A DNA stretch of 64,000 bases from Archangium violaceum (lineage in GTDB: Bacteria; Myxococcota; Myxococcia; Myxococcales; Myxococcaceae). The DNA is taken from the NCBI RefSeq assembly GCF_016887565.1, contig NZ_CP069396.1:5562001-5626000 (forward strand), written 5' to 3'. Shown piece by piece: positions 1 to 64,000 of the stretch. The notes under the pieces were generated by a model that saw only the letters and a list, made by a program, of their open reading frames with translations, ran no database searches and was not told the DNA's origin. Each line of letters begins with the position of its first letter. Position 1 is the first letter of the stretch. Both the position numbers and the translations under genes were made by a program.

Positions 1-2
1 CC

Positions 3-410
<408 letters not shown>

Positions 411-584
411 TCGTTTCCGCAGCACCTCCTCCCACGGGGCGGCACTGCCGCATGCCTCGCGGGAGGAGGGGGCCTCACCAGGCCCAACACAGCAACGGTG
501 GAGCCCGTGCCGGTTCCATCCTTCCCACCCGGTACCTCATACGGCCGGAGTGGTGGGTCCTCCCCGGACCCGGAAAGTCAGCCC

Positions 585-1010
585 ATGCGTCACAAGGTCG
601 GACAGAGGAAGCTCCACCGCACCACGAGCCACCGGCTCGCGATGCTCCACAACATGGTCACCTCGCTGCTCGAGCACGAGGCCATCCGCACCACGCTGCC
701 CAAGGCCAAGGAGGCCCGGGCCCTCGCCGAGCGCATCATCACCCTCGGCAAGCGCGGTGGTCTGGCCAACGTGCGCCTCGCGGAGCGGACGGTTCGCAAC
801 CGCGCCATCCTCCAGAAGGTGTTCAGCGAGTACAAGACCCGCTACGCCAATCGCCCGGGCGGTTACACCCGCATCGTGCGCCTCGGCTTCCGCAAGGGTG
901 ACGGCGCCGAGATGGCCCTGCTGGAGCTGGTGGATCGTCCCGCCAAGGCCGTTCAGCCCGAGGGCACCGAGGGCGCCGCTCAGGCCACGGAGCCCAAGAC
1001 GGAGGGGTAG
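585..1010 (+). CDS. rplQ: 50S ribosomal protein L17
   Basis: 141 residues starting [17 protein letters not shown], the invariant L17 N-terminus. An in-frame ATG at 498 would add 29 unrelated residues, so the start is placed at 585. L17 binds 23S rRNA near the exit tunnel. The family core ends around residue 120; the remaining tail is Ala/Glu-rich ([16 protein letters not shown]). It lies 174 bp after rpoA, as the last gene of the ribosomal alpha operon, and is followed by a strong hairpin at 1045. Confidence 0.97.
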
Positions 1011-1044
1011 TCCACTCCCGTCGGTAGGGTAGGTAGTGCACGGA

Positions 1045-1083
1045 AGCGTCCTTCCCCCTGGGAAGGGCGCTTTCGCGCTTTCT
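1045..1083 (+). terminator. Hairpin terminator after rplQ
   Basis: AGCGTCCTTCCC pairs with GGGAAGGGCGCT (12 bp, one G-U wobble) across a 3-base CCT loop, followed by TTCGCGCTTTCT. It lies 35 bp after the rplQ stop and ahead of the convergent gene ending at 1148, so it probably closes the ribosomal operon. Confidence 0.7.
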
Positions 1084-1147
1084 GGGGCCTGTCATGGGCT
1101 CGTGGAGCGGAGGGCTCCCGGGGAGCCCTCGACGCCCCTCGGGGCTA

Positions 1148-1783
1148 CTACTCGTCCTGGGTGAGGTTCTTGCCGTTCTCGAGCAGCACGGCGCGGCCCT
1201 CGGAGGTGCGCATCTCCACACCCACGATGCCGATATCCGCGGGCGCCGCCCGGCCATCGGCTCCCAGCAGCTGCTTGGGGCTGATGGTGACTTCCTTGGC
1301 CGGCTCCACGCGAGCCACCGAGGCACGCCACTCCGCGCCCTTCCTGTCCTTGATGATGACGAGGACGTCCAGCCAGGGCTCCTCGCTCTTGTTCATGATC
1401 GTCACCGAGGAGCGGCTGGTGACTGGAACGAGCTTGGCGCCGAAGTCTCCCGTGTCCTTCGTGCCCCGGGCCCAGGTGGCGCCGACGGTCAGCATCGAGA
1501 GCAGGACCCAGCCGGCCACGATGAAGGCCTTGTACTTGAAGAAGCGGTCCTGCTGGCGGAACTCGTCCACCTTCTCCTTCACGACGGAGACGGCGTTGAG
1601 GGCCACGTTGGCGGACTCGGACTTCAGCCGCTGGCTGAGTGCCTCCTGCTGTTTGTCCTTTGGCAGGGGCGCCGCTCGCGTGGCACTCATCACACGCAGG
1701 TTGGTCTGCGACACGCGCGGCACGTTCGACGACGACGGAGTCCCGCGCGCCGGCTGCTGGGGCTTGTTGGCACCTTCACTCAT
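1148..1783 (-). CDS. Single-pass membrane protein of unknown function
   Basis: 211 residues, family not recognised. Residues 1-80 are hydrophilic and probably cytoplasmic (Pro/Ser-rich start, then a Lys/Glu/Gln-rich helical stretch). One transmembrane helix lies at about 85-103. The rest, about 105-211, looks like a small beta-rich domain (segments such as VTIMNKSEEPWLDVLVIIKD) and should lie outside the inner membrane. It runs convergent to rplQ and is transcribed the same way as the TPR lipoprotein that ends 36 bp upstream. Confidence 0.8.
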   Translation of the reverse strand: MSEGANKPQQPARGTPSSSNVPRVSQTNLRVMSATRAAPLPKDKQQEALSQRLKSESANVALNAVSVVKEKVDEFRQQDRFFKYKAFIVAGWVLLSMLTVGATWARGTKDTGDFGAKLVPVTSRSSVTIMNKSEEPWLDVLVIIKDRKGAEWRASVARVEPAKEVTISPKQLLGADGRAAPADIGIVGVEMRTSEGRAVLLENGKNLTQDE

Positions 1784-1819
1784 CGGGCCCCCAGTGTAGA
1801 AGGCCCGGGCTCCCGCTGG

Positions 1820-3217
1820 CTACTGGCCGGGAGTCTTCAGCTGCTGCAGCGCCCGGGACGCCATCACGTTCTCCGGCTGGGCCTCCAGCACCTTGCGCAG
1901 CCAGCGCTCCGCCTTCTCGGCCGCTACCCGGCGCTCCTCGGGCTTCGAGGACTGCTTCGCCTGCTCGGTGAAGAGGATGCCCAGCCGCAGCGTGAACTCG
2001 AGGTTCTCCGGATCCTTCTCCACCACCTGCATCAGCTCGCGCTCGGCGCCCGCCCAGTCGCCCTCCAGCTGGAGCACCAGCGCCAACTTGCCCCTCGGCG
2101 GCACCGCGTCCGGCTGCAGGTGGGTGAGCACCCGGAAGGCCTCTCCCGCCGCCTTCAGGTCCTTGCGCTCCAGGTGGAGGTCCCCCAGCCGGAACCACGC
2201 CGTGTCCAGCAGCGGGTTGAGCTCCACCGCCTTCTCCAGGTACGGCCTCGCCGCCTCCGGCCTCTGCCGCGCCAGGTACAGCTCGCCCAGGTAGAAGTGG
2301 TTCTTGCCGTCCTCGGGCGCCAGCTCGATCGCCCGCTTGAACTCCTCCACCGCCCGGCCCGCGTCGTCCAGCCGCTGCCACGCCAGCCCCAGCAGCGCGT
2401 GCACCACCGCCAGGTCCGGGTAGTCCCGGAGGATCTCCTCGAAGTTCACGATGGCCGGGTGCGGCGCGTCCAGCTCCTGGAGGTAGCGCATGGCCTCCTC
2501 CAGCTTCGGCTCGGCCGCCTTGGGGAAGCGCGCGAAGGGATCGGCGATCTGATCCATCAGCGCCCGGGCCCTGGCCACCTCGGAGGGGCTCGGCTCCCTC
2601 TTCACCAGCGCGCCCAGGGCCTTCACCGCCCCCGCCGAGTCCCCCGTGTGGTGCAGCGCCTTGGCCAGCGGCAGGCGGATGCCGGCGCGCTCCGGGGCGA
2701 GCTCGGCCGCCCGGCGCAGCGGACCCACCGCCTCCGCGTACTGCTCGGACTCCAACCGGGCGAGCCCCAGCCGGTAGTGGAACTCGGGTTCGTCCGGCTT
2801 CATCGCCAGGGCCCGCTCGAAGGCCGCCACCGCCGGGCTCCCCGCGTCCGAGGCCCGCGAGAAGTACGCCAGGCCCAGCATGTAGTGGTTCACCGCCCGC
2901 TCCCCCTGGGCATTGCGGCGCTGCAGCTCGGCGATCCACGCGTCCGTGTGGCCCGCCTTCACCTGGGCCTCGGTGAGGGCCCGCGCCAGCGCCAGGTCCT
3001 CCGGAGCCCGGGCGAGCTCGGCCTCCAGCAGCGGCACGGCGCGCTCGGGCTGGTTCTTCGCCAGGTAGGCGCGGGCCTGGTCGCGCGGCTCGAGGGGGCG
3101 CTCGGCGGCGGTGCCATGGCCGCAGCCGGTGGCGAGGCCCAGGCCCAGCACGGCCACTCCGGCCCAGGTGGTGAGACGGCGCGGCGGGCGGCGGGAGTCG
3201 GAGGGGGGAAGTCGCAC
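1820..3217 (-). CDS. TPR-repeat lipoprotein
   Basis: 465 residues. A basic n-region, a hydrophobic stretch and the lipobox LATGC put the lipidated cysteine at position 32. The remainder is a nearly continuous run of tetratricopeptide repeats (blocks such as NHFYLGELYLARQRPEAARP and DTAWFRLGDLHLERKDLKAA), pointing to a periplasmic or outer-membrane scaffold. It starts 15 bp after the acyltransferase gene ending at 3233, so co-transcription is likely. TPR lipoproteins in myxobacteria serve several machines (motility, secretion), and the sequence does not say which. Confidence 0.88.
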   Translation of the reverse strand: MRLPPSDSRRPPRRLTTWAGVAVLGLGLATGCGHGTAAERPLEPRDQARAYLAKNQPERAVPLLEAELARAPEDLALARALTEAQVKAGHTDAWIAELQRRNAQGERAVNHYMLGLAYFSRASDAGSPAVAAFERALAMKPDEPEFHYRLGLARLESEQYAEAVGPLRRAAELAPERAGIRLPLAKALHHTGDSAGAVKALGALVKREPSPSEVARARALMDQIADPFARFPKAAEPKLEEAMRYLQELDAPHPAIVNFEEILRDYPDLAVVHALLGLAWQRLDDAGRAVEEFKRAIELAPEDGKNHFYLGELYLARQRPEAARPYLEKAVELNPLLDTAWFRLGDLHLERKDLKAAGEAFRVLTHLQPDAVPPRGKLALVLQLEGDWAGAERELMQVVEKDPENLEFTLRLGILFTEQAKQSSKPEERRVAAEKAERWLRKVLEAQPENVMASRALQQLKTPGQ

Positions 3218-3232
3218 GGGGAAACGGTCTCC

Positions 3233-4018
3233 TCAGGAGGCGCTGCGGGCGCGGGAATCGCCCTCGATACCGACGGCGGCGACGGCGCGCTCGGGATCGC
3301 CTCCCTTGCCGCCCAGCTCGAGGCTCTGCGCGATGATGACGTCTCGGACGGCCCGGGCCAGCCCCTCGCGGTCATCCTCGGCGAACGCCGTGGTGTCGAT
3401 GGGCTTGCCAATCTTCACGTACACGGGGCCGGGCTGGATGTTCCAGGAGTTCTTCGGCATCACCCTGCCGGAGCCCTCGATGGTGATGGGCACCACGGGC
3501 ACGCGGGACTTGAGCGCCAGCGCGAAGGGGCCCTTCTTGAAGGGCAGCACGCGGCCGTCGTCCGAGCGCGTGCCCTCGGGGTAGAGGAACACGCTCGTGC
3601 CGCCGCGGATCTTCCGCGCCGCGTCATCCAGCGAGGCGATCGCCTTCTCGCGCCTGCCCCGGTTGACGAAGATGTGCCCGGCCATCCACAGGTACCAGCC
3701 GATGAGCGGCACGTACTTGAGCTGGTGCTTGGCCACGTAGCGGAAGTTCACCGGCACCGTCACGAAGTGGATGGGGATGTCCAGCGTGGACTGGTGGTTG
3801 GAGACGTAGATGGTGGGCCGCTTGGGGTCCACGTTCTCCTGGCCCGTCACCACCACGCGCGCCCCGCCCGTGAGGATGAGGATGGGCGACCACAGCCGAC
3901 GTGCCACCCACACCGTGGCCCCCGGATCCAGGGTGACGAGCGCCACCACCACGGTCATGGGGAAGAAGATGGCGGTGGCGACCACCGCGACCACTATGCA
4001 CAACAGGTTACGGAGCAT
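3233..4018 (-). CDS. plsC: 1-acyl-sn-glycerol-3-phosphate acyltransferase (PlsC family)
   Basis: 261 residues. An N-terminal hydrophobic segment (5-28) anchors it in the inner membrane. The catalytic motif NHQSTLD is at 74-80 and the substrate-phosphate motif YPEGTRS at 146-152, as expected for LPLAT enzymes that acylate lysophosphatidic acid to phosphatidic acid. It heads a minus-strand pair with the TPR lipoprotein and is divergent from the nucleoside kinase. Genomes of this group usually carry several PlsC paralogs, so this may not be the main housekeeping enzyme. Confidence 0.92.
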   Translation of the reverse strand: MLRNLLCIVVAVVATAIFFPMTVVVALVTLDPGATVWVARRLWSPILILTGGARVVVTGQENVDPKRPTIYVSNHQSTLDIPIHFVTVPVNFRYVAKHQLKYVPLIGWYLWMAGHIFVNRGRREKAIASLDDAARKIRGGTSVFLYPEGTRSDDGRVLPFKKGPFALALKSRVPVVPITIEGSGRVMPKNSWNIQPGPVYVKIGKPIDTTAFAEDDREGLARAVRDVIIAQSLELGGKGGDPERAVAAVGIEGDSRARSAS

Positions 4019-4182
4019 CCTAGCGACCTCAGCTTCGTCCTACGGGCAGCCCACCACGGGGCCCTGGCCCGCTGTCCCACCGGAAACGCCTGAACAGTTG
4101 GAGCCTCCGGTCTCTGTTCCGTATGTACCATGCCACCTTGTCTCTGGTGTGTGTCGCCCGGTGGGGGTACAAGCGGGGTGCC

Positions 4183-4797
4183 TTGGCCAGGAAGAAGTTC
4201 ATCGCGATCGCGGGCAACATCGGGGCCGGGAAGACGGAGCTCACGTCCTTCCTCTGCCGGAAGTACGGCCTCACTCCCTTCTTCGAACCCAATGAGGAGA
4301 ATCCCTACCTCGCCGACTTCTACAAGGACATGAAGACCTGGGCGTTCCGCTCCCAGCTCTTCTTCCTCACGGCCAAGTTCCGCCTCCACCGCCAGCTCGA
4401 GCGCTCGCCGGGCACGGCCCTGCAGGATCGCACCCTGTACGAGGACGCGGAGATCTTCGCCAAGAACCTCTTCCGGCAGCGCTACATCGACAAGCGCGAC
4501 TGGGGCATGTACCGCGAGCTCTACGCGTCCTTCTCCGAGACGCTCGCCCCGCCGGATCTGATGATCTACCTGCGCTGCCCCGTGAGGACCCTGCGCCAGC
4601 GCATCCGCCTGCGCGGCCGGGAGATGGAGCAGGACATCCCCACCTCGTACCTCAAACGGCTCAACGGCCTGTACGAGGAATGGTTCACTGGCTACAAGTT
4701 GTCCCCCGTCCTCGTTCTCCCGACGGACAAGCTGGATTATCTGACGAACCTGGTGGATCGCGTGGACCTGTTCCGACAGATCGAGAAGCACCTGTGA
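4183..4797 (+). CDS. Deoxynucleoside kinase
   Basis: 204 residues from TTG 4183. P-loop GNIGAGKT at 11-18, then the DRTLYED segment at 82-88, the variant of the DRS motif seen in the dCK/dGK/TK2 family, and the arginine-rich lid RCPVRTLRQRIRLRGR. It phosphorylates deoxynucleosides with ATP for dNTP salvage. The ORF continues upstream to ATG 4123, but those 20 residues resemble nothing in the family, which normally starts about ten residues before the P-loop; TTG 4183 is therefore preferred. Its stop overlaps the GTG of the next gene by 4 bp. Confidence 0.88.
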   Translation: MARKKFIAIAGNIGAGKTELTSFLCRKYGLTPFFEPNEENPYLADFYKDMKTWAFRSQLFFLTAKFRLHRQLERSPGTALQDRTLYEDAEIFAKNLFRQRYIDKRDWGMYRELYASFSETLAPPDLMIYLRCPVRTLRQRIRLRGREMEQDIPTSYLKRLNGLYEEWFTGYKLSPVLVLPTDKLDYLTNLVDRVDLFRQIEKHL

Positions 4798-5966
4798 AGG
4801 AGGTCTACCTCGTCGCCAGCGCTCGCGCTTCGCCGGTGTCCCTGGAAGCGCTGCGCGCCTCCTTCGAATCCGAGGACATGACCTTCCTCCCCGGACAGGA
4901 CGGCCAGGGCTTCAACGTGGAGGCCGAGGGCGTCCGCGTCGAGGTCGTCTACGAGCAGCGGCCCACCCCCCAGGAGTGGACCTCGGACCTGTTCTCCGGC
5001 AGCGAGCCCGCCTTGTCGGCGCTCGGCAGCGCCCGCGGCTTCTACCGCTTCGCCTTCGAGGTGGGCACGCCCCAGCCCACCGTGCCCGTCTTCGTCGCGC
5101 TGATGTGCGCCCGAATCCTCCTGCTGCACTCGGAGGGCGTGCTGGTGGACATCACCTCGTCCAAGGTCCACGAGGCCGAGGACGTGTCGGAGATCACCGA
5201 GCTGGACTTCGACATCCGCGACCACGTCAACCTCCACGCCGTGGAGGTCATCGAGGGGGATACCCCCTTGTGGGTGCACTCGCACGGCATGGAGAAGTTC
5301 GGCGCGAGGGATCTGGAGATCTTCCACCTGGGCGAGCAGGACCTGTTGCCCGCCGAGGCCTTCCTCCACGAGCTGTGCACGGACCTGGCCTTCGGGCAGG
5401 TGCCGGCGCTGCGCACGGAGATGGGGACCAGCGAGGGGCAGACCTTCATGCTGGTGCCCTCGGAGGAGGCGCGCACGAACCTGCTCGGGGTGCCGCTGGA
5501 GGCCTTCGAGGGCCATGAGGGCCTGTTCCTCACCGTGGTGTCGCCTCAGGGGCGGCACAACACCGCGGAGCTGCTGCGGCCCTTCCGGGAGCGCTTCGCC
5601 CAGGAGCCGACCGAGCGCACCGAGTCCATGCAACAGGAGACCCAGGTGCTCCTGCCGGCCTTCAAGGCGCGCTTCCTGCGCCGGGGACTGATGGAGCCGC
5701 TCACCTTCGTGGTGCGCTCCTCCTTCGAGACCCACCCGGAAGGCAACACGGTGACGGAGCAGCTGTGGATGGAGGTGCTCTCCTGGGACGACGGCGTCGT
5801 GGTCGGCCGCCTGGTGGACGGGGCGGTCCACACCACCGAGTGGCGCAAGGGCGCCCACGTCGAGGTGCCCGAGTCGGAGATCAACGCACTGGCACTCAGC
5901 CGCGAAGGTCGCACCCTGGACGAGGAAGAGGTCCGCGCCCTGCTGAATGCCGAACGCCCGATGTAG
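4794..5966 (+). CDS. Conserved hypothetical protein, possible DUF2314-like C-terminus
   Basis: 390 residues from a GTG overlapping the kinase stop (GTGA), which indicates translational coupling. No signal peptide or membrane helix. The N-terminal two thirds are not recognised. The final ~110 residues (EQLWMEVLSWDDGVVVGRLVD, then WRKGAHVEVPESEINAL) resemble DUF2314 domains, in which a short beta-rich unit follows a variable region; this is pattern reading and unconfirmed. Cytoplasmic; function unknown. Confidence 0.75.
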   Translation: MKEVYLVASARASPVSLEALRASFESEDMTFLPGQDGQGFNVEAEGVRVEVVYEQRPTPQEWTSDLFSGSEPALSALGSARGFYRFAFEVGTPQPTVPVFVALMCARILLLHSEGVLVDITSSKVHEAEDVSEITELDFDIRDHVNLHAVEVIEGDTPLWVHSHGMEKFGARDLEIFHLGEQDLLPAEAFLHELCTDLAFGQVPALRTEMGTSEGQTFMLVPSEEARTNLLGVPLEAFEGHEGLFLTVVSPQGRHNTAELLRPFRERFAQEPTERTESMQQETQVLLPAFKARFLRRGLMEPLTFVVRSSFETHPEGNTVTEQLWMEVLSWDDGVVVGRLVDGAVHTTEWRKGAHVEVPESEINALALSREGRTLDEEEVRALLNAERPM

Positions 5967-5993
5967 AGGCCCGGTGTAGCATCGCGGCCCCCC

Positions 5994-7700
5994 ATGCCCG
6001 CCCTGTTGCTCCTCTCCGGCCCCGCCGCCGGCCTGCGTTACGAGGTCCTCGCGGAGGCGACGATCGGCCGCAGCCCCTCGTGTGAGATTCCCCTCCCCGA
6101 GGACGACCAGGTGTCCCGCCGCCACGCGCGCTTCGCCGTGGTGGACGGCAAGGTGCGCCTGTCCGATCTGGGCTCGCGCAACGGCACGGCGGTCAATGGC
6201 GAGCGCATCTCCGGCGAGGTGGTGCTCCACGCCGGCGATCGCGTCCAGGTGGGCAAGACGACGGTGCTCGTGGAGCCGCCTGGCGCGGCCTCGCTGGTGG
6301 GCTCGGCCCCGGGCGAGGCGAGTCACCGCCCCATCGAGGAGGTGCTGCCGCACGTGGGCGCGGAGGCGGCGCTGTACTCGGCGGGGACGGCGCTGCTGGG
6401 CGCCACCAGCGAGGCCATGGTGCTGCGGCACGCCGCGGAGCAGGCGCTGCACGCGCTGCACGCGGACGCGGCCGCCGCGCTCCTCGGCAGCATCAAGGGG
6501 CTGCTCACCGCGGCCGTGGTGGGTGCGCCTTCCGTGGAGGTGCCTCGCGACATGGCCCTCATCGCCCTGGAGCGCTCCGAGCAGGGTCGCTCGGACCAGG
6601 CCCTGTGCTCACCGCTGGTGGCCTCGGGCGGGCAGCCCTTCGGGTTGTTGTACGTGGAGCGCTCGGAGCCTCCCTTCACCGAGGCGGAGGGGCAGCTGGC
6701 GGCCATGCTGGGACGGCTCGCGGGCGAGGCCTATGTGGCGGTGCGCTCGCGCGCGGGCGGAGCGCCGCCCCGGGTGGACATGGCCGGCAACTCGCGCCCC
6801 TTCCGCAAGTTGGTGGAGCAGGCCCGCCGCGCCGCCGCCAGCGCCGCGCCCGTGGTGCTCTCCGGTGAGCCCGGAAGCGGCAAGTCCCTGTGCGCCAGTT
6901 ACATCCACTCGCGCTCGCCCCGGGCCCTGGGGCCCCTGGTGCGGGTGGACTGCCGGGACGCGGCGGCCTCCCTGGAAGAGGTGCTCTTCGGACGCTCCAG
7001 CGGCTCCGGCCAGCCCCCGCTGACCTCGGCGCTGCTCGTCGCGGACGGGGGCACGCTGGTGCTGCTCCACGTGGAGGCCCTCCCGCGCGCCATGGCGGAG
7101 CGGCTCGCCCGGCTGCTCGCGCGCAAGACGGCCCCGGCGCGACAGGGCGGCGAGGAGCCCGTGGACTTCCGCCTCATCGTCACCGCGGGCACCCCGCTGT
7201 CGGCCCTCGTCGCGAAAGGGGAGGTGGAGGCCTCGCTGATCCGACAGCTGGCGGGGCTCGAGCTGCAGGTGCCTCCCCTGCGCGAGCGCCGCGCCGACGT
7301 CCCCACGCTCTTCGAGCTCTTCTCCACCCGGGGCGCGCGCGCCACCCGGAAGGGGCCTCCCGTGCTCACCCCCGAGGCCCGGCGGTTGCTCGTGGACTAC
7401 GACTGGCCGCACAACGTGCGCGAGCTGGGCCTGCTCGCCGAGCGGCTCTCGCTGGTGCACGCCGGCTCGCAGCTCCACGCACTGAACCTGCCGCCGGAGA
7501 TCCAGGAGGGCAGTGCCGCGCCCTCGTCGCTCACCCTCCAGGAGCGCGTCACCCGGCTGGAGCGCGACGCCATCGCCGAGGCCCTGCGCACGGCGGGCGG
7601 GAAGAAGATCGTCGCCGCCCGGATGCTGGGCATCAGCCGGCCCACGCTGGACAAGAAGATCGAGGACTACGGCCTCACGGTGTCGCGGCGGCGCGCGTGA
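5994..7700 (+). CDS. FHA regulator on a sigma-54 activator scaffold with degenerate AAA+ domain
   Basis: 568 residues. FHA domain 1-95 with IGRSPSCEI and SRRHARF, then SRNGTAVNGE, the phosphothreonine-binding signature. A GAF-like region spans about 110-240 and an AAA+ domain about 265-490. The last 45 residues are a Fis-type helix-turn-helix (AARMLGISRPTLDKKIEDYG). Walker A is intact (GEPGSGKS, 291-298). Walker B is not: the usual GGTLFLDE reads GGTLVLLHVE at 352-361, and no GAFTGA loop is present where LFGRSSGSGQPPL occurs. It therefore probably binds DNA and phosphoproteins but cannot remodel sigma-54 holoenzyme (inference). FHA-containing regulators are common in myxobacteria alongside Ser/Thr kinases. 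Confidence 0.88.
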   Translation: MPALLLLSGPAAGLRYEVLAEATIGRSPSCEIPLPEDDQVSRRHARFAVVDGKVRLSDLGSRNGTAVNGERISGEVVLHAGDRVQVGKTTVLVEPPGAASLVGSAPGEASHRPIEEVLPHVGAEAALYSAGTALLGATSEAMVLRHAAEQALHALHADAAAALLGSIKGLLTAAVVGAPSVEVPRDMALIALERSEQGRSDQALCSPLVASGGQPFGLLYVERSEPPFTEAEGQLAAMLGRLAGEAYVAVRSRAGGAPPRVDMAGNSRPFRKLVEQARRAAASAAPVVLSGEPGSGKSLCASYIHSRSPRALGPLVRVDCRDAAASLEEVLFGRSSGSGQPPLTSALLVADGGTLVLLHVEALPRAMAERLARLLARKTAPARQGGEEPVDFRLIVTAGTPLSALVAKGEVEASLIRQLAGLELQVPPLRERRADVPTLFELFSTRGARATRKGPPVLTPEARRLLVDYDWPHNVRELGLLAERLSLVHAGSQLHALNLPPEIQEGSAAPSSLTLQERVTRLERDAIAEALRTAGGKKIVAARMLGISRPTLDKKIEDYGLTVSRRRA

Positions 7701-7712
7701 GTCCCCGAGGGC

Positions 7713-8633
7713 TCAGCGTCTTCGGCTGACGAGCACGCCGCAGATGACGAGCACCGCGCCGGCGATCTGCAACCCCGTGGGCTGTTCGCCGCGCACGAGC
7801 CACGCGGTGACGGCCGCCACCACCGGAGTGCCGCTGTTGTAGATGGCCGTGCGGCTGCTGCCCACCGCCTGCACGCTGCGGCTCCAGACGACATAGGCCA
7901 GCACCAGCGGGATGAGCGCCGAGTACACCAGGCCGGACCAGGCGCCCGGGCCGATGCTCTCCACCTTCAGCTCCATCACCGAGGGCAGGCCCATGAGAAT
8001 GACGCCGGGCGCGCCGGTGATCATCGTGAGCGCGGTGATGCGCAGCGCGGACAGCTCGGCGCCGAGCGAGCGGATGCCCACGGTGTAGAGCGCCCAGCAC
8101 AGCGAGGCGCCGAGGATGAGGAAGTCGCCCTGGCGCGTCGCCGCGTCCAGCTCGGGGCCGCGGGCGCTGACGATGAGCAGCATGCCCGGCACCGCGAGCG
8201 CCAGTCCCATCGCCAGCGGCTTGCGGAGCCGATCCACGCCCAGCGCGGCGCCCAGGAGCGCCGTCAGCACGGGCGTGCCCGAGGTGAGCATCCCGCTGTT
8301 GGCGGCGGTGGTGTGGGACAGGCCCAGGATGAAGCAGAGCTGGTAGAGCGTGTTGCCCACGAACCCGAGCCCCACGAGCTTGAGCAGGGTGGAGCGGGGC
8401 AGGGGCTTCCAGCCCTCGCGCGTGTGGAGCACCACGGCCATGGCCGCCGCGGCGATCGCGAAGCGCAGCGCCATGAAGGCCAGCGGCGGGAAGGAGCCCA
8501 GCGCCTCCTTCACCACCGTGTAATTGGTGCCCCAGATGATGACGACGAGGACGAGCGCGAGATCCGAGAGGGAGATCACGCGGGGTGCGTCGGCGGAAGC
8601 GGGGGCGGCGGCGGTGGTGCTCGGGGAGCTCAA
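7713..8633 (-). CDS. EamA/DMT-family transporter
   Basis: 306 residues from TTG 8633, with ten predicted transmembrane helices in two EamA halves (from LALVLVVIIWGTNYTVVKEA, and again from DFLILGASLCWALYTVGIRS). This is the architecture of drug/metabolite transporters that export amino acids, purines or other metabolites; the substrate cannot be told from sequence. The open frame continues far upstream but only as antisense to psuG, so the start is placed just before the first helix. It converges on the FHA regulator. Confidence 0.87.
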   Translation of the reverse strand: MSSPSTTAAAPASADAPRVISLSDLALVLVVIIWGTNYTVVKEALGSFPPLAFMALRFAIAAAAMAVVLHTREGWKPLPRSTLLKLVGLGFVGNTLYQLCFILGLSHTTAANSGMLTSGTPVLTALLGAALGVDRLRKPLAMGLALAVPGMLLIVSARGPELDAATRQGDFLILGASLCWALYTVGIRSLGAELSALRITALTMITGAPGVILMGLPSVMELKVESIGPGAWSGLVYSALIPLVLAYVVWSRSVQAVGSSRTAIYNSGTPVVAAVTAWLVRGEQPTGLQIAGAVLVICGVLVSRRR

Positions 8634-8753
8634 GGCGAGTGCGGCATACAGCCCCCGGGTTGTGCTGGCAATGGACAGCAGGTGCGTGCACCAGCAACGG
8701 TTCGCGCCTCCTTGCTTGTCCTGCCCGGCCGCCCGTGGCGTATATGCCCCCCC

Positions 8754-9671
<918 letters not shown>

Positions 9672-9707
9672 GCGCGGCGCTCGGTGCGCCGATCAGCGGA
9701 CGTGCGG

Positions 9708-9736
9708 ACATGTAAAGTGTCAACCACTTTACATGT
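9708..9736. promoter_or_regulatory. Perfect 12-bp palindrome, operator-like
   Basis: ACATGTAAAGTG, a 5-base spacer (TCAAC), then CACTTTACATGT: a flawless inverted repeat. It sits in a short AT-rich island 129-157 bp ahead of the kinase at 9865 and 36 bp after psuG. There is no T-tract, so an operator is likelier than a terminator. Dyads of this shape are typical for TetR/GntR/MarR-type repressors; the cognate protein is not evident in the window. Confidence 0.6.
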
Positions 9737-9864
9737 TTACCCGCTATGGTAGGTGTACATACGAAATATCCTGAAATCTTCTTGGCTGTGGGAGTCCTGG
9801 TTGCTCCACGACAGCGGTTCGCGATGGGGACGATTCGCCTGAATGGAGCGCCGAAAGGCCACCG

Positions 9865-11130
9865 ATGGGCGTTCATCCACCTAACGAAAATCCCGCGACC
9901 GCACCCGTGAACGGGACCACGCTCGAGGAGTTGCTCGCGCTGGTCTCCAGGATGGCGGCGAACGAGCCTCACGCGCGGTGTCGCGTCGCCGCGGGTCCAC
10001 TGGCGCCGCTGGCCGAGGCCCTCAACCACCTGGCGGACCAGCTCGCGACGCGCCATACCCGGGTGGAGGATGCGTTCGGCGTCCAGGCGCTGATCGAGCA
10101 GTCGCCGAACATCATGTTCACCTGTGATGTGAACGCGCGCATCCGCTTCCTCAACTTCACCATTCCCGGGCAGACGGTGGCGGACGTGGTGGGCGCCAAC
10201 CTCTATGACTTCATCGCCCCGGAGTCGTTGGAGAACGCGCGCACCGCCATCCAGCGGGTGCTCGCCACGGGGGTGCCCGACGGCTACGAGGCCCGGCCCG
10301 CGGCCAACACGGGCGCCGAGTGGTACGCGGCCCGGGTGGGACCCATCAAGGTGGGCCAGGAGATCGTCGGCTTCACGGTGATCCTCACCGACATCACGGA
10401 CCTCAAGAGGACCCAGCTGCGCCTGGAGCAGTCCAACCGCGAGCTGGAGAGCTTCGCGTACGTGGCCTCGCACGACCTGCAGGAGCCGCTGCGGAAGATC
10501 CAGACCTTCGGGGAGCGCTTGAAGGCCACGTCCGCCGCCGCGCTGGGCCCCGAGGGGCTCGGCTACCTCGAGCGGATGTATGGCGCGTCGACCCGCATGC
10601 GCCGGCTGATCGACGACCTGCTCTCCTTCTCCCGGGTGGCCTCGAAGGCGCAACCCTTCGCCCGCGTGGACCTGGCGGAGATCGCACGCGACGTCGTGGG
10701 GGACCTCGAGGCGGCCATCGAGAAGGAGGGGGCGACCATCACCCTGGGCACGCTGCCCGTGTTCGAGGCGGACCCGATGCAGATGCGCCAGCTGCTGCAG
10801 AACCTCGTGAGCAACGCCCTCAAGTTCCGCCGGGAGGACGTGGCGCCCGCCATCTCCATCCACGGCACGGAGGATGCGAGGACCGGCCGGTGCGAGCTGG
10901 TGGTCCAGGACAACGGCATCGGCTTCGATGAGAAGTACATCGACCGTATCTTCAACGTGTTCCAGCGCCTGCACGGACGCACCAGCAAGTACGAGGGCAC
11001 GGGGATCGGTCTGGCCATCTGCCGCAAGATCGCCGAGCGGCATGGCGGCAGCATCACGGCACACAGCTCACCCGGGGAGGGGGCGGCTTTCATCGTCACG
11101 CTACCGCTCGTGCAACACTCGGACAGGTGA
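9865..11130 (+). CDS. PAS-containing sensor histidine kinase
   Basis: 421 residues, no membrane helix. An N-terminal HAMP-like/linker region of about 65 residues is followed by a PAS domain (70-180, ending VILTDITDLKRTQLRLEQ). The HisKA box FAYVASHDLQEPLRKIQ has phospho-acceptor H203. The HATPase_c domain has the N-box QNLVSNALKF and G-boxes DNGIGF and YEGTGIGLAICRKI. This is the phytochrome-type HisKA subclass, with a cytoplasmic input of unknown ligand. It is followed 24 bp later by the hybrid kinase, probably in one operon downstream of the palindrome. Confidence 0.92.
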   Translation: MGVHPPNENPATAPVNGTTLEELLALVSRMAANEPHARCRVAAGPLAPLAEALNHLADQLATRHTRVEDAFGVQALIEQSPNIMFTCDVNARIRFLNFTIPGQTVADVVGANLYDFIAPESLENARTAIQRVLATGVPDGYEARPAANTGAEWYAARVGPIKVGQEIVGFTVILTDITDLKRTQLRLEQSNRELESFAYVASHDLQEPLRKIQTFGERLKATSAAALGPEGLGYLERMYGASTRMRRLIDDLLSFSRVASKAQPFARVDLAEIARDVVGDLEAAIEKEGATITLGTLPVFEADPMQMRQLLQNLVSNALKFRREDVAPAISIHGTEDARTGRCELVVQDNGIGFDEKYIDRIFNVFQRLHGRTSKYEGTGIGLAICRKIAERHGGSITAHSSPGEGAAFIVTLPLVQHSDR

Positions 11131-11154
11131 GCTTCCTGGAGTGGAGAGAGCCCA

Positions 11155-13122
11155 TTGTCCCCCATGCGGCCTGACCCAGAACATGCTTCGCGTCCCATCC
11201 GTGTCCTGCTCGTCGAAGATGATGAAGATGACTACCTCCTGACACGTGAAGCGCTGGAGCCCGTGGGGCCGCGCCGGAGGATGGTGCTCGAGTGGGCCCA
11301 GACCTGCGAGCAGGCGCTCGCGGAGATGGCGTCGGGGCGCCATGACGTGTGCCTGCTCGACCATCGCCTCGGGGCCATCACCGGGCTCGAGCTGCTCGAG
11401 CAGGCGCGACGCAGGGGGTGGCGTGGCCCGGTCATCCTGCTGACCTCGCAGGGGGACGACGCGCTCGACCATCAGGCGATGGAGGCCGGGGCCGCTGACT
11501 TCCTCGAGAAGTCTCAGCTGACACCGACGCTCCTGGATCGCTCCATCCGTTATGCGCTCCAGCACGCGCGCACGATGGAGGAGCTGCACCGATCCCATGC
11601 GGGCTTCCGGGAGCTCATCGAGCGACTGCCCGATGGAATCGCCGTGTTGGACGACGAGCATCTCATCTACGCCAACCCGGCGCTCCTCACGTTGCTCGGG
11701 TGCTCGTCGCCGGACGAGCTCGTGGGGGGGCGGGTGGCCGAGCTGGAGGAGCGCTTCTTCCACCCGGAGGATCTGTCGAAGCTCCTCCACGGACTCCGCG
11801 AGGGGGCGAAGTCGGGGCAGCCGGTGTCGCCAGGAGAGGTCCGCCTCGTGCGCAAGACCGGGGGGGTCGTCCCCGTGGAGTTCGCCCAGGCTCCCGTGGT
11901 GTTCGATGGCCGGCCGGGTCTGGTCCGCATCGTGAGGGATCTGACCGAGCGCAAGCAGATGCAGGCGCGGCTGATGTTGTCGGACCGCATGGCCTCGCTC
12001 GGGACGCTCGCCGCGGGAATCGCGCATGAGATCAACAACCCGCTGGCCTATACGATCGCCACCCTGGGTCACGTGGAGACGGAAGTGCTCCCCCGGTTGG
12101 GAGCGCACGAGGACGACCTGCGCAAGCTGATCGCCGACGCCCAGCTCGGGGCGGGCCGCGTCCGGGACATCGTCCGGCAGCTGAAGCTGTTCTCGCGCGC
12201 GGACGAGGACGCGCGGCCAGGGCCCGTGGAGGTGCACCGCGTGCTGGAGACGGCGATCCGCATGGCCTCCAATGAGATCCGTCACCGCGCGCGGCTGGTG
12301 TGTGACTTCTCGGAGCGGCTGGTGGTCGAGGCGAACGAGAGCCGGCTCGGGCAGGTGGTGGTGAACCTGCTCGTCAACGCGGCGCAGGCCATCCCCGAGG
12401 GACAGGTGGATCGCAATGAGATCCGCGTCAGCTCCCGGCCCCATGCCGAGGGGGTGATGATCGAAGTGCGCGATACGGGCTCGGGCATCCCGGCGGAGCA
12501 CCTGGACAGGCTGTTCGAGCCGTTCTTCACGACCAAGCCCGTCGGGGTGGGAACGGGGCTCGGGCTGCCGATCTGCCACGGCATCGTGAGCGGTTTCGGT
12601 GGACGGATGGAGGTGGAGAGCGAGGTGGGGAAGGGGAGCACCTTCCGGGTCATCCTGCGCGCCGCCACGACGGAGGCCCCGCCTCCGGCCCCCTCGCACC
12701 CGGCCCAGGAGTCGAGGACCGCCCCCGTGGCACCCGAGGCCCCGCGGCGGGGCCGGCTCCTGGTCGTGGATGACGAGCCCATGTTGGGGGTGTCCATCCG
12801 TCGCACACTCCAGCGCGAGCACGACGTCGTGACGCTGACGAGCGCGCGCGAGGCCTGCGCGCGGCTGCTGGGCGGCGAGCACTTCGACGTCATCCTGTGC
12901 GACATCATGATGCCGGAGATGAGCGGGATGGAGCTGCATCAGGAGCTCGAGCACCGCGCTCCCGAGCTGGCCAGGCGGATGGTGTTCCTGACGGGAGGCG
13001 CCTTCACTCCGAATGCGCGCGCCTTCCTGGAGCGGGTCGGCAACCCCCGGGTGGAGAAGCCCTTTTGCGCGCAAGAATTGCGCGAGCTGGTGCAATCGCT
13101 GGTGACCGGGAGTCGTGGCTGA
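11155..13122 (+). CDS. Hybrid sensor kinase, REC-PAS-HisKA-HATPase-REC
   Basis: 655 residues. Receiver 1 (about 15-130, phospho-acceptor D69 in CLLDHRLG), PAS (about 145-265), HisKA with H291 in GIAHEINNPLAY, HATPase with N-box VVNLLVNAAQAI and G-boxes DTGSGIP and GTGLGLPICHG, a Pro/Ala-rich linker, and receiver 2 (about 535-655, D583 in ILCDIMMPEM). GGAGAG at 11143-11148 lies six bases ahead of TTG 11155, favouring it over ATG 11164. Receivers at both ends suggest a phosphorelay node that takes phosphate from another kinase; its 3' end overlaps the next kinase by 8 bp. Confidence 0.92.
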   Translation: MSPMRPDPEHASRPIRVLLVEDDEDDYLLTREALEPVGPRRRMVLEWAQTCEQALAEMASGRHDVCLLDHRLGAITGLELLEQARRRGWRGPVILLTSQGDDALDHQAMEAGAADFLEKSQLTPTLLDRSIRYALQHARTMEELHRSHAGFRELIERLPDGIAVLDDEHLIYANPALLTLLGCSSPDELVGGRVAELEERFFHPEDLSKLLHGLREGAKSGQPVSPGEVRLVRKTGGVVPVEFAQAPVVFDGRPGLVRIVRDLTERKQMQARLMLSDRMASLGTLAAGIAHEINNPLAYTIATLGHVETEVLPRLGAHEDDLRKLIADAQLGAGRVRDIVRQLKLFSRADEDARPGPVEVHRVLETAIRMASNEIRHRARLVCDFSERLVVEANESRLGQVVVNLLVNAAQAIPEGQVDRNEIRVSSRPHAEGVMIEVRDTGSGIPAEHLDRLFEPFFTTKPVGVGTGLGLPICHGIVSGFGGRMEVESEVGKGSTFRVILRAATTEAPPPAPSHPAQESRTAPVAPEAPRRGRLLVVDDEPMLGVSIRRTLQREHDVVTLTSAREACARLLGGEHFDVILCDIMMPEMSGMELHQELEHRAPELARRMVFLTGGAFTPNARAFLERVGNPRVEKPFCAQELRELVQSLVTGSRG

Positions 13123-15418
13123 GGGTCTCCGTGTAATGTCCAATGGCGGACCCCCAGCCGAGGCAGTTCGCGACATGCTGCTTTCCCCCCGTTCGCCAGC
13201 CTCCCTTTCCCGCTCGACACTGCTGAAGATGGGCGTGCGCATCGCCGGGGTGATCGCCCTGGCCACGCTCTTCAGCTACCTCCACGTGCTGAACTCGGTG
13301 CGCACCGAGAACCTCGCGCGGTTGGAGCGGTATGTCGTGGAACGCAGCCAGCGCGAGGCGGGCATCTTCCTGCTGGCGGAGGACAACCACGCCGTCCTGC
13401 GCGACGCGCTCGCGGAGAAGCTCCAGGCCTCGCGGCAGGAGGACGTGAGCGCGCGCTTCGACAGCCTCTTCGCCCGGATGCCCGACGGCACCCTGCGCAA
13501 CCGCCCCGAGGTCTTCGACGGCACGCGCATGCCGGGCGTCTTCATCCCCGCGAGCCTGGAGCCCGACGCCGAGCTGCGCCGACGCATCCTGGCCTCGTAT
13601 GACGTGCTCGCCCAGTACGGGCCCGCCTTCCGTACGCGCTTCACGAACACGTTCATCGTGCTGCCGGAGGGAGTGCTCGTTCTCTACTGGCCGGAGCGCC
13701 CCACGTGGTGCCAGGAGGCGGAGACCGGTTTCTCGGTCGTCACCCTGGATTTCTTCATCCGGAGCCTTCCCGAGAAGAACGCCGCGCGGCAGTCGGTCTG
13801 GTGCGGCATCTACGCGGATCCGGGCACCCAGAAGCCGATGGTCTCGGTCTCCACGCCGCTGGACGTCGATGGCCACCACGTCGCGACGTTCGGCCACGAC
13901 GTGCTGTTGAAGGAGTTGATGGACCGCGCCATCCGGGACCACCTGCCGGGCGCGTACAACATGATCCTCGGCGAGGAGGGGGCGCCCATCGCCCATCCCG
14001 ATTTGAGCCCGGAGGCAGTCGGCGATGCCTCCCACGGTGAGGGACAGCACGACAGCGGGCAGACGGGCGTGGGCTCCCTGGGCACCGAGGAGCAGCGGCT
14101 CCACGTGCGGCGCATCTTCGAGCGGCTGAAGGCCACGCCGCCCGACCAGACGGTGGTGAAGCTGCCGGAGTACGGCGAGTACCTCTCCCGTGCGCCGCTC
14201 GAGGGTCCGGGTTGGGACTTCGTCACGGTGCTCCCCGAGCACGTGGTGTCCGAACCCGCCCTGGGCGCGGCGCGCTACGTGCTGCTGTTCGGCCTGGCGT
14301 CGCTGCTGCTGGAGCTGGCCATCATGTATTGGGTGCTGAAGCAGCAGATCACCCGTCCGCTGGAGGCCTTCACCCAGGCCACGGATCGGGTGGCGGCAGG
14401 GGATTACCATGTCGAGCTGGACACCTCGCGCGAGGACGAGCTGGGGCAGCTCGCACGCGCCTTCCGGATGATGGCCGACCAGGTCCAGCGGCGCCAGGAG
14501 GAGCTGCGGCAGGCCAATGAGGGGCTGGAGCATCGGGTCGAGGAGCGCACGCGGGAGCTGAAGGACGTCCACCAACGGCTGGTGGATTCGGCCCGGCGGG
14601 CGGGGATGGCGGAGATCGCCACCAACGTGCTGCACAACGTGGGCAACGTGCTCAACAGCGTCTACACGTCCGCGCAGGTGGCCAAGGAGCGCCTGTGCCG
14701 GGCGCGGTTGGAGCACGTGAGCCGGGTGGCGGGCCTGCTCCAGTCGAACCAGGACGATCTCACCACCTTCCTCACCCGGGACGAGCGTGGCCGGCACCTC
14801 ATCCCCTTCCTGGAGAGGCTGGGCCAGCACCTGGTGGAGGAGCGGCAGGGCATCCTCTCGTTGCTCGACGACGTCGGCCGGTACACCGAGCACATCGGTG
14901 ACATCGTCAAGGTGCAGCAGAACTACGCGAGGACGCCCCGGATGCATGAACCGGTGCTCCTGTCGGAGCTGGTGGAGGATGCCCTGCGCATCAACTCGGC
15001 CGGGCTCTCCAGTCACCAGGTGCAGGTGGACAAGCAGCTGGCGTCCCTGCCACCCGTGCTGACCGACAAGCACAAGACGTTGATGATCCTGGTCAACCTG
15101 ATCAGCAACGCCCGGTATGCGCTGGACGCCGTGTCACCGGACGAGCGCCGCCTGTTGGTGCGGTTGGAGACCCCCGCCGCCGAGCGCTTCCGCCTGGAGA
15201 TCCGCGACAACGGAGTGGGCATCGAGCCGGAGATGCTCACCCGCATCTTCCAGTACGGGTTCACCACGCGCGAGGAGGGGCATGGCTTCGGTCTGCACTC
15301 CAGCGCGCTGGCGGCCCAGGAGCTGGGCGGCTCGCTGATGGCGCACAGCGACGGCCCGGGGCGAGGGGCCACGTTCACGCTGGAGTTGCCCTATCAGCCG
15401 GCCCAGGGCGAGACCTGA
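13115..15418 (+). CDS. Membrane sensor histidine kinase with extracytoplasmic domain and HAMP
   Basis: 767 residues from GTG 13115, which overlaps the previous stop; ATG 13136 is an alternative. First helix about 38-58, a ~325-residue periplasmic sensor (CACHE-like by arrangement, not confirmed), second helix about 387-408, HAMP, a coiled coil (RRQEELRQANEGLEHRVEER), then a divergent dimerisation helix MAEIATNVLHNVGNVLNS with H507 and an HATPase (NLISNARYAL; DNGVGI; GHGFGLHSSALAA). The last of three kinases in a row, with no DNA-binding output regulator next to them. Confidence 0.9.
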   Translation: MAEGLRVMSNGGPPAEAVRDMLLSPRSPASLSRSTLLKMGVRIAGVIALATLFSYLHVLNSVRTENLARLERYVVERSQREAGIFLLAEDNHAVLRDALAEKLQASRQEDVSARFDSLFARMPDGTLRNRPEVFDGTRMPGVFIPASLEPDAELRRRILASYDVLAQYGPAFRTRFTNTFIVLPEGVLVLYWPERPTWCQEAETGFSVVTLDFFIRSLPEKNAARQSVWCGIYADPGTQKPMVSVSTPLDVDGHHVATFGHDVLLKELMDRAIRDHLPGAYNMILGEEGAPIAHPDLSPEAVGDASHGEGQHDSGQTGVGSLGTEEQRLHVRRIFERLKATPPDQTVVKLPEYGEYLSRAPLEGPGWDFVTVLPEHVVSEPALGAARYVLLFGLASLLLELAIMYWVLKQQITRPLEAFTQATDRVAAGDYHVELDTSREDELGQLARAFRMMADQVQRRQEELRQANEGLEHRVEERTRELKDVHQRLVDSARRAGMAEIATNVLHNVGNVLNSVYTSAQVAKERLCRARLEHVSRVAGLLQSNQDDLTTFLTRDERGRHLIPFLERLGQHLVEERQGILSLLDDVGRYTEHIGDIVKVQQNYARTPRMHEPVLLSELVEDALRINSAGLSSHQVQVDKQLASLPPVLTDKHKTLMILVNLISNARYALDAVSPDERRLLVRLETPAAERFRLEIRDNGVGIEPEMLTRIFQYGFTTREEGHGFGLHSSALAAQELGGSLMAHSDGPGRGATFTLELPYQPAQGET

Positions 15419-15550
15419 GCGACGCGCGGTCCCGTACCTCCTCCAGCCGAGCAGCCGAGCAGCCGAGCTTCCCGCCACGGGGTGGGGCCTCGCTCACAGA
15501 CGCGTCGAGCGCTGTCTGTCTTGGGCGCAGGACTCCTAGGAGGTAAAGCG

Positions 15551-17050
15551 ATGCCGTCCATTCATGGTCTACTGGTGCGCAACGGGGAAGGGACTCCGTT
15601 GGGGCAGTTCGTCCCATCGGGCAAGTTCGGGAGGCTCTTCCCATCGCTCCAGCCGTTGCTACCGCCGCTGGCGGCATTGGAGGAGCTCGGCGGGGCGATG
15701 AGGGATGCCACCCCCGCGGATCCGAAGGGCGACAACGAAGACATCCCCGCGGGCTTCACGTACCTCGGCCAGTTCATCGACCACGACATCACCTTCGACA
15801 CCACGCCCATCCAGGAGGTGCAGGTCGACCCGCTGGCGCTCCACAACTTCCGCACGCCCGCGCTCGATCTGGACTGCGTCTACGGCAGGGGTCCAGGCGA
15901 CCAGCCCTACCTCTACGAGCTGCCTCCCAACGAGGCGCGCTTCGTCCTCGGGCGCACCAACGCGAAACCGGGTGGCGGCGACCCGAAGGTGAAGACGGAG
16001 CTCCCGTTCGATCTGCCACGTGGCTCGCAGGCACTGGCCATCATCGGCGACCCGCGCAACGACGAGAACCTCATCGTCGCCCAGCTGCACCTGGCGTTCC
16101 TCCGCTTCCACAACAAGGTGGTCGATGGGCTGAAGGACGGGAGCATCGCGCCCCCTCCGTCCTCGACGCAGGCGACCCTGTTCGAGCAGGCCCGCAAGCT
16201 CGTCATCTGGCATTACCAGTGGATCGTCCTGAACGACTTCCTGCGGCGGGTGGTGGACGATGACGTGCTCGACAAGGTGCTCGAGAAGGGCCGGTCGTTC
16301 TACCTGCCGACGGTCGATGCCTACATCCCGGTGGAGTTCTCCGCCGCCGCGTACCGCCTGGGGCACAGCATGGTGCGCGAGGCGTATGACTACAACGAGG
16401 TCTTCACCTTCAAGCCCAGCGCGCGCCAGAGGACGCCGGCGTCGCTCAGCCTGTTGTTCCGCTTCTCCGGGCGCTCGGGCACGGGCGTGCCCATCCCCAG
16501 CGATTGGATCATCGACTGGCGGCGCTTCTTCAAGTTCCCCAACGATGGGGTGACGGCCGGTCTCAGCCGCAAGCTCGATCCGTTCCTCGTGCCAACGCTC
16601 TCGGCGATTCCCGACCACGGCGTGCTGCCCGGCGTCAACCTGCCCATCGCCAACCTGAAGCGTGGACGCAGTCTGGGCCTGCCCTCGGGACAGAACGTGG
16701 CGCGGCGCATGCGCATCGAGCCGCTCTCGCCCAAGGACATCGCCAAGGGGCCCGATGGCGAGGTGGCCGCGAAGCACAACCTGCACCTCGAGACGCCGCT
16801 CTGGTACTACATCCTCAAGGAGGCCGAGCAGCGCGGGAACAGCAAGCACCTGGGTCCCGTGGGCAGCCGCATCCTGTCCGAGGTCTTCGTGGGCCTGCTC
16901 GAGCTGGACTCGGGCTCGTTCCTGGCCAGCAATCCGCAGTGGAAGCCCACGCTGCCCGCAGTCAAGGCGGGCACCTTCACGATGACGGATCTGCTCTCCT
17001 TCGTGGGGGACCTGTCGCCGATCAACGACGGGAAGAACCTGCTTCCTTGA
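15551..17050 (+). CDS. Animal-type heme peroxidase (peroxidase/cyclooxygenase superfamily)
   Basis: 499 residues. The start follows a textbook AGGAGGT at 15538-15544. GQFIDHDITFD carries distal H78; YRLGHSMVREAYDY carries the likely proximal H272; and ARKLVIWHYQWIVLNDFL matches the helix that packs on the heme. Members oxidise halides or lipids with peroxide. No signal peptide is visible, so the protein would be cytoplasmic or released by another route. It sits 55 bp before a secreted cyclase-family protein; any shared pathway is conjecture. Confidence 0.9.
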   Translation: MPSIHGLLVRNGEGTPLGQFVPSGKFGRLFPSLQPLLPPLAALEELGGAMRDATPADPKGDNEDIPAGFTYLGQFIDHDITFDTTPIQEVQVDPLALHNFRTPALDLDCVYGRGPGDQPYLYELPPNEARFVLGRTNAKPGGGDPKVKTELPFDLPRGSQALAIIGDPRNDENLIVAQLHLAFLRFHNKVVDGLKDGSIAPPPSSTQATLFEQARKLVIWHYQWIVLNDFLRRVVDDDVLDKVLEKGRSFYLPTVDAYIPVEFSAAAYRLGHSMVREAYDYNEVFTFKPSARQRTPASLSLLFRFSGRSGTGVPIPSDWIIDWRRFFKFPNDGVTAGLSRKLDPFLVPTLSAIPDHGVLPGVNLPIANLKRGRSLGLPSGQNVARRMRIEPLSPKDIAKGPDGEVAAKHNLHLETPLWYYILKEAEQRGNSKHLGPVGSRILSEVFVGLLELDSGSFLASNPQWKPTLPAVKAGTFTMTDLLSFVGDLSPINDGKNLLP

Positions 17051-17105
17051 GTGGAAGGAGGCAGCGCATGACGTAGCCTGGAGACCTCTTTCAACGGAGG
17101 TCTCC

Positions 17106-17933
17106 ATGTTCGTGTTCAGTCGTCTGTTCGAGAAGAAGGCTCCGGCGCGTCACCTGCTGGCGGTGCTGCTGGCCCTGGGTGCCGCGGCGGCGCATGCCGC
17201 CGATGGAATGAGCCTGGCCGAGGCCTACAAGGTCATCTCCACCCGCAAGCTCGTCGATCTCTCCCAGAGCATCAGCCCCAGCACTCCGGTGTGGCAGGGT
17301 TTTGGCCAGGCCAGCTTCACCACCGCGTCGGACCCGAAGACGTACCGGCCCTACAGCCTGGAGCAGGATGGCTTCCGGACGACCTACTATTCCATGGTGG
17401 GCCAGTACGGCACGCACGTGGATCCGCCCGCGCACTTCCATGCGAAGGGGATCACGATGGATCGCATCCCGCTCAAGGAGATGATCCTGCCGCTGGTGGT
17501 GATCGACATCACGCCGCTGCTCGCCAAGGATCCGAACCACGCGCTCACGGTGCAGGACATCCAGGCGTGGGAGAAGAAGAACGGCCGGGTGCCGGCGGGG
17601 GCGTTCGCCGCGCTGCGAACGGACATGTCCAAGGACTGGAGCACCAACCCCGAGCGCTTCAAGCGGCACCCGTTCCCCGCCTGGTCGCTGGCGGCGGTCA
17701 AGTTCCTCTTCGAGCAGCGGAACATCACGGCCATCGGCCATGAATCCATGGACACCGACACCACGCCGACGATGGAGTCGCAGAAGTGGGTGCTGGAGCA
17801 GGGGCACTATCAGATCGAGGTCATGGCCCACCTGGACGAGGTGCCGCCCACGGGTGCGCTCATCGTGGTGTCCTGGCCCAAGGTGGAGAACGGGTTCGGC
17901 TTCCCGGCGCGAGCCTTCGCCATCCTCCCGTGA
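17106..17933 (+). CDS. Secreted cyclase-family (kynurenine-formamidase-like) hydrolase
   Basis: 275 residues with a signal peptide cleaved after about residue 31 (AAAHAA-DG). The family metal-binding motif GTHVDPPAHF is at 102-111, and further metal/catalytic residues are in IGHESMDTDTTPT. The Cyclase superfamily (PF04199) hydrolyses amide or lactam bonds, for example N-formylkynurenine, with Mn or Zn. The exported location makes the tryptophan-pathway role unlikely; the true substrate is unknown. GGAGGT lies five bases ahead of the ATG. Confidence 0.88.
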   Translation: MFVFSRLFEKKAPARHLLAVLLALGAAAAHAADGMSLAEAYKVISTRKLVDLSQSISPSTPVWQGFGQASFTTASDPKTYRPYSLEQDGFRTTYYSMVGQYGTHVDPPAHFHAKGITMDRIPLKEMILPLVVIDITPLLAKDPNHALTVQDIQAWEKKNGRVPAGAFAALRTDMSKDWSTNPERFKRHPFPAWSLAAVKFLFEQRNITAIGHESMDTDTTPTMESQKWVLEQGHYQIEVMAHLDEVPPTGALIVVSWPKVENGFGFPARAFAILP

Positions 17934-17954
17934 GACACCGCGTGGGGCCGTGCG

Positions 17955-18404
17955 TCAGGGCTCCGACAGGCCGGAGGCGAGCAACGCGAGCCGGGGGACG
18001 ATCTGCTCTTCCGTGAGAGGAATGAGCTTGCTGATCGAATAGAGGAGGCTGATGCGGATGTCGTGGTTCCTCATCCACTGGATGAGCTCCTCGACATCCT
18101 CCACGTCATCGTGTCTGACAATGAATTTCCCGTCGATGGGAATCCGAGACAGATAGAGCGCCTGAAGTGAGTCCAGGGCGCTCCCGGAGTAGACGGGATA
18201 GGTGTGTTTGAACCAGGGTTTGACGTCCTCCAGGAGCCATTGGATGCGAGTGCTCTTGAAGCGCTCGAGCTTCAAGAACTCCTCCAACTGGTCGCGCTCC
18301 AGGAGGATGCAATCATCGCCGGCACACCACGCCTCGATGCTGAGGTGATGTGCCAGCAGGCGGTGCTGACGTCTGCAGTACTCGCGATGGGGCTCGGTGG
18401 CCAT
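17955..18404 (-). CDS. Small hypothetical protein
   Basis: 149 residues, no recognised family. Soluble, mixed alpha/beta composition, His/Arg-rich start (EPHREYCRRQHRLLAHH), no signal peptide or membrane helix. It runs convergent to the cyclase gene and starts 20 bp after the lytic transglycosylase, so the two may share a transcript. No function can be assigned. Confidence 0.6.
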   Translation of the reverse strand: MATEPHREYCRRQHRLLAHHLSIEAWCAGDDCILLERDQLEEFLKLERFKSTRIQWLLEDVKPWFKHTYPVYSGSALDSLQALYLSRIPIDGKFIVRHDDVEDVEELIQWMRNHDIRISLLYSISKLIPLTEEQIVPRLALLASGLSEP

Positions 18405-18423
18405 ACCCGTGTTCTACACGGCC

Positions 18424-20568
18424 TCAGAAGCTCACGCCCTCGATGGAGGGCGCGGGCACCGTCAGCGACAGCCGTTGCGGCGCGGCGTCCTTCCCGTAGA
18501 AGGACTGGTACAGGTACAGGTCCGCCAGCACCTGCTTCACGTAGCCGCGCGTCTCGCGGAACGGAATCTCCTCGACGAACAGGTCCAACGGCAGCGAGCC
18601 CTTCTCCTTCACCCACCGCACCGTCGCGTCGGGACCCGCGTTGTACGCGGCCGCCGCGAGCGCCGGGTGGGAGAAGCGCTTCATCAGCTGGGACAGGTAC
18701 CACGCCCCGTACTTGATGTTCAGCGAGGGCGAGAACAGCTCCGCGGGCGCCGGGGCCGGCTCCGCCAGCTGCTTCGCGATGGCTCGGGCCGTGGGCGGAA
18801 TCACCTGCATCAGCCCCCGCGCGTCGGCGGAGCTGGCCACCTCGGGCCGGAAGGCGCTCTCGCGGCGCATGATGGCCCAGACGAAGAAGGGGCTCACCTT
18901 GTAGCGCGTGGCCTCGCTCTCCACCGCGTTGGCGAAGGCGCGCGGGTAGAAGGCGGCGAGCGCCTCGGGCAGCCGCGCTCCGAAGGCCCGGCCCCACAGG
19001 TGCCTGGCGGCCACCGCGTGCGCGTGCCCGTACTCGCCCAGCCGCAGCAGCGCGTGCGCGAAGGCCATCGCCTGCTCCTGGTTGTGGATGCGCGAGGTGC
19101 GGGCCTGTACCTCCTCGGCCGCGTCGCGGAACAGCCCCGCCTCGGTGAGCACCATCGCCAGCTTCAGCTCCGGCGGCACCTCGGCGCGCTCCAGCTGCTT
19201 GGGCGCCTCGGGGAAGGCGGCGGGCGGCTCGCGGCCCAGCTCCCGCAGCCGCTCGGAGGCCAGCAGCGCGTAGTAGGAGTTGGGGGCGCTGGTGATGACG
19301 GACTCGTACGCGGGCCCGGTGACGTCCGCCGGGGAGCCCTCCAGCTCATGGCCGCGGGCCGACCAGTAGCGCGCCTGGGGCACCAGGCTGCTGCGCGGGA
19401 AGGTGTCCACCAGCTTGTCGAGCACCTCGCGCGCCGCGCCGTACTGCTTCAGCCGGATGTGCGCGAGCGCGCGGAACCACATGGCCTCGTCGCGCTTGCG
19501 CGAGCGCGCGTGCCGCTGGTCGAACGCCGTGAAGGACTTCACCGCGTCCTCGAAGCGCCCGGCCTGCAGGTCCAACCAGCCGACGTAGAAGCCCGCGTCG
19601 TCGGCCACGCCCTCCTTGGGCCAGGCCTTCTCCACGGCCGCCATCAGCTCGCGGGCCTTCACGTTGTCATCCGTCTTGAGCGCGCGGCGCGCGGTGAAGT
19701 AGGCGGCCTCGGCGGCCACCGCGGCGGGCCCCTGGCGCGCCACGGCCAGTGCCTGCTCCGCCTCGTCCTTCTTGCCCGTGGCGTAGAGCGCCTGGGCGCG
19801 CACCAGCGCCACCTGCGCCTTGTCCTGCTTCGCGCGCACCAGCTTCTGGGCTTCGGCCTTCTCCAGCTCCTCCAGCGCGCGCTTCGCCTCACCGGCGTCC
19901 AGCAGCCCGCGCGAGCGCTGCAGATACTCGGCCAGTGTCAGCTTCAGCGAGGGCTTGAGCGACTCGAGCTTCGCCAGCGCCTCGTCCGCGTACGGGTGCG
20001 CCGGGTAGCGCAGCGCCACGGCCTTCAAGTCCGCCCGCTCGCCGGTGGCGTTGCCCACCGCCAGCCGTGCCTGGGCCCGCTGGAAGAGCAGCTCCGCCGA
20101 CGGGTCCTCCGTGGCGGCGGCCTCCAGCGACTCGGCGGCCTCCTTCGCCTTGCCCGCGGCCAGCAGCGCCTCGCCCAGCCGCGCCTGGACCCTCGGCGCC
20201 AGGGCCGGAGACGCCTTGGGCGCCGCACGCGCGAAGGCCTCCGCCGCCGCCGCCGGGTCTCCCGAGTAGAACCACGCCTGTCCCTGGTAGAAGGCCAGGT
20301 AGGGCTGGAGCGGCTCGGCGACCTTGGCCCCCGTCAACAGGGTACGAGCCTCTGCCACATCCCCCTCGGACAGGGCGAGGGTGCCCGCGAGCAGGGAGAT
20401 GCGGCCCGCGTCGGGGCACTTCTTCGCCACGCACGCCTCGAGGTCCTTGCGGGCCAGCTCCCGAGCGTCAGCGCGATGCAGCCGGACGGACTCGAGCGTC
20501 TCCGGGGACTGCGCCCACGCCACACCCGACCCTACCCACACCGTCAGGAGCCCCGTCCACCGCCGCAT
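18424..20568 (-). CDS. Soluble lytic murein transglycosylase with long alpha-helical N-terminus
   Basis: 714 residues from ATG 20568, with AAGGAGAGG seven bases upstream. Signal peptide MRRWTGLLTVWVGSGVAWA. About 540 residues of TPR-like helical repeats form the U-shaped superhelix typical of Slt70, followed by an SLT domain with catalytic E570 in MRRESAFRPEV and then SADARGLMQVIPPTA and AAAYNAGPDATVRW. It cleaves the glycan chain of peptidoglycan, leaving 1,6-anhydro ends. The N-terminus is longer than in E. coli Slt. Confidence 0.93.
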   Translation of the reverse strand: MRRWTGLLTVWVGSGVAWAQSPETLESVRLHRADARELARKDLEACVAKKCPDAGRISLLAGTLALSEGDVAEARTLLTGAKVAEPLQPYLAFYQGQAWFYSGDPAAAAEAFARAAPKASPALAPRVQARLGEALLAAGKAKEAAESLEAAATEDPSAELLFQRAQARLAVGNATGERADLKAVALRYPAHPYADEALAKLESLKPSLKLTLAEYLQRSRGLLDAGEAKRALEELEKAEAQKLVRAKQDKAQVALVRAQALYATGKKDEAEQALAVARQGPAAVAAEAAYFTARRALKTDDNVKARELMAAVEKAWPKEGVADDAGFYVGWLDLQAGRFEDAVKSFTAFDQRHARSRKRDEAMWFRALAHIRLKQYGAAREVLDKLVDTFPRSSLVPQARYWSARGHELEGSPADVTGPAYESVITSAPNSYYALLASERLRELGREPPAAFPEAPKQLERAEVPPELKLAMVLTEAGLFRDAAEEVQARTSRIHNQEQAMAFAHALLRLGEYGHAHAVAARHLWGRAFGARLPEALAAFYPRAFANAVESEATRYKVSPFFVWAIMRRESAFRPEVASSADARGLMQVIPPTARAIAKQLAEPAPAPAELFSPSLNIKYGAWYLSQLMKRFSHPALAAAAYNAGPDATVRWVKEKGSLPLDLFVEEIPFRETRGYVKQVLADLYLYQSFYGKDAAPQRLSLTVPAPSIEGVSF

Positions 20569-20970
20569 GTGCCTCTCCTTTTCTTCCAAAACTCTCATCG
20601 CGTGAGCCAGGGACGGGTAACAGCAGACCCGGACATTCCATTCCCGATTCGTTTGAGCACCGGGTCGGATTTCTCCCACACAGGGTGCGGTTTGACAGCC
20701 GGGCCGACAAGCCCTAGATCGGCCCCCACAACGGCAGGGCAGGGGTTGTTCACCGGAGGTCAGTGCAGTTGCCGGAGAGATCCCTGGAATGAGTTTTATT
20801 TTGTGAAAGCGGCCCTGTCCCGTTGCGTCAATAGGGGGCGCTTCTTAGGTTGTGCCGCCTTTTCAGGGCATGACCTGAAAGGTCGCCGATGAGGTGATCT
20901 GCGTTCCGGGCCGTTCGCGGCCCCATGCGTTCGGGGGGGAAACAAGCTCTACCAGGGAGGGCTCCGTTCC
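20569..20970. other. 402-bp intergenic region with an imperfect dyad
   Basis: Divergent promoter region between the transglycosylase and the Cys-rich small protein. It holds an AT-rich patch (GAGTTTTATTTTGTGAAAG, around 20791) and, near 20858-20882, the dyad CTTTTCAGG-N-CCTGAAAGG, about 90 bp ahead of the downstream start. No ORF in it looks coding. GGGAGG at 20956 is the ribosome-binding site for the gene at 20971. Confidence 0.45.
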
Positions 20971-21207
20971 ATGCTGAAGCCGTGTCCGACTGATCTGCCG
21001 CAGACCATCAACCCCGAGGCCGGGCCCAAGCGGGCTGGCGTCGAGACGCATCGTAATCTCAACTGCAACTACTACGACAACTGCCTCGACGAGGCGGTGC
21101 GCCGAGGGTGGCAGTCCTTCACCTGCGTGAAGTGCCCGATGAACCAGCAGGTGGCTCCGCCGCAGATGGGTATCGAGGCCTACGCCACGCAGCGCCGCGC
21201 CATCTGA
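20971..21207 (+). CDS. Cys-rich small protein, candidate zinc-binding
   Basis: 78 residues. Five cysteines: C5, C32, C38, C52 and C55, the last four spaced CX5C-X13-CX2C, which could ligate one zinc. The middle block NLNCNYYDNCLDEAVRRGWQ is followed by SFTCVKCP. Good ribosome-binding site (GGGAGG). No family recognised with certainty; similar short proteins are annotated hypothetical in myxobacteria. Monocistronic, with a long leader that may be regulatory. Confidence 0.75.
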   Translation: MLKPCPTDLPQTINPEAGPKRAGVETHRNLNCNYYDNCLDEAVRRGWQSFTCVKCPMNQQVAPPQMGIEAYATQRRAI

Positions 21208-21265
21208 AACCGCTGCCAGGCCGAACGCGAAGCGGGCTCCCGGCGGTGAAGGCCGGGAGCCACCC

Positions 21266-22774
21266 TCAACGCGTGGCCGCGTAGATGACCACCATCCAGT
21301 ATTGCCCCTTGCCGTAGGTGCGCGAGTCCCCCCGGACGGCGCCCACCCCCACCACGGTGTTCTTGCGGTCCCCGAGGCTCTTGGAGTCCGGGAGCAGGGA
21401 CGGGCTCTCCGCCACATAGAAGTCCACCGAGGCGCTTTGGGCCTGGTCGAGGGCGCTGAAGACGCGGTCGTGCACCTTGGAGCCGGGCAGCTGCACCCGG
21501 GGCTGGTCCAGTTCGAGCGCCCGCCGCGCATGCTCCAGGGCGATGCGCTCCAGCTCGGGGCTGCGCCGCAGCGCGGGCAGGCCACGGGCGGCCCGGTGGG
21601 TGGCGAGTGTCTGGTAGGCCTCCTGGAGGGGATCCTCCGGTGGGCGGGTGTCGGCGACGGCGGAGGAGAAGACCTCGGTGAGGATGGCCTGGTCGCGGCC
21701 GTCTATCTTCTGGAAGGCCACGCCGATGCCCGCGTGGGTGAAGTGCGTGCCGAGCAGGTTGCTGCGGTGGCCGGGGCTGTGCTCGATGCCGAAGTGGGCG
21801 GAGAGGGGCCCGGAGGCCATGCCGAGGTTCTCCCCGGCGGTGCGGTAGGGGGAGCCGGCGGCGGCCAGGCGCCCGCGCAGGTCCGAGCCATCCGGCGCCA
21901 CGTGGGCGAAGAAGCCCTCCCGGGCCATGCGCTCGCTGTAGGCCTGGGCCACGGTGTTGAGGGTGTCGTCGAGCGCCAGCTCCCGTCCGCCATGGGCGCG
22001 GCGCAGGGCGTTGATGCGGGCCAGCACGGCCACGCGGGCGTCCTCCACGGTGGTGGGCTCCACCAGCCGCTCGCCCTTGCCGCGCTGCCTGGAGGCGCCC
22101 ACGTCCACGAGGAAGAGGGCGGCGACCTCGGGCCCCTTCGCGCCGCGGCCGATGATCTCCACGGTGTAGCGGCCCGCGGAGGGGAAGAGGAGCCGGGAGC
22201 AGAAGGAGGGGCCCTGTTCGCGCGTGAGGGCGGGGCGCTCCACGCGGCCATCGGGGAGGGTGACGTAGACCTCGGCCCAGCGCAGGGGGGCCTCCAGCTC
22301 GCCGCACAGGCTCTGGCTGGCGCCGGGCTTGTCGAAGGTGCGGGGGAAGCGTTGGAGGGTGGCCTTGCGCTCGGCCAGGAGCACCACGAGGGCGGCGCGC
22401 TCGCCTTCCACCTCCACGCCCACTCCCATGTGGGTGGCGGGCTCCTGGGAGAGATCCTTGCGCTCGAGCAGGGTGCCCACGGTGTGCTCGCGAGCCCAGG
22501 CGCGGATGACGTAGGAGCGGGGGGTGGGATCGAGGCCGCCCGCGTCGCTGACGGCCTCGGTGAGGGCCATGAGCTCCACGGCGCCGGAGGGGCTGTCCTC
22601 GAGCGCCTCGCGGGCCAGCTTGCGCGCGGCCTGGGTGAGGGCGGGGTCGGCCTGGGGGGCGCGCCGGCCCACGCGCTCGAACTCCTGGAGCACGTGGTGC
22701 GAGGCCTGCTGCTCCATGGTGGAGGGGGAGAGGGGCGTGGCCGCCAGCAGGGCGGTGAGGGCGAGGGCGAGCAT
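21266..22774 (-). CDS. Secreted CAP-domain (YkwD/SCP-like) protein
   Basis: 502 residues from ATG 22774, beginning with a signal peptide (MLALALTALLAATPLSP). Two non-CAP segments occupy 1-240. The CAP domain lies at about 243-372 (INALRRAHGG, SERMAREGFFAHVAPDG, then GIEHSPGHRSNLL), where the conserved His and Glu form the CAP cleft. A C-terminal segment of about 110 residues follows. Bacterial CAP proteins are secreted and linked to spore coats, surfaces or predation; the target here is unknown. It starts 3 bp after the DUF721 gene. Confidence 0.87.
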   Translation of the reverse strand: MLALALTALLAATPLSPSTMEQQASHHVLQEFERVGRRAPQADPALTQAARKLAREALEDSPSGAVELMALTEAVSDAGGLDPTPRSYVIRAWAREHTVGTLLERKDLSQEPATHMGVGVEVEGERAALVVLLAERKATLQRFPRTFDKPGASQSLCGELEAPLRWAEVYVTLPDGRVERPALTREQGPSFCSRLLFPSAGRYTVEIIGRGAKGPEVAALFLVDVGASRQRGKGERLVEPTTVEDARVAVLARINALRRAHGGRELALDDTLNTVAQAYSERMAREGFFAHVAPDGSDLRGRLAAAGSPYRTAGENLGMASGPLSAHFGIEHSPGHRSNLLGTHFTHAGIGVAFQKIDGRDQAILTEVFSSAVADTRPPEDPLQEAYQTLATHRAARGLPALRRSPELERIALEHARRALELDQPRVQLPGSKVHDRVFSALDQAQSASVDFYVAESPSLLPDSKSLGDRKNTVVGVGAVRGDSRTYGKGQYWMVVIYAATR

Positions 22775-22776
22775 CG

Positions 22777-23070
22777 CTACTCCAGCCGGAAGACGAGGGC
22801 GGACACGGCGCCGGTCCCCAGCCGGGCGTTGAGCTGCTCGCGCAGGGAGGGCTCCTGGCGCGACAGGGTGTGGGCCCACTCGGCGCTGGCCACGGTGATC
22901 ACCAGCTCTCCGGCCTCGAGGGTGTAGGGCCGGGTGTGTTTGGAGATATGGGGACCCACGGTGGCGTTCCAGACCGGGACGAGGGACTGGGCCTTGCCGG
23001 ATTGTTCGGCCAGGCGGGCGAGGACGCGGGGGAGGAGCTGTTCGAGGGTCTGCGGGTCACGCCGGGCCAT
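22777..23070 (-). CDS. DUF721 (DciA-like) protein
   Basis: 97 residues from ATG 23070; ATGs at 23085/23082 are also possible. The DUF721 core is seen in PVWNATVGPHISKHTRPYTL followed by GELVITVASAEWAHTLSRQE. Some DUF721 proteins (DciA) load the replicative helicase in bacteria lacking DnaC/DnaI; others have no known role. It is coupled to the CAP-domain gene, which is an unexpected partner for a replication factor. Confidence 0.75.
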   Translation of the reverse strand: MARRDPQTLEQLLPRVLARLAEQSGKAQSLVPVWNATVGPHISKHTRPYTLEAGELVITVASAEWAHTLSRQEPSLREQLNARLGTGAVSALVFRLE

Positions 23071-23272
23071 GGTGGGGAGCATCATCGGCCGGGGAGGAGG
23101 GAATGCCAACGGGGGAGTGCAGGGCGTGGCTGTCATGGGGCAGGGGGGATGTTGGGCGTGCAACCCCTTGGAATCCGGGCCCGGCATGAAGCTGGCTAGG
23201 AGGAGGGGGAGACCCCCTGCTTGACAAGGTCCGAGGGGAGCCGTTTCCCTGCCCCTCCGACTGGAGCCGCCG

Positions 23273-25924
23273 ATGAACCCCCCCCTTCGTCAGGCGCTAT
23301 GCGCCGTCCTGCTGTGCACGAGTCTGCTGTGGAGCGGTTGTTCCGCGAGTTCGGATGAGCCGCCCGGGCCCACGCCGCCGACGCCGGACGAGCCGGGCGT
23401 GTGCCAGGTGGATCAGGACTGCCCGGATCCCGGGCTCTTCTTCTGCGACACGGTGACGTCGCGCTGCCTGGCGGCCTGCCGGACGCAGGAGGACTGCACG
23501 GCGGCGAAGCGGGGGGAGTACCGGCTCGCCGAGTGCGACGGAAACCCGCTGGGCTGCCGGTGTGACAACAGCCGGTGCGAGGTGGCGTTGTGTTCGGCGG
23601 ACGCGGAGTGCGCGGCGTCGGGAAAGGTGTGCCGGGACGGGGGGTGCGTGCAGGCGCCGGAGGCGAGCGCGGTGGCGTCGTGCCGGGTGACGCCGGACTT
23701 CGTCATCGGGAGGGAGGGCACGTCGGCGCGCTTCTCGGTGCTGGCGGTGGACGGGAAGGGCGGGCCGGTGGTGGTGCCCACGGGGGCGACGTGGGCGGCG
23801 GTGGACGGGAGCGTGAGGGGGAGCGGCGCGGGGGTGGAGGCCTCGTTCGTGCTGGCGGTGCCCACGGAGGAGCCACGGGAGGCGGTGGTGGCGCGGGTGG
23901 GAAAGGCGACCTGCGCGGCGCGCGTGGTGGTGTTGGGGGTGGCGGTGGCACCGGGGCAGATGCGCGCGGTGGTGACGGACGAGCAGACGGGCCGGCCCAT
24001 CCCGGAGGCGGTGGTGGTGACGGCGGACGCGCAGGGGGTGGTGAAGGGCACGGCGCGGACGGACGCGAGTGGAGTGGCCCTGCTGGCGGCGCTGGAGGAG
24101 GTGGGGAGCGTCTCGGTCTTCCATGAGGAGTATGGCTACCTGACGGTGGCGCACGAGGGGGAGGGAAGCCCGAGGGACGTGGCGCTGCCGCTGAGGCGCA
24201 ACCCGGCGGACAGGTACGGGGGCTACAAGGGGACGTTCCTGCACATGCCGACGACGCAGGACATGCACGCGGGGCTGGCGGGGCTGTCGTCGCCGGACGC
24301 GGTGACGGATCTGTCGACGTCGCTGCTGGTGGGGCAGACGCGGCGGGTGAGCTTCACGTCGCAGGGGCAGACGCGCGAGGTGACGCTGCCGGCGGGGGCG
24401 TACGTGGTGCTGCCGGGCACCACACTGGCGGCGACGGACATCTCGGCGCAGGGACTGGCGGGCGCGTGTGACGCGACGCTGGGGGGGGTGACGAGCCCGG
24501 AGGAGGCGATGGCGGCGGGGGAGTGTGGCACGAGGACTGCGTGGGCGCTGGGCGGGGACATTCCGCTCAGCGCGCTGCCGTTGGGCTCGGTGACGGGCTC
24601 GGTGGACGTGGGGCAGCTGCTGGCGCGGACGATTCCGCTGCTGCGCACCTTCAGCTCGTCGGTGAAGAGGGACGTGCAGTTCCGGCTGAAGGAGACGCCG
24701 GGGACGGGCACGGGGGAGCCGGATTACGGGGACCAGGCGCACTTCACGGGGGTGGACCACGACTTCGCGAAGGGCCAGAGCCTGCCGTTGGGGTTCCAGT
24801 TCGCGGTGCGGGTGCCGGCGCTGCCGAAGTACCGGGGAGTGTGGATGGACAGCGCGGGGGTGCTGGGAGTGGCGCGGGTGGCGGGACGGGGAGTGGTGCC
24901 ACTGGGCCTGGGAATGGGGGCGAACACGACGCCGGCGGATCCGAACACGGACACGCAGGCGGGGCTGCCGGGGCCGGGACTGGTGAGCGTGCGGATGGCG
25001 CCGACGCACCATGGACTGGAGGGAAGCCCGTATGAAGTGATCCTCACGGCCTCGTCGTCGGCCGCGACGAACGACGCCACGGCGGGAGCGGCGTCGAGCG
25101 TGCTCATCCACCGGACGCTGGAGAAGCTGCCGTTCGATCCGAAGGGAGGGGCGCCGGTGACGGTGAGCGGGCCGTTCCTGCCGGTGCCGGAGGGGTTCCG
25201 TTACAACTACAACGTGGACGCGGCGGGAGGGCTGGAGGGGAGGCAGCTGCGCTTCGTGCTGTCACCGGAGTCGATGATGTTGCCGGCGGCGACGGTGTTG
25301 CGTGCGGTGTTCACGAACCGGGAGGAGCACCGGTGGGTGGTGCTGATGGACGTGGGGAGGGCGGGCACGGGGGTGAGGCTGCCGGTGCCACCGGCGCCGT
25401 TCGAGGACCGGACGTACTACGGGGACGTGACGGGCTCGCGAGCGCCGTTCGGGATGCAGGCGCTGGTGACGAGGAGGACGGGTACGTCAGCGGGGGCGGC
25501 GGTGGATCTGAACGGGCTGGTGGAGGCGGACGGGGTGGATCTGGAGCACCTGGGGGATCTGACGGTGGCGTACTCGGCGTTGGAGTACGGGAGGCCGCTG
25601 GTGACGTGGGTGACGCCGGGCGAGGATGGCCAGAGCGTGAAGGAAGGCTCGAAGGTGAAGGTTCAGGTGCGAGCGTTCCGGGTGGGGAGCGGCAACCAGG
25701 ACGAGGGCTACGTCAAGCTGACGTTCATGGGGGGGACGGGGTGCGAGGGCAACGTGGTGAACGGGCAGGTGGTGGACTCCCAGGGACGAGGGGAGGTGGA
25801 GCTGTTGCTGCCGGGGGGTTGCAGGGGGTCGGAGGTACAGCTCACCGCGACGTTGGTGGACACGGAGGGCAACGCGTTGAGTCCAGGGGTGACGAGCACG
25901 AGGTCCGTGACGATCACCCCCTGA
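23273..25924 (+). CDS. Large Cys-rich lipoprotein with carboxypeptidase-regulatory-like domain
   Basis: 883 residues. Lipobox LWSGC with C23. Residues 40-130 contain about a dozen cysteines in short loops (CQVDQDCPD, CRTQEDCTA, CSADAECAASGKVCRDGGC), a pattern frequent in myxobacterial surface proteins. A beta-sandwich of the carboxypeptidase-regulatory type follows (MRAVVTDEQTGRPIPEAVVV). The rest is beta-rich without a recognised catalytic motif. Probably displayed on the cell surface; function unknown. Arg and Gly codons are strongly biased to AGG and GGG/GGA. Confidence 0.8.
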   Translation: MNPPLRQALCAVLLCTSLLWSGCSASSDEPPGPTPPTPDEPGVCQVDQDCPDPGLFFCDTVTSRCLAACRTQEDCTAAKRGEYRLAECDGNPLGCRCDNSRCEVALCSADAECAASGKVCRDGGCVQAPEASAVASCRVTPDFVIGREGTSARFSVLAVDGKGGPVVVPTGATWAAVDGSVRGSGAGVEASFVLAVPTEEPREAVVARVGKATCAARVVVLGVAVAPGQMRAVVTDEQTGRPIPEAVVVTADAQGVVKGTARTDASGVALLAALEEVGSVSVFHEEYGYLTVAHEGEGSPRDVALPLRRNPADRYGGYKGTFLHMPTTQDMHAGLAGLSSPDAVTDLSTSLLVGQTRRVSFTSQGQTREVTLPAGAYVVLPGTTLAATDISAQGLAGACDATLGGVTSPEEAMAAGECGTRTAWALGGDIPLSALPLGSVTGSVDVGQLLARTIPLLRTFSSSVKRDVQFRLKETPGTGTGEPDYGDQAHFTGVDHDFAKGQSLPLGFQFAVRVPALPKYRGVWMDSAGVLGVARVAGRGVVPLGLGMGANTTPADPNTDTQAGLPGPGLVSVRMAPTHHGLEGSPYEVILTASSSAATNDATAGAASSVLIHRTLEKLPFDPKGGAPVTVSGPFLPVPEGFRYNYNVDAAGGLEGRQLRFVLSPESMMLPAATVLRAVFTNREEHRWVVLMDVGRAGTGVRLPVPPAPFEDRTYYGDVTGSRAPFGMQALVTRRTGTSAGAAVDLNGLVEADGVDLEHLGDLTVAYSALEYGRPLVTWVTPGEDGQSVKEGSKVKVQVRAFRVGSGNQDEGYVKLTFMGGTGCEGNVVNGQVVDSQGRGEVELLLPGGCRGSEVQLTATLVDTEGNALSPGVTSTRSVTITP

Positions 25925-25968
25925 AGCGGTCAAAAGCCGCGCGCCGCCAGCAGCGCTCCAACCCCCAG

Positions 25969-26009
25969 TCCCCTCCCTCTCCCTCCGGGAGAGGGTCGGG
26001 GTGAGGGTA
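25969..26009. repeat. REP-like palindrome, copy A
   Basis: CCCTCTCCCTCCGGGAGAGG followed by GTCGGGGTGAGGGT: a hairpin (CCCTCTCCC/GGGAGAGGG) plus a conserved GGGGTGAGGGT tail. Intergenic; the same unit recurs at 26038 and 57666. Confidence 0.75.
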
Positions 26010-26037
26010 TCTCGTTCCCCGGGTCGAGCCCGTGTCT

Positions 26038-26074
26038 GCCCCCTCTCCCTCTGGGAGAGGGCTGGGGTGAGGGT
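26038..26074. repeat. REP-like palindrome, copy B
   Basis: Same orientation as copy A about 70 bp away, with CTGGGAGAGGGCTGGGG in place of CCGGGAGAGGGTCGGGG. Paired REP units of this spacing resemble BIME arrangements. Confidence 0.75.
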
Positions 26075-26229
26075 CAAGAGCCGGTAACCCAATGAATCCA
26101 GTGAGGGTCCGGAGCGGACACAGGCGTACCCAACCACTGCGAGTCACCCAGGGACGCACGTGTAAGGGCGTACAGAAGTGAAGGTGTGCTGGCTCAGGAG
26201 GTTTTACGGGTGGTACCGTCTTGTCCGGT

Positions 26230-27108
26230 ATGGCTCAGAACGAGACGGTCGTCACAGTCATCTCGAAGATTTCGGAGCGGCCGGTCAATCTGGATGCGGC
26301 GCTGGTGGTGATCTACGGGCTGGACCTGGGCCGGAAGTACGAGTTGGCGAAGGAAGAGATCCTGATAGGGCGTTCGTCGAAGGCGGACATCCAGGTGGAT
26401 CAGGAGTCGATCAGCCGGAACCACGCGTGCATCACGAACACGACGAGGGGTGTGCACATCAAGGACCTCGAGTCGACGAACGGGACGTTCGTGAACGACG
26501 AGGCGGTGCAGGGGGAGAAGGCGCTGCAGAACGGGGACTTGGTGAAGATCGGGAGGACGATCTTCAAGTACATCGCGGGGGGGAACATCGAGGCGGCGTA
26601 CCACGATGAGATCTACCGGCTGACGACGATGGACGGGCTGACGCAGATCTACAACCGGAGGTACTTCGAGGAGGCGCTGGAGAGGGAGGTCTCGAGGTCG
26701 CGGAGGTACGAGCGGAGCCTGGCGCTGGTGATGTTCGACGTGGACCATTTCAAGCAGGTGAACGATCGATACGGGCACCTTGCTGGGGACTACGTGCTGA
26801 AGCAGCTGGCGTCGACGCTGAGGACGAAGATCCGGCGGGAGGACGTGTTCGCGAGGTACGGGGGAGAGGAGTTCGGGCTGTTGCTGCCGGAGATCGACGT
26901 GGCGGGGGCGGTGAAGCTGGCGGAGAAGTCGAGGAAGCTGGTGGAGAAGCAGCGGTTCGAGTTCGACAAGAACGTGATCCCTGTGACGGTCTCGCTGGGG
27001 GTGGCGGTGCTGGAGGCGGAGCACCGGGCGCCGGAGGACCTGAAGCGAGCGGCGGACGGGAAGCTGTACGAGGCGAAGGCGGCGGGCCGCAACCGCGTGT
27101 GTTCGTGA
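26230..27108 (+). CDS. FHA-domain diguanylate cyclase
   Basis: 292 residues from ATG 26230; TTG 26221 is an alternative start. FHA domain about 20-115 ([31 protein letters not shown]), then a GGDEF domain about 130-290. The active-site motif is GGEEF at 211-215, with metal residues in [12 protein letters not shown]. An RxxD inhibitory site, R202-R-E-D205, lies exactly five residues ahead of GGEEF. It should make c-di-GMP from two GTP with product inhibition, and FHA suggests recruitment to Thr-phosphorylated partners. The next gene overlaps by 4 bp. Confidence 0.93.
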
Positions 27109-27776
27109 GGGAGGGAGGCCCGGTCGAGGAGTGGCTCCTGGGCTTCGACGTGCGCGAGCTGTGGCTCGACGTGGGACGCGAGTGGCCGGAGTCCCGGCGA
27201 GGGCGGTACCTGCTCCGGGAGGACGTGAGGAAGCCGCTGGCGGTGGACACGGCGGTCTGGCCGTCGCTCTTCGGAGAGGGCCTGCCCGAGAGCGAGTACG
27301 AGCGGCTCGGGCTGCGAGAGGCCGCGCTGCCGGCCTGGAGGGGTCCGAACGCGCCGCTCTGGGATGACCTGGAGCGGATGAAGGGCTGCCTGGAGACGCT
27401 CGGAGCGGCGCGGGAAGAGCCGCACGCACTGATCGCGGTGAGCGTGTTCTGGGACGGGAGACCCGCGGAAGGAACCTGGAGCGGGGTGCCCTACCGTGAG
27501 CGGACGGAGCCATCGGTGCGAGGGGAAGGCTGGAAGCTCCTGGGCTTCGACGTCGGGGATGGCGGATTCATCAGCGGCCTTGCCAACTGCGGGTACACGG
27601 AGCCGGAGGCTCGGGAGTTCCGGAGGGACTGGGCGGAGCGCCTGAACGAGCACCACCTGCTGGGCGAGCTGGAGCAGGCGCTGGAGTTTCGGGACCTCAG
27701 TGATCGCCGCGTGCCCGAGCATGCGCCGTTCTTCGTGTGGGGCCTCTGGCTCATCGACGGGGTGGGGAGTCGCTGA
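27105..27776 (+). CDS. Hypothetical protein at the head of the RHS locus
   Basis: 223 residues from GTG 27105, overlapping the cyclase stop (GTGA). Trp-rich and acidic, soluble, no signal peptide. Its composition ([18 protein letters not shown] and similar) recalls small immunity-type proteins, but I cannot place it in a family. The DNA for its last 26 codons is repeated at 38851-38930 upstream of the second RHS unit, so this gene marks the left edge of the duplicated unit. Confidence 0.75.
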
Positions 27777-27939
27777 CGGCGCCCCATCTCGTTCTACGGA
27801 CGTGTCATCCGCGGACCGGGATGCCCCTGCCGAGGACCCACGGCATAAAGCCTTGAAGTGACGGGACGGAGCCCCTGGCCCCGAGTTTGCCATGGCGGGC
27901 GAGACCGCATTTCCGCGGACTCATCCGTCGAGGTCGTGT

Positions 27940-28293
27940 GTGCGTCGTACTGTCTGGATGCTGGTGCTCGCAGCGGGAGCATGGGCGGGCTGTGGTGCCA
28001 CGCGTGTGGAGCCTGAAGCCGCCAAGGGGGTGGTGCCGGAGCTGCTCACGGAGCACCGCGCGCTGCGAGCCGAGAAGGCGACGAAGCAGGTGGGGGAGGA
28101 CTGCACGGAGAATGGCGCCAGCGCGTGCCTGTCCGGTGTCTGCCTTCACGTGAAGCCTGGCCGGGAGGAAGGCTACGTCTGCAGCCGTGCATGTCGGGGC
28201 GAGCAGGAGTGCCCGCCCGACTGGCGCTGTGCCCAGGTGTATCCGACGCCCGAGGGCGGGCTGTGTGTCCCTCTTCTTTCTTTTCACGAGTGA
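27940..28293 (+). CDS. Small Cys-rich lipoprotein paired with RHS 1
   Basis: 117 residues from GTG 27940. Signal VRRTVWMLVLAAGAWAGC with lipobox and lipidated C18. The mature part has an acidic/basic helix and a C-terminal knot of eight cysteines (EDCTENGASACLSGVC, CSRACRGEQECPPDWRC). An upstream ATG at 27892 is in frame here but not in the second copy, where a 2-bp indel changes the frame, so the GTG common to both is preferred. Its stop lies four bases ahead of the RHS ATG. It is co-duplicated with RHS, so it is probably a partner in export or surface anchoring (inference). Confidence 0.85.
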   Translation: MRRTVWMLVLAAGAWAGCGATRVEPEAAKGVVPELLTEHRALRAEKATKQVGEDCTENGASACLSGVCLHVKPGREEGYVCSRACRGEQECPPDWRCAQVYPTPEGGLCVPLLSFHE

Positions 28294-28297
28294 GAAC

Positions 28298-31200
28298 ATG
28301 AATCATTCACATCCATTCTTGTATTGCTGGCGTTTCTTTCACAGCCGTGGCCGATGGGAGGCGGGGCTGGTGGTCCTTCTGTGGCTCGTGGGCCTGCTGG
28401 GTCCCGTGGCCTCGCATGCGGCGAGCTACGAGGTCATGCAGTTCGTGAGCGAGAGCTCCAATCCGTCCCAGTATGGGGATCTGTACAGATCCTATGCGTG
28501 TGTCTGTCCAGGCGAGGAGCTCCAAACGTGCTATGACTGTTCGAGCAAACACCCCTCCTGTCCTGGCACGACTTCCGGCAACTGCTTGCAGGAGGGCAAG
28601 ACGCAGTGTATCGGGACCGGTTCCTACAACATCCGCGACGCGCCGAAGACGAGCTACGTCAATTCCATCGATGCCTGTCCGGGGAATTCAGCGTGGGCGT
28701 GTAGACGCAATGCGGACTGCTCCGCTTGTGGCGGCGGCAAGTGCATTGGGAATGGCGTGGTGCTGTCGGTGGGTGGCGGTTCCGCCACGGTGCTGTATGG
28801 AGAAGGCTCGCACTGTGAATACCCGCAGGAGATGTGTGGGGACAAAGTCGATAACGACTGCGATGGGTTGGTGGACGAGGACTGTGGGGTCGTGGGGAGC
28901 GATGGAGGAACCGACGGAGGCTCGTCCTGCGGTGAGGAGGTCTGCGGGGACGACGTGGACAATGACTGTGACGGGGAGGTGGACGAGGATTGCGCGCCGG
29001 TCGAGCCGGATGGTGGGGCTCCGCCCACCTGCAGCGGGCCGAAATGCATGTGCGACGGCACGAACCTGTACGATCCCGTCAACATCGTCACGGGCACGAG
29101 CTACGAGCGGATCACGGATGTGGAGGTCTCCGATGAAGTGGCGACGCTGAGCTTCGAGCGGACCTTCAGCTCGCGAGGGGACGAGTGGGTGCCTGACTCG
29201 CCGCTGGTGGGAGTGCCCAAGCCGTTCGGGGCCAGCCCCGGCAACGCGGGCTCGGTGGAGTGGTGGCACAACTGGCTGAGCCTGGTGGTGGAGCATCAGC
29301 AGTACTGGAGTGTGCGGGACAGGGACGGGCAGCTGCTGCGCTTCACTCCCTGCACGGGGGTGCCGTGCCAGGCCTCCCTGACGCCGGGAACGCCCAGCCA
29401 CCATGAGCGCCTGTGGCGGACGGCCTCGGGCTATGAGCTGGTGCGGGCGGATGGGTCCCGGCTCGTCTTCGAGGGGCGCTTCGTGGCGGCGCCGGGTGGG
29501 CGCAACCGCTACTTCCTCTCGCGCGTCGTGTCCTCGACGGGGGTGGACCAGGCGTTGCTCACCTATGCGACACCGCCCGTGGGGGGTTGTCCCCAGGGGG
29601 CGTCCGGGAGCAGCCCGGGAGTGCCCTATCTGTCATCCGTGCGGACGGCGGCGGGGCGCATGTTCAGCCTCAGCTACCGCGCGCTGAGGCGAGCGGACGG
29701 GGCACTCGAGTGCGTCATCGCCGCGGTGAACCTGGGCGGTGCGGTGACGGACGGGGGCATCGGTGAGCCCGAGGTCCAGTACACCTATGCGGGCAATGGC
29801 GACGAGCGGCCCGGGCGTATCGCCAACGCCCGGTATCGTTCGCGACTGGATGAGTATCTGTACACGTCGGGAGAGTTCCGGCGCTCGCAGACGGGGGTGG
29901 AGCTCGTCCGGCACACCTACGGAGCGGACAGGCGGGTGGGGTCGGTGGAAGCGGAGGGGCATGCCGTGTCCATCTCCTGGGACCCGACGGTGGGCAGTTG
30001 CCAGCCGGGCTCCAACTGCTGCGGCAGGCAGCCCCAGGTGAGACAGGCGACGGACTACGGGGTGGGGCGAGGAGATGGAACAGAGGGCTCGGCCTTTCTG
30101 TCATCCACCTACGAGACGCTCTCCAACTATGGACAGCAGATGGCCCCGCGCCTGTACCAGACGACGGAGTCCTGCACGCCTGGCGAGGCATGCAGCCCTG
30201 GCTCGGAGCGCACGGAGTGGGCGTGCTCGTCGGCCGGCACGCCTGGCCATGAGGCGGCGCGCAAGGACAAGCGGGACAACTGGGAGGTGTATGGCTACTC
30301 GCTGCCCACGGACACGCAGCCACGTCTGGAGCGGACCAGCGTGAAGCGAGGGGCCTCGGACATGCTCGGCACGGGAGCGCTGGAGGAGCAGACCTTCAGC
30401 TACACCTACGGTCCCAATGGAGAGCAGTTGCCGCGGGCCACGGAGGAGCGGAGCGTGTTGGGGGGCTCGGGGGCCCGCCGCCGCACGTTGAACGTGTACG
30501 AGGCTGGTGGAAACCGGAGGAAGGCCGTCATCGAGACGGGCTGGACCCGGGAACGCGCTGGCGATGGCACCTGGACGACGAAGCCCCGCCTCGTGGGGAC
30601 GTTCTCCTTCACCTCGCATGTGTCCTTGGGGGCGACGACGCCAGACCCACTGGGCCGGACGATGGAAGTGCACGGACCCTGCACCGTCACGCGCGAGGAC
30701 GCCACGGATTGCGAGCTGTCCGATTACCCACTGACACGCTACTCCTACCATCCCAATAACAGCACGGTGGGAGTGAATGAGCGCAACCGGCTGGCGATGG
30801 TGGAAGTCTACCCGACCCGTACCACCACGAAAACCTTGACGACGCTGTTCAGCGCCTACGACAAGCGCGGGCACGTCACGAAGACGACGGATCCAAACGG
30901 GCTGTTGACCACCCTCACCTATGACGAGGATCGGCTGACGAGCAAGCGGGTGGAAAGCCAGCCGTTCACCTACTACTTCTACGCGGATGGCAAGCACCTG
31001 ACCGCCGTGCAATCCCCTTCAATGGGTGTCGAGGTGTTCTGCTACCGGATGGGCACGACGGGCGAGACCTGTACGGGAGGGAAGCTGACGGACAAGGTCC
31101 AGTGGAAGGCGAAGGCGGCGCGTACGGACGGCACCGGGTGGACGGAGAGGGTGGTGTATGCGTACTGGCCGGACGGGACGCTGAAGGAGGAGCGCTACCT

Positions 31201-34200
31201 GTCGAAGACGGGAACGACGGTGGAGACGCGGCGGGTGTTGAAGTACGCGGTGGACGCGCACCGCAGGCCCACGTGGCAGAAGTGGGGCGAGGGAGGGGGG
31301 AGCTTCAGCTCGGCGAAGTCCTTCGATGGAGCGGACAACCTCACGGGTGTGGGACTGCCCTTCAACGAGCCGCCCGCCTGGTGCGGAGGCGTGAGGCGGG
31401 GTGTGAGCCCGGAGGTGGACGGGACGCCCCTGTCCCAGCTGTGCTCCTCGATGGCATATGACAGGGCCAACCGGCTGGTGCAGGTGGACGAGTACCCGGC
31501 GGAGGGACTGGCCCAGCGTACGCTGTTCCAGTACGACGCTCAGGGCAACGTGTCTGGAGTGAAGACAGGATGCATGGCCACGGACAGCTTCGACACCTGT
31601 GGCCAGCCGGCCGCGACGTATACGTACGATGATTTCGGCAAGGTGGTGGAGGTCTCTCTTCCGCACGCGGATGGCCCGGTGCGCTACGCGTACGATGCGC
31701 TGGGCAACACGGTGGTGAAGGAGACGGAGGCCATGCGTCAGGCCGGCGAGTACCTCGCCTTCACCTACGACATGCTCTCCCGTTTGAAGACGGCGGAACG
31801 TCACTACTCCCGCCCTTCGGTGGGAATCGATGTCCTGTACCGCCTTGTCTATGACGCGGAGGGGGGAGGCACTCCAAGCGGGTGCAAGAACCCGGTGAAT
31901 ACGAAGGGCCGGGTGCGCTACCGGGAAGACTCCTTCGGGAAGACCTGGTACCAGTATGACCAGGAGGGTCGCGTCGTTCTCGAGTTCGGTGTGCGGGCGG
32001 GCACGTCGACGTGTGGCATCGTGGCCAACGCCAATCCGACGACGGCCTACAGTTATAAGCCCGGCGGCAATCTTGCCTCGGTGACGTATCCGAATGGCCG
32101 TACGGTGACATACGTGTATGGATCGGGCGGCAACGCCGACCGGGTTGTGTCCGTCGGGATGACGCTGCATGACGGTACGGAGTGGAAGCCGGGTAGCGTG
32201 CTGTTGAGCGACGTCACCTGGGAGCCGTACGGCGGGCTGCGTGGCTACACGATGAACCATCCCACGACAAACACGCAGAGCAGGGTGGAGTACGCGCTGG
32301 GAGACGATGGCTCCGTGGCGCCCGCGGGCTGCTCGACGGCCATGCCGTCCGCGGCGAGCTCGGACCTGACGGGCCGGCTGCGCAGCCTGCGCGTCACTTC
32401 GCCCCTGGAGGGCGGGGGGAACAAGAACATCTACCAGCGCACGTACACGTGGAAGGCGGACCAGGTGGTGCGTACCGACACGTGCCTGCTGGGAGAGACG
32501 ACGCCGAAGACGGAAACGTACAGCTATGACAGGACGCTGCGGCTGACGGGAGCGGGCCGGCCGGCGGGCAACTTCGACGCCACGGGTGGTGCCTTCGACT
32601 CACGTACCTACGGGTACGATGGCCGAGGCAACCGCACCTCCATGAGCAGCGACGGCGTTGCCTACGCGCTGAGCTACGCGGCCTCGCCTCGAGGGGACAG
32701 ACTGACGGGCTGGAACTCTTCGACGACGGGGAGCCTCCTGGGGTACTCGCTGGCGTATGATGTGGATGGGCGCGTGACCCGGAAGGAGGGGGCCCGGAAG
32801 ATGGATGGGCAGCCGACGCACGTGATGAGCTTCGCGTACGGCCCATCGGTGGGAGTGGCCACGGAGACGGTCTTCCGGGCGGTGAATGTGAATGGAGGCT
32901 TCTACAACTACTACTACGACGCGAAGGGGCGTCGCCGGGCGAAGGTCTACCCGGGAGGAGCTTCGGACGAGTACTTCCACGACGTGGGGAACCAGTTGCT
33001 GGTGGACCGGGGGAGCAGCGGCACCACTCCGCCGGTGGAGCACTACACGCAGGACGACTACGTGTGGCTGGACGGGCGCCCGGTGGCGATGGTGCGCGGC
33101 AAGCTGAGCAACACGTGGACGCGGCTGTCGGACACCTCGGCGGACTGTTCGCGCAACGGTGAGGCCGCGACGTGTGGGGTGTACTTCCCGGTGACGGACC
33201 ACATCGGCAAGCCCGTGTTGATGCTGGATGGCAGCGGCCGTGTCGCGGGGACGGCGGACTACGATCCCTTCGGCCAGGTCAACCGGGTGGCGCTGAACGC
33301 GGAGACGGAGCACCCGCTCAACGCTACGGGTAGCGCCTCTACGCTGGCGGAACTGAGGCAGCCCACGGATGCGTCGGTGACGGTGAAGATGCGGACGCTC
33401 TTCCACCTACTCGACACGAAGGGAGTGGGTTACGTCGAGCTGGTCGACGGAAACAACGGAACGAGGCTGGCGGGCCCTTACGATAGAACCGGGCAGGGGC
33501 TTGTATGGTCGGATTGGGCACAGCCTTCAACGGGACATGCCAATGTGATGATTACTCGTTACGGCACGGCTGATTCTTCCTCCGCGTCCGGAGTGGTACT
33601 GGAAGGGTACGAGTATCAGCGCTACCAAACGGGGGCTCAGCCCTTCTGGACGCCGCTGCGATTCCCTGGACAGTACTACGACGTGGAGACGGGTCTGTTC
33701 GAAAATTGGAACCGCTATTACGCTCCGAGCATCGGCGGGTATTTACAACCAGAGCCGATGCTAATTGTGAGAGCGGACAGACTCCCTGTCTATTCATACG
33801 CCGAAGGCAATCCGTTGAGCAGTGTTGATCCTGATGGACTGTTCAGGCGTAAGTTCTCTGATGTGGAGTGCCCCAATTGGAAGTATGCACTGGCGAAGGC
33901 GCGAGGAAAAGCGCGCTGTGGCACTGGTTACTCGGAGAATCGCAGTGATGGGAATTGTGCCTGCCAGAAGATCGTTCCATGCGATGTGTGTGTTTTTCTA
34001 AACGAAATCAGTCCTCAAGATACATTCATTGATGATATGGGACCGATATTTTTCAGGAATGGGGAATTGATCTCGGAAGGAGTTTATGCTGTTACGACAT
34101 TTGAGTCTGGTCTTGAGGCTGATGCTCCAATAGTGCGGTGGGGTAGGATTGCTCATCTCAAGATTAATAGCGGCTTGTGCTTCGACGAGCGATTGATTGA

Positions 34201-34324
34201 CGAATTCGCTCTCACGCTGATTCATGAGGCTTCTCATATGTGCAGGGCAATCACCCTTCGGGCTAGATTGGATGAGTTGCTTCCTGGGCGGCATTTTCAG
34301 GATATTGAGAATGCTTGTCGTTGA
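28298..34324 (+). CDS. RHS polymorphic toxin 1, HEASH-type C-terminal tip
   Basis: 2,008 residues. Signal peptide (to about residue 40), then a Cys-rich region with two Cu-binding MopE-like motifs (CGDKVDNDCDGLVDEDC at 180-196; CGDDVDNDCDGEVDEDC at 216-232). A DUF6531-like entry (DPVNIVTGTSYERI) opens a long series of YD/RHS repeats. The RHS core ends with FPGQYYDVETGLFENWNRYY and DPDG (33827-33838). The variable tip, 161 residues from 33839, contains LTLIHEASHMC (H1976, E1977, H1980), a zinc-peptidase motif, and several cysteines. The tip DNA is visibly more AT-rich than the cage, as expected for a swapped-in toxin. The candidate immunity gene is 34431. Confidence 0.9.
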   Translation: MNHSHPFLYCWRFFHSRGRWEAGLVVLLWLVGLLGPVASHAASYEVMQFVSESSNPSQYGDLYRSYACVCPGEELQTCYDCSSKHPSCPGTTSGNCLQEGKTQCIGTGSYNIRDAPKTSYVNSIDACPGNSAWACRRNADCSACGGGKCIGNGVVLSVGGGSATVLYGEGSHCEYPQEMCGDKVDNDCDGLVDEDCGVVGSDGGTDGGSSCGEEVCGDDVDNDCDGEVDEDCAPVEPDGGAPPTCSGPKCMCDGTNLYDPVNIVTGTSYERITDVEVSDEVATLSFERTFSSRGDEWVPDSPLVGVPKPFGASPGNAGSVEWWHNWLSLVVEHQQYWSVRDRDGQLLRFTPCTGVPCQASLTPGTPSHHERLWRTASGYELVRADGSRLVFEGRFVAAPGGRNRYFLSRVVSSTGVDQALLTYATPPVGGCPQGASGSSPGVPYLSSVRTAAGRMFSLSYRALRRADGALECVIAAVNLGGAVTDGGIGEPEVQYTYAGNGDERPGRIANARYRSRLDEYLYTSGEFRRSQTGVELVRHTYGADRRVGSVEAEGHAVSISWDPTVGSCQPGSNCCGRQPQVRQATDYGVGRGDGTEGSAFLSSTYETLSNYGQQMAPRLYQTTESCTPGEACSPGSERTEWACSSAGTPGHEAARKDKRDNWEVYGYSLPTDTQPRLERTSVKRGASDMLGTGALEEQTFSYTYGPNGEQLPRATEERSVLGGSGARRRTLNVYEAGGNRRKAVIETGWTRERAGDGTWTTKPRLVGTFSFTSHVSLGATTPDPLGRTMEVHGPCTVTREDATDCELSDYPLTRYSYHPNNSTVGVNERNRLAMVEVYPTRTTTKTLTTLFSAYDKRGHVTKTTDPNGLLTTLTYDEDRLTSKRVESQPFTYYFYADGKHLTAVQSPSMGVEVFCYRMGTTGETCTGGKLTDKVQWKAKAARTDGTGWTERVVYAYWPDGTLKEERYLSKTGTTVETRRVLKYAVDAHRRPTWQKWGEGGGSFSSAKSFDGADNLTGVGLPFNEPPAWCGGVRRGVSPEVDGTPLSQLCSSMAYDRANRLVQVDEYPAEGLAQRTLFQYDAQGNVSGVKTGCMATDSFDTCGQPAATYTYDDFGKVVEVSLPHADGPVRYAYDALGNTVVKETEAMRQAGEYLAFTYDMLSRLKTAERHYSRPSVGIDVLYRLVYDAEGGGTPSGCKNPVNTKGRVRYREDSFGKTWYQYDQEGRVVLEFGVRAGTSTCGIVANANPTTAYSYKPGGNLASVTYPNGRTVTYVYGSGGNADRVVSVGMTLHDGTEWKPGSVLLSDVTWEPYGGLRGYTMNHPTTNTQSRVEYALGDDGSVAPAGCSTAMPSAASSDLTGRLRSLRVTSPLEGGGNKNIYQRTYTWKADQVVRTDTCLLGETTPKTETYSYDRTLRLTGAGRPAGNFDATGGAFDSRTYGYDGRGNRTSMSSDGVAYALSYAASPRGDRLTGWNSSTTGSLLGYSLAYDVDGRVTRKEGARKMDGQPTHVMSFAYGPSVGVATETVFRAVNVNGGFYNYYYDAKGRRRAKVYPGGASDEYFHDVGNQLLVDRGSSGTTPPVEHYTQDDYVWLDGRPVAMVRGKLSNTWTRLSDTSADCSRNGEAATCGVYFPVTDHIGKPVLMLDGSGRVAGTADYDPFGQVNRVALNAETEHPLNATGSASTLAELRQPTDASVTVKMRTLFHLLDTKGVGYVELVDGNNGTRLAGPYDRTGQGLVWSDWAQPSTGHANVMITRYGTADSSSASGVVLEGYEYQRYQTGAQPFWTPLRFPGQYYDVETGLFENWNRYYAPSIGGYLQPEPMLIVRADRLPVYSYAEGNPLSSVDPDGLFRRKFSDVECPNWKYALAKARGKARCGTGYSENRSDGNCACQKIVPCDVCVFLNEISPQDTFIDDMGPIFFRNGELISEGVYAVTTFESGLEADAPIVRWGRIAHLKINSGLCFDERLIDEFALTLIHEASHMCRAITLRARLDELLPGRHFQDIENACR
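32104..33031 (+). repeat. Identical tract shared by the two RHS genes (copy 1)
   Basis: Reading line by line against 43254-44181 (offset 11,150), I found no mismatch over about 928 bp. Substitutions occur immediately on both sides (for example TAC versus CAA before it, GCCGGTGGAG versus GTCGGTGGCG after it). This is the signature of recent gene conversion. Confidence 0.85.
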
Positions 34325-34430
34325 GTGTGGAGGTCTTGGGTTGGTGATTTGTTGATTTTTTAATGCGTGGTGTGTTTCTGAGGGAATGGGATGTTTCGCG
34401 TGTTGCTGAGTCTGGACAATCGGATAGGTC

Positions 34431-35066
34431 ATGTTTCTTCAATTGAGAAAAACGACGTTACTGTGTTGTTTTTTTGTTTTGCATTTTACTTCTTGTCGCT
34501 CGGGGAAGGAGCAGTTTTCGCCGTGTCAGGTGGTGGATGGGGGATTGAAGGATGGGCGAGCTTCGTGCGAGGTGTATGCGGCGTTGATTGCGTATGGGGG
34601 GCAGGAATTTTCAAAGGCTGTTGTGTTGAATGAGACGATCACGTTGGGTGGATTTGATCGATCGAGGGTCGGCTCCGTTGATGGACGTGCTCTTGAAGAT
34701 ATGTGTTCTCGCAGTTTGGGTTCGGTGCGCGCCAACGCCGCTTTGATTCACTCGTTATGTCAGTCGAGTGGGGCGGGCGTCCCACTCAGTGATGTTTTTC
34801 CCCCATCGAATGGACCTCATTTGGTTCCGGTTGATAGAATTTGGTCTCGCGATGGTGATGGTGGGCTCGTTGCGAGAGCTGCTGGCGATTTAAGTGTCTA
34901 CGTGGTGTTTTCAAAGGTAGCCTTCGACGAGCAAAAAAGAAGTGCTGTTGTTTATATGGGATATCATTGTGGTCCTCGCTGTGGAGAGGGGTGTTTGTTT
35001 TCAGTTGAGAGAACCAAGGACGGCTGGAAGAATGTTGGTTGCGTCTGGAGAGGCTGGGAGAGCTGA
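34431..35066 (+). CDS. Candidate lipoprotein immunity protein for RHS 1
   Basis: 211 residues. Lipoprotein signal MFLQLRKTTLLCCFFVLHFTSC with lipobox FTSC. The mature region has about eight cysteines and no known domain. It is AT-rich like the RHS 1 tip and lies 106 bp downstream on the same strand. Position, composition and periplasmic targeting fit an immunity protein that blocks a toxin acting outside the cytoplasm (inference). Not conserved after RHS 2, as expected for tip-specific immunity. Confidence 0.7.
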   Translation: MFLQLRKTTLLCCFFVLHFTSCRSGKEQFSPCQVVDGGLKDGRASCEVYAALIAYGGQEFSKAVVLNETITLGGFDRSRVGSVDGRALEDMCSRSLGSVRANAALIHSLCQSSGAGVPLSDVFPPSNGPHLVPVDRIWSRDGDGGLVARAAGDLSVYVVFSKVAFDEQKRSAVVYMGYHCGPRCGEGCLFSVERTKDGWKNVGCVWRGWES

Positions 35067-35259
35067 TTTGTATAGATCGGCTGAGGATGGGAATCCCGAG
35101 CCCGGCGACCCGGGATTATGAAACAAATCCGTTTGGTTGTGGTTAGAGAAGGCCCTTTGTCTCAGAGTTTGTTGAACTGGGCGGGCTTATCGCTTCGGCA
35201 GCTCGTTGAATGATTCTGATGCTTCACGGGAGCGATGAGCCATGGCCAATTCTCCGCAG

Positions 35260-35286
35260 TCAGGGGCATGAAGCGCATGCCCCTGA
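35260..35286. repeat. 11-bp perfect inverted repeat
   Basis: TCAGGGGCATG, spacer AAGCG, CATGCCCCTGA. No T-tract follows on either strand, so it is not an obvious intrinsic terminator; it may be part of a mobile-element end. Confidence 0.55.
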
Positions 35287-35425
35287 AACAGCACGCCCCC
35301 ATCCCCACCACCGCGCCGGTGGACGACTCCTGCTTTTGGCTGCCCGCATGTCCGCTGTCGCAGCACCTCCTCCTGGTTACCTTCCAGAAAAGTAGGGGCG
35401 GGGACATGACCGCGCAAGTTGTGCC

Positions 35426-35450
35426 GTATCCGCTCGGCGGAGCGGTGCAG
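35426..35450. repeat. 25-bp direct repeat, first copy (IS66 end-like)
   Basis: GTATCCGCTCGGCGGAGCGG plus TGCAG, repeated identically at 35467-35491. Its first 18 bases match the reverse complement of the right end at 38080 (GTAAGCGCTCGACGGACC) in 14 positions. Contains a small CCGCTC/GAGCGG hairpin. Confidence 0.55.
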
Positions 35451-35466
35451 AGGGACGGCGAGGATG

Positions 35467-35491
35467 GTATCCGCTCGGCGGAGCGGTGCAG
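35467..35491. repeat. 25-bp direct repeat, second copy (probable IS66 left end)
   Basis: Identical to 35426-35450. Being nearer the transposase gene, it is the better candidate for the left terminus of the IS66 element. The base composition of the following sequence differs between the two copies. Confidence 0.55.
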
Positions 35492-35550
35492 CGTGGAGAC
35501 GGAGATGTGGTAGGGGGCGCGCCGCCTGGTTCGACCGGGAGGAGCGGCGC

Positions 35551-37227
35551 TCAGGTCGTCGCGGGCGAGGCAGAGGGAGCCCGTGCGGCGGCCTCGCGCG
35601 AGGCCTTCCACATGGGCGGCAGCAGTTCCTCGAGTCGGCGCTGCGGCCAGCCCTGGGCGAGATTCTCCAGCACGTCGGCCAGGTATGCCCACGGGTCCAC
35701 GCCAGCCAGCACGCAGGTGGCCACCAGCGTGTACACGCACGCGGCGCGTTCAGCTCCCGCGTCACTGCCGGCGAACAGGTAGTTCTTCCTGCCGACGGCA
35801 ATCTCCCGCAGCCGTAGCTCCGAAGCGTTGTTGTGCAATGGCAGCCGTGCGTCTTCCAGGAAGCGCATCAGCGGTTTCCACTGGTTGATGGCATAGCGGC
35901 ACGCCTGGGCCAGTGGACTCTTCGGCGGCTCCGCGTTGTAGGTGTTGGCCACCCAGCGCCCCAGTTGCTCGGTATTGGGACGTGAGAGCGTGTCTCGCCT
36001 GCGCAACCGCTCGGCGTCGTCTACCCGCGACTCACTGGCTTCGCGCTCCACCTCGAAGAGCCGGCCGATGAGCGAGAGCGGCAGCGCCGCCCGCGTGTCG
36101 CCGGCTTCCAACGCCTCGACGAAGTAGCGCCGGCAGTGGCTCCAGCACCCCACCTCCACCGCGGTGGCACCCTCGCGAGTGAAGAGCTTGTCGTAGCCCT
36201 TGTACCCGTCCACCAGCAGCCAGCCGGTGCGCTCGTCCAGGAAGGACGGCGGCCCCTCCTGCTTCCAGTCCGGCGTGTAGACGAAGGCCGCCCAGGTGCT
36301 GTCCCCCAGGTATACCCACATGTGCCCGCGCTTGAGTCCGTTGGGATGCTCCCTGTCGAGCACCTTCAGGTGCGTGTCGTCGCTCTGCATCACGTGCGAG
36401 GCCAGCGCCCTCTGGCCCACCTCCTGCGCCAGCGGCTGGAGGAGGTCGGCCCCCGCCGCCACCCAATCCGAGAGCGTCGAGGTGCGCAGCTGCACGCCGT
36501 GGCGCGCATAGATTCCGCTCAGCCGGTGCAGCGGCAGGGAGTTTTTGAATTTGGACACCAACACGTGGGCCACCAGGCCCGGCCCTGGCAAGCCCCCCTC
36601 AATCACCCTGTCGGCGGGCGGTGCCACCACCAGTCCGTCACCACACGGCCGGCAGGCATACTTGGGACGTACCTCCTCAATCACCTTGAAGTGGCCGGGC
36701 ACCCACTCCAGCGTCTCGCTCTTCTCCTCGCCACAGCGCGTCTTGTCCCGCCCGCACGCCTCGCACCGCAGCGCCTCGGGCGGAGGCTGGTGGACGCGCT
36801 GCTCACGCGGCAAGTGGGAGGGCAGCGGGCGGCGCCCGTGTCCCTTGCGCTCCTTCTTTCGCGACTCCTTGTTGGGCGGCTCGGACGGGGGTGGGGCGCC
36901 CTGCGCGACGCCAGCGTCCCCGGCACCAGGCGTCGCCGCCTGCGTCTGCTGGGCACTGGCGTCCTCCTGCCCCAGCTGTGTCAGAAACAGCGAGAGTTGC
37001 TCGGCCGATAGTTTCTCGCTGGTGCGGCCAAACCGCTGGCGCATCGCCTTGAGCAGGCGCAGCTCCAACTCGGCGTTCTTCTCCACCAACTGCGTGAGAA
37101 GGCCCACCACCAGCTCAATGGCCTGCTCCTCCTGGCCCTCGGCCAGCAGCCCCCGCAGCAGCGCCGCCACTCCGTGCACGTCCGTCCTCTTCTTGCCGGG
37201 GGCCTCGCCGCTCATGACGCGCGACAT
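35551..37227 (-). CDS. tnpC: IS66-family transposase TnpC
   Basis: 558 residues. Coiled N-terminus and the IS66 leader MRQRFGRTSEKLSAEQLSLF, a linker rich in Ala/Pro/Lys, a four-Cys motif region (LRCEACGRDKTRCGEEKSE), then the DDE nuclease: MQSDDTHLKVLD, GWLLVDGYKGYDKLF, VGCWSHCRRYFVEAL. The C-terminal IS66 block ENLAQGWPQRRLEELLP is present. Full length with no frameshift seen, so it may be active. It follows the fused tnpAB gene by 36 bp. Confidence 0.93.
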   Translation of the reverse strand: MSRVMSGEAPGKKRTDVHGVAALLRGLLAEGQEEQAIELVVGLLTQLVEKNAELELRLLKAMRQRFGRTSEKLSAEQLSLFLTQLGQEDASAQQTQAATPGAGDAGVAQGAPPPSEPPNKESRKKERKGHGRRPLPSHLPREQRVHQPPPEALRCEACGRDKTRCGEEKSETLEWVPGHFKVIEEVRPKYACRPCGDGLVVAPPADRVIEGGLPGPGLVAHVLVSKFKNSLPLHRLSGIYARHGVQLRTSTLSDWVAAGADLLQPLAQEVGQRALASHVMQSDDTHLKVLDREHPNGLKRGHMWVYLGDSTWAAFVYTPDWKQEGPPSFLDERTGWLLVDGYKGYDKLFTREGATAVEVGCWSHCRRYFVEALEAGDTRAALPLSLIGRLFEVEREASESRVDDAERLRRRDTLSRPNTEQLGRWVANTYNAEPPKSPLAQACRYAINQWKPLMRFLEDARLPLHNNASELRLREIAVGRKNYLFAGSDAGAERAACVYTLVATCVLAGVDPWAYLADVLENLAQGWPQRRLEELLPPMWKASREAAARAPSASPATT

Positions 37228-37263
37228 GAGCCACGGCCCGGCCCCTCAACGCAAGAGGTTTTC

Positions 37264-38007
37264 TCACACAGGTAACTCCAGAGGTGGGGGCTGCCAGCGT
37301 GGCCGACGGACGCTGGCCTTCAAATCAATCCCCTCCAGCAGCAGGGTGAGCTCCACCGCCTCGAGCGTCACGGCGCCCGTGTCTTCCGGCAGCGGACGCG
37401 GCAGGCGGAAGCTGCCCTTCTCCAGTCTCTTGGAGAAGAGACAGAAGCCTCCAGAGTGCCACCACAGCACCTTCACCATGTCGCGCGTGCGATTGAAGAA
37501 GACGAAGAGGTGTCCACTCAAGGGGTCCTCTCGCAGTACCTGCCGCACCAGCAAGGACAGCCCGTCGAAGGACTTGCGCATGTCCACCGGCTGGCTCGCC
37601 AGGTGGATTCGCACCGAGGCGGGCAGCGTCAGCGCTTCCTCCAACGCCCTCACCAACCGCGCCACCTCCCCCGCGTCGAAACCCGGCTCCACCCGGATTC
37701 TCCGCCCCCTGGCCAGCACCACCTCCATGCTGGCTGGGCCCGCCGGTGCCTCTCGCACTTCTCTCGGCGGCGGCGCGGCAACGTGCACCGGGATGAACGA
37801 GAGCTTCGAGTTCTCCTCCTCTCTCCTCCGCTTCTTCCACCACCTCAGCCGCTGCGCTCCAAGCCCATGTCGGCGGGCGAACTCCGCCACCGACAACCCG
37901 CTCGCCTCATACGCCTCGAGTACCACTCGCGCTTCGGACTCCGACCAGTAGCTGCTCGCCGCCGCCCTCGCAAGTGTTGCTTCCTCTTCTGCCGTGTTGC
38001 GTCCCAT
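37264..38007 (-). CDS. Fused IS66 TnpA-TnpB accessory protein
   Basis: 247 residues from ATG 38007, with AGGAGGA six bases ahead. Residues 1-70 are the TnpA helix-turn-helix (WSESEARVVLEAYEASGLSV, AEFARRHGLGAQRLRWWKKR). Residues 120-240 are TnpB/Orf2 (PVDMRKSFDGLSLLVRQVL, DPLSGHLFVFFNRTRDMVKV). In most IS66 elements these are two overlapping genes; here a Pro/Glu-rich linker joins them in one frame. Confidence 0.9.
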   Translation of the reverse strand: MGRNTAEEEATLARAAASSYWSESEARVVLEAYEASGLSVAEFARRHGLGAQRLRWWKKRRREEENSKLSFIPVHVAAPPPREVREAPAGPASMEVVLARGRRIRVEPGFDAGEVARLVRALEEALTLPASVRIHLASQPVDMRKSFDGLSLLVRQVLREDPLSGHLFVFFNRTRDMVKVLWWHSGGFCLFSKRLEKGSFRLPRPLPEDTGAVTLEAVELTLLLEGIDLKASVRRPRWQPPPLELPV

Positions 38008-38080
38008 GTCCATTCCTCCTGGCACGCGACGCTGCTCGGCTCTCTCTTCTCTCGGAAGGTGTGGTCCGTCGAGCGCTTAC

Positions 38081-38708
38081 GCTGGGGGCACTGGAGCGCG
38101 AGCGCGCCAAGAAGAAGAGCGCCAGGGACAAGCGTCAGGTGCGCGCCTCCACCACGGACGCGGACGCGCGAGTCATGAAGATGGCCGATGGAGGCTTCCG
38201 GCCCGGCTACAACGTGCAACTGGCAGTGGCAGGCAAGGCCGAGGGAGGGCCGCGCACGATTGTGGGCGTGCAGGTGACGAACGTGGGCAGCGATGCGGGC
38301 AGCGTGGGGCCAATGCTCGAGCAGCTCGAGGCGCGTACTGGCCAGTTGCCCGGACATCTGCTGGCGGATGCCAACCACGCGACGTTGGCGGACCTCAAGG
38401 CGTGCGCGGACAAGGGGGTGGACGCGCTGATAGCCGTGCCCGAGCGCATGGCGCACGCCCAAGGTCAAGGCGACCATTCGGCGCAGGTAGAGGCCTGGCG
38501 TGAGCGGATGCAGACACCAGAAGCCCAGGAGCTGTACCGGGGTAGGGCCAGTCTGGTGGAGAACGTGAACGCACAGCTCAAGCAGCACTACAGCCTGGAG
38601 AAGCTGGTGGTGCGCGGGCTGGACAAGGTGACGAGCGTGGCCGTGCTCACGGCACTGGCGCACAACCTGCTCGTCCACGGCCCCACTCTCGTGAACCTGC
38701 TGAGCTGA
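38081..38708 (+). pseudogene. IS1182-like transposase, 5'-truncated by the IS66 insertion
   Basis: About 208 codons remain, beginning at the IS66 right end. Recognised from ARVMKMADGGFRPGYNVQLA, DANHATLADLKACADKGVDA, and the C-terminal LVENVNAQLKQHYSLEKLVV with HNLLVHG. The N-terminal half is missing and was not found left of the IS66 element. Non-functional. Confidence 0.85.
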
Positions 38709-38850
38709 CAATTCCCACGGACCCGCCGCGACCTCCGCCGGGCCCACGCCCCATCACGCTCCTATGCGCCCTATCCGGTCCGAGTGTCAGCCGACGGGGG
38801 GTCGTGCTGCGCCCGCATCTGGCCTCTCTCCTCGATTTATCGACTGCTCT
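38709..38850. other. Junction between transposase remnant and RHS repeat copy 2
   Basis: 142 bp with no ORF or hairpin of note. It includes the right flank of the IS1182-like fragment; homology to copy 1 starts abruptly at TCAGTGA, 38851. Confidence 0.5.
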
Positions 38851-38930
38851 TCAGTGACCGCCGTGTGCCCGAGCATGCGCCGTTCTTCGTGTGGGGCCTC
38901 TGGCTCATCGACGGGGTGGGGAGGCGCTGA
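38851..38930 (+). pseudogene. 3' remnant of the 27105 gene
   Basis: Encodes [20 protein letters not shown] plus DGVGRR and a TGA, nearly identical to the C-terminus of the protein encoded at 27105-27776. Only this tail is present, showing that the duplication broke inside the gene. Confidence 0.88.
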
Positions 38931-39092
38931 CGGCGCCCCCGTCTCGTTCCGCGGACGTGTCATCCGCGGACCGGGATGCCCCTGCCGAGGACCCACGGCA
39001 TAAAGCCTTGAAGTGACGGGCCAGTGCCCCTGGCCCGGCGTTTGCCATGGCGGGCGAGACCGCATTTCCGCGGTCTCATCCGTCGAGGTCAT

Positions 39093-39446
39093 GTGCGTCG
39101 TACTGTCTGGATGCTGGTGCTCGCAGCGGGAGTATGGGCGGGCTGTGGTGCCACGCGTGTGGAGCCTGAAGCCGCCAAGGGGGTGGTACCGGAGCTCCTC
39201 ACGGAGCACCGCGCGCTGCGGGCCGAGAAGGCGATGAAGCAGGTGGGGGAGGACTGCACGGAGAATGGCGCCAGCGCGTGCCTGTCCGGTGTCTGCCTTC
39301 ACGTGAAGCCTGGCCGGGAGGAAGGCTACGTCTGCAGCCGTGCATGTCGGGGCGAGCAGGAGTGCCCGCCCGACTGGCGCTGTGCCCAGGTGTATCCGAC
39401 GCCCGAGGGCGGGCTGTGTGTCCCTCTTCTTTCTTTTCACGAGTGA
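39093..39446 (+). CDS. Small Cys-rich lipoprotein paired with RHS 2
   Basis: 117 residues, differing from the first copy at only a few positions (for example KAMKQ for KATKQ, GVWAG for GAWAG). Same lipobox and eight-Cys C-terminus. The 2-bp indel upstream breaks the frame of the longer N-terminus seen in copy 1 and fixes the start at GTG 39093 or later. Again separated by four bases from the RHS ATG. Confidence 0.87.
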   Translation: MRRTVWMLVLAAGVWAGCGATRVEPEAAKGVVPELLTEHRALRAEKAMKQVGEDCTENGASACLSGVCLHVKPGREEGYVCSRACRGEQECPPDWRCAQVYPTPEGGLCVPLLSFHE

Positions 39447-39450
39447 GAAC

Positions 39451-42400
39451 ATGAATCATTCACATCCATTCTTGTATTGCTGGCGTTTCTTTCACAGCCG
39501 TGGCCGATGGGGGCTGGGGGTCTTCCTGTGGCTCGTGGGGCTGTTGGGTCCCGTGGCCGCGTATGCCGCGGCGAGCTACGAGATCCTGCATTTCGTGAGT
39601 GTGAGCAGCAATCCGTCCCAGTATGGGGATTTGTACAGATCCTATGCGTGTGTCTGTCCAGGGGAGGAGCCCCAGAAGTGCTACAACTGTTCGAGTCGAT
39701 ACCCCACATGCCCTAATCAGACGTCCAACAACTGTTTGTTGGAGGGCGAGTCGCAGTGTGTCGGGACCGGTTCCTACAACATCCGCGACAAGCCGAGGAC
39801 GACCTATGTCAATACCCTCGACGCATGCCCGGGGAATCCGACGTGGACGTGTAGACGCGATGCGGACTGCAATGCTTGTAGCGGCGGCAGATGCGTTGGG
39901 AATGCCGTGGTGCTGTCATTGGGCGGCGGTTCGGCCGAGGTGCTGAGGGGAGAGGGCACGCACTGTGAATACCCGCCGGAGATGTGTTGGGACAAAGTCG
40001 ACAACAACTGCAATGGGCTGGTGGACGAGGGCTGTGGGGTCGTGGGGAGCGATGGAGGAACCGACGGAGGCTCGTCCTGCGGTGAGGAACTCTGCGGGGA
40101 CGACGTGGACAACGACTGTGACGGGGAGGTGGACGAGGATTGCGCGCCGGTCGAGCCGGATGGTGGGGCTCCGCCTTCCTGCAGCGGGCCGAAATGCAGG
40201 TGCGACGGCACGAACCTGTACGATCCGGTCAACATCGTCACGGGCACGAGCTACGAGCGGATCACGGATGTGGAACTCTCCGATGAAGTGGCGACGCTGA
40301 GCTTCGAGAGGACCTTCAGCTCGCGGGGGGACGAGTGGGTGCACGACTCGCCGCTGGTGGGAGTGCCCAAGCCGTTCGGGGCCAGCCCCGGCAACGCGGG
40401 CTCGGTGGAGTGGTGGCACAACTGGCTGAGCCTGGTGGTGGAGCACCAGCAGCACTGGAGTGTGCGGGACAGGGACGGACGGCTGCTGCGCTTCACTCCC
40501 TGCGCGGGGGTTCCGTGCCAGGCCTCCCTGACGGAGGGGACGCCCAGCCACCATGAGCGCTTGTGGCGGACGGCCTCGGGCTACGAACTGGTGCAGGCGG
40601 ATGGGTCCCGGCTCGTCTTCGAGGGGCGCTTCGTGGCAGCGCCGGGTGGGCGCAACCGCTACTTCCTCTCGCGCGTCGTGTCCTCGACGGGGGTGGACCA
40701 GGTGTTGCTCTCCTATGCGGTGCCGCCGGTGGGGGGCTGTCCCCAGGGGGCGTCCGGGAGCAGCCCGGGAGTGCCCTATCTGTCATCCGTGCGGACGGCG
40801 GCGGGGCGCATGTTCAGCCTCGGCTACCGCGCGCTGAGGCGAGCGGACGGGGCACTCGAGTGCGTCATCACCTCGGTGAACCTGGGCGGTGCGGTGACGG
40901 ACGGGGGCGTTGGAGAGCCCGAGGTCCAGTTCACGTATGCGGGCAATGGGGACGAGCGGCCCGGGCGTATCGCCAACGCCCGGTATCGCTACCGGCTGGA
41001 CGAGTACCTGTATACGTCGGGAGAGTTCCGGCGCTCGCAGACGGGGGTGGAGCTCGTCCGGCACACTTACGGCGCGGACAGGCGGGTGGGGTCGGTGGAA
41101 GCGGAGGGGCATGCCGTGTCCATCTCCTGGGATCCGACGGTGGGCAGTTGCCAGCCGGGCTCCAACTGCTGCGGCAGGCAGCCCCAGGTGAGACAGGCGA
41201 CGGACTACGGGGTGGGGCGAGGAGATGGAACGGAAGGCTCGGCCTTTCTGTCATCCACCTACGAGACGCTCTCCAACTATGGACAGCAGATGGCCCCGCG
41301 CCTGTACCAGACGACGGAGTCCTGCACGCCTGGCGAGGCATGCAGCCCCGGCTCGGAGCGCACGGAGTGGGCGTGCTCGTCGGCCGGCACGCCTGGCCAT
41401 GAGGCGGCGCGCAAGGACAAGCGGGACAACTGGGAGGTGTATGGCTACTCGCTGCCCACGGACACGCAGCCACGTCTGGAGCGGACCAGCGTGAAGCGTG
41501 GCGCCTCGGACATGCTCGGTACGGGAGCGCTGGAGGAGCAGACCTTCAGCTATACCTACGGTTCCAATGGAGAGCAGTTGCCACGGACCCTCGAGGAGCG
41601 GAGCGTGTTGGGGGGCTCGGGAGCCCGCCGGCGCACGTTGAACGTGTACGAGACTGGCACCCACCGGAGGAAGGCCGTCATCGAGACGGGCTGGACCCGG
41701 GAACGCGCCAGCGATGGCACCTGGACGACGAAGCCCCGCCTCGTGGGGACGTTCTCCTTCACCTCGCATGTGTCCCTGGGGGTGACGACGCCAGACCTGC
41801 TGGGCCGGACGATGGAAGTCCACGGACCGTGCACCGTCACGCGCGAGGACGCCACGGATTGCGAGCTGCCCGACTACCCGCTGACCCGATATTCCTACCA
41901 CGCTAATAGCAGCACGGTGGGAGTGAATGAGCGCAACCGGCTGGCGATGGTGGAGGTCTATCCGACCCGCACCACCACGAAGCCGCTGAAGACACTGTTC
42001 AGCGAGTACGACAAGCGCGGGCACGTCACGAAGACGACGGATCCGAACGGGGTGTTGACCACCCTCACCTACGAGGAGGATCGGCTGACCGAGAAGGAGG
42101 TGGGTGGCCAGCCGAGTACCTATTACTACTACGCGGATGGCCAGCATCTGACCGCCATGCGGTACCCCTCGGAGGGTGCCGAGGTGTTCTGCTACCGGAA
42201 GGGCACGACGGGAGAGACCTGTCGGGGAGGGACGCTGACGGACAAGGTGCAGTGGAAGGCGAAGGCGACGCTCATGGATGGCACCGGGTGGACGGAGAAG
42301 GTGGTGTATGCGTATTGGCCGGACGGGACGCTGAAGGAGGAGCGCTACCTGTCGAGGACGGGCACGACGGTGGAGACGCGGCGGGTGTTGAAGTACGCGG

Positions 42401-45400
42401 CGGACGCGCACCGCAGGCCCACATGGCAGAAGTGGGGCGAGGGGGCGGGGAGCTTCAGCTCGGCGAAGTCCTTCGATGGAGCGGACAACCTGACGGGCGT
42501 GGGGCTGCCCTTCAACGATCCGCCCGCCTGGTGTGGAGGAGTGAGGCGGGGCGTCAGCCCGGAACTGAACGGGACGCCACTGTCGCAGCTGTGCTCCTCG
42601 ATGGCGTATGACAGAGCCAACCGGCTGGTGCAGGTGGACGAGTACCCGGCGGAGGGAGTGGCCCAGCGCACGCTGTTCCAGTACGACACTCAGGGCAACG
42701 TGTCTGGAGTGAAGACGGGATGCATGGCCACGGACAGCTTCGACACCTGCGGCCAGCCGGCCGCGACGTATACGTACGATGATTTCGGCAAGGTAGTGGA
42801 GGTCTCCCTGCCGCACGCGGATGGCCCGGTGCGCTACGCGTACGATGCGCTGGGCAACACGGTGGTGAAGGAGACGGAGGCCATGCGCCAGGCCGGCGAG
42901 TACCTCGCATTCACCTACGACATGCTCTCCCGGTTGAAGACGGCGGAACGCCACTACTCCCAGCCGTCGGTGGGGATCGCTGTCCTGTACCGCCTGGGCT
43001 ATGACGAGGACGGGGGAAACACTCCAGGCGGGTGCAAGAGCACGGTGAATACGAAGGGCCGGGTGCGCTACCGGGAAGACTCCTTCGGGAAGACCTGGTA
43101 CCAGTATGACGATGAGGGTCGCGTCGTTCTCGAGTTCGGAGTGAGGGCGGGCACGTCGGTCTGTGGTGCCGTGGCCAACGCCAATCCGACGACGGCCTAC
43201 GGTTATACGCCTAACGGCAATCTTGCCTCGGTGACGTATCCGAACGGCCGCAAGGTGACATACGTGTATGGATCGGGCGGCAACGCCGACCGGGTTGTGT
43301 CCGTCGGGATGACGCTGCATGACGGTACGGAGTGGAAGCCGGGTAGCGTGCTGTTGAGCGACGTCACCTGGGAGCCGTACGGCGGGCTGCGTGGCTACAC
43401 GATGAACCATCCCACGACAAACACGCAGAGCAGGGTGGAGTACGCGCTGGGAGACGATGGCTCCGTGGCGCCCGCGGGCTGCTCGACGGCCATGCCGTCC
43501 GCGGCGAGCTCGGACCTGACGGGCCGGCTGCGCAGCCTGCGCGTCACTTCGCCCCTGGAGGGCGGGGGGAACAAGAACATCTACCAGCGCACGTACACGT
43601 GGAAGGCGGACCAGGTGGTGCGTACCGACACGTGCCTGCTGGGAGAGACGACGCCGAAGACGGAAACGTACAGCTATGACAGGACGCTGCGGCTGACGGG
43701 AGCGGGCCGGCCGGCGGGCAACTTCGACGCCACGGGTGGTGCCTTCGACTCACGTACCTACGGGTACGATGGCCGAGGCAACCGCACCTCCATGAGCAGC
43801 GACGGCGTTGCCTACGCGCTGAGCTACGCGGCCTCGCCTCGAGGGGACAGACTGACGGGCTGGAACTCTTCGACGACGGGGAGCCTCCTGGGGTACTCGC
43901 TGGCGTATGATGTGGATGGGCGCGTGACCCGGAAGGAGGGGGCCCGGAAGATGGATGGGCAGCCGACGCACGTGATGAGCTTCGCGTACGGCCCATCGGT
44001 GGGAGTGGCCACGGAGACGGTCTTCCGGGCGGTGAATGTGAATGGAGGCTTCTACAACTACTACTACGACGCGAAGGGGCGTCGCCGGGCGAAGGTCTAC
44101 CCGGGAGGAGCTTCGGACGAGTACTTCCACGACGTGGGGAACCAGTTGCTGGTGGACCGGGGGAGCAGCGGCACCACTCCGTCGGTGGCGCACTACACGC
44201 AGGACGACTACGTGTGGCTGGATGGGCGCCCGGTGGCGATGGTGCGCGGCAAGCTGAGCAACACGTGGACGCGGCTGTCGGACACCTCGGAGGACTGCTC
44301 GCGCAACGGTGAGGCCGTGGCGTGTGGAGTGTACTTCCCGGTGACGGACCACATCGGCAAGCCCGTGTTGATGCTGGACGGAAGCGGCCGTGTTGCGGGG
44401 ACGGCGGACTACGATCCCTTTGGCCAGGTCAACCGGGTGGCGCTGAACGCGGAGACGGAGCACCCGCTCAACACCACAGGGAGCGCCGCTACGCTAGCGG
44501 AACTGAGGCAGCCCACGAGTACGTCCGTGACGGTGAAGATGCGGACTCTCTTCCACCTGCTGGACACGAAGGGGGTGGGCTATGTCGAGCTGGTCGACGG
44601 AAACAACGGAATGAGACTGGCGGGCCCTTACGATAGAACCGGGCAGGGGCTTGTATGGTCGGACTGGGCACAGCCGTCCACAGGACACGCCAACGTGATA
44701 CTTGCCCGGTACGGCACGGCTGGCGCTTCCTCCGCGTCCGGTGTGGTGCTGGAAGGGTACGAGTACCAGCGCTACCAGACGGGGGCACAGCCCTTCTGGA
44801 CGCCGCTGCGCTTCCCAGGACAGTACTACGATGCGGAGACAGACCTGTTTGAGAATTGGAACCGCTACTATGATCCGAGCGTTGGAAGATACCTGCAGCC
44901 TGAGCCGTTGTTGGCTTCCCCTGGCTATATGCTGAGCATGGTAGAGAGTGGGCTTGGCACCCCAGCTTACGGCTACGCTGCTGGAAATCCCATTGCCTTT
45001 GCCGATCCTGATGGACGGGAGTTGGTGGTACACCCGATGACAAGGCTACTATTCCCGTCAGCGAAGGTTGCAATGCTGGAGAGTGCTATTTCAATGGTCA
45101 ACAATGACGGGTTCGGAAGATGTAACTGCGCGCTGACCGCCGGTGGAGGTTTTTCGTCAAGACCATGGGACAACAAGCTCGTGTTTGTTTTACTCGATCC
45201 AACATTGAGATACCTCGGCGCAATCGGCATGGCACCGCCAATGCCGATGTTCGCGGGCAGGATTCAGTTCATGGCCATTGACCCGAATCTACCATTGGAG
45301 GTGATGGCATCAACAATTGCTCATGAAGGGGGACACTACAGGTTCCCATGGTTGGGGCACCGATTCCAAAGCCAGGAGCGCTTCGAGCGGCCGGAAGCTC

Positions 45401-45474
45401 ATTGCGGCGACGCGGCATACAGGGGGTTGCCACCTGCGCTCGAACACGGAGGAGCTGGATGCCCATGCGATTGA
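39451..45474 (+). CDS. RHS polymorphic toxin 2, HEGGH-type C-terminal tip
   Basis: 2,007 residues, co-linear with RHS 1: signal peptide, Cys-rich region, MopE-like motifs (the first is degenerate: CWDKVDNNCNGLVDEGC), DUF6531-like entry, YD repeats and core ending DPDG at 45004-45015. The 152-residue tip from 45016 is unrelated to tip 1 apart from a zinc-peptidase motif STIAHEGGHYRF (H1958, E1959, H1962). A Cys/His-rich C-terminus follows (EAHCGDAAYRG, GGAGCPCD). The gene overlaps the next by 16 bp, the usual toxin-immunity coupling. Confidence 0.9.
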   Translation: MNHSHPFLYCWRFFHSRGRWGLGVFLWLVGLLGPVAAYAAASYEILHFVSVSSNPSQYGDLYRSYACVCPGEEPQKCYNCSSRYPTCPNQTSNNCLLEGESQCVGTGSYNIRDKPRTTYVNTLDACPGNPTWTCRRDADCNACSGGRCVGNAVVLSLGGGSAEVLRGEGTHCEYPPEMCWDKVDNNCNGLVDEGCGVVGSDGGTDGGSSCGEELCGDDVDNDCDGEVDEDCAPVEPDGGAPPSCSGPKCRCDGTNLYDPVNIVTGTSYERITDVELSDEVATLSFERTFSSRGDEWVHDSPLVGVPKPFGASPGNAGSVEWWHNWLSLVVEHQQHWSVRDRDGRLLRFTPCAGVPCQASLTEGTPSHHERLWRTASGYELVQADGSRLVFEGRFVAAPGGRNRYFLSRVVSSTGVDQVLLSYAVPPVGGCPQGASGSSPGVPYLSSVRTAAGRMFSLGYRALRRADGALECVITSVNLGGAVTDGGVGEPEVQFTYAGNGDERPGRIANARYRYRLDEYLYTSGEFRRSQTGVELVRHTYGADRRVGSVEAEGHAVSISWDPTVGSCQPGSNCCGRQPQVRQATDYGVGRGDGTEGSAFLSSTYETLSNYGQQMAPRLYQTTESCTPGEACSPGSERTEWACSSAGTPGHEAARKDKRDNWEVYGYSLPTDTQPRLERTSVKRGASDMLGTGALEEQTFSYTYGSNGEQLPRTLEERSVLGGSGARRRTLNVYETGTHRRKAVIETGWTRERASDGTWTTKPRLVGTFSFTSHVSLGVTTPDLLGRTMEVHGPCTVTREDATDCELPDYPLTRYSYHANSSTVGVNERNRLAMVEVYPTRTTTKPLKTLFSEYDKRGHVTKTTDPNGVLTTLTYEEDRLTEKEVGGQPSTYYYYADGQHLTAMRYPSEGAEVFCYRKGTTGETCRGGTLTDKVQWKAKATLMDGTGWTEKVVYAYWPDGTLKEERYLSRTGTTVETRRVLKYAADAHRRPTWQKWGEGAGSFSSAKSFDGADNLTGVGLPFNDPPAWCGGVRRGVSPELNGTPLSQLCSSMAYDRANRLVQVDEYPAEGVAQRTLFQYDTQGNVSGVKTGCMATDSFDTCGQPAATYTYDDFGKVVEVSLPHADGPVRYAYDALGNTVVKETEAMRQAGEYLAFTYDMLSRLKTAERHYSQPSVGIAVLYRLGYDEDGGNTPGGCKSTVNTKGRVRYREDSFGKTWYQYDDEGRVVLEFGVRAGTSVCGAVANANPTTAYGYTPNGNLASVTYPNGRKVTYVYGSGGNADRVVSVGMTLHDGTEWKPGSVLLSDVTWEPYGGLRGYTMNHPTTNTQSRVEYALGDDGSVAPAGCSTAMPSAASSDLTGRLRSLRVTSPLEGGGNKNIYQRTYTWKADQVVRTDTCLLGETTPKTETYSYDRTLRLTGAGRPAGNFDATGGAFDSRTYGYDGRGNRTSMSSDGVAYALSYAASPRGDRLTGWNSSTTGSLLGYSLAYDVDGRVTRKEGARKMDGQPTHVMSFAYGPSVGVATETVFRAVNVNGGFYNYYYDAKGRRRAKVYPGGASDEYFHDVGNQLLVDRGSSGTTPSVAHYTQDDYVWLDGRPVAMVRGKLSNTWTRLSDTSEDCSRNGEAVACGVYFPVTDHIGKPVLMLDGSGRVAGTADYDPFGQVNRVALNAETEHPLNTTGSAATLAELRQPTSTSVTVKMRTLFHLLDTKGVGYVELVDGNNGMRLAGPYDRTGQGLVWSDWAQPSTGHANVILARYGTAGASSASGVVLEGYEYQRYQTGAQPFWTPLRFPGQYYDAETDLFENWNRYYDPSVGRYLQPEPLLASPGYMLSMVESGLGTPAYGYAAGNPIAFADPDGRELVVHPMTRLLFPSAKVAMLESAISMVNNDGFGRCNCALTAGGGFSSRPWDNKLVFVLLDPTLRYLGAIGMAPPMPMFAGRIQFMAIDPNLPLEVMASTIAHEGGHYRFPWLGHRFQSQERFERPEAHCGDAAYRGLPPALEHGGAGCPCD
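43254..44181 (+). repeat. Identical tract shared by the two RHS genes (copy 2)
   Basis: Counterpart of 32104-33031. It covers the repeats just ahead of the core, a likely recombination platform for exchange between the genes. Confidence 0.85.
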
Positions 45475-45848
45475 TATCACACAGTCGGATCTTGCTCGTT
45501 GTGGTTGGTTCCGCGATATTGTTGATGGCAATATTTGTGTGGTCAGAGGGGCAATGGTTTGATGCGAAGGCGAATCAAAGGATGCGGCTGGTAGCCTCGG
45601 CCGTTGCTGAATTCCGGCGGGCGAAAGGCATTTGGCCTGGGAACATAGAGGAAATGGTGCCGCCCAGATGTGTTGGTGCCGGTTGCATGCAGGGAACGGT
45701 GCCACGCGACCAGTGGGGGCGAGTGTTGGTGCTGAGCGAAGACGCAGGATGTATCTCGCTTCGCTCGTTGGGGCGTGATGGTGTCGCAGAAACTGATGAC
45801 GATCGAGTCGTCTTGGTCGAATCGTCATGTCCTTCGAACGGGCGCTGA
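45459..45848 (+). CDS. Candidate membrane-anchored immunity protein for RHS 2
   Basis: 129 residues from ATG 45459, preceded by GGAGGAG and overlapping the RHS 2 stop; ATG 45465 is an alternative. One N-terminal helix (ILLVVVGSAILLMAIFVW), then an extracytoplasmic domain with NIEEMVPPRCVGAGCMQGTV and DQWGRVLVLS...LGRDGVAETDDDR. The latter recalls the DPWG and LGADG blocks of GspG-type pseudopilins; this may be fold mimicry only. Location and coupling fit immunity to a toxin acting in the periplasm (inference). Confidence 0.7.
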   Translation: MPMRLISHSRILLVVVGSAILLMAIFVWSEGQWFDAKANQRMRLVASAVAEFRRAKGIWPGNIEEMVPPRCVGAGCMQGTVPRDQWGRVLVLSEDAGCISLRSLGRDGVAETDDDRVVLVESSCPSNGR

Positions 45849-45873
45849 GCGCTACCTTGCCCAGCCGGTTTAT

Positions 45874-45977
45874 CAGCGACTGCTGTAGCATAGGCCCGTC
45901 GAAGCGTTATGCTCCAGAGTGGTCGGTCACCAGCCACAGTGGCTCTTCCAGCACGTGGCTGGCCCCCTGCTCCGACA
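45874..45977 (-). pseudogene. Decayed fragment of an LPLAT acyltransferase gene
   Basis: This 104-bp stretch aligns without gaps with 50133-50236 inside the acyltransferase gene at 49587. Its minus-strand translation reads QGASHVLEEPLWLVTDHSGA, then a stop codon, then RFDGPMLQQSL, against QGASHVPAGPVLLVANHSGA, then LPFDGPMLQQSL in the intact protein. The catalytic asparagine of NHSG has become Asp. Confidence 0.75.
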
Positions 45978-46079
45978 TTGTCAATTCGATTGGGCTAATG
46001 AATAGCGGGCGCTCTGATTCTGTGAGCGTGGAACTCGTTCTGTTTGTATGTCCTGCATGCATGAAAGGCGCTCACCCTG

Positions 46080-46379
46080 ATGACCAGTTGGCTGAGGATT
46101 TTGATGTGTGGGGTGCTGCCTGGAGTCATCTCTGGAGCGTTCGTCGGCGCCTACCACCGCGAGCATACTCTCTCTTATGAGGCGCTCCGCTGGGCTGATC
46201 GTCAGAGTGAGCCATGGGGCGTAGGGCCGGGGCTTGTTCTTGGAGCCCTCGCGGGAGCAGTAGTCTTCGTGATGGTTCGACGATTGTGGCTGCGCCTTCC
46301 TGGGGCGATAGCTTCGGCTCTCACTGCGAGCTGTGTGTCTCTCCTCGGGTTGGTGCTTTCAGCGAGTCGCGTTGATTGA
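46080..46379 (+). CDS. Small three-helix membrane protein, paralog A
   Basis: 99 residues with predicted helices at about 7-25, 48-66 and 74-95 and a conserved polar segment AYHREHTLSYEALRWADRQS between the first two. About 80% identical to the protein at 48046. Family not recognised. It follows the RHS 2/immunity pair by about 230 bp and precedes the orphan tip; the paralog follows the orphan tip. Confidence 0.75.
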   Translation: MTSWLRILMCGVLPGVISGAFVGAYHREHTLSYEALRWADRQSEPWGVGPGLVLGALAGAVVFVMVRRLWLRLPGAIASALTASCVSLLGLVLSASRVD

Positions 46380-46555
46380 GGGCCATCTCGACCTCCTGTC
46401 CCGTCAGCAGTTGCTCTACTTCTCTCGTAAGTTGTGGGGTTGGTGTGAACAAGATTCCATGGGGTTTCGCTTATGTCTGTCGAGCAGCCGAGGATTCTCG
46501 ATCTCTTGCTTCAGATTCATGCCGGACGGCATAGGCCGCATTTTCTCCCGTTGAT

Positions 46556-47440
46556 CGGGGACAGCGGACTACGATCCCTTCGGCCAGCTCAACCGGGTGG
46601 CGCTGAATGCGGAGACGGAGCACCCGCTCAACACTACGGGTAGCGCCTCTACGCTGGCGGAACTGCGGCAGCCCACGGATGCGTCGATGCCGGTGAAGAT
46701 GCGGACGCTCTTCCACCTGCTGGACACGACGGGAGTGGGTTACATCGAACTGGTCGACGGAAACAACGGAACGAGATTGGCGGGCCCTTACGATAGAACC
46801 GGGCAGGAGCGTGTCTGGTCGGATTGGGCACAGCTGTCCGCAGGACACGCCAACGTGATGCTTACGCTACTACGACCCCGGCGTCGGCATGTACTTGCAG
46901 CCGGAGCCGTTGCTACAGGAGCCGGAAGCTGCAAAGGCTGTGATGCTACGTGGGCAACTCATGCCTGCATATGCGTACGCCTTCAACAATCCCCTTCGTT
47001 TTTGGGATCCAGACGGGCTGCTTCCATTCGATGGCGCGAGCACTGATAGATACCTGGACGCTCAGATGCAGATAACTCGGGCATGCCAGGCGGGAGATCA
47101 AGCGAGTTGTAATTTCCTGGCGGGACAAGTAGCGGTCGGAACGTTCACGGCTGCATGGTTCTCGCTCCCTCTAGCCTCATCAGATTTGCTTGTACCGTTG
47201 TTTTCTCCTATAGCTTCCAAGGCGAGCGATGTTTGCGCGAACATCTCTTCGAACATTTCCGATTATTGGTTTCGCTTTGATCGTACTGGCCACTGGAAAA
47301 ATAATGGTGAATGGCGGAGCGGGCCTCATTTTCATTTTGATCCGTATCCGTATAGCAAAGAGCTAATGAAGTGGCATCTGCCATACCAGGCACGACAGTG
47401 GTGGTATAATTTTTGGTCGAAGTGGCGTAGATTTGAATAG
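46556..47440 (+). pseudogene. Orphan RHS 3' fragment with third toxin tip
   Basis: Homology to the RHS core starts abruptly at GGGGACAGCGGACTACG and runs to about 46865. About 160 bp are then missing relative to RHS 2 (the segment through FPGQYYD...NWN), shifting the frame. The second frame resumes at YYDPGVGMYLQPEPLL and continues through DPDG (47006-47017) into an intact 140-residue tip ending at TAG 47438-47440. Near its end, GPHFHFDPYPYSKELMKWHL has a His-rich pattern of a possible metal nuclease, but the family is not recognised. There is no signal peptide or start, so it is silent unless recombined into an RHS cage. Confidence 0.85.
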
Positions 47441-47452
47441 TCGGGAGCGATC

Positions 47453-47902
47453 TTGGATTGCATAAATTTCGAGGAATGGGAAATTGATCCCGAGGCACGC
47501 TATCCAGGCTGGCACTTCGTCGAAGAGTTCGCGCGGAGCGCTTTGGATGATGGGTACATCGAGAGGATTGTCATCTTCGAGCGAGCGTCCTCGTCGCAGT
47601 ATGAACTCAAGTATACGCACCACTGCTCTGGAGGTCAGACAGCGGAACTTGGGGGGGTGATTCGTGATGCGCTTCGGCGGGATGCGCTACTCGGTCTTGT
47701 ACTCCGCGGGTCACACGAGCCAATCCATCTCCTCAAGAATTACCGGTGTAACAGCCGGAAGGCAATTCAGCTGCGAGATGTTGCACGTGAGTTCGACGCT
47801 GATGTGTTGGGTCTGGATGCTGTGCTTGCAGCAGGTCGGCGACTCATTCTCGTGAGTCACGATGGTGATCCATTGTTCACCCTGGTGCTTGCTTCAACGT
47901 AG
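47453..47902 (+). CDS. Candidate immunity protein for the orphan tip
   Basis: 149 residues from TTG 47453, with GGGAG five bases upstream and 12 bp after the tip stop. Soluble, acidic, with no signal peptide, unlike the exported candidate immunity proteins of RHS 1 and 2. This would fit a tip acting in the cytoplasm (inference). Family not recognised. Confidence 0.7.
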   Translation: MDCINFEEWEIDPEARYPGWHFVEEFARSALDDGYIERIVIFERASSSQYELKYTHHCSGGQTAELGGVIRDALRRDALLGLVLRGSHEPIHLLKNYRCNSRKAIQLRDVAREFDADVLGLDAVLAAGRRLILVSHDGDPLFTLVLAST

Positions 47903-47968
47903 TTGTTCACCCTCGCTCAGGCTGGGGTTTTGATCTGAGCGAGTAGTCAATGGGTATCAGACCTTGAA

Positions 47969-48008
47969 CAGGACCCATGCCGGAGAGGATATCCTGGCAT
48001 GGGTCCTG
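47969..48008. terminator. 13-bp perfect hairpin after the orphan cassette
   Basis: CAGGACCCATGCC, a 14-base loop, GGCATGGGTCCTG, then TCTTGCC. Lies 66 bp after the candidate immunity gene and before the membrane protein paralog. The T-run is poor, so it could also be a recombination or RNA-structure element. Confidence 0.5.
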
Positions 48009-48045
48009 TCTTGCCAGCATGGTCGACATTGAGATACCTTCCATG

Positions 48046-48345
48046 ATGACCAGTTGGTTGAGAGCTGTGGTGTACGGAGTGCTGCCCGGAGCCATTTCTG
48101 GAGCGTTCGTCGGAGCCTACCATCGCGAGCGCTCGCTCGCCTATGAAGCGCTCCGATGGGCTGAGCGGCAGAGCGAGCCGTGGGGAGCGGGTCCGGGGCT
48201 CGTTCTCGGAGCCCTCGCGGGCGCGGTGGTCTTCACATTGGTTCGGCGCTTGTGGTCACGCCTTCCCGGGCCGCTGGCCGCAGCTCTTACCGCGACTTGT
48301 GTGGTGCTCCTTGGGTTGGTGCTTTCAGCGAGTCGCGTTGATTGA
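48046..48345 (+). CDS. Small three-helix membrane protein, paralog B
   Basis: 99 residues. The start is set at the second of two adjacent ATGs (48043, 48046) to match paralog A. Shares MTSWLR, GVLPG-ISGAFVGAYHRE and the C-terminal LGLVLSASRVD with the gene at 46080. No known domain. Confidence 0.75.
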   Translation: MTSWLRAVVYGVLPGAISGAFVGAYHRERSLAYEALRWAERQSEPWGAGPGLVLGALAGAVVFTLVRRLWSRLPGPLAAALTATCVVLLGLVLSASRVD

Positions 48346-48540
48346 GGGCCTGCTCGTGTACCGGACCATACGGAAAATACCGAGTGCAAACTGCACGAAC
48401 TGGCCATGGGCACTGGAACTGGATGAGGCGCGACGCTCACCAGTGTGGTATACGCTTTGAACGGATTGGGGTGGGTTTGAATGGTCGGGAGAGATGTGTG
48501 GAACTCTTGCTCGGGTTGAGATGTCGACTGGGGGAACGAG

Positions 48541-49350
48541 ATGCCAGGGCGCTCAATGCAGAGTCTGGCTGAGTCTGCCATGGACAGAGCTTGGAAGCTG
48601 GAAGGGTCTCCACGGCGTAACGCCAAGGCGGTCTTTCACGCATATCTGGTAGCGGCGCGAGCTGGAAGAGTGGAGGCCATGACGAATGTGGGTCTTCACT
48701 ACGCGTATGGAGATGGTGTTGCGCGGGATGTGAAGCAAGCGCTTCTGTGGCTCAGAGAAGCCGCTAGCCATGGTGATGAGGTTGCCGCCTTCAATCTCGG
48801 CCTGTTCTATGATGTGGGGGAGGGGGTCAGAAGAAACAAAAGGCTTGCTGAGTCATGGTACCGCCGTGCCGCCAAAGGAGGCTTCTCGCCCGCTTTCGCG
48901 AATCTTGCGGACCTGCTCTCTTCCAGCAGGAGGCCCGATGATTGGGTGAAGGCCATTGGATTTCACAGGAAGGCGGCTCGGGAGGGGAACTCCGTGGCAA
49001 TGTACAATCTTGCATTGGCGTACGAGCAAGGAAGAGGTGTGCGGAAGAACCTGAGGAGAGCCATGGCGCTTTATACCCAGGCCGCGGAGTTGGGTGATGT
49101 TGATGCTCAACTCGCCTTGGGGTGGGTGTTTCTCAATGGGATGGTTGGCCCTCCGGATTACGTGAGTGCATTTCGGTGGTATCGGCAGGCTGCGAAACAA
49201 GGCAATGCGAGTGCCCTCTTCAGTCTGGGGCAGATGTTCATGGAGGGACTCGGTGTTCCGTGCTCTCGGATGCGCGCGGCTCGATATTTTCGTGCAGCGG
49301 CAGTTGCTGGTCATGCAAAGGCCACTGAGCTTCTTCGGGACCTTGAATAG
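48541..49350 (+). CDS. Sel1-repeat protein
   Basis: 269 residues with six Sel1-like repeats from about residue 45 to the end (AMTNVGLHYAYGDGVARDVK, AAFNLGLFYDVGEGVRRNKR, AMYNLALAYEQGRGVRKNLR and others). No signal peptide, so it is probably a cytoplasmic scaffold or a cargo/immunity accessory. Sel1 proteins are frequent next to secreted effectors. It closes the RHS locus on the right. Confidence 0.88.
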   Translation: MPGRSMQSLAESAMDRAWKLEGSPRRNAKAVFHAYLVAARAGRVEAMTNVGLHYAYGDGVARDVKQALLWLREAASHGDEVAAFNLGLFYDVGEGVRRNKRLAESWYRRAAKGGFSPAFANLADLLSSSRRPDDWVKAIGFHRKAAREGNSVAMYNLALAYEQGRGVRKNLRRAMALYTQAAELGDVDAQLALGWVFLNGMVGPPDYVSAFRWYRQAAKQGNASALFSLGQMFMEGLGVPCSRMRAARYFRAAAVAGHAKATELLRDLE

Positions 49351-49586
49351 GTCCGACGGCCAGAACAGGTTTGATTCTTGAGTTACAAGCTTGGTGACCT
49401 GGCGCGCGATCTTCGCGTGCTCCTCGAGAAGCCCGTGGCCACCAAAGGTCTCGGGGCTTCAATTGGGTGCGGACGGTCAGCCCATCTGTCCATTGGGCTG
49501 ACTGGATGCGAGCGCTGGAAACCGCGGAACCAGGAAGGCGGTGAGGGTGGGGCCCGTTCACCGCCCAATTGACTGCATGGATGCGC
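49351..49586. other. 236-bp intergenic region
   Basis: Convergent gap between the Sel1 protein and the acyltransferase. Short open frames on both strands lack ribosome-binding sites or recognisable sequence. No hairpin with a T-tract seen. Confidence 0.4.
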
Positions 49587-51629
49587 TCAGCCCGCGAAGA
49601 CGGAACGGCGCTCCTTGAGCAGGGCCTGCAGCATTCCCTGGATGGACTCGCGGGTGCGCTCGGTGAGCCGCTGCACCTGGGACATGTCGTCGGCGGCCTC
49701 CGGCGGCAACTCGCCCATGCCGATGGGCTCGCCGAAGCGGATGGTCCACCGGGCTGGCAGCGGCGGCGGCGTCAGCGGCAGGTAGGGAATCCCCAGGAAA
49801 CTGGCCGGAATCTTCCCGAACAGCGGTGCCGTCTCCTCCGCCCCCACGATGGCCACAGGCACGATGGGTGCTCCCGTGCGCAGCGCCAGCTTCACGAAGC
49901 CGCCCCGGCCGAAGCGCTTGAGCTGGTAGCGCTGCGCGAATGGCTTGCCCAACCCCTGGATACCCTCGGGGAAGACGATGACCGGGCGCAATTCGTCCAG
50001 CAGCCTCAGTGCGTTCTCAGGGCAGGCCCGCACCGCTCCCAACCGGTTCATCAGCGTGCCCAGCATCGGCGCGTGGAAGACCTGGTCCTCCGCAAGCCAG
50101 CGCGCCTCCTGCAGGTCGGGCCGCTCCCTCGACAGCGACTGCTGCAGCATAGGCCCGTCAAAGGGCAGCGCCCCCGAGTGGTTGGCCACCAGCAGCACCG
50201 GCCCCGCCGGCACGTGGCTCGCCCCCTGCACCGACACCCTCCAGTAGCGCTCGTACAGGAAGTCCAGCACCGGCTGCAGCACGTTGCCGAGCGCCGCGTC
50301 CTTCCCGTACTCGTCGATGGCCGTTCCGCCCCCCATCCCCAACCCGATCCCCGTCAGCGCCGCTCCCAGCAGACCCTGTGCCGAGCTCACCGTCTTGCTG
50401 AACCGCTCGCTCGCCAGCGCCTGGAACGCCACGTCCTTGGCCAGCGACATCAGCCCCGAGAACCGGTCTCCGAACCGGCGCGGCTCGGCTCCCGGCGACT
50501 CGTCCGTGAAGAAGACCTCCGTGTGGCTTCTCGCGACCGCCAGGGCAGGGGCCAGCGCGGCCTCCACCTCCACCTCGATACGGGCCTCCACCTCGGCTTC
50601 GGCCTCGCTGCTCGGCGCGTACTCGTCCCGGCTCCCGTCGAGCACCTCCACCGCTACCACTCCCGCCACCGGCCTCGCCGCCGCGTCCTCGAATCCGGGC
50701 ACGGTGACCGTCCCGGTGGGCAGCTCCTCGCCGATGGCCTCCTCCAACTCCCGGAGCGTCTCCGCGGCCGTCATTGCCTCCGCCACTCGCTCCAGCAACT
50801 CCTCGGCCACCTCCGATTCCTCGGACTCGGATGGCACGGCGGGGGCTTCGGGCTCGCGCGGAGCCGCCGGCTCCTCGACGGCGGGCCGTTCCCCTGCATG
50901 CGCCTTCGCCTGTGCTGGCTCGGGAGTCGGCGGCACCTGCGGCGCGACCGGAGTCGCCACTTCGGCCCCGGCGGCGCTGACCGCCTCGGGCTTTGTGCGC
51001 ACCTCCACCCGGGACGGCGCGGCCTCGGGGACGGCGGTTTTCTCCTTGAACGGCGTGGCCTTCTTCGCGCGAGCGCCTGCCGGCGGCTTCGGCTCCCCAT
51101 GTCCGGGCGTGGCGCTCGCCGAGGGCCTGGGCGTCGGCTTCGACTCCGCGGGCGCGGTCTCGGCCTTCTCGCGAGCGCCCGCCGTCGGCTTCGCTTCCCC
51201 ATGTCCGGACGTAGTGCTCGCCATGGACCTGGGCGCCGGCTTCGACTCCACGGGCGCGGACTCGGCCTTCGCGCGAGCACCCGTCGCGGACGCGGCTACG
51301 GGTTTCGGCTCCGCCGCCTTGTTCGCCGTGCTCTTGGACGTCGCCGCCTTCTGCTCCACCGGCTTGTGCGTGACGCTCGCCGCGGGCTTGGGCGCCGACT
51401 TCGGCGCGGCCGGCTTGGGCGCGGCGGCCCTGGCCACGGGCTTCTCCTTCTGCGCGGGGGCCTTCTTCGCGGCCTTGGCCGGAGGCGCGGACTTCTTCGC
51501 GGCCGGCGGCGCCGCCTGGGCCTTCTTCGGCTCCGGCGCGGGCGCCGTGCCGCCCGTCCTCGGCTCCGAGGGCCGCTGTGCGGCGCCCCTCTGGAACGGG
51601 TCGTTCCCGAGCACTCCCTTGCTGGCCAT
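49587..51629 (-). CDS. Acyltransferase with long Ala/Pro/Lys-rich N-terminal extension
   Basis: 680 residues from ATG 51629. Residues 20-240 are low complexity (KKSAPPAKAAKKAPAQKEK and two near-identical blocks around SGHGEAKPTAGAR and PGHGEPKPPAGAR), probably disordered and basic. An acidic region follows, then an amphipathic segment and an LPLAT domain about 445-670: NHSGALPFD with N483, H484 and D491 (HX6D spacing of the MGAT-like subgroup) and VFPEGIQGLG. It starts 2 bp after the SDR gene, so the two are an operon. The basic extension may bind DNA or polyanions (inference). Confidence 0.87.
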   Translation of the reverse strand: MASKGVLGNDPFQRGAAQRPSEPRTGGTAPAPEPKKAQAAPPAAKKSAPPAKAAKKAPAQKEKPVARAAAPKPAAPKSAPKPAASVTHKPVEQKAATSKSTANKAAEPKPVAASATGARAKAESAPVESKPAPRSMASTTSGHGEAKPTAGAREKAETAPAESKPTPRPSASATPGHGEPKPPAGARAKKATPFKEKTAVPEAAPSRVEVRTKPEAVSAAGAEVATPVAPQVPPTPEPAQAKAHAGERPAVEEPAAPREPEAPAVPSESEESEVAEELLERVAEAMTAAETLRELEEAIGEELPTGTVTVPGFEDAAARPVAGVVAVEVLDGSRDEYAPSSEAEAEVEARIEVEVEAALAPALAVARSHTEVFFTDESPGAEPRRFGDRFSGLMSLAKDVAFQALASERFSKTVSSAQGLLGAALTGIGLGMGGGTAIDEYGKDAALGNVLQPVLDFLYERYWRVSVQGASHVPAGPVLLVANHSGALPFDGPMLQQSLSRERPDLQEARWLAEDQVFHAPMLGTLMNRLGAVRACPENALRLLDELRPVIVFPEGIQGLGKPFAQRYQLKRFGRGGFVKLALRTGAPIVPVAIVGAEETAPLFGKIPASFLGIPYLPLTPPPLPARWTIRFGEPIGMGELPPEAADDMSQVQRLTERTRESIQGMLQALLKERRSVFAG

Positions 51630-51631
51630 GA

Positions 51632-52594
51632 TCAACTCCTCCGCATCGCCGCCACGGCGTCCCGGGCGTGGAACATGGGAATGAAGCCGAGCTCTTCTTC
51701 CGCCCGCTCGCCGTCGGCGACCCAGCCGTAGTGCATGTAGTCGAGCAGCGCCGTGGGGAACCCCGGTCCCCCCAGCGAGGTCATCGTCTTCAGGGCCGCA
51801 CGGTAGAAGGGTCCGGGGAGGGGAAGCGGTTGCGCGCCCGCCTGCCGGATGAGCGCCGACAGCGGCAGCACCCCTCGGCCCACGATGTTGAACTCGCCCT
51901 CCGCGTTGGCGCTCAGCGCCTGGTACAGCGCCCGCGCGGCGTCCTCCTCGTGCAGCGCCTGCCAGAGCGGATCGTACCCGAGCAGCGTGGGCACCACCCG
52001 GTGCGACAGCATCCGCGTCGCCGGGTTGTCCACGTGGGGGCCGAACATCGGCGCGAAGCGCAGGACGATCACCCGCGTCTCCGGGTGGCGCTCGCGGAAG
52101 GCGCTCACCTGCTTCTCCACCTCGACCTTGTCCGTGACGAAGCGGCTGCCGGGGCACCCCATGAGCGGCGTGTCCTCGCTCAGCAGGGCCGGGTGCTGGC
52201 CTCGCGCCCCGTAGAGCGCCGTCAGCGAGGGGACGATCAGCCGCGGCACCCGCGCCCGTCCCACCGCGCTCAGCACGCTCATGGTGCCGATGACCTCCAG
52301 CTCGTGCGCCAGCGAGCCGTCCCGCACCGGCCCGTACAGGAAGGCCAGATGGTAGAAGATGTCCACGGGCAGCTCGGCGAGCGCGTCGGACAGCTCGCTC
52401 TCCGCGTCGTGCCGCGTGAGGTCCACACGATGGAAGTCCACCTTGTCTCCGGCGGGCTTGGCCACGTCGAGGACCAGGATGCTCTCCACGTCGGGGTCGC
52501 GCTCCAGCAGCGGTAGCAGCAGCCGGCCCAGGTCACCGGCCGCGCCCGTCACCGCGACGCGCAGCCCCCCCTTGCTCGCCTGTGTCGCTTCCAT
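51632..52594 (-). CDS. NAD-dependent epimerase/dehydratase family protein (extended SDR)
   Basis: 320 residues from ATG 52594. Rossmann motif TGAAGDLG at 16-23, then a conserved acidic residue after strand 2 (LVLDVAKPAGDKV). The active-site region reads VPSLTALYGARGQ...SRFVTDKVEVEK: the lysine is present, but the expected Tyr of YxxxK is Phe. It may have lost classic oxidoreductase activity. It is divergent from mutL and coupled to the acyltransferase. Confidence 0.87.
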   Translation of the reverse strand: MEATQASKGGLRVAVTGAAGDLGRLLLPLLERDPDVESILVLDVAKPAGDKVDFHRVDLTRHDAESELSDALAELPVDIFYHLAFLYGPVRDGSLAHELEVIGTMSVLSAVGRARVPRLIVPSLTALYGARGQHPALLSEDTPLMGCPGSRFVTDKVEVEKQVSAFRERHPETRVIVLRFAPMFGPHVDNPATRMLSHRVVPTLLGYDPLWQALHEEDAARALYQALSANAEGEFNIVGRGVLPLSALIRQAGAQPLPLPGPFYRAALKTMTSLGGPGFPTALLDYMHYGWVADGERAEEELGFIPMFHARDAVAAMRRS

Positions 52595-52695
52595 AAAGGA
52601 GAGGGCGTGATAGCTCAGTTCCCCCACGGTTGTCAGCCGCGATGCGTCAGGATTCCTGGCCAACTCCGCGGGTCCTGCGCATGATGTGACCTCCC

Positions 52696-54585
52696 ATGGC
52701 ACGTATCGCTCTTCTCAGCGACACCCTCATCAACAAGATCGCCGCTGGCGAGGTGGTCGAGCGCCCCGCCTCCGTCGTGAAGGAACTGGTGGAGAATTCC
52801 ATCGACGCTGGTTCCCGCACCGTGCGCGTGGCCCTCGAGCGAGGGGGGCTCGGGCGCATCACCATCTCGGACGACGGGCACGGCATGGGGCCGGAGGACG
52901 CGCGGATGTGCCTGGCGCGCCATGCCACCAGCAAGCTGCGCCAGCTGGACGATCTGTTCACCATCAGCACCAAGGGCTTCCGGGGCGAGGCGCTGCCGGC
53001 CATCGCGTCCGTGTCGCGCTTCACGCTGCACACCGCCGAGCCCGACGCCCAGGTGGGCACGCGGGTGGTGGTGGAGGGGGGCGGCGAGCCGCTCGTGGAG
53101 GAGGCGCCGCCGCGGGTGGGCACGGTCATCTCCGTGGAGGACCTCTTCTACAACACGCCGGCGCGGCGCAAGTTCATGCGCCGGGAGTCCACCGAGCTGC
53201 AGCACGCGGAGGAGGCCGTCATCCGGCTGGCGCTCGCGCACCCGGACGTGTCCTTCTTCGTGGAGCACGGGGGCCAGCAGCTCTTCACCAGCCCGGCGAG
53301 CCCGGGAGACCCGCGCGAGCGCATCGCCGCGGCGCTGGGACCGGGGGTGCACCCGCACCTGGTGCCCGTGGAGGAGCGGCGGCTGGGAGTGACCGTCACC
53401 GGACACATCGCCTCGCCCGAGTACACGCTGCCCAACGCTCGCGGCATCTACACCTTCGTCAACCGCCGCTACATCCGGGACCGGGGGCTCAACAGCGCCA
53501 TCCAGCGCGCCTTCCAGGAGTTCCTCGCCGCCGGGCGCCAGCCGGTGGTGGTGCTGTTCATCGACATGGAGCCTCGGGCGGTGGACGTGAACGTGCACCC
53601 GCAGAAGCTGGAGGTGCGCTTCGCCGATGCCCGGGGCGTGGGCGACGCGGTGAACGCCGCCATCGTCCGCGCGCTCCGAGCCGCGCCCTGGCTGGGCAGC
53701 AAGGGCGACGGGCTCGCCCCCGAGCAGCCCCGGCAGGCCGCGCACTACGCCATGGCGGTGGAGCGCTTCCTCACCCGCGCGCAGGAGGCCACGTGGGGCG
53801 CGCCGCTGCCGCTGCCCGGCACCCAGGACGCCCCCGGACCCGGGTCCGCGGCGGAGTTCCCCTTCGCCCCCGGGCCCTCGTCGTCCGGGTCCGCCGGCTC
53901 CACCTTCGCGCCCGTCTCGCCGCTGCCACCGGGACGCACGCCCGCCTTCGGCCAGGCCCAGCCCCAGCTCAACGAGGCCCCGCCGCCGGGCTACTTCGGT
54001 GCGCTGCGGCCCATGGGCGTGCTGGGGGAGCGCTTCCACGTCTGCGAGGGGCCCGGTGGCACCCTGGTGGTGCTGGACGCGCACGCCGCCCTGGAGCGGG
54101 TGCGGTTGATGACCTTCCAGAAGGCCCTGGAGGACGAGAAGCCTCCCGTGCCCACGCTCTTCGGCGCCACGGTGGAGCTGCCCGTCCCGGTGGCCCGGGC
54201 GCTGGTGGAGGGGCGCGAGGCGCTCGCCCGGTTGGGGCTGGAGGTGGAGCCCTTCGGGGGCACCACGCTCGCCGTCAAGGCGCTGCCCCCCTCGCTGGTG
54301 GGCGCGGATGCCCGGGCGCTGCTGGAGGCCCTGGCCCGCGCGCTGCCTCCGCCCGGCGGGGCGCTCGACGCGACGTCCCTGGCCGAGGCCCTCCGGGTGC
54401 TCGCCTGTCACGCCGCGCGCCACGCCGAGGGCCAGCTCAGCGACGGCAAGCTCCGGGCGCTGCTCGGCGAGCTGGACGCGGCGGACTTCCACCCCTCGTG
54501 CATCCACGGCACCGTGGTGGTGCTCGAGGTGCCGCTGCTGGAGCTGGAGCGGCGCGCGCTGCGGCCCCCCGGCCCGAGGCCCTGA
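52696..54585 (+). CDS. mutL: DNA mismatch repair protein MutL
   Basis: 629 residues. GHL ATPase motifs: IAAGEVVERPASVVKELVEN, SDDGHGMGPEDA, RHATSKL, KGFRGEALPAIASVS, then NTPARRKFM. A Pro/Gly-rich linker of about 130 residues joins it to the dimerisation domain. In that domain the endonuclease motif DQHAx2Ex4E reads DAHAALERVRLM (D461, H463, E467): Gln and the final Glu are lost, although CIHGT (C602) keeps part of the CPHGR motif. Nicking activity may be weak or absent. Confidence 0.95.
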   Translation: MARIALLSDTLINKIAAGEVVERPASVVKELVENSIDAGSRTVRVALERGGLGRITISDDGHGMGPEDARMCLARHATSKLRQLDDLFTISTKGFRGEALPAIASVSRFTLHTAEPDAQVGTRVVVEGGGEPLVEEAPPRVGTVISVEDLFYNTPARRKFMRRESTELQHAEEAVIRLALAHPDVSFFVEHGGQQLFTSPASPGDPRERIAAALGPGVHPHLVPVEERRLGVTVTGHIASPEYTLPNARGIYTFVNRRYIRDRGLNSAIQRAFQEFLAAGRQPVVVLFIDMEPRAVDVNVHPQKLEVRFADARGVGDAVNAAIVRALRAAPWLGSKGDGLAPEQPRQAAHYAMAVERFLTRAQEATWGAPLPLPGTQDAPGPGSAAEFPFAPGPSSSGSAGSTFAPVSPLPPGRTPAFGQAQPQLNEAPPPGYFGALRPMGVLGERFHVCEGPGGTLVVLDAHAALERVRLMTFQKALEDEKPPVPTLFGATVELPVPVARALVEGREALARLGLEVEPFGGTTLAVKALPPSLVGADARALLEALARALPPPGGALDATSLAEALRVLACHAARHAEGQLSDGKLRALLGELDAADFHPSCIHGTVVVLEVPLLELERRALRPPGPRP

Positions 54586-54597
54586 CGGCCACTGGCC

Positions 54598-56509
<1,912 letters not shown>

Positions 56510-56640
56510 AAGGGTGGCGCTTGTCTGGCCCCCTGCCTTCGAGGGATGCACCGGAAATTCCTCGGGGTGAGGGGCCTGTTCCTGGGGCCGACACACGACG
56601 GGTGTGAAAAATCAAAGACCCGCCCGAGGGAGCCCCTACG

Positions 56641-57660
56641 ATGCGCGAAGAGGCCGAGATCATTTCCGGGCCCAACAGGAAGATGTCCATGGCTGCTGCT
56701 GAGACGAAGCCGGAGCAAAGCAACAAGGAACTGAGTGAGATCCGCAAGGAGGTCATCGAGGCCCGCAACCTCGTGATCAAGACGGACAGCCTGCTCAAGA
56801 ACCTTCACGCCGAAGTGAAGGCCATTGGCAAGCGCCACGAGGATCTCCAGAAGCGGCAGTGGATCTCCTCGGGCGTGGCGTACGCGATCTTCGCGGCGCT
56901 GTGCGTGGCGGGCGCGGTGATGGTGAGCTCGGCGAAGACGTCGACGGCGGGTGCCGAGCGCGAGCGGCTGGAGAAGACGGTGGCCGAGCTGACGTCGCAG
57001 CTGGACAAGCAGCGCACGGAAGCGGCGGCGATCCAGACGTCCCAGCGCGCGGCGGCCGAGGTGTACCGGCTGATGACGAACCTGCCGGGCGACGAGCGGC
57101 TCAAGGGCGTGGACGAGCTGGTGAAGCTGGACACCTCGAAGCTGACGCAGCTGGAGCGCCATGCGCTCAACGACAAGGCGACGCAGCTGCGGCGTGAGAT
57201 TGGCGACGCGGCGTTCGAGCGGGGCAAGACGGCCTTCCGCCGCAACGACATGAAGGCGACCATCGAGGAGATGTCGCGCTTCGTGGCGATGAACCCGCCG
57301 GCCGAGCAGCTCATGGAGACGTCGTTCTTCCTGGGCGTGGCCTACAACATGGAGAAGAAGCACGACCAGGCGGTGCCGCTGCTGACCCGCTTCATCGAGA
57401 GCGACAGGAAGGCGAAGAACCGCGACTACGCGATGCTGCTGCTGGCGCAGTCCCTCCAGGAGACGAACCAGCTGGAGAAGGCGATGCAGATGGCCAATGA
57501 CGGCGTGGTGCAGCACCCGGCCAGCGAGTTCATCCCGCAGTTCCGTGGCCGTATCGCGACGGTGCGGCGGGCGATGTCGGGTGGCACGGCGGCGGCCCCC
57601 GCGGCGCAGCCCGCGGCTCCGGCGGCCCAGCCGGCGCCCGCGCCCGCTCCGGCGCAGTAA
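56641..57660 (+). CDS. Membrane-anchored coiled-coil/TPR protein
   Basis: 339 residues. Cytoplasmic coiled coil (30-70), one transmembrane helix about 76-96, an extracytoplasmic coiled coil (105-135), then TPR-like repeats (AFERGKTAFRRNDMKATIEE, TSFFLGVAYNMEKKHDQAVP). An Ala/Pro tail ends the protein. ATG 56641 has GGGAG eight bases upstream; ATG 56689 is an alternative. Probably a scaffold at the inner membrane. Confidence 0.82.
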   Translation: MREEAEIISGPNRKMSMAAAETKPEQSNKELSEIRKEVIEARNLVIKTDSLLKNLHAEVKAIGKRHEDLQKRQWISSGVAYAIFAALCVAGAVMVSSAKTSTAGAERERLEKTVAELTSQLDKQRTEAAAIQTSQRAAAEVYRLMTNLPGDERLKGVDELVKLDTSKLTQLERHALNDKATQLRREIGDAAFERGKTAFRRNDMKATIEEMSRFVAMNPPAEQLMETSFFLGVAYNMEKKHDQAVPLLTRFIESDRKAKNRDYAMLLLAQSLQETNQLEKAMQMANDGVVQHPASEFIPQFRGRIATVRRAMSGGTAAAPAAQPAAPAAQPAPAPAPAQ

Positions 57661-57665
57661 CCCCT

Positions 57666-57703
57666 CCTCCCTCTCCCTCTGGGAGAGGGTCGGGGTGAGG
57701 GTC
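57666..57703. repeat. REP-like palindrome, copy C
   Basis: CCCTCTCCCTCTGGGAGAGG then GTCGGGGTGAGGGT, in the same form as the two copies near 26 kb. Lies between convergent genes, just ahead of a terminator. Confidence 0.78.
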
Positions 57704-57713
57704 GTCCCCTCCA

Positions 57714-57745
57714 AGGGCCCGGGTTCACACCCGGGCCCTTTTTTC
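57714..57745 (+). terminator. Rho-independent terminator
   Basis: AGGGCCCGGGT, loop TCAC, ACCCGGGCCCT, followed by TTTTTTC: an 11-bp perfect GC stem with T-tract. It terminates the TPR gene at 56641. Confidence 0.9.
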
Positions 57746-57766
57746 ATGTGGCTCCAGCCCCGGACG

Positions 57767-59593
57767 TCAGTGACCCGGCGGCGGCCACACGGCCGCGTCC
57801 CCCAGGTCCGCGTCCCAGACGGCCCCCCGGTTGCCAGGAATCTCGCGGCCCTCCGGGTCCGTCACGAAGTTGCCCACGTCGCCAAACGCCCGCTCGGTAT
57901 TCACCCGTCCCCCGCGCTGACGCAGGGGCTCGAGCCGGGTGCCCCGCCGCACCGCCACCACCTCGTGCGGCCCGGGTCTCAGGTCCACCAGCGCTCCCTT
58001 TCGCCTGGGATCCAGCAGCTGCTGCTCGTTGCCAATCGGATCGGCCACCGTCTTGGCCTTGAGCGTCCACACCAGCAGGCTGGTGGGCTCGCGTCCGGCG
58101 AAGGCGTGCTCGAGCAGGTCCTTGATGCCGAAGAACTGCTTGCCGATGTCGTTCTGGTTCACCGGCCCCGCCATCAGGCAGATGCCCCCGAGCAGATCAC
58201 ACCCCTCGGGAATCTCCGTCGAGCCGGCCACCTCGGCCACCAGCGCGCTGCGCGCCGCCCCCGCGCCGAAGGCGCGCACCGCGTGGGCGAAGGACAGCCC
58301 CGCCCGCTCGACCTCGCGGCGAGACAGCCCTCCGACATAGATGCGTTGTCCCGCCATCGCGAAGGCCTTGCGCCCCCGTGCGCTGTTGCGCGAGAGCGCG
58401 CGCCCGAGCGCCAGGTCCGCCCACAGCGGCAGCCGGGCGATGATCTTGTCGGTGACCTGCTCCAGCTCCTCGCGCACCATGCGCAACCGCTCCTTGCCGT
58501 GGGGCGTGAGCACGTCGATGCGCTCGAGAAGCACCAGCTCCTTGGCGCGCTCCCGGGACAGGCCGGTGAACTGGGCGAAGGCATTGTAGGCCGCGCGGCC
58601 CGCCTGCACCGTCAGCTCCTCCGGGACGTCCATGGGCTGGCGCGCCTGGTAGGCAGTGGGGGCGCTCGGCTCGGCGTTGACGCCGGGTTGGATGCGCTCG
58701 CTGCGCAGGGCGAGCAGGGCCGCGCCCAGACGGCGCGCCGTGGTGCGTGTCATGGGCACGCGCTCCTGCTCGGGCACGTAGCCCACCTGCGCCACCAGCG
58801 AGATGCGCCAGCCCGCCGCCCGCTCCACCGCGGTGAGACCCACCAGGGCCTCCAGCTCGCGCAGGGCCGCCGCGTCCGCCGGCAGATCGAAGGGCTCCAG
58901 GAAGACCTGGGCACGCCGGGTGCCCGCCGAGGCGATCACCGTCGCGCGCTCCATCGCATCCGCGAGCACGCCGAGGTGCAGCTCCTTGAGGTAGCCGATG
59001 GTGGGGATGTCGTCCGCGTGGCGGAAGCGCTTGGCCCAGGCGCGCAGCGGCACGGTGACGAGGCTGGTCAGGGGCCTGTGCCCGACGAAGGTGAGCAGGA
59101 AGGTGAAGGGCGTGCGGTACGGGCGCGCGAGGACGACATGGGTGTAGGCGGCCCCGTCGAGCACGGGCGCCTCCCCGCGGCCAATGCGCTTGAGCAGGGA
59201 GGCCGCCCGTTCTGAGTCCGCGGGGCCGAGCAGCACCTCGCGCTGGCCGCGGTAGTTGGTGGACTGCCGTGCGGAGAGCACTCCGAGTGAAGACTCCTCG
59301 AAGAGCTCGCGCTCGGTGAGGGCAGGACCCGGGACGAAGCGTGCCGGCCGCGGCAGCGAGAGCAGCGAGAGCAGCGTGCCGGCCTCCTCGCGCGAGAGGG
59401 AGACGCGCGTGCGGTAGCCGATGGGGGAGGGCGACTCGAGCGACTCGGGCAGGTGATAGCGGTTGCGCTTCTCGCCAGGGGCGGCGAAGCGCGCGTCGCG
59501 GCGGACGCGGGACTCGGACGGGGGGGTGGGAATCGTCACCAGCTCGAGCGGCTTGCTCGCGGACGGCTCTCCGACGTGGGCGGGCTTCCTCAT
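57767..59593 (-). CDS. Large conserved hypothetical protein
   Basis: 608 residues, soluble, no signal peptide. Possible glycine-rich blocks GSTEIPEGCDLLGGICLMAG and NQNDIGKQFFGIKDLL near the C-terminus and an Arg-rich N-terminus; no motif of a known enzyme family seen. Coding is supported by consistent third-position G/C and by isolation on its strand. Cytoplasmic; function unknown. Confidence 0.7.
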   Translation of the reverse strand: MRKPAHVGEPSASKPLELVTIPTPPSESRVRRDARFAAPGEKRNRYHLPESLESPSPIGYRTRVSLSREEAGTLLSLLSLPRPARFVPGPALTERELFEESSLGVLSARQSTNYRGQREVLLGPADSERAASLLKRIGRGEAPVLDGAAYTHVVLARPYRTPFTFLLTFVGHRPLTSLVTVPLRAWAKRFRHADDIPTIGYLKELHLGVLADAMERATVIASAGTRRAQVFLEPFDLPADAAALRELEALVGLTAVERAAGWRISLVAQVGYVPEQERVPMTRTTARRLGAALLALRSERIQPGVNAEPSAPTAYQARQPMDVPEELTVQAGRAAYNAFAQFTGLSRERAKELVLLERIDVLTPHGKERLRMVREELEQVTDKIIARLPLWADLALGRALSRNSARGRKAFAMAGQRIYVGGLSRREVERAGLSFAHAVRAFGAGAARSALVAEVAGSTEIPEGCDLLGGICLMAGPVNQNDIGKQFFGIKDLLEHAFAGREPTSLLVWTLKAKTVADPIGNEQQLLDPRRKGALVDLRPGPHEVVAVRRGTRLEPLRQRGGRVNTERAFGDVGNFVTDPEGREIPGNRGAVWDADLGDAAVWPPPGH

Positions 59594-59763
59594 GGCCCGC
59601 GAGAGTGCCAGGAGCGGGCGCCGGCTGTCGCGTCCCGTCGCGGGCGCGCCGCGTCATGCTGTTCTCGAGAGAAAGTTCCGGGAGGATCAGGGGGGCCGGG
59701 GTCCAGGGACACGTTCCGCTCGCGAAATCGCAACGGGCGGCCGGTGTGACACAATGAGGGCTC

Positions 59764-60354
59764 ATGTCCCTCCAGCCAGCCATCCGCGGCTTCGTCTGCA
59801 GGATGATCCTCGAAGGGGCCCGGGCGTTGCCGGCCGACAAACAGCGCCGGGTGTTGCCACGGGTGCCCGAGCAGACGCTCGCGCTCATCGAATCCACCCC
59901 GCGGATGGGGTGGGTGCCCATGGAAGAGAGCATGAAGCTCACCGAGGCCCTCCACGCGGTGTTGGGCACTCCGGGCTTCCGTCAGTTCCTCTCCGAGCAG
60001 TCGGAGCGCATGGCGGCCTACCCGCTGCTGCAGACCTTCTTCGACGGCGCGGTGCGGCTCTTCGGCCTGACACCCCAGGCGCTGCTCAAGTGGTCCACCT
60101 ACGCGTGGGAGCAGGCATTCCGAGACAGTGGGCGGCTGGTGTACCAGCCCCTCCGGGAGTCGACCGAGGGAGGCCGGGTGGAGATGAGGCTGGAGGACGT
60201 GCCGCCCCTGTTGCTGCTCGAGGGGACCTTCGCGCAGGCGCTCGCGGGTGCCTTCGAGATGTTCCTGCGCCGCTGCAACCGCAAGGGGAGGGTGGAGTTG
60301 CACGAGCCCGGCCCGCGCGCCACCCGCTTCGTGTACGACGTCTCCTGGGAGTAG
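59764..60354 (+). CDS. DUF2378/TIGR02265-like protein
   Basis: 196 residues. N-terminal IRGFVCRMILEGARALP and the middle block FRQFLSEQSERMAAYPLLQT resemble the myxobacterial paralogous family TIGR02265 (DUF2378), of which each genome has many members of unknown function. Assignment is by resemblance and uncertain. It ends 85 bp before the Ser/Thr kinase. Confidence 0.65.
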   Translation: MSLQPAIRGFVCRMILEGARALPADKQRRVLPRVPEQTLALIESTPRMGWVPMEESMKLTEALHAVLGTPGFRQFLSEQSERMAAYPLLQTFFDGAVRLFGLTPQALLKWSTYAWEQAFRDSGRLVYQPLRESTEGGRVEMRLEDVPPLLLLEGTFAQALAGAFEMFLRRCNRKGRVELHEPGPRATRFVYDVSWE

Positions 60355-60439
60355 CGTCACCCATCAGGAGGGATGGCGCTGGGAGGTCGTGTCGCGGACT
60401 CGCCTTGCCGTCCCAGCTCTCGGAGAATGGGAGGCGCGT

Positions 60440-62152
60440 ATGCCCCAACCCCCTCGTTCAGACACCCTGGCTCCGGTTGGCACCCAGTTGCTCGCCGAGC
60501 ACCTCCGGGCGGACGCCGCCGCCCGGGAAGCCTCCGTGACCTGGTTCAACAGTGGGGTGGCCTTCTTCTTCCTGCTGTGCGCGGTGGGCCTGGGCCCGCA
60601 GCTGGGGTGGCCCCGGGCCTTCGCCATCATCGGCAGCTGCGCGGTCTACGGTGTATATTTCGGGGGGGTGTCCCTGGTGGTGCGGCGCGGGTGGTTCCAC
60701 CCCGCCATCCGGTGGTTCAACGTCTGCCTGGAGACCGGTGCCGGCGTGTGGCTCTTCGCCTACGACATCGTCTTCGCGGATGCCGAGCAGGCGCTGTCCA
60801 ATCCCGCGGCCGTGCTCTGGAGCACGCTCATCGTGCTCGCGGCGCTGCGCTCCAAGCGGTTGGCGCTCTTCGCGGGGTGCCTCGTGGCGGTGGAGATGCT
60901 GCTGCTCTACTTCCTGGTGGCCCTGCCCCGGCTGCCCCCGCCCGTGCCGGTGATGTTCTCCCCGCCCCTCATGGTGCAGCGCGCCGTCTACTACTTCATC
61001 ACCGGCGGCATGGCGGCGCTGGTGGCCGGCCACCTCACGCGCAAGGCCGAGGAGGCCCTGCACGCCATCCGGGCCAAGGATCTGCTGGGCAAGTACTTCC
61101 TCCACGAGCGGCTGGGGGTGGGGGGAATGGCCGAGGTGTTCCGCGCCACCTACAGCCCGGAGGGTGGCTTCGAGAAGGTCGTGGCCGTCAAACGCATCCT
61201 CCCGGCCTACGCCGAGGACGAGGACTTCGTGACGCTGTTCCGCCGGGAGGCGGAGCTGGGCTCGCTGCTCAACCACCCCAACATCATCCAGGTGTTGGAC
61301 GTGGGCCGCTTCGCGGACACCTACTTCATGGCCATGGAGCACATCGAGGGCATGTCCCTGCGCGAGCTGCTCAAGCTCCACGGCCCCCTGCCGCCGTCGG
61401 TGGTGGCGTACATCGGGGCCGAGCTGGGCGAGGCACTCGACTACGTGCATCGGCGCACCTCGAGCAACGGCGTGCTGCTGCGGCTCGTCCACCGGGACGT
61501 CAATCCGCCCAACATCCTCCTGTCACGCATTGGCGAGGTGAAGCTGGGGGATTTCGGGGTGGCGCGGGCGGCCACCCATGTCAGCATCACCCAGACCAAC
61601 CGGGTGCGCGGCAAGCTGGGCTACCTGGCGCCGGAGCAGGCCCGGGGCGAGGCCTTCGACGGGCGCGCGGATCTCTTCGCGCTGGGTGTCACGCTGCACG
61701 AGGCCCTCACGGGACAGCGCCTCTTCAGGGGGGAGGACGTCTCCGAGCGGCTGAAACCCACCGCGCCCGCGTCGCTCCGGCCGCCCTCGGCCTTCCGTCC
61801 GGACGTGCCTCCGGAACTGGACGCCGCCATCATGGACCTGCTCCAGTGGCGGAGCGAGGAGCGCACCCAGAGAGGGCAGCGGTTGCGCGAGCAGCTATGC
61901 GGGCTGACGGGAGCGCACGCGCCCTATCCCCAGGGACAGCAAGCCCTGGCCCGGCTGATCCAGGAGGCGCTGGGGCGCAAGGCGGGCCAGGAGGCCCCGA
62001 GCAACGAGGAGCCCGACCTCGTGGCCCCCACGCACCCCCCATGCGAGGAGGCGAAGAACGAGGAGGAGCCCACGGTCGCCCTGGGAGTGGGGGACAAGGG
62101 CGCGGTGGAGCCGCAAGGAAAGCTCGCCGGGCAGGGAGGCCGCGAGGAGTGA
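60440..62152 (+). CDS. Serine/threonine kinase with integral-membrane N-terminus
   Basis: 570 residues from ATG 60440, with GGGAGG upstream. Six hydrophobic helices occupy about 30-205. The kinase domain lies at about 215-470: GVGGMAEVF, catalytic lysine K251 in AVKRIL, HRDVNPPN with D353, DFG at 371-373 and YLAPEQARGEAFDGRADLFA. The lysine usual after HRDV is Asn, as in many myxobacterial kinases. A disordered Glu-rich tail follows. The membrane part replaces the typical extracellular sensor, so it may sense the membrane itself. Confidence 0.92.
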   Translation: MPQPPRSDTLAPVGTQLLAEHLRADAAAREASVTWFNSGVAFFFLLCAVGLGPQLGWPRAFAIIGSCAVYGVYFGGVSLVVRRGWFHPAIRWFNVCLETGAGVWLFAYDIVFADAEQALSNPAAVLWSTLIVLAALRSKRLALFAGCLVAVEMLLLYFLVALPRLPPPVPVMFSPPLMVQRAVYYFITGGMAALVAGHLTRKAEEALHAIRAKDLLGKYFLHERLGVGGMAEVFRATYSPEGGFEKVVAVKRILPAYAEDEDFVTLFRREAELGSLLNHPNIIQVLDVGRFADTYFMAMEHIEGMSLRELLKLHGPLPPSVVAYIGAELGEALDYVHRRTSSNGVLLRLVHRDVNPPNILLSRIGEVKLGDFGVARAATHVSITQTNRVRGKLGYLAPEQARGEAFDGRADLFALGVTLHEALTGQRLFRGEDVSERLKPTAPASLRPPSAFRPDVPPELDAAIMDLLQWRSEERTQRGQRLREQLCGLTGAHAPYPQGQQALARLIQEALGRKAGQEAPSNEEPDLVAPTHPPCEEAKNEEEPTVALGVGDKGAVEPQGKLAGQGGREE

Positions 62153-62179
62153 GGGCGGGCGAGGGCGGGGCCGATTCGC

Positions 62180-64000
62180 CTACTGCCGGATGAGCTTGAT
62201 GTAATCGACGGCGATGTTGAAGCCGCTGCTGGCCGCGTTCTTGCCGCTCACCGTGAAGGTGAACGCCTTGGGGTTGAGATCCGAGAACGTCACCAGTCCC
62301 AGGTCCTCTTCCACATAGACCGTCGAGCTCGAGTACTCGTCCTGGGTGGCTCCCTGGAGCGCCCCGTCGATGTCGAGCTGATACTGGCCGCGGGTGTTGT
62401 TCTTCTTCGTCCTCACCTTCACCTGGAAGGTCCCGATCGTCCGGGGGTAGAGGGTGTAGGTGACCTTGCCGCCCACGGCGGTGGTGTTGTGGTAGCGCAA
62501 GCTCCCCTTGTCGGCCTGTGCGTCGATGTTCGTCGAGGACGTGTCGTTCACCTGGCTGGGGAGGATGTTCTCCGCCTGGTAGATCAACTCGGTACCCGCG
62601 TGCTCCTCCGTGCCGCCCAGGCGCCGCTGAATCTGATCGACGTAGAGCGACTGGGGGGAGAGCAGGTTGCCGGACGAGGCCGTTTCCGCGAAGTCGGCCG
62701 GAGCGGTCTTCGTGGTGGTGGAGAGGTCCACGCCGGTGGCGCTTCCGCGCACGCCAATCACATAACCCTGGCCATACTGTTGCGAGCGGATGATGGAAGT
62801 GGTCCCGGAGCGGTACTGCGACCCGTTCGTGTTCCAGAACACGCTCTGCGTGGTGGTGACCCCGTGGCTCGTCGTGCCGTAGGGCGAGCGGTCCGCGGCC
62901 TCGAATTTCTCCTGATGCAGGGTGAGGTTGTCCATCAGGTTGGCGGCGCTCAGGTGCATGTGGAAGTCGGACACCAGATCGCCATTGGACGCCCGGTCAT
63001 TGAACAGCACGTTGCCGGTGGCCTGCATGGAGCGGAAGTTGAAGTTGTGCCGCCCTCCATAGGCCACGCTGTCCTTGATCAGGTTGTCACTGCCCCGGAT
63101 GGAATACAGGTAGCCGTTGCCGCCTTCGCCCTTGTACTGCGGCTTGTTCAGCTCGCAGGAGTCCACGGTGATGTTCCGGGTGAAGAGCAGATCGATGCCG
63201 TTGGACAGCACGTGGATGTCCCGCGTGTTGGACGGCGGCCGGTAGGATTTGACGTTGACGATCCATCCGTCGACCGTGTGGTTCATCACCACGGCGAAGG
63301 AGTCATGCATCTGATAGGCGCCCGTTCCGGGAGTGCCGAAGTCATCGCCCGCCGTCCCGGGCGTCGAGTTCTCCTGCATGCCAATGGCCAGGTTCTCGAT
63401 GCCGACCTCGGACAGGTGCGCGGCCACCTTGTAGACCCGCGCGTTGTCCCGGGTCTTCATCTCCAGACGCAACGGGATGTCGATCGTCAACGTCTTCGCG
63501 GTGGAATCGACGGCGGTGATCCGACGGTAGAACGACGCTCCGGGAAGCGAGGTCCAGTCGCTCCCCATGTTGAGCTCCTGGCTCAAGGACTCGGTGAGGT
63601 CCGTGCGGAGGACGATCCACTGGCCCACGCTGAAGCCACTCACGCTGGCGACGGGAATGCGCGTGGTGAGGATGGGCAGGTTCGCGGTGACCAGGGTGCT
63701 GGTCGCGGAGGACGGGGTCCAGGAGACCGACGAGGCCTGCGGCGAGACCCGGATGACGCTCCGGCCGCGCATGTCCGTCGCGGCGTTGTAGAGGAACGTC
63801 TCGGTGGGACCCTGTCCCCGGAGGACGACGTTGCTCTTGTTCAGCAGCAGGGCGTGGTTCTTGGCGGACTGGGGCGACACCTTGTAGGTGCCCGCCGGCA
63901 GGTACACCACGGCACCTCCGCTCTGGGCTCCCGCGTCATCGATTGCCCGTTGCAGCACCATCGTCACGTCCGAGATGCCCGTCTTGTCCGCGTAGTAGGG
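62180..64000 (-). CDS. Secreted right-handed beta-helix protein, C-terminal part (5' end outside window)
   Basis: About 606 residues remain. The frame is open to the right edge. VYLPAGTYKVSPQS is the entry of a pectate-lyase-type beta-helix, followed by stacked turns (GIENLAIGMQ, NITVDSCELNKPQYKGEGGN, LIKDSVAYGGRHNFNF). A C-terminal carbohydrate-binding-like beta-sandwich begins near HAGTELIYQAENILPSQVND and ends NIAVDYIKLIRQ. Likely a polysaccharide lyase or glycosidase. Convergent with the kinase. Confidence 0.85.
   Translation of the reverse strand, partial: PYYADKTGISDVTMVLQRAIDDAGAQSGGAVVYLPAGTYKVSPQSAKNHALLLNKSNVVLRGQGPTETFLYNAATDMRGRSVIRVSPQASSVSWTPSSATSTLVTANLPILTTRIPVASVSGFSVGQWIVLRTDLTESLSQELNMGSDWTSLPGASFYRRITAVDSTAKTLTIDIPLRLEMKTRDNARVYKVAAHLSEVGIENLAIGMQENSTPGTAGDDFGTPGTGAYQMHDSFAVVMNHTVDGWIVNVKSYRPPSNTRDIHVLSNGIDLLFTRNITVDSCELNKPQYKGEGGNGYLYSIRGSDNLIKDSVAYGGRHNFNFRSMQATGNVLFNDRASNGDLVSDFHMHLSAANLMDNLTLHQEKFEAADRSPYGTTSHGVTTTQSVFWNTNGSQYRSGTTSIIRSQQYGQGYVIGVRGSATGVDLSTTTKTAPADFAETASSGNLLSPQSLYVDQIQRRLGGTEEHAGTELIYQAENILPSQVNDTSSTNIDAQADKGSLRYHNTTAVGGKVTYTLYPRTIGTFQVKVRTKKNNTRGQYQLDIDGALQGATQDEYSSSTVYVEEDLGLVTFSDLNPKAFTFTVSGKNAASSGFNIAVDYIKLIRQ

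Follow-up and report, generated by a model that had tools for sequence, protein, structure and literature searches.

What does a small lipoprotein gene do directly in front of an Rhs toxin gene? The question is raised by a 64,000-nucleotide stretch of the Archangium violaceum genome (hereafter the window), in which such a gene pair occurs twice. The initial annotation took its survival through duplication as a sign that the lipoprotein is a functional partner of the Rhs protein, acting as an outer-membrane anchor, an export factor or a chaperone. Below, the pair is described in the window, followed across the order Myxococcales, and set against the roles that the lipoprotein might have.

The duplicated pair in the window

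The first lipoprotein gene (27940..28293, + strand; GTG start at 27940, TGA at 28291-28293) encodes 117 residues, consisting of the signal peptide MRRTVWMLVLAAGAWAG, the lipobox cysteine C18 (preceded by WAG), a linker of ~36 residues with a VLTEHR-like motif, and a cysteine-rich domain at residues ~52-111. Of its nine cysteines one is C18, leaving exactly the eight that had been annotated. The Trp at position -3 of the WAGC lipobox is unusual, relatives having LVAC, LAGC, VLAC and the like, and where this gene starts with GTG, close relatives such as that of locus L039 have a homologous ATG start. Four bases separate the stop codon from the Rhs ATG at 28298, and the same gap recurs in the second copy (39093..39446, + strand; Rhs ATG at 39451), whose lipoprotein is identical at 115 of 117 residues; the reported spacing thus holds for both copies. 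The leader of copy 1 (27777..27939, + strand) is likewise kept in both, matching at 150 of 160 nucleotides, as had been claimed.

Self-comparison of the window resolves the duplication into a single contiguous repeat, 27697-33730 against 38851-44880, with 93.7% DNA identity. Besides the leader, the block includes the final ~80 bp of an ORF lying upstream (27099-27776), the copy of that tail being a remnant at 38850-38912, and it ends downstream at the point where the toxin tips diverge. Among the pieces compared, the lipoprotein gene is the best preserved (349/354 nucleotides, against 150/160 for the leader and 668/757 for the Rhs N-terminal region), its differences being three synonymous and two nonsynonymous changes; selection or local gene conversion could explain this high identity. 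The 13.2-Mb single-contig genome contains each gene in full only twice, the one further piece being an Rhs fragment at 46556-46865. An IS66-family transposase gene (35551..37227, - strand) lies between the two copies and is possibly tied to the duplication.

The Rhs protein of copy 1 (28298..34324, + strand; 2008 residues) has a cleavable-type signal, a Cys-rich region, two MopE-like metal motifs that fall below the Pfam cut-off, and YD repeats, with a core that ends at residue ~1848 and is followed by a polymorphic tip containing LIHEASHM; that of copy 2 (39451..45474, + strand) carries a different tip, with TIAHEGGHY. Matches to PF05593 and TIGR03696, the YD repeats, the core and the differing C-termini identify both as Rhs polymorphic toxins, and family scans of the window Rhs proteins gave neither an NHL nor a PAAR match, nor do they have a lipobox. 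The two tips (33890-34324, + strand, with an HExxH-like motif, and ~44995-45474) contain zinc-peptidase-like motifs and have no Pfam match. By its position downstream of the toxin, the gene at 34431..35066 (+ strand) is a candidate immunity gene of copy 1, with an N-terminus that resembles a lipoprotein signal (VLHFTSC); its counterpart in copy 2 (45348..45848, + strand) has one hydrophobic N-terminal segment, and its real start probably lies inside the ORF. That both candidates look exported, by lipobox or transmembrane segment, suggests an envelope target. A third, truncated core fragment (46556..46865, + strand; 90-92% nucleotide identity) leads into an orphan tip at ~46889-47440, the whole of 46556-47440 having the form of a typical Rhs cassette remnant. 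Also downstream of copy 2 are a direct repeat of ~310 bp with 81% identity (46075-46384 and 48041-48350), perhaps duplicated immunity genes, and a tandem direct repeat of 126 bp at 51063-51289, with 86% identity and an offset of ~100 bp.

Because the two tips are unrelated while the lipoproteins beside them differ by two residues, the toxin tip is not involved in the pairing, and a tip-specific immunity role of the lipoprotein is rejected on the same ground.

Linkage and co-inheritance across Myxococcales

Alignment of 62 members of the lipoprotein family gives the cysteine frame C-X7-C-X4-C-X12-C-X3-C-X5-C-X5-C-X11-C (median spacings), with only the lipobox cysteine, the eight cysteines and Met1 invariant or nearly so; the linker bears a VLxEHR motif, and the residue after the lipobox cysteine is Asp in 3 of 78 members. 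Searches against Pfam and NCBIfam matched no family, although one member reached WAP at E 0.0098. An AlphaFold model predicts a compact domain at residues ~50-110 (pLDDT ~90) behind a low-confidence tether; the model found nothing below E 2 with Foldseek against the PDB, and a PDB sequence search with the lipoprotein nothing below E 0.26.

Matches to the lipoprotein occurred in 71 of the 145 genomes of the order that were searched, the weakest being domain-level matches within larger proteins. A first-tier set of 82 loci was assembled from 80 fetched around matches and the two window copies, representing the A. violaceum genome itself and 50+ Myxococcales species. Rhs lies directly downstream on the same strand in 78 of these 82; three of the remaining loci (L063, L064 and L116) stop at contig ends within 800 bp of the lipoprotein, leaving L044 as a true orphan. 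Loci beyond the first tier agree with this arrangement, and the pairing spans more than 50 species and persists down to ~35% lipoprotein identity. The Rhs start overlaps the lipoprotein stop by four bases in, for example, L085, L086, L089, L095, L096, L110, L111 and L114, a sign of coupled translation. The window lipoproteins share both features by which the 8-Cys Rhs-associated family is defined here, the cysteine frame and the same-strand Rhs gene directly downstream.

Linkage is equally tight from the other side. When residues ~255-840 of the Rhs protein were used as the query, 53 genomes were found to contain this Rhs class and all 53 contain the lipoprotein. Of the Rhs places inspected that had no listed lipoprotein, L126, L128, L129 and L131-L133 are contig ends, L130 does carry the lipoprotein, and L127 is a 5'-truncated Rhs; every class member with an intact 5' end has the lipoprotein, the exceptions being that truncated copy and an Rhs whose lipoprotein has decayed. 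The latter belongs to a tandem pair of Rhs copies in genome G111 (contig C2; L195, L098), where one lipoprotein is intact and the other interrupted by four stops, and where one partner may serve two Rhs proteins. Genome G072 (L044, L198) has a lone family lipoprotein with no Rhs nearby, reflecting either Rhs loss or an independent role. On this evidence, lipoprotein and Rhs make up a two-gene module that has been conserved.

Domains of this kind are also found in remote relatives from other Myxococcota and in larger lipoproteins, among them a 647-residue multi-domain protein (L135:2750-4693, - strand) whose gene adjoins a second lipoprotein gene. Similar ORFs of ~610-650 residues with several copies of the domain occur in other genomes, pointing to a broader family of disulfide domains in Myxococcota, as yet unnamed. 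Neither remote domain relatives outside the order (L186-L188) nor larger proteins (L189, L191) have an adjacent Rhs gene, so that the linkage belongs to the single-domain lipoprotein, on this comparison the Rhs-dedicated form, and not to every 8-Cys domain. A profile search of frames longer than 700 residues in fetched loci found no case of the domain fused into an Rhs chain.

The two partners have also been inherited together. Distances between lipoproteins and between Rhs cores correlate across 67 pairs (Mantel r 0.80, the best of 2000 permutations reaching 0.19), and between two genomes that both contain more than one pair, the lipoprotein and its Rhs pointed to the same counterpart 188 times in 246 comparisons, where chance would give ~45%. 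Neighbouring genes with a common history also give a signal of this type, which demonstrates that the partners travel together, rather than that they touch.

These results bear on the simplest alternative, that the lipoprotein gene is a passenger duplicated with Rhs and functionally unlinked to it. The window repeat would fit such a history, being one contiguous block that even includes a meaningless 80-bp gene tail, and so would the orphan lipoprotein of G072. For the same reason the argument that the pair was kept intact through duplication proves little, and a two-copy tandem duplication by itself is weak evidence of function. It is the pairing across the order that makes the evidence strong: linkage over more than 50 species to ~35% identity, with invariant cysteines and lipobox and with matched trees, largely refutes the passenger reading, to which we give almost no weight. 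That the lipoprotein might be missing beside most homologous Rhs genes, or found chiefly elsewhere, had been named beforehand as grounds for refuting the proposal, and the survey favoured pairing instead. Thus, of the original claim, the functional partnership is strongly supported by a nearly complete two-way linkage, matched trees and, at several loci, overlapping start and stop codons, and the reasoning from duplication alone adds little.

Possible roles: anchoring, export and others

Which part of the Rhs protein the lipoprotein goes with is narrowed by natural variation. Five Rhs proteins (L086, L089, L091, L095 and L096) lack everything before residue ~568 of the reference protein P0003, and still lie 81-103 bp behind a lipoprotein gene; the N-terminal regions of the remaining partners are very diverse, many of them Cys-rich. 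Because the pairing survives loss of the N-terminal ~567 residues, the common dependence is most likely on the YD shell and core or on export itself, and the Cys-rich, MopE-like N-terminal region is unlikely to be the sole binding site.

Partner Rhs proteins have Sec-type signals and almost never a lipobox. A comparison set of about 40 other Rhs ORFs from 15 genomes (L134 and L146-L185) includes none with the 8-Cys lipoprotein upstream, and about half of these ORFs have no signal and look T6SS-type or truncated. With signals called by a heuristic and not by SignalP, and with L153 excluded because the frame picked was not the Rhs, a lipobox was assigned by rule to 6 of 73 partner Rhs proteins and 8 of 22 other exported ones (Fisher p 0.003). 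Five of the six partner calls look false, the cysteine lying inside or after a cleavable signal, and manual curation, a judgement-based count, gives 1 of 73 against 10 of 22 (p 6e-7). The self-lipidated proteins (L146, L155, L159, L160, L173, L176, L178, L180, L181 and L183) occur in the same species as a separate anchoring class. A separate lipoprotein could therefore supply the lipid that partner Rhs proteins lack, but exported Rhs proteins with neither lipobox nor partner also exist (L134, L163, L169, L172, L179 and L182), so a missing lipid anchor does not by itself require a partner. One of these, L134 (G000:C1:6950000-6968000), is an Rhs-repeat protein of the A. violaceum genome itself, with a 3926-residue frame and a type-I-like signal. 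Exported Rhs proteins of myxobacteria thus fall into self-lipidated, partner-lipoprotein and unpartnered classes.

Some lineages may have a third component. A gene for an exported protein of ~280 residues occupies the 600-900 bp between lipoprotein and Rhs in about nine loci (L049, L052, L056, L059, L061, L065, L079, L104 and L113), and in L052 this protein matches PD40 (E 1e-14) and resembles TolB, making a PD40/TolB-like propeller a possible member of the system. With a propeller gene placed between them, an envelope complex is favoured over a lone tether.

The best reading of these observations, to which we assign a probability of roughly 0.5, is that a dedicated outer-membrane lipoprotein anchors or presents the Sec-exported Rhs protein in trans. 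Sec would take both proteins across the inner membrane. After lipidation at C18 the lipoprotein would be transported to the outer membrane, and would then consist of a flexible tether of ~36 residues and a compact disulfide-rich domain whose eight cysteines presumably form four disulfides. This domain would dock the Rhs protein, itself without a lipid anchor, at the shell or core and not at the variable N-terminal region, and the docked toxin would be held or presented at the outer membrane until contact-dependent delivery. Counting further against anchoring, a pure anchor need not adjoin its client so strictly, and the window lipoboxes have Trp at -3.

Strict co-inheritance of the two genes would also suit an export factor, a lipoprotein needed for Rhs to cross the outer membrane, either by itself as an oligomer or together with a general outer-membrane machine. 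The analogy is with Neisseria, where secretion of MafB needs the oligomeric outer-membrane lipoprotein MafA (PMC7738311) and where gene order and signal types are the same, an upstream lipoprotein and a Sec type-I toxin; the PD40/TolB-like gene of about nine loci also suggests a larger envelope complex. The mature lipoprotein, however, has only ~100 residues, a small disulfide domain on a disordered tether, its predicted structure contains neither a barrel nor a long amphipathic helix, and MafA is a ~34-kDa protein unrelated by family search. Export, though the main rival, is a clearly weaker candidate than anchoring. A periplasmic holding or maturation factor, keeping the shell closed, aiding N-terminal disulfides or guarding the producer from its own toxin, would suit the many partners with Cys-rich N-terminal regions and a lipoprotein that is not matched to any one tip but might act on the shell. 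Yet Rhs proteins without the Cys-rich region remain paired, and the lipoprotein has no thioredoxin-like or known chaperone domain, so that such a role is improbable. Small disulfide-rich domains are often binding modules, and the lipoprotein might instead bind neighbouring cells, or let the Rhs protein pass from cell to cell by outer-membrane exchange as SitA does; TraAB moves outer-membrane lipoproteins in myxobacteria and SitA toxins exploit it (PMC5562445). This role is more doubtful still. Among the three roles first proposed, then, the outer-membrane anchor is the best supported, the export factor keeps some probability through the MafA precedent, and the chaperone is less likely. Adjacency points to an unrecognised accessory part of the Rhs system, one whose task is probably to retain the toxin on the outer membrane or display it there.

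Relation to known toxin systems

Small dedicated partners encoded beside Rhs genes are familiar from the type VI secretion system, in which EagR is cytoplasmic and acts with PAAR-Rhs proteins. The 8-Cys lipoprotein differs in being exported and Cys-rich, with an Rhs protein that has a signal peptide, and membership among the EagR chaperones was rejected, the lipoprotein giving no EagR/DUF1795 match and the Rhs no PAAR match. In the SitB-SitA-SitI system of Myxococcus, too, an accessory gene immediately precedes the polymorphic toxin and raises its delivery, but there the toxin SitA is the lipoprotein and SitB has the type I signal (PMC5562445), the reverse of the arrangement here, and SitB is often missing from sitA loci, whereas the 8-Cys lipoprotein is almost never missing; the reversed signals and the family scans exclude it from the SitB family. 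Comparable features are found in the teneurin-like proteins of Myxococcota, which are exported polymorphic toxins built on a YD shell, are followed by immunity genes, and are predicted to be tethered to the membrane by lipid. Gram-negative members, however, are predicted to be self-lipidated by an SPII signal (PMC13018210), a contrast with the module here, whose putative lipid anchor is encoded apart from the toxin. The kin-discrimination toxins Rhs4 and Rhs5 of M. xanthus are very large, signal-bearing and T6SS-independent (PMC10433427), but have ~4000 residues, lie on Mx-alpha prophages, and have no reported lipoprotein partner. For the very large myxobacterial Rhs class, a field review describes recognition as unknown and delivery only as "apparent" (PMC10047993). 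A dedicated partner in practically all members of one Rhs class provides one small gene through which the question of exit and retention becomes directly testable.

No lipoprotein partner for an Rhs toxin was found in the open-access literature, in agreement with the initial annotation, the known MafA-MafB pair being non-Rhs (PMC7738311). The module is thus of a known kind, a lipoprotein partner of an exported polymorphic toxin, whose 8-Cys family, link to Rhs and near-universality in its class are undescribed in the literature searched. In this closest precedent, MafA is an outer-membrane lipoprotein encoded upstream of MafB and was first suggested to anchor it (PMC3482391); an early test in N. 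cinerea found that it was not needed (PMC4287609), and later work showed that MafB secretion depends on it (PMC7738311). In both systems an outer-membrane lipoprotein gene, here a predicted one, stands immediately upstream of a Sec-exported polymorphic toxin, the partner is specific to the toxin, and orphan tip cassettes lie downstream. The likeness, an upstream lipoprotein with a Sec type-I-like polymorphic toxin, is one of working plan only: MafA is oligomeric and, at ~34 kDa, three times the size of the lipoprotein here, MafB has DUF1020 and no Rhs repeats, and Pfam and NCBIfam scans matched neither a MafA family nor DUF1020 (PF06255) in the lipoprotein or the Rhs protein. We tentatively suggest, as one of the less likely possibilities, that an undescribed lipoprotein-dependent two-partner system for Rhs export and display is built around the 8-Cys lipoprotein, joined in some lineages by the PD40 propeller, as the Rhs counterpart of MafA-MafB; if so, it would answer how signal-bearing Rhs giants cross the Gram-negative outer membrane and stay on it.
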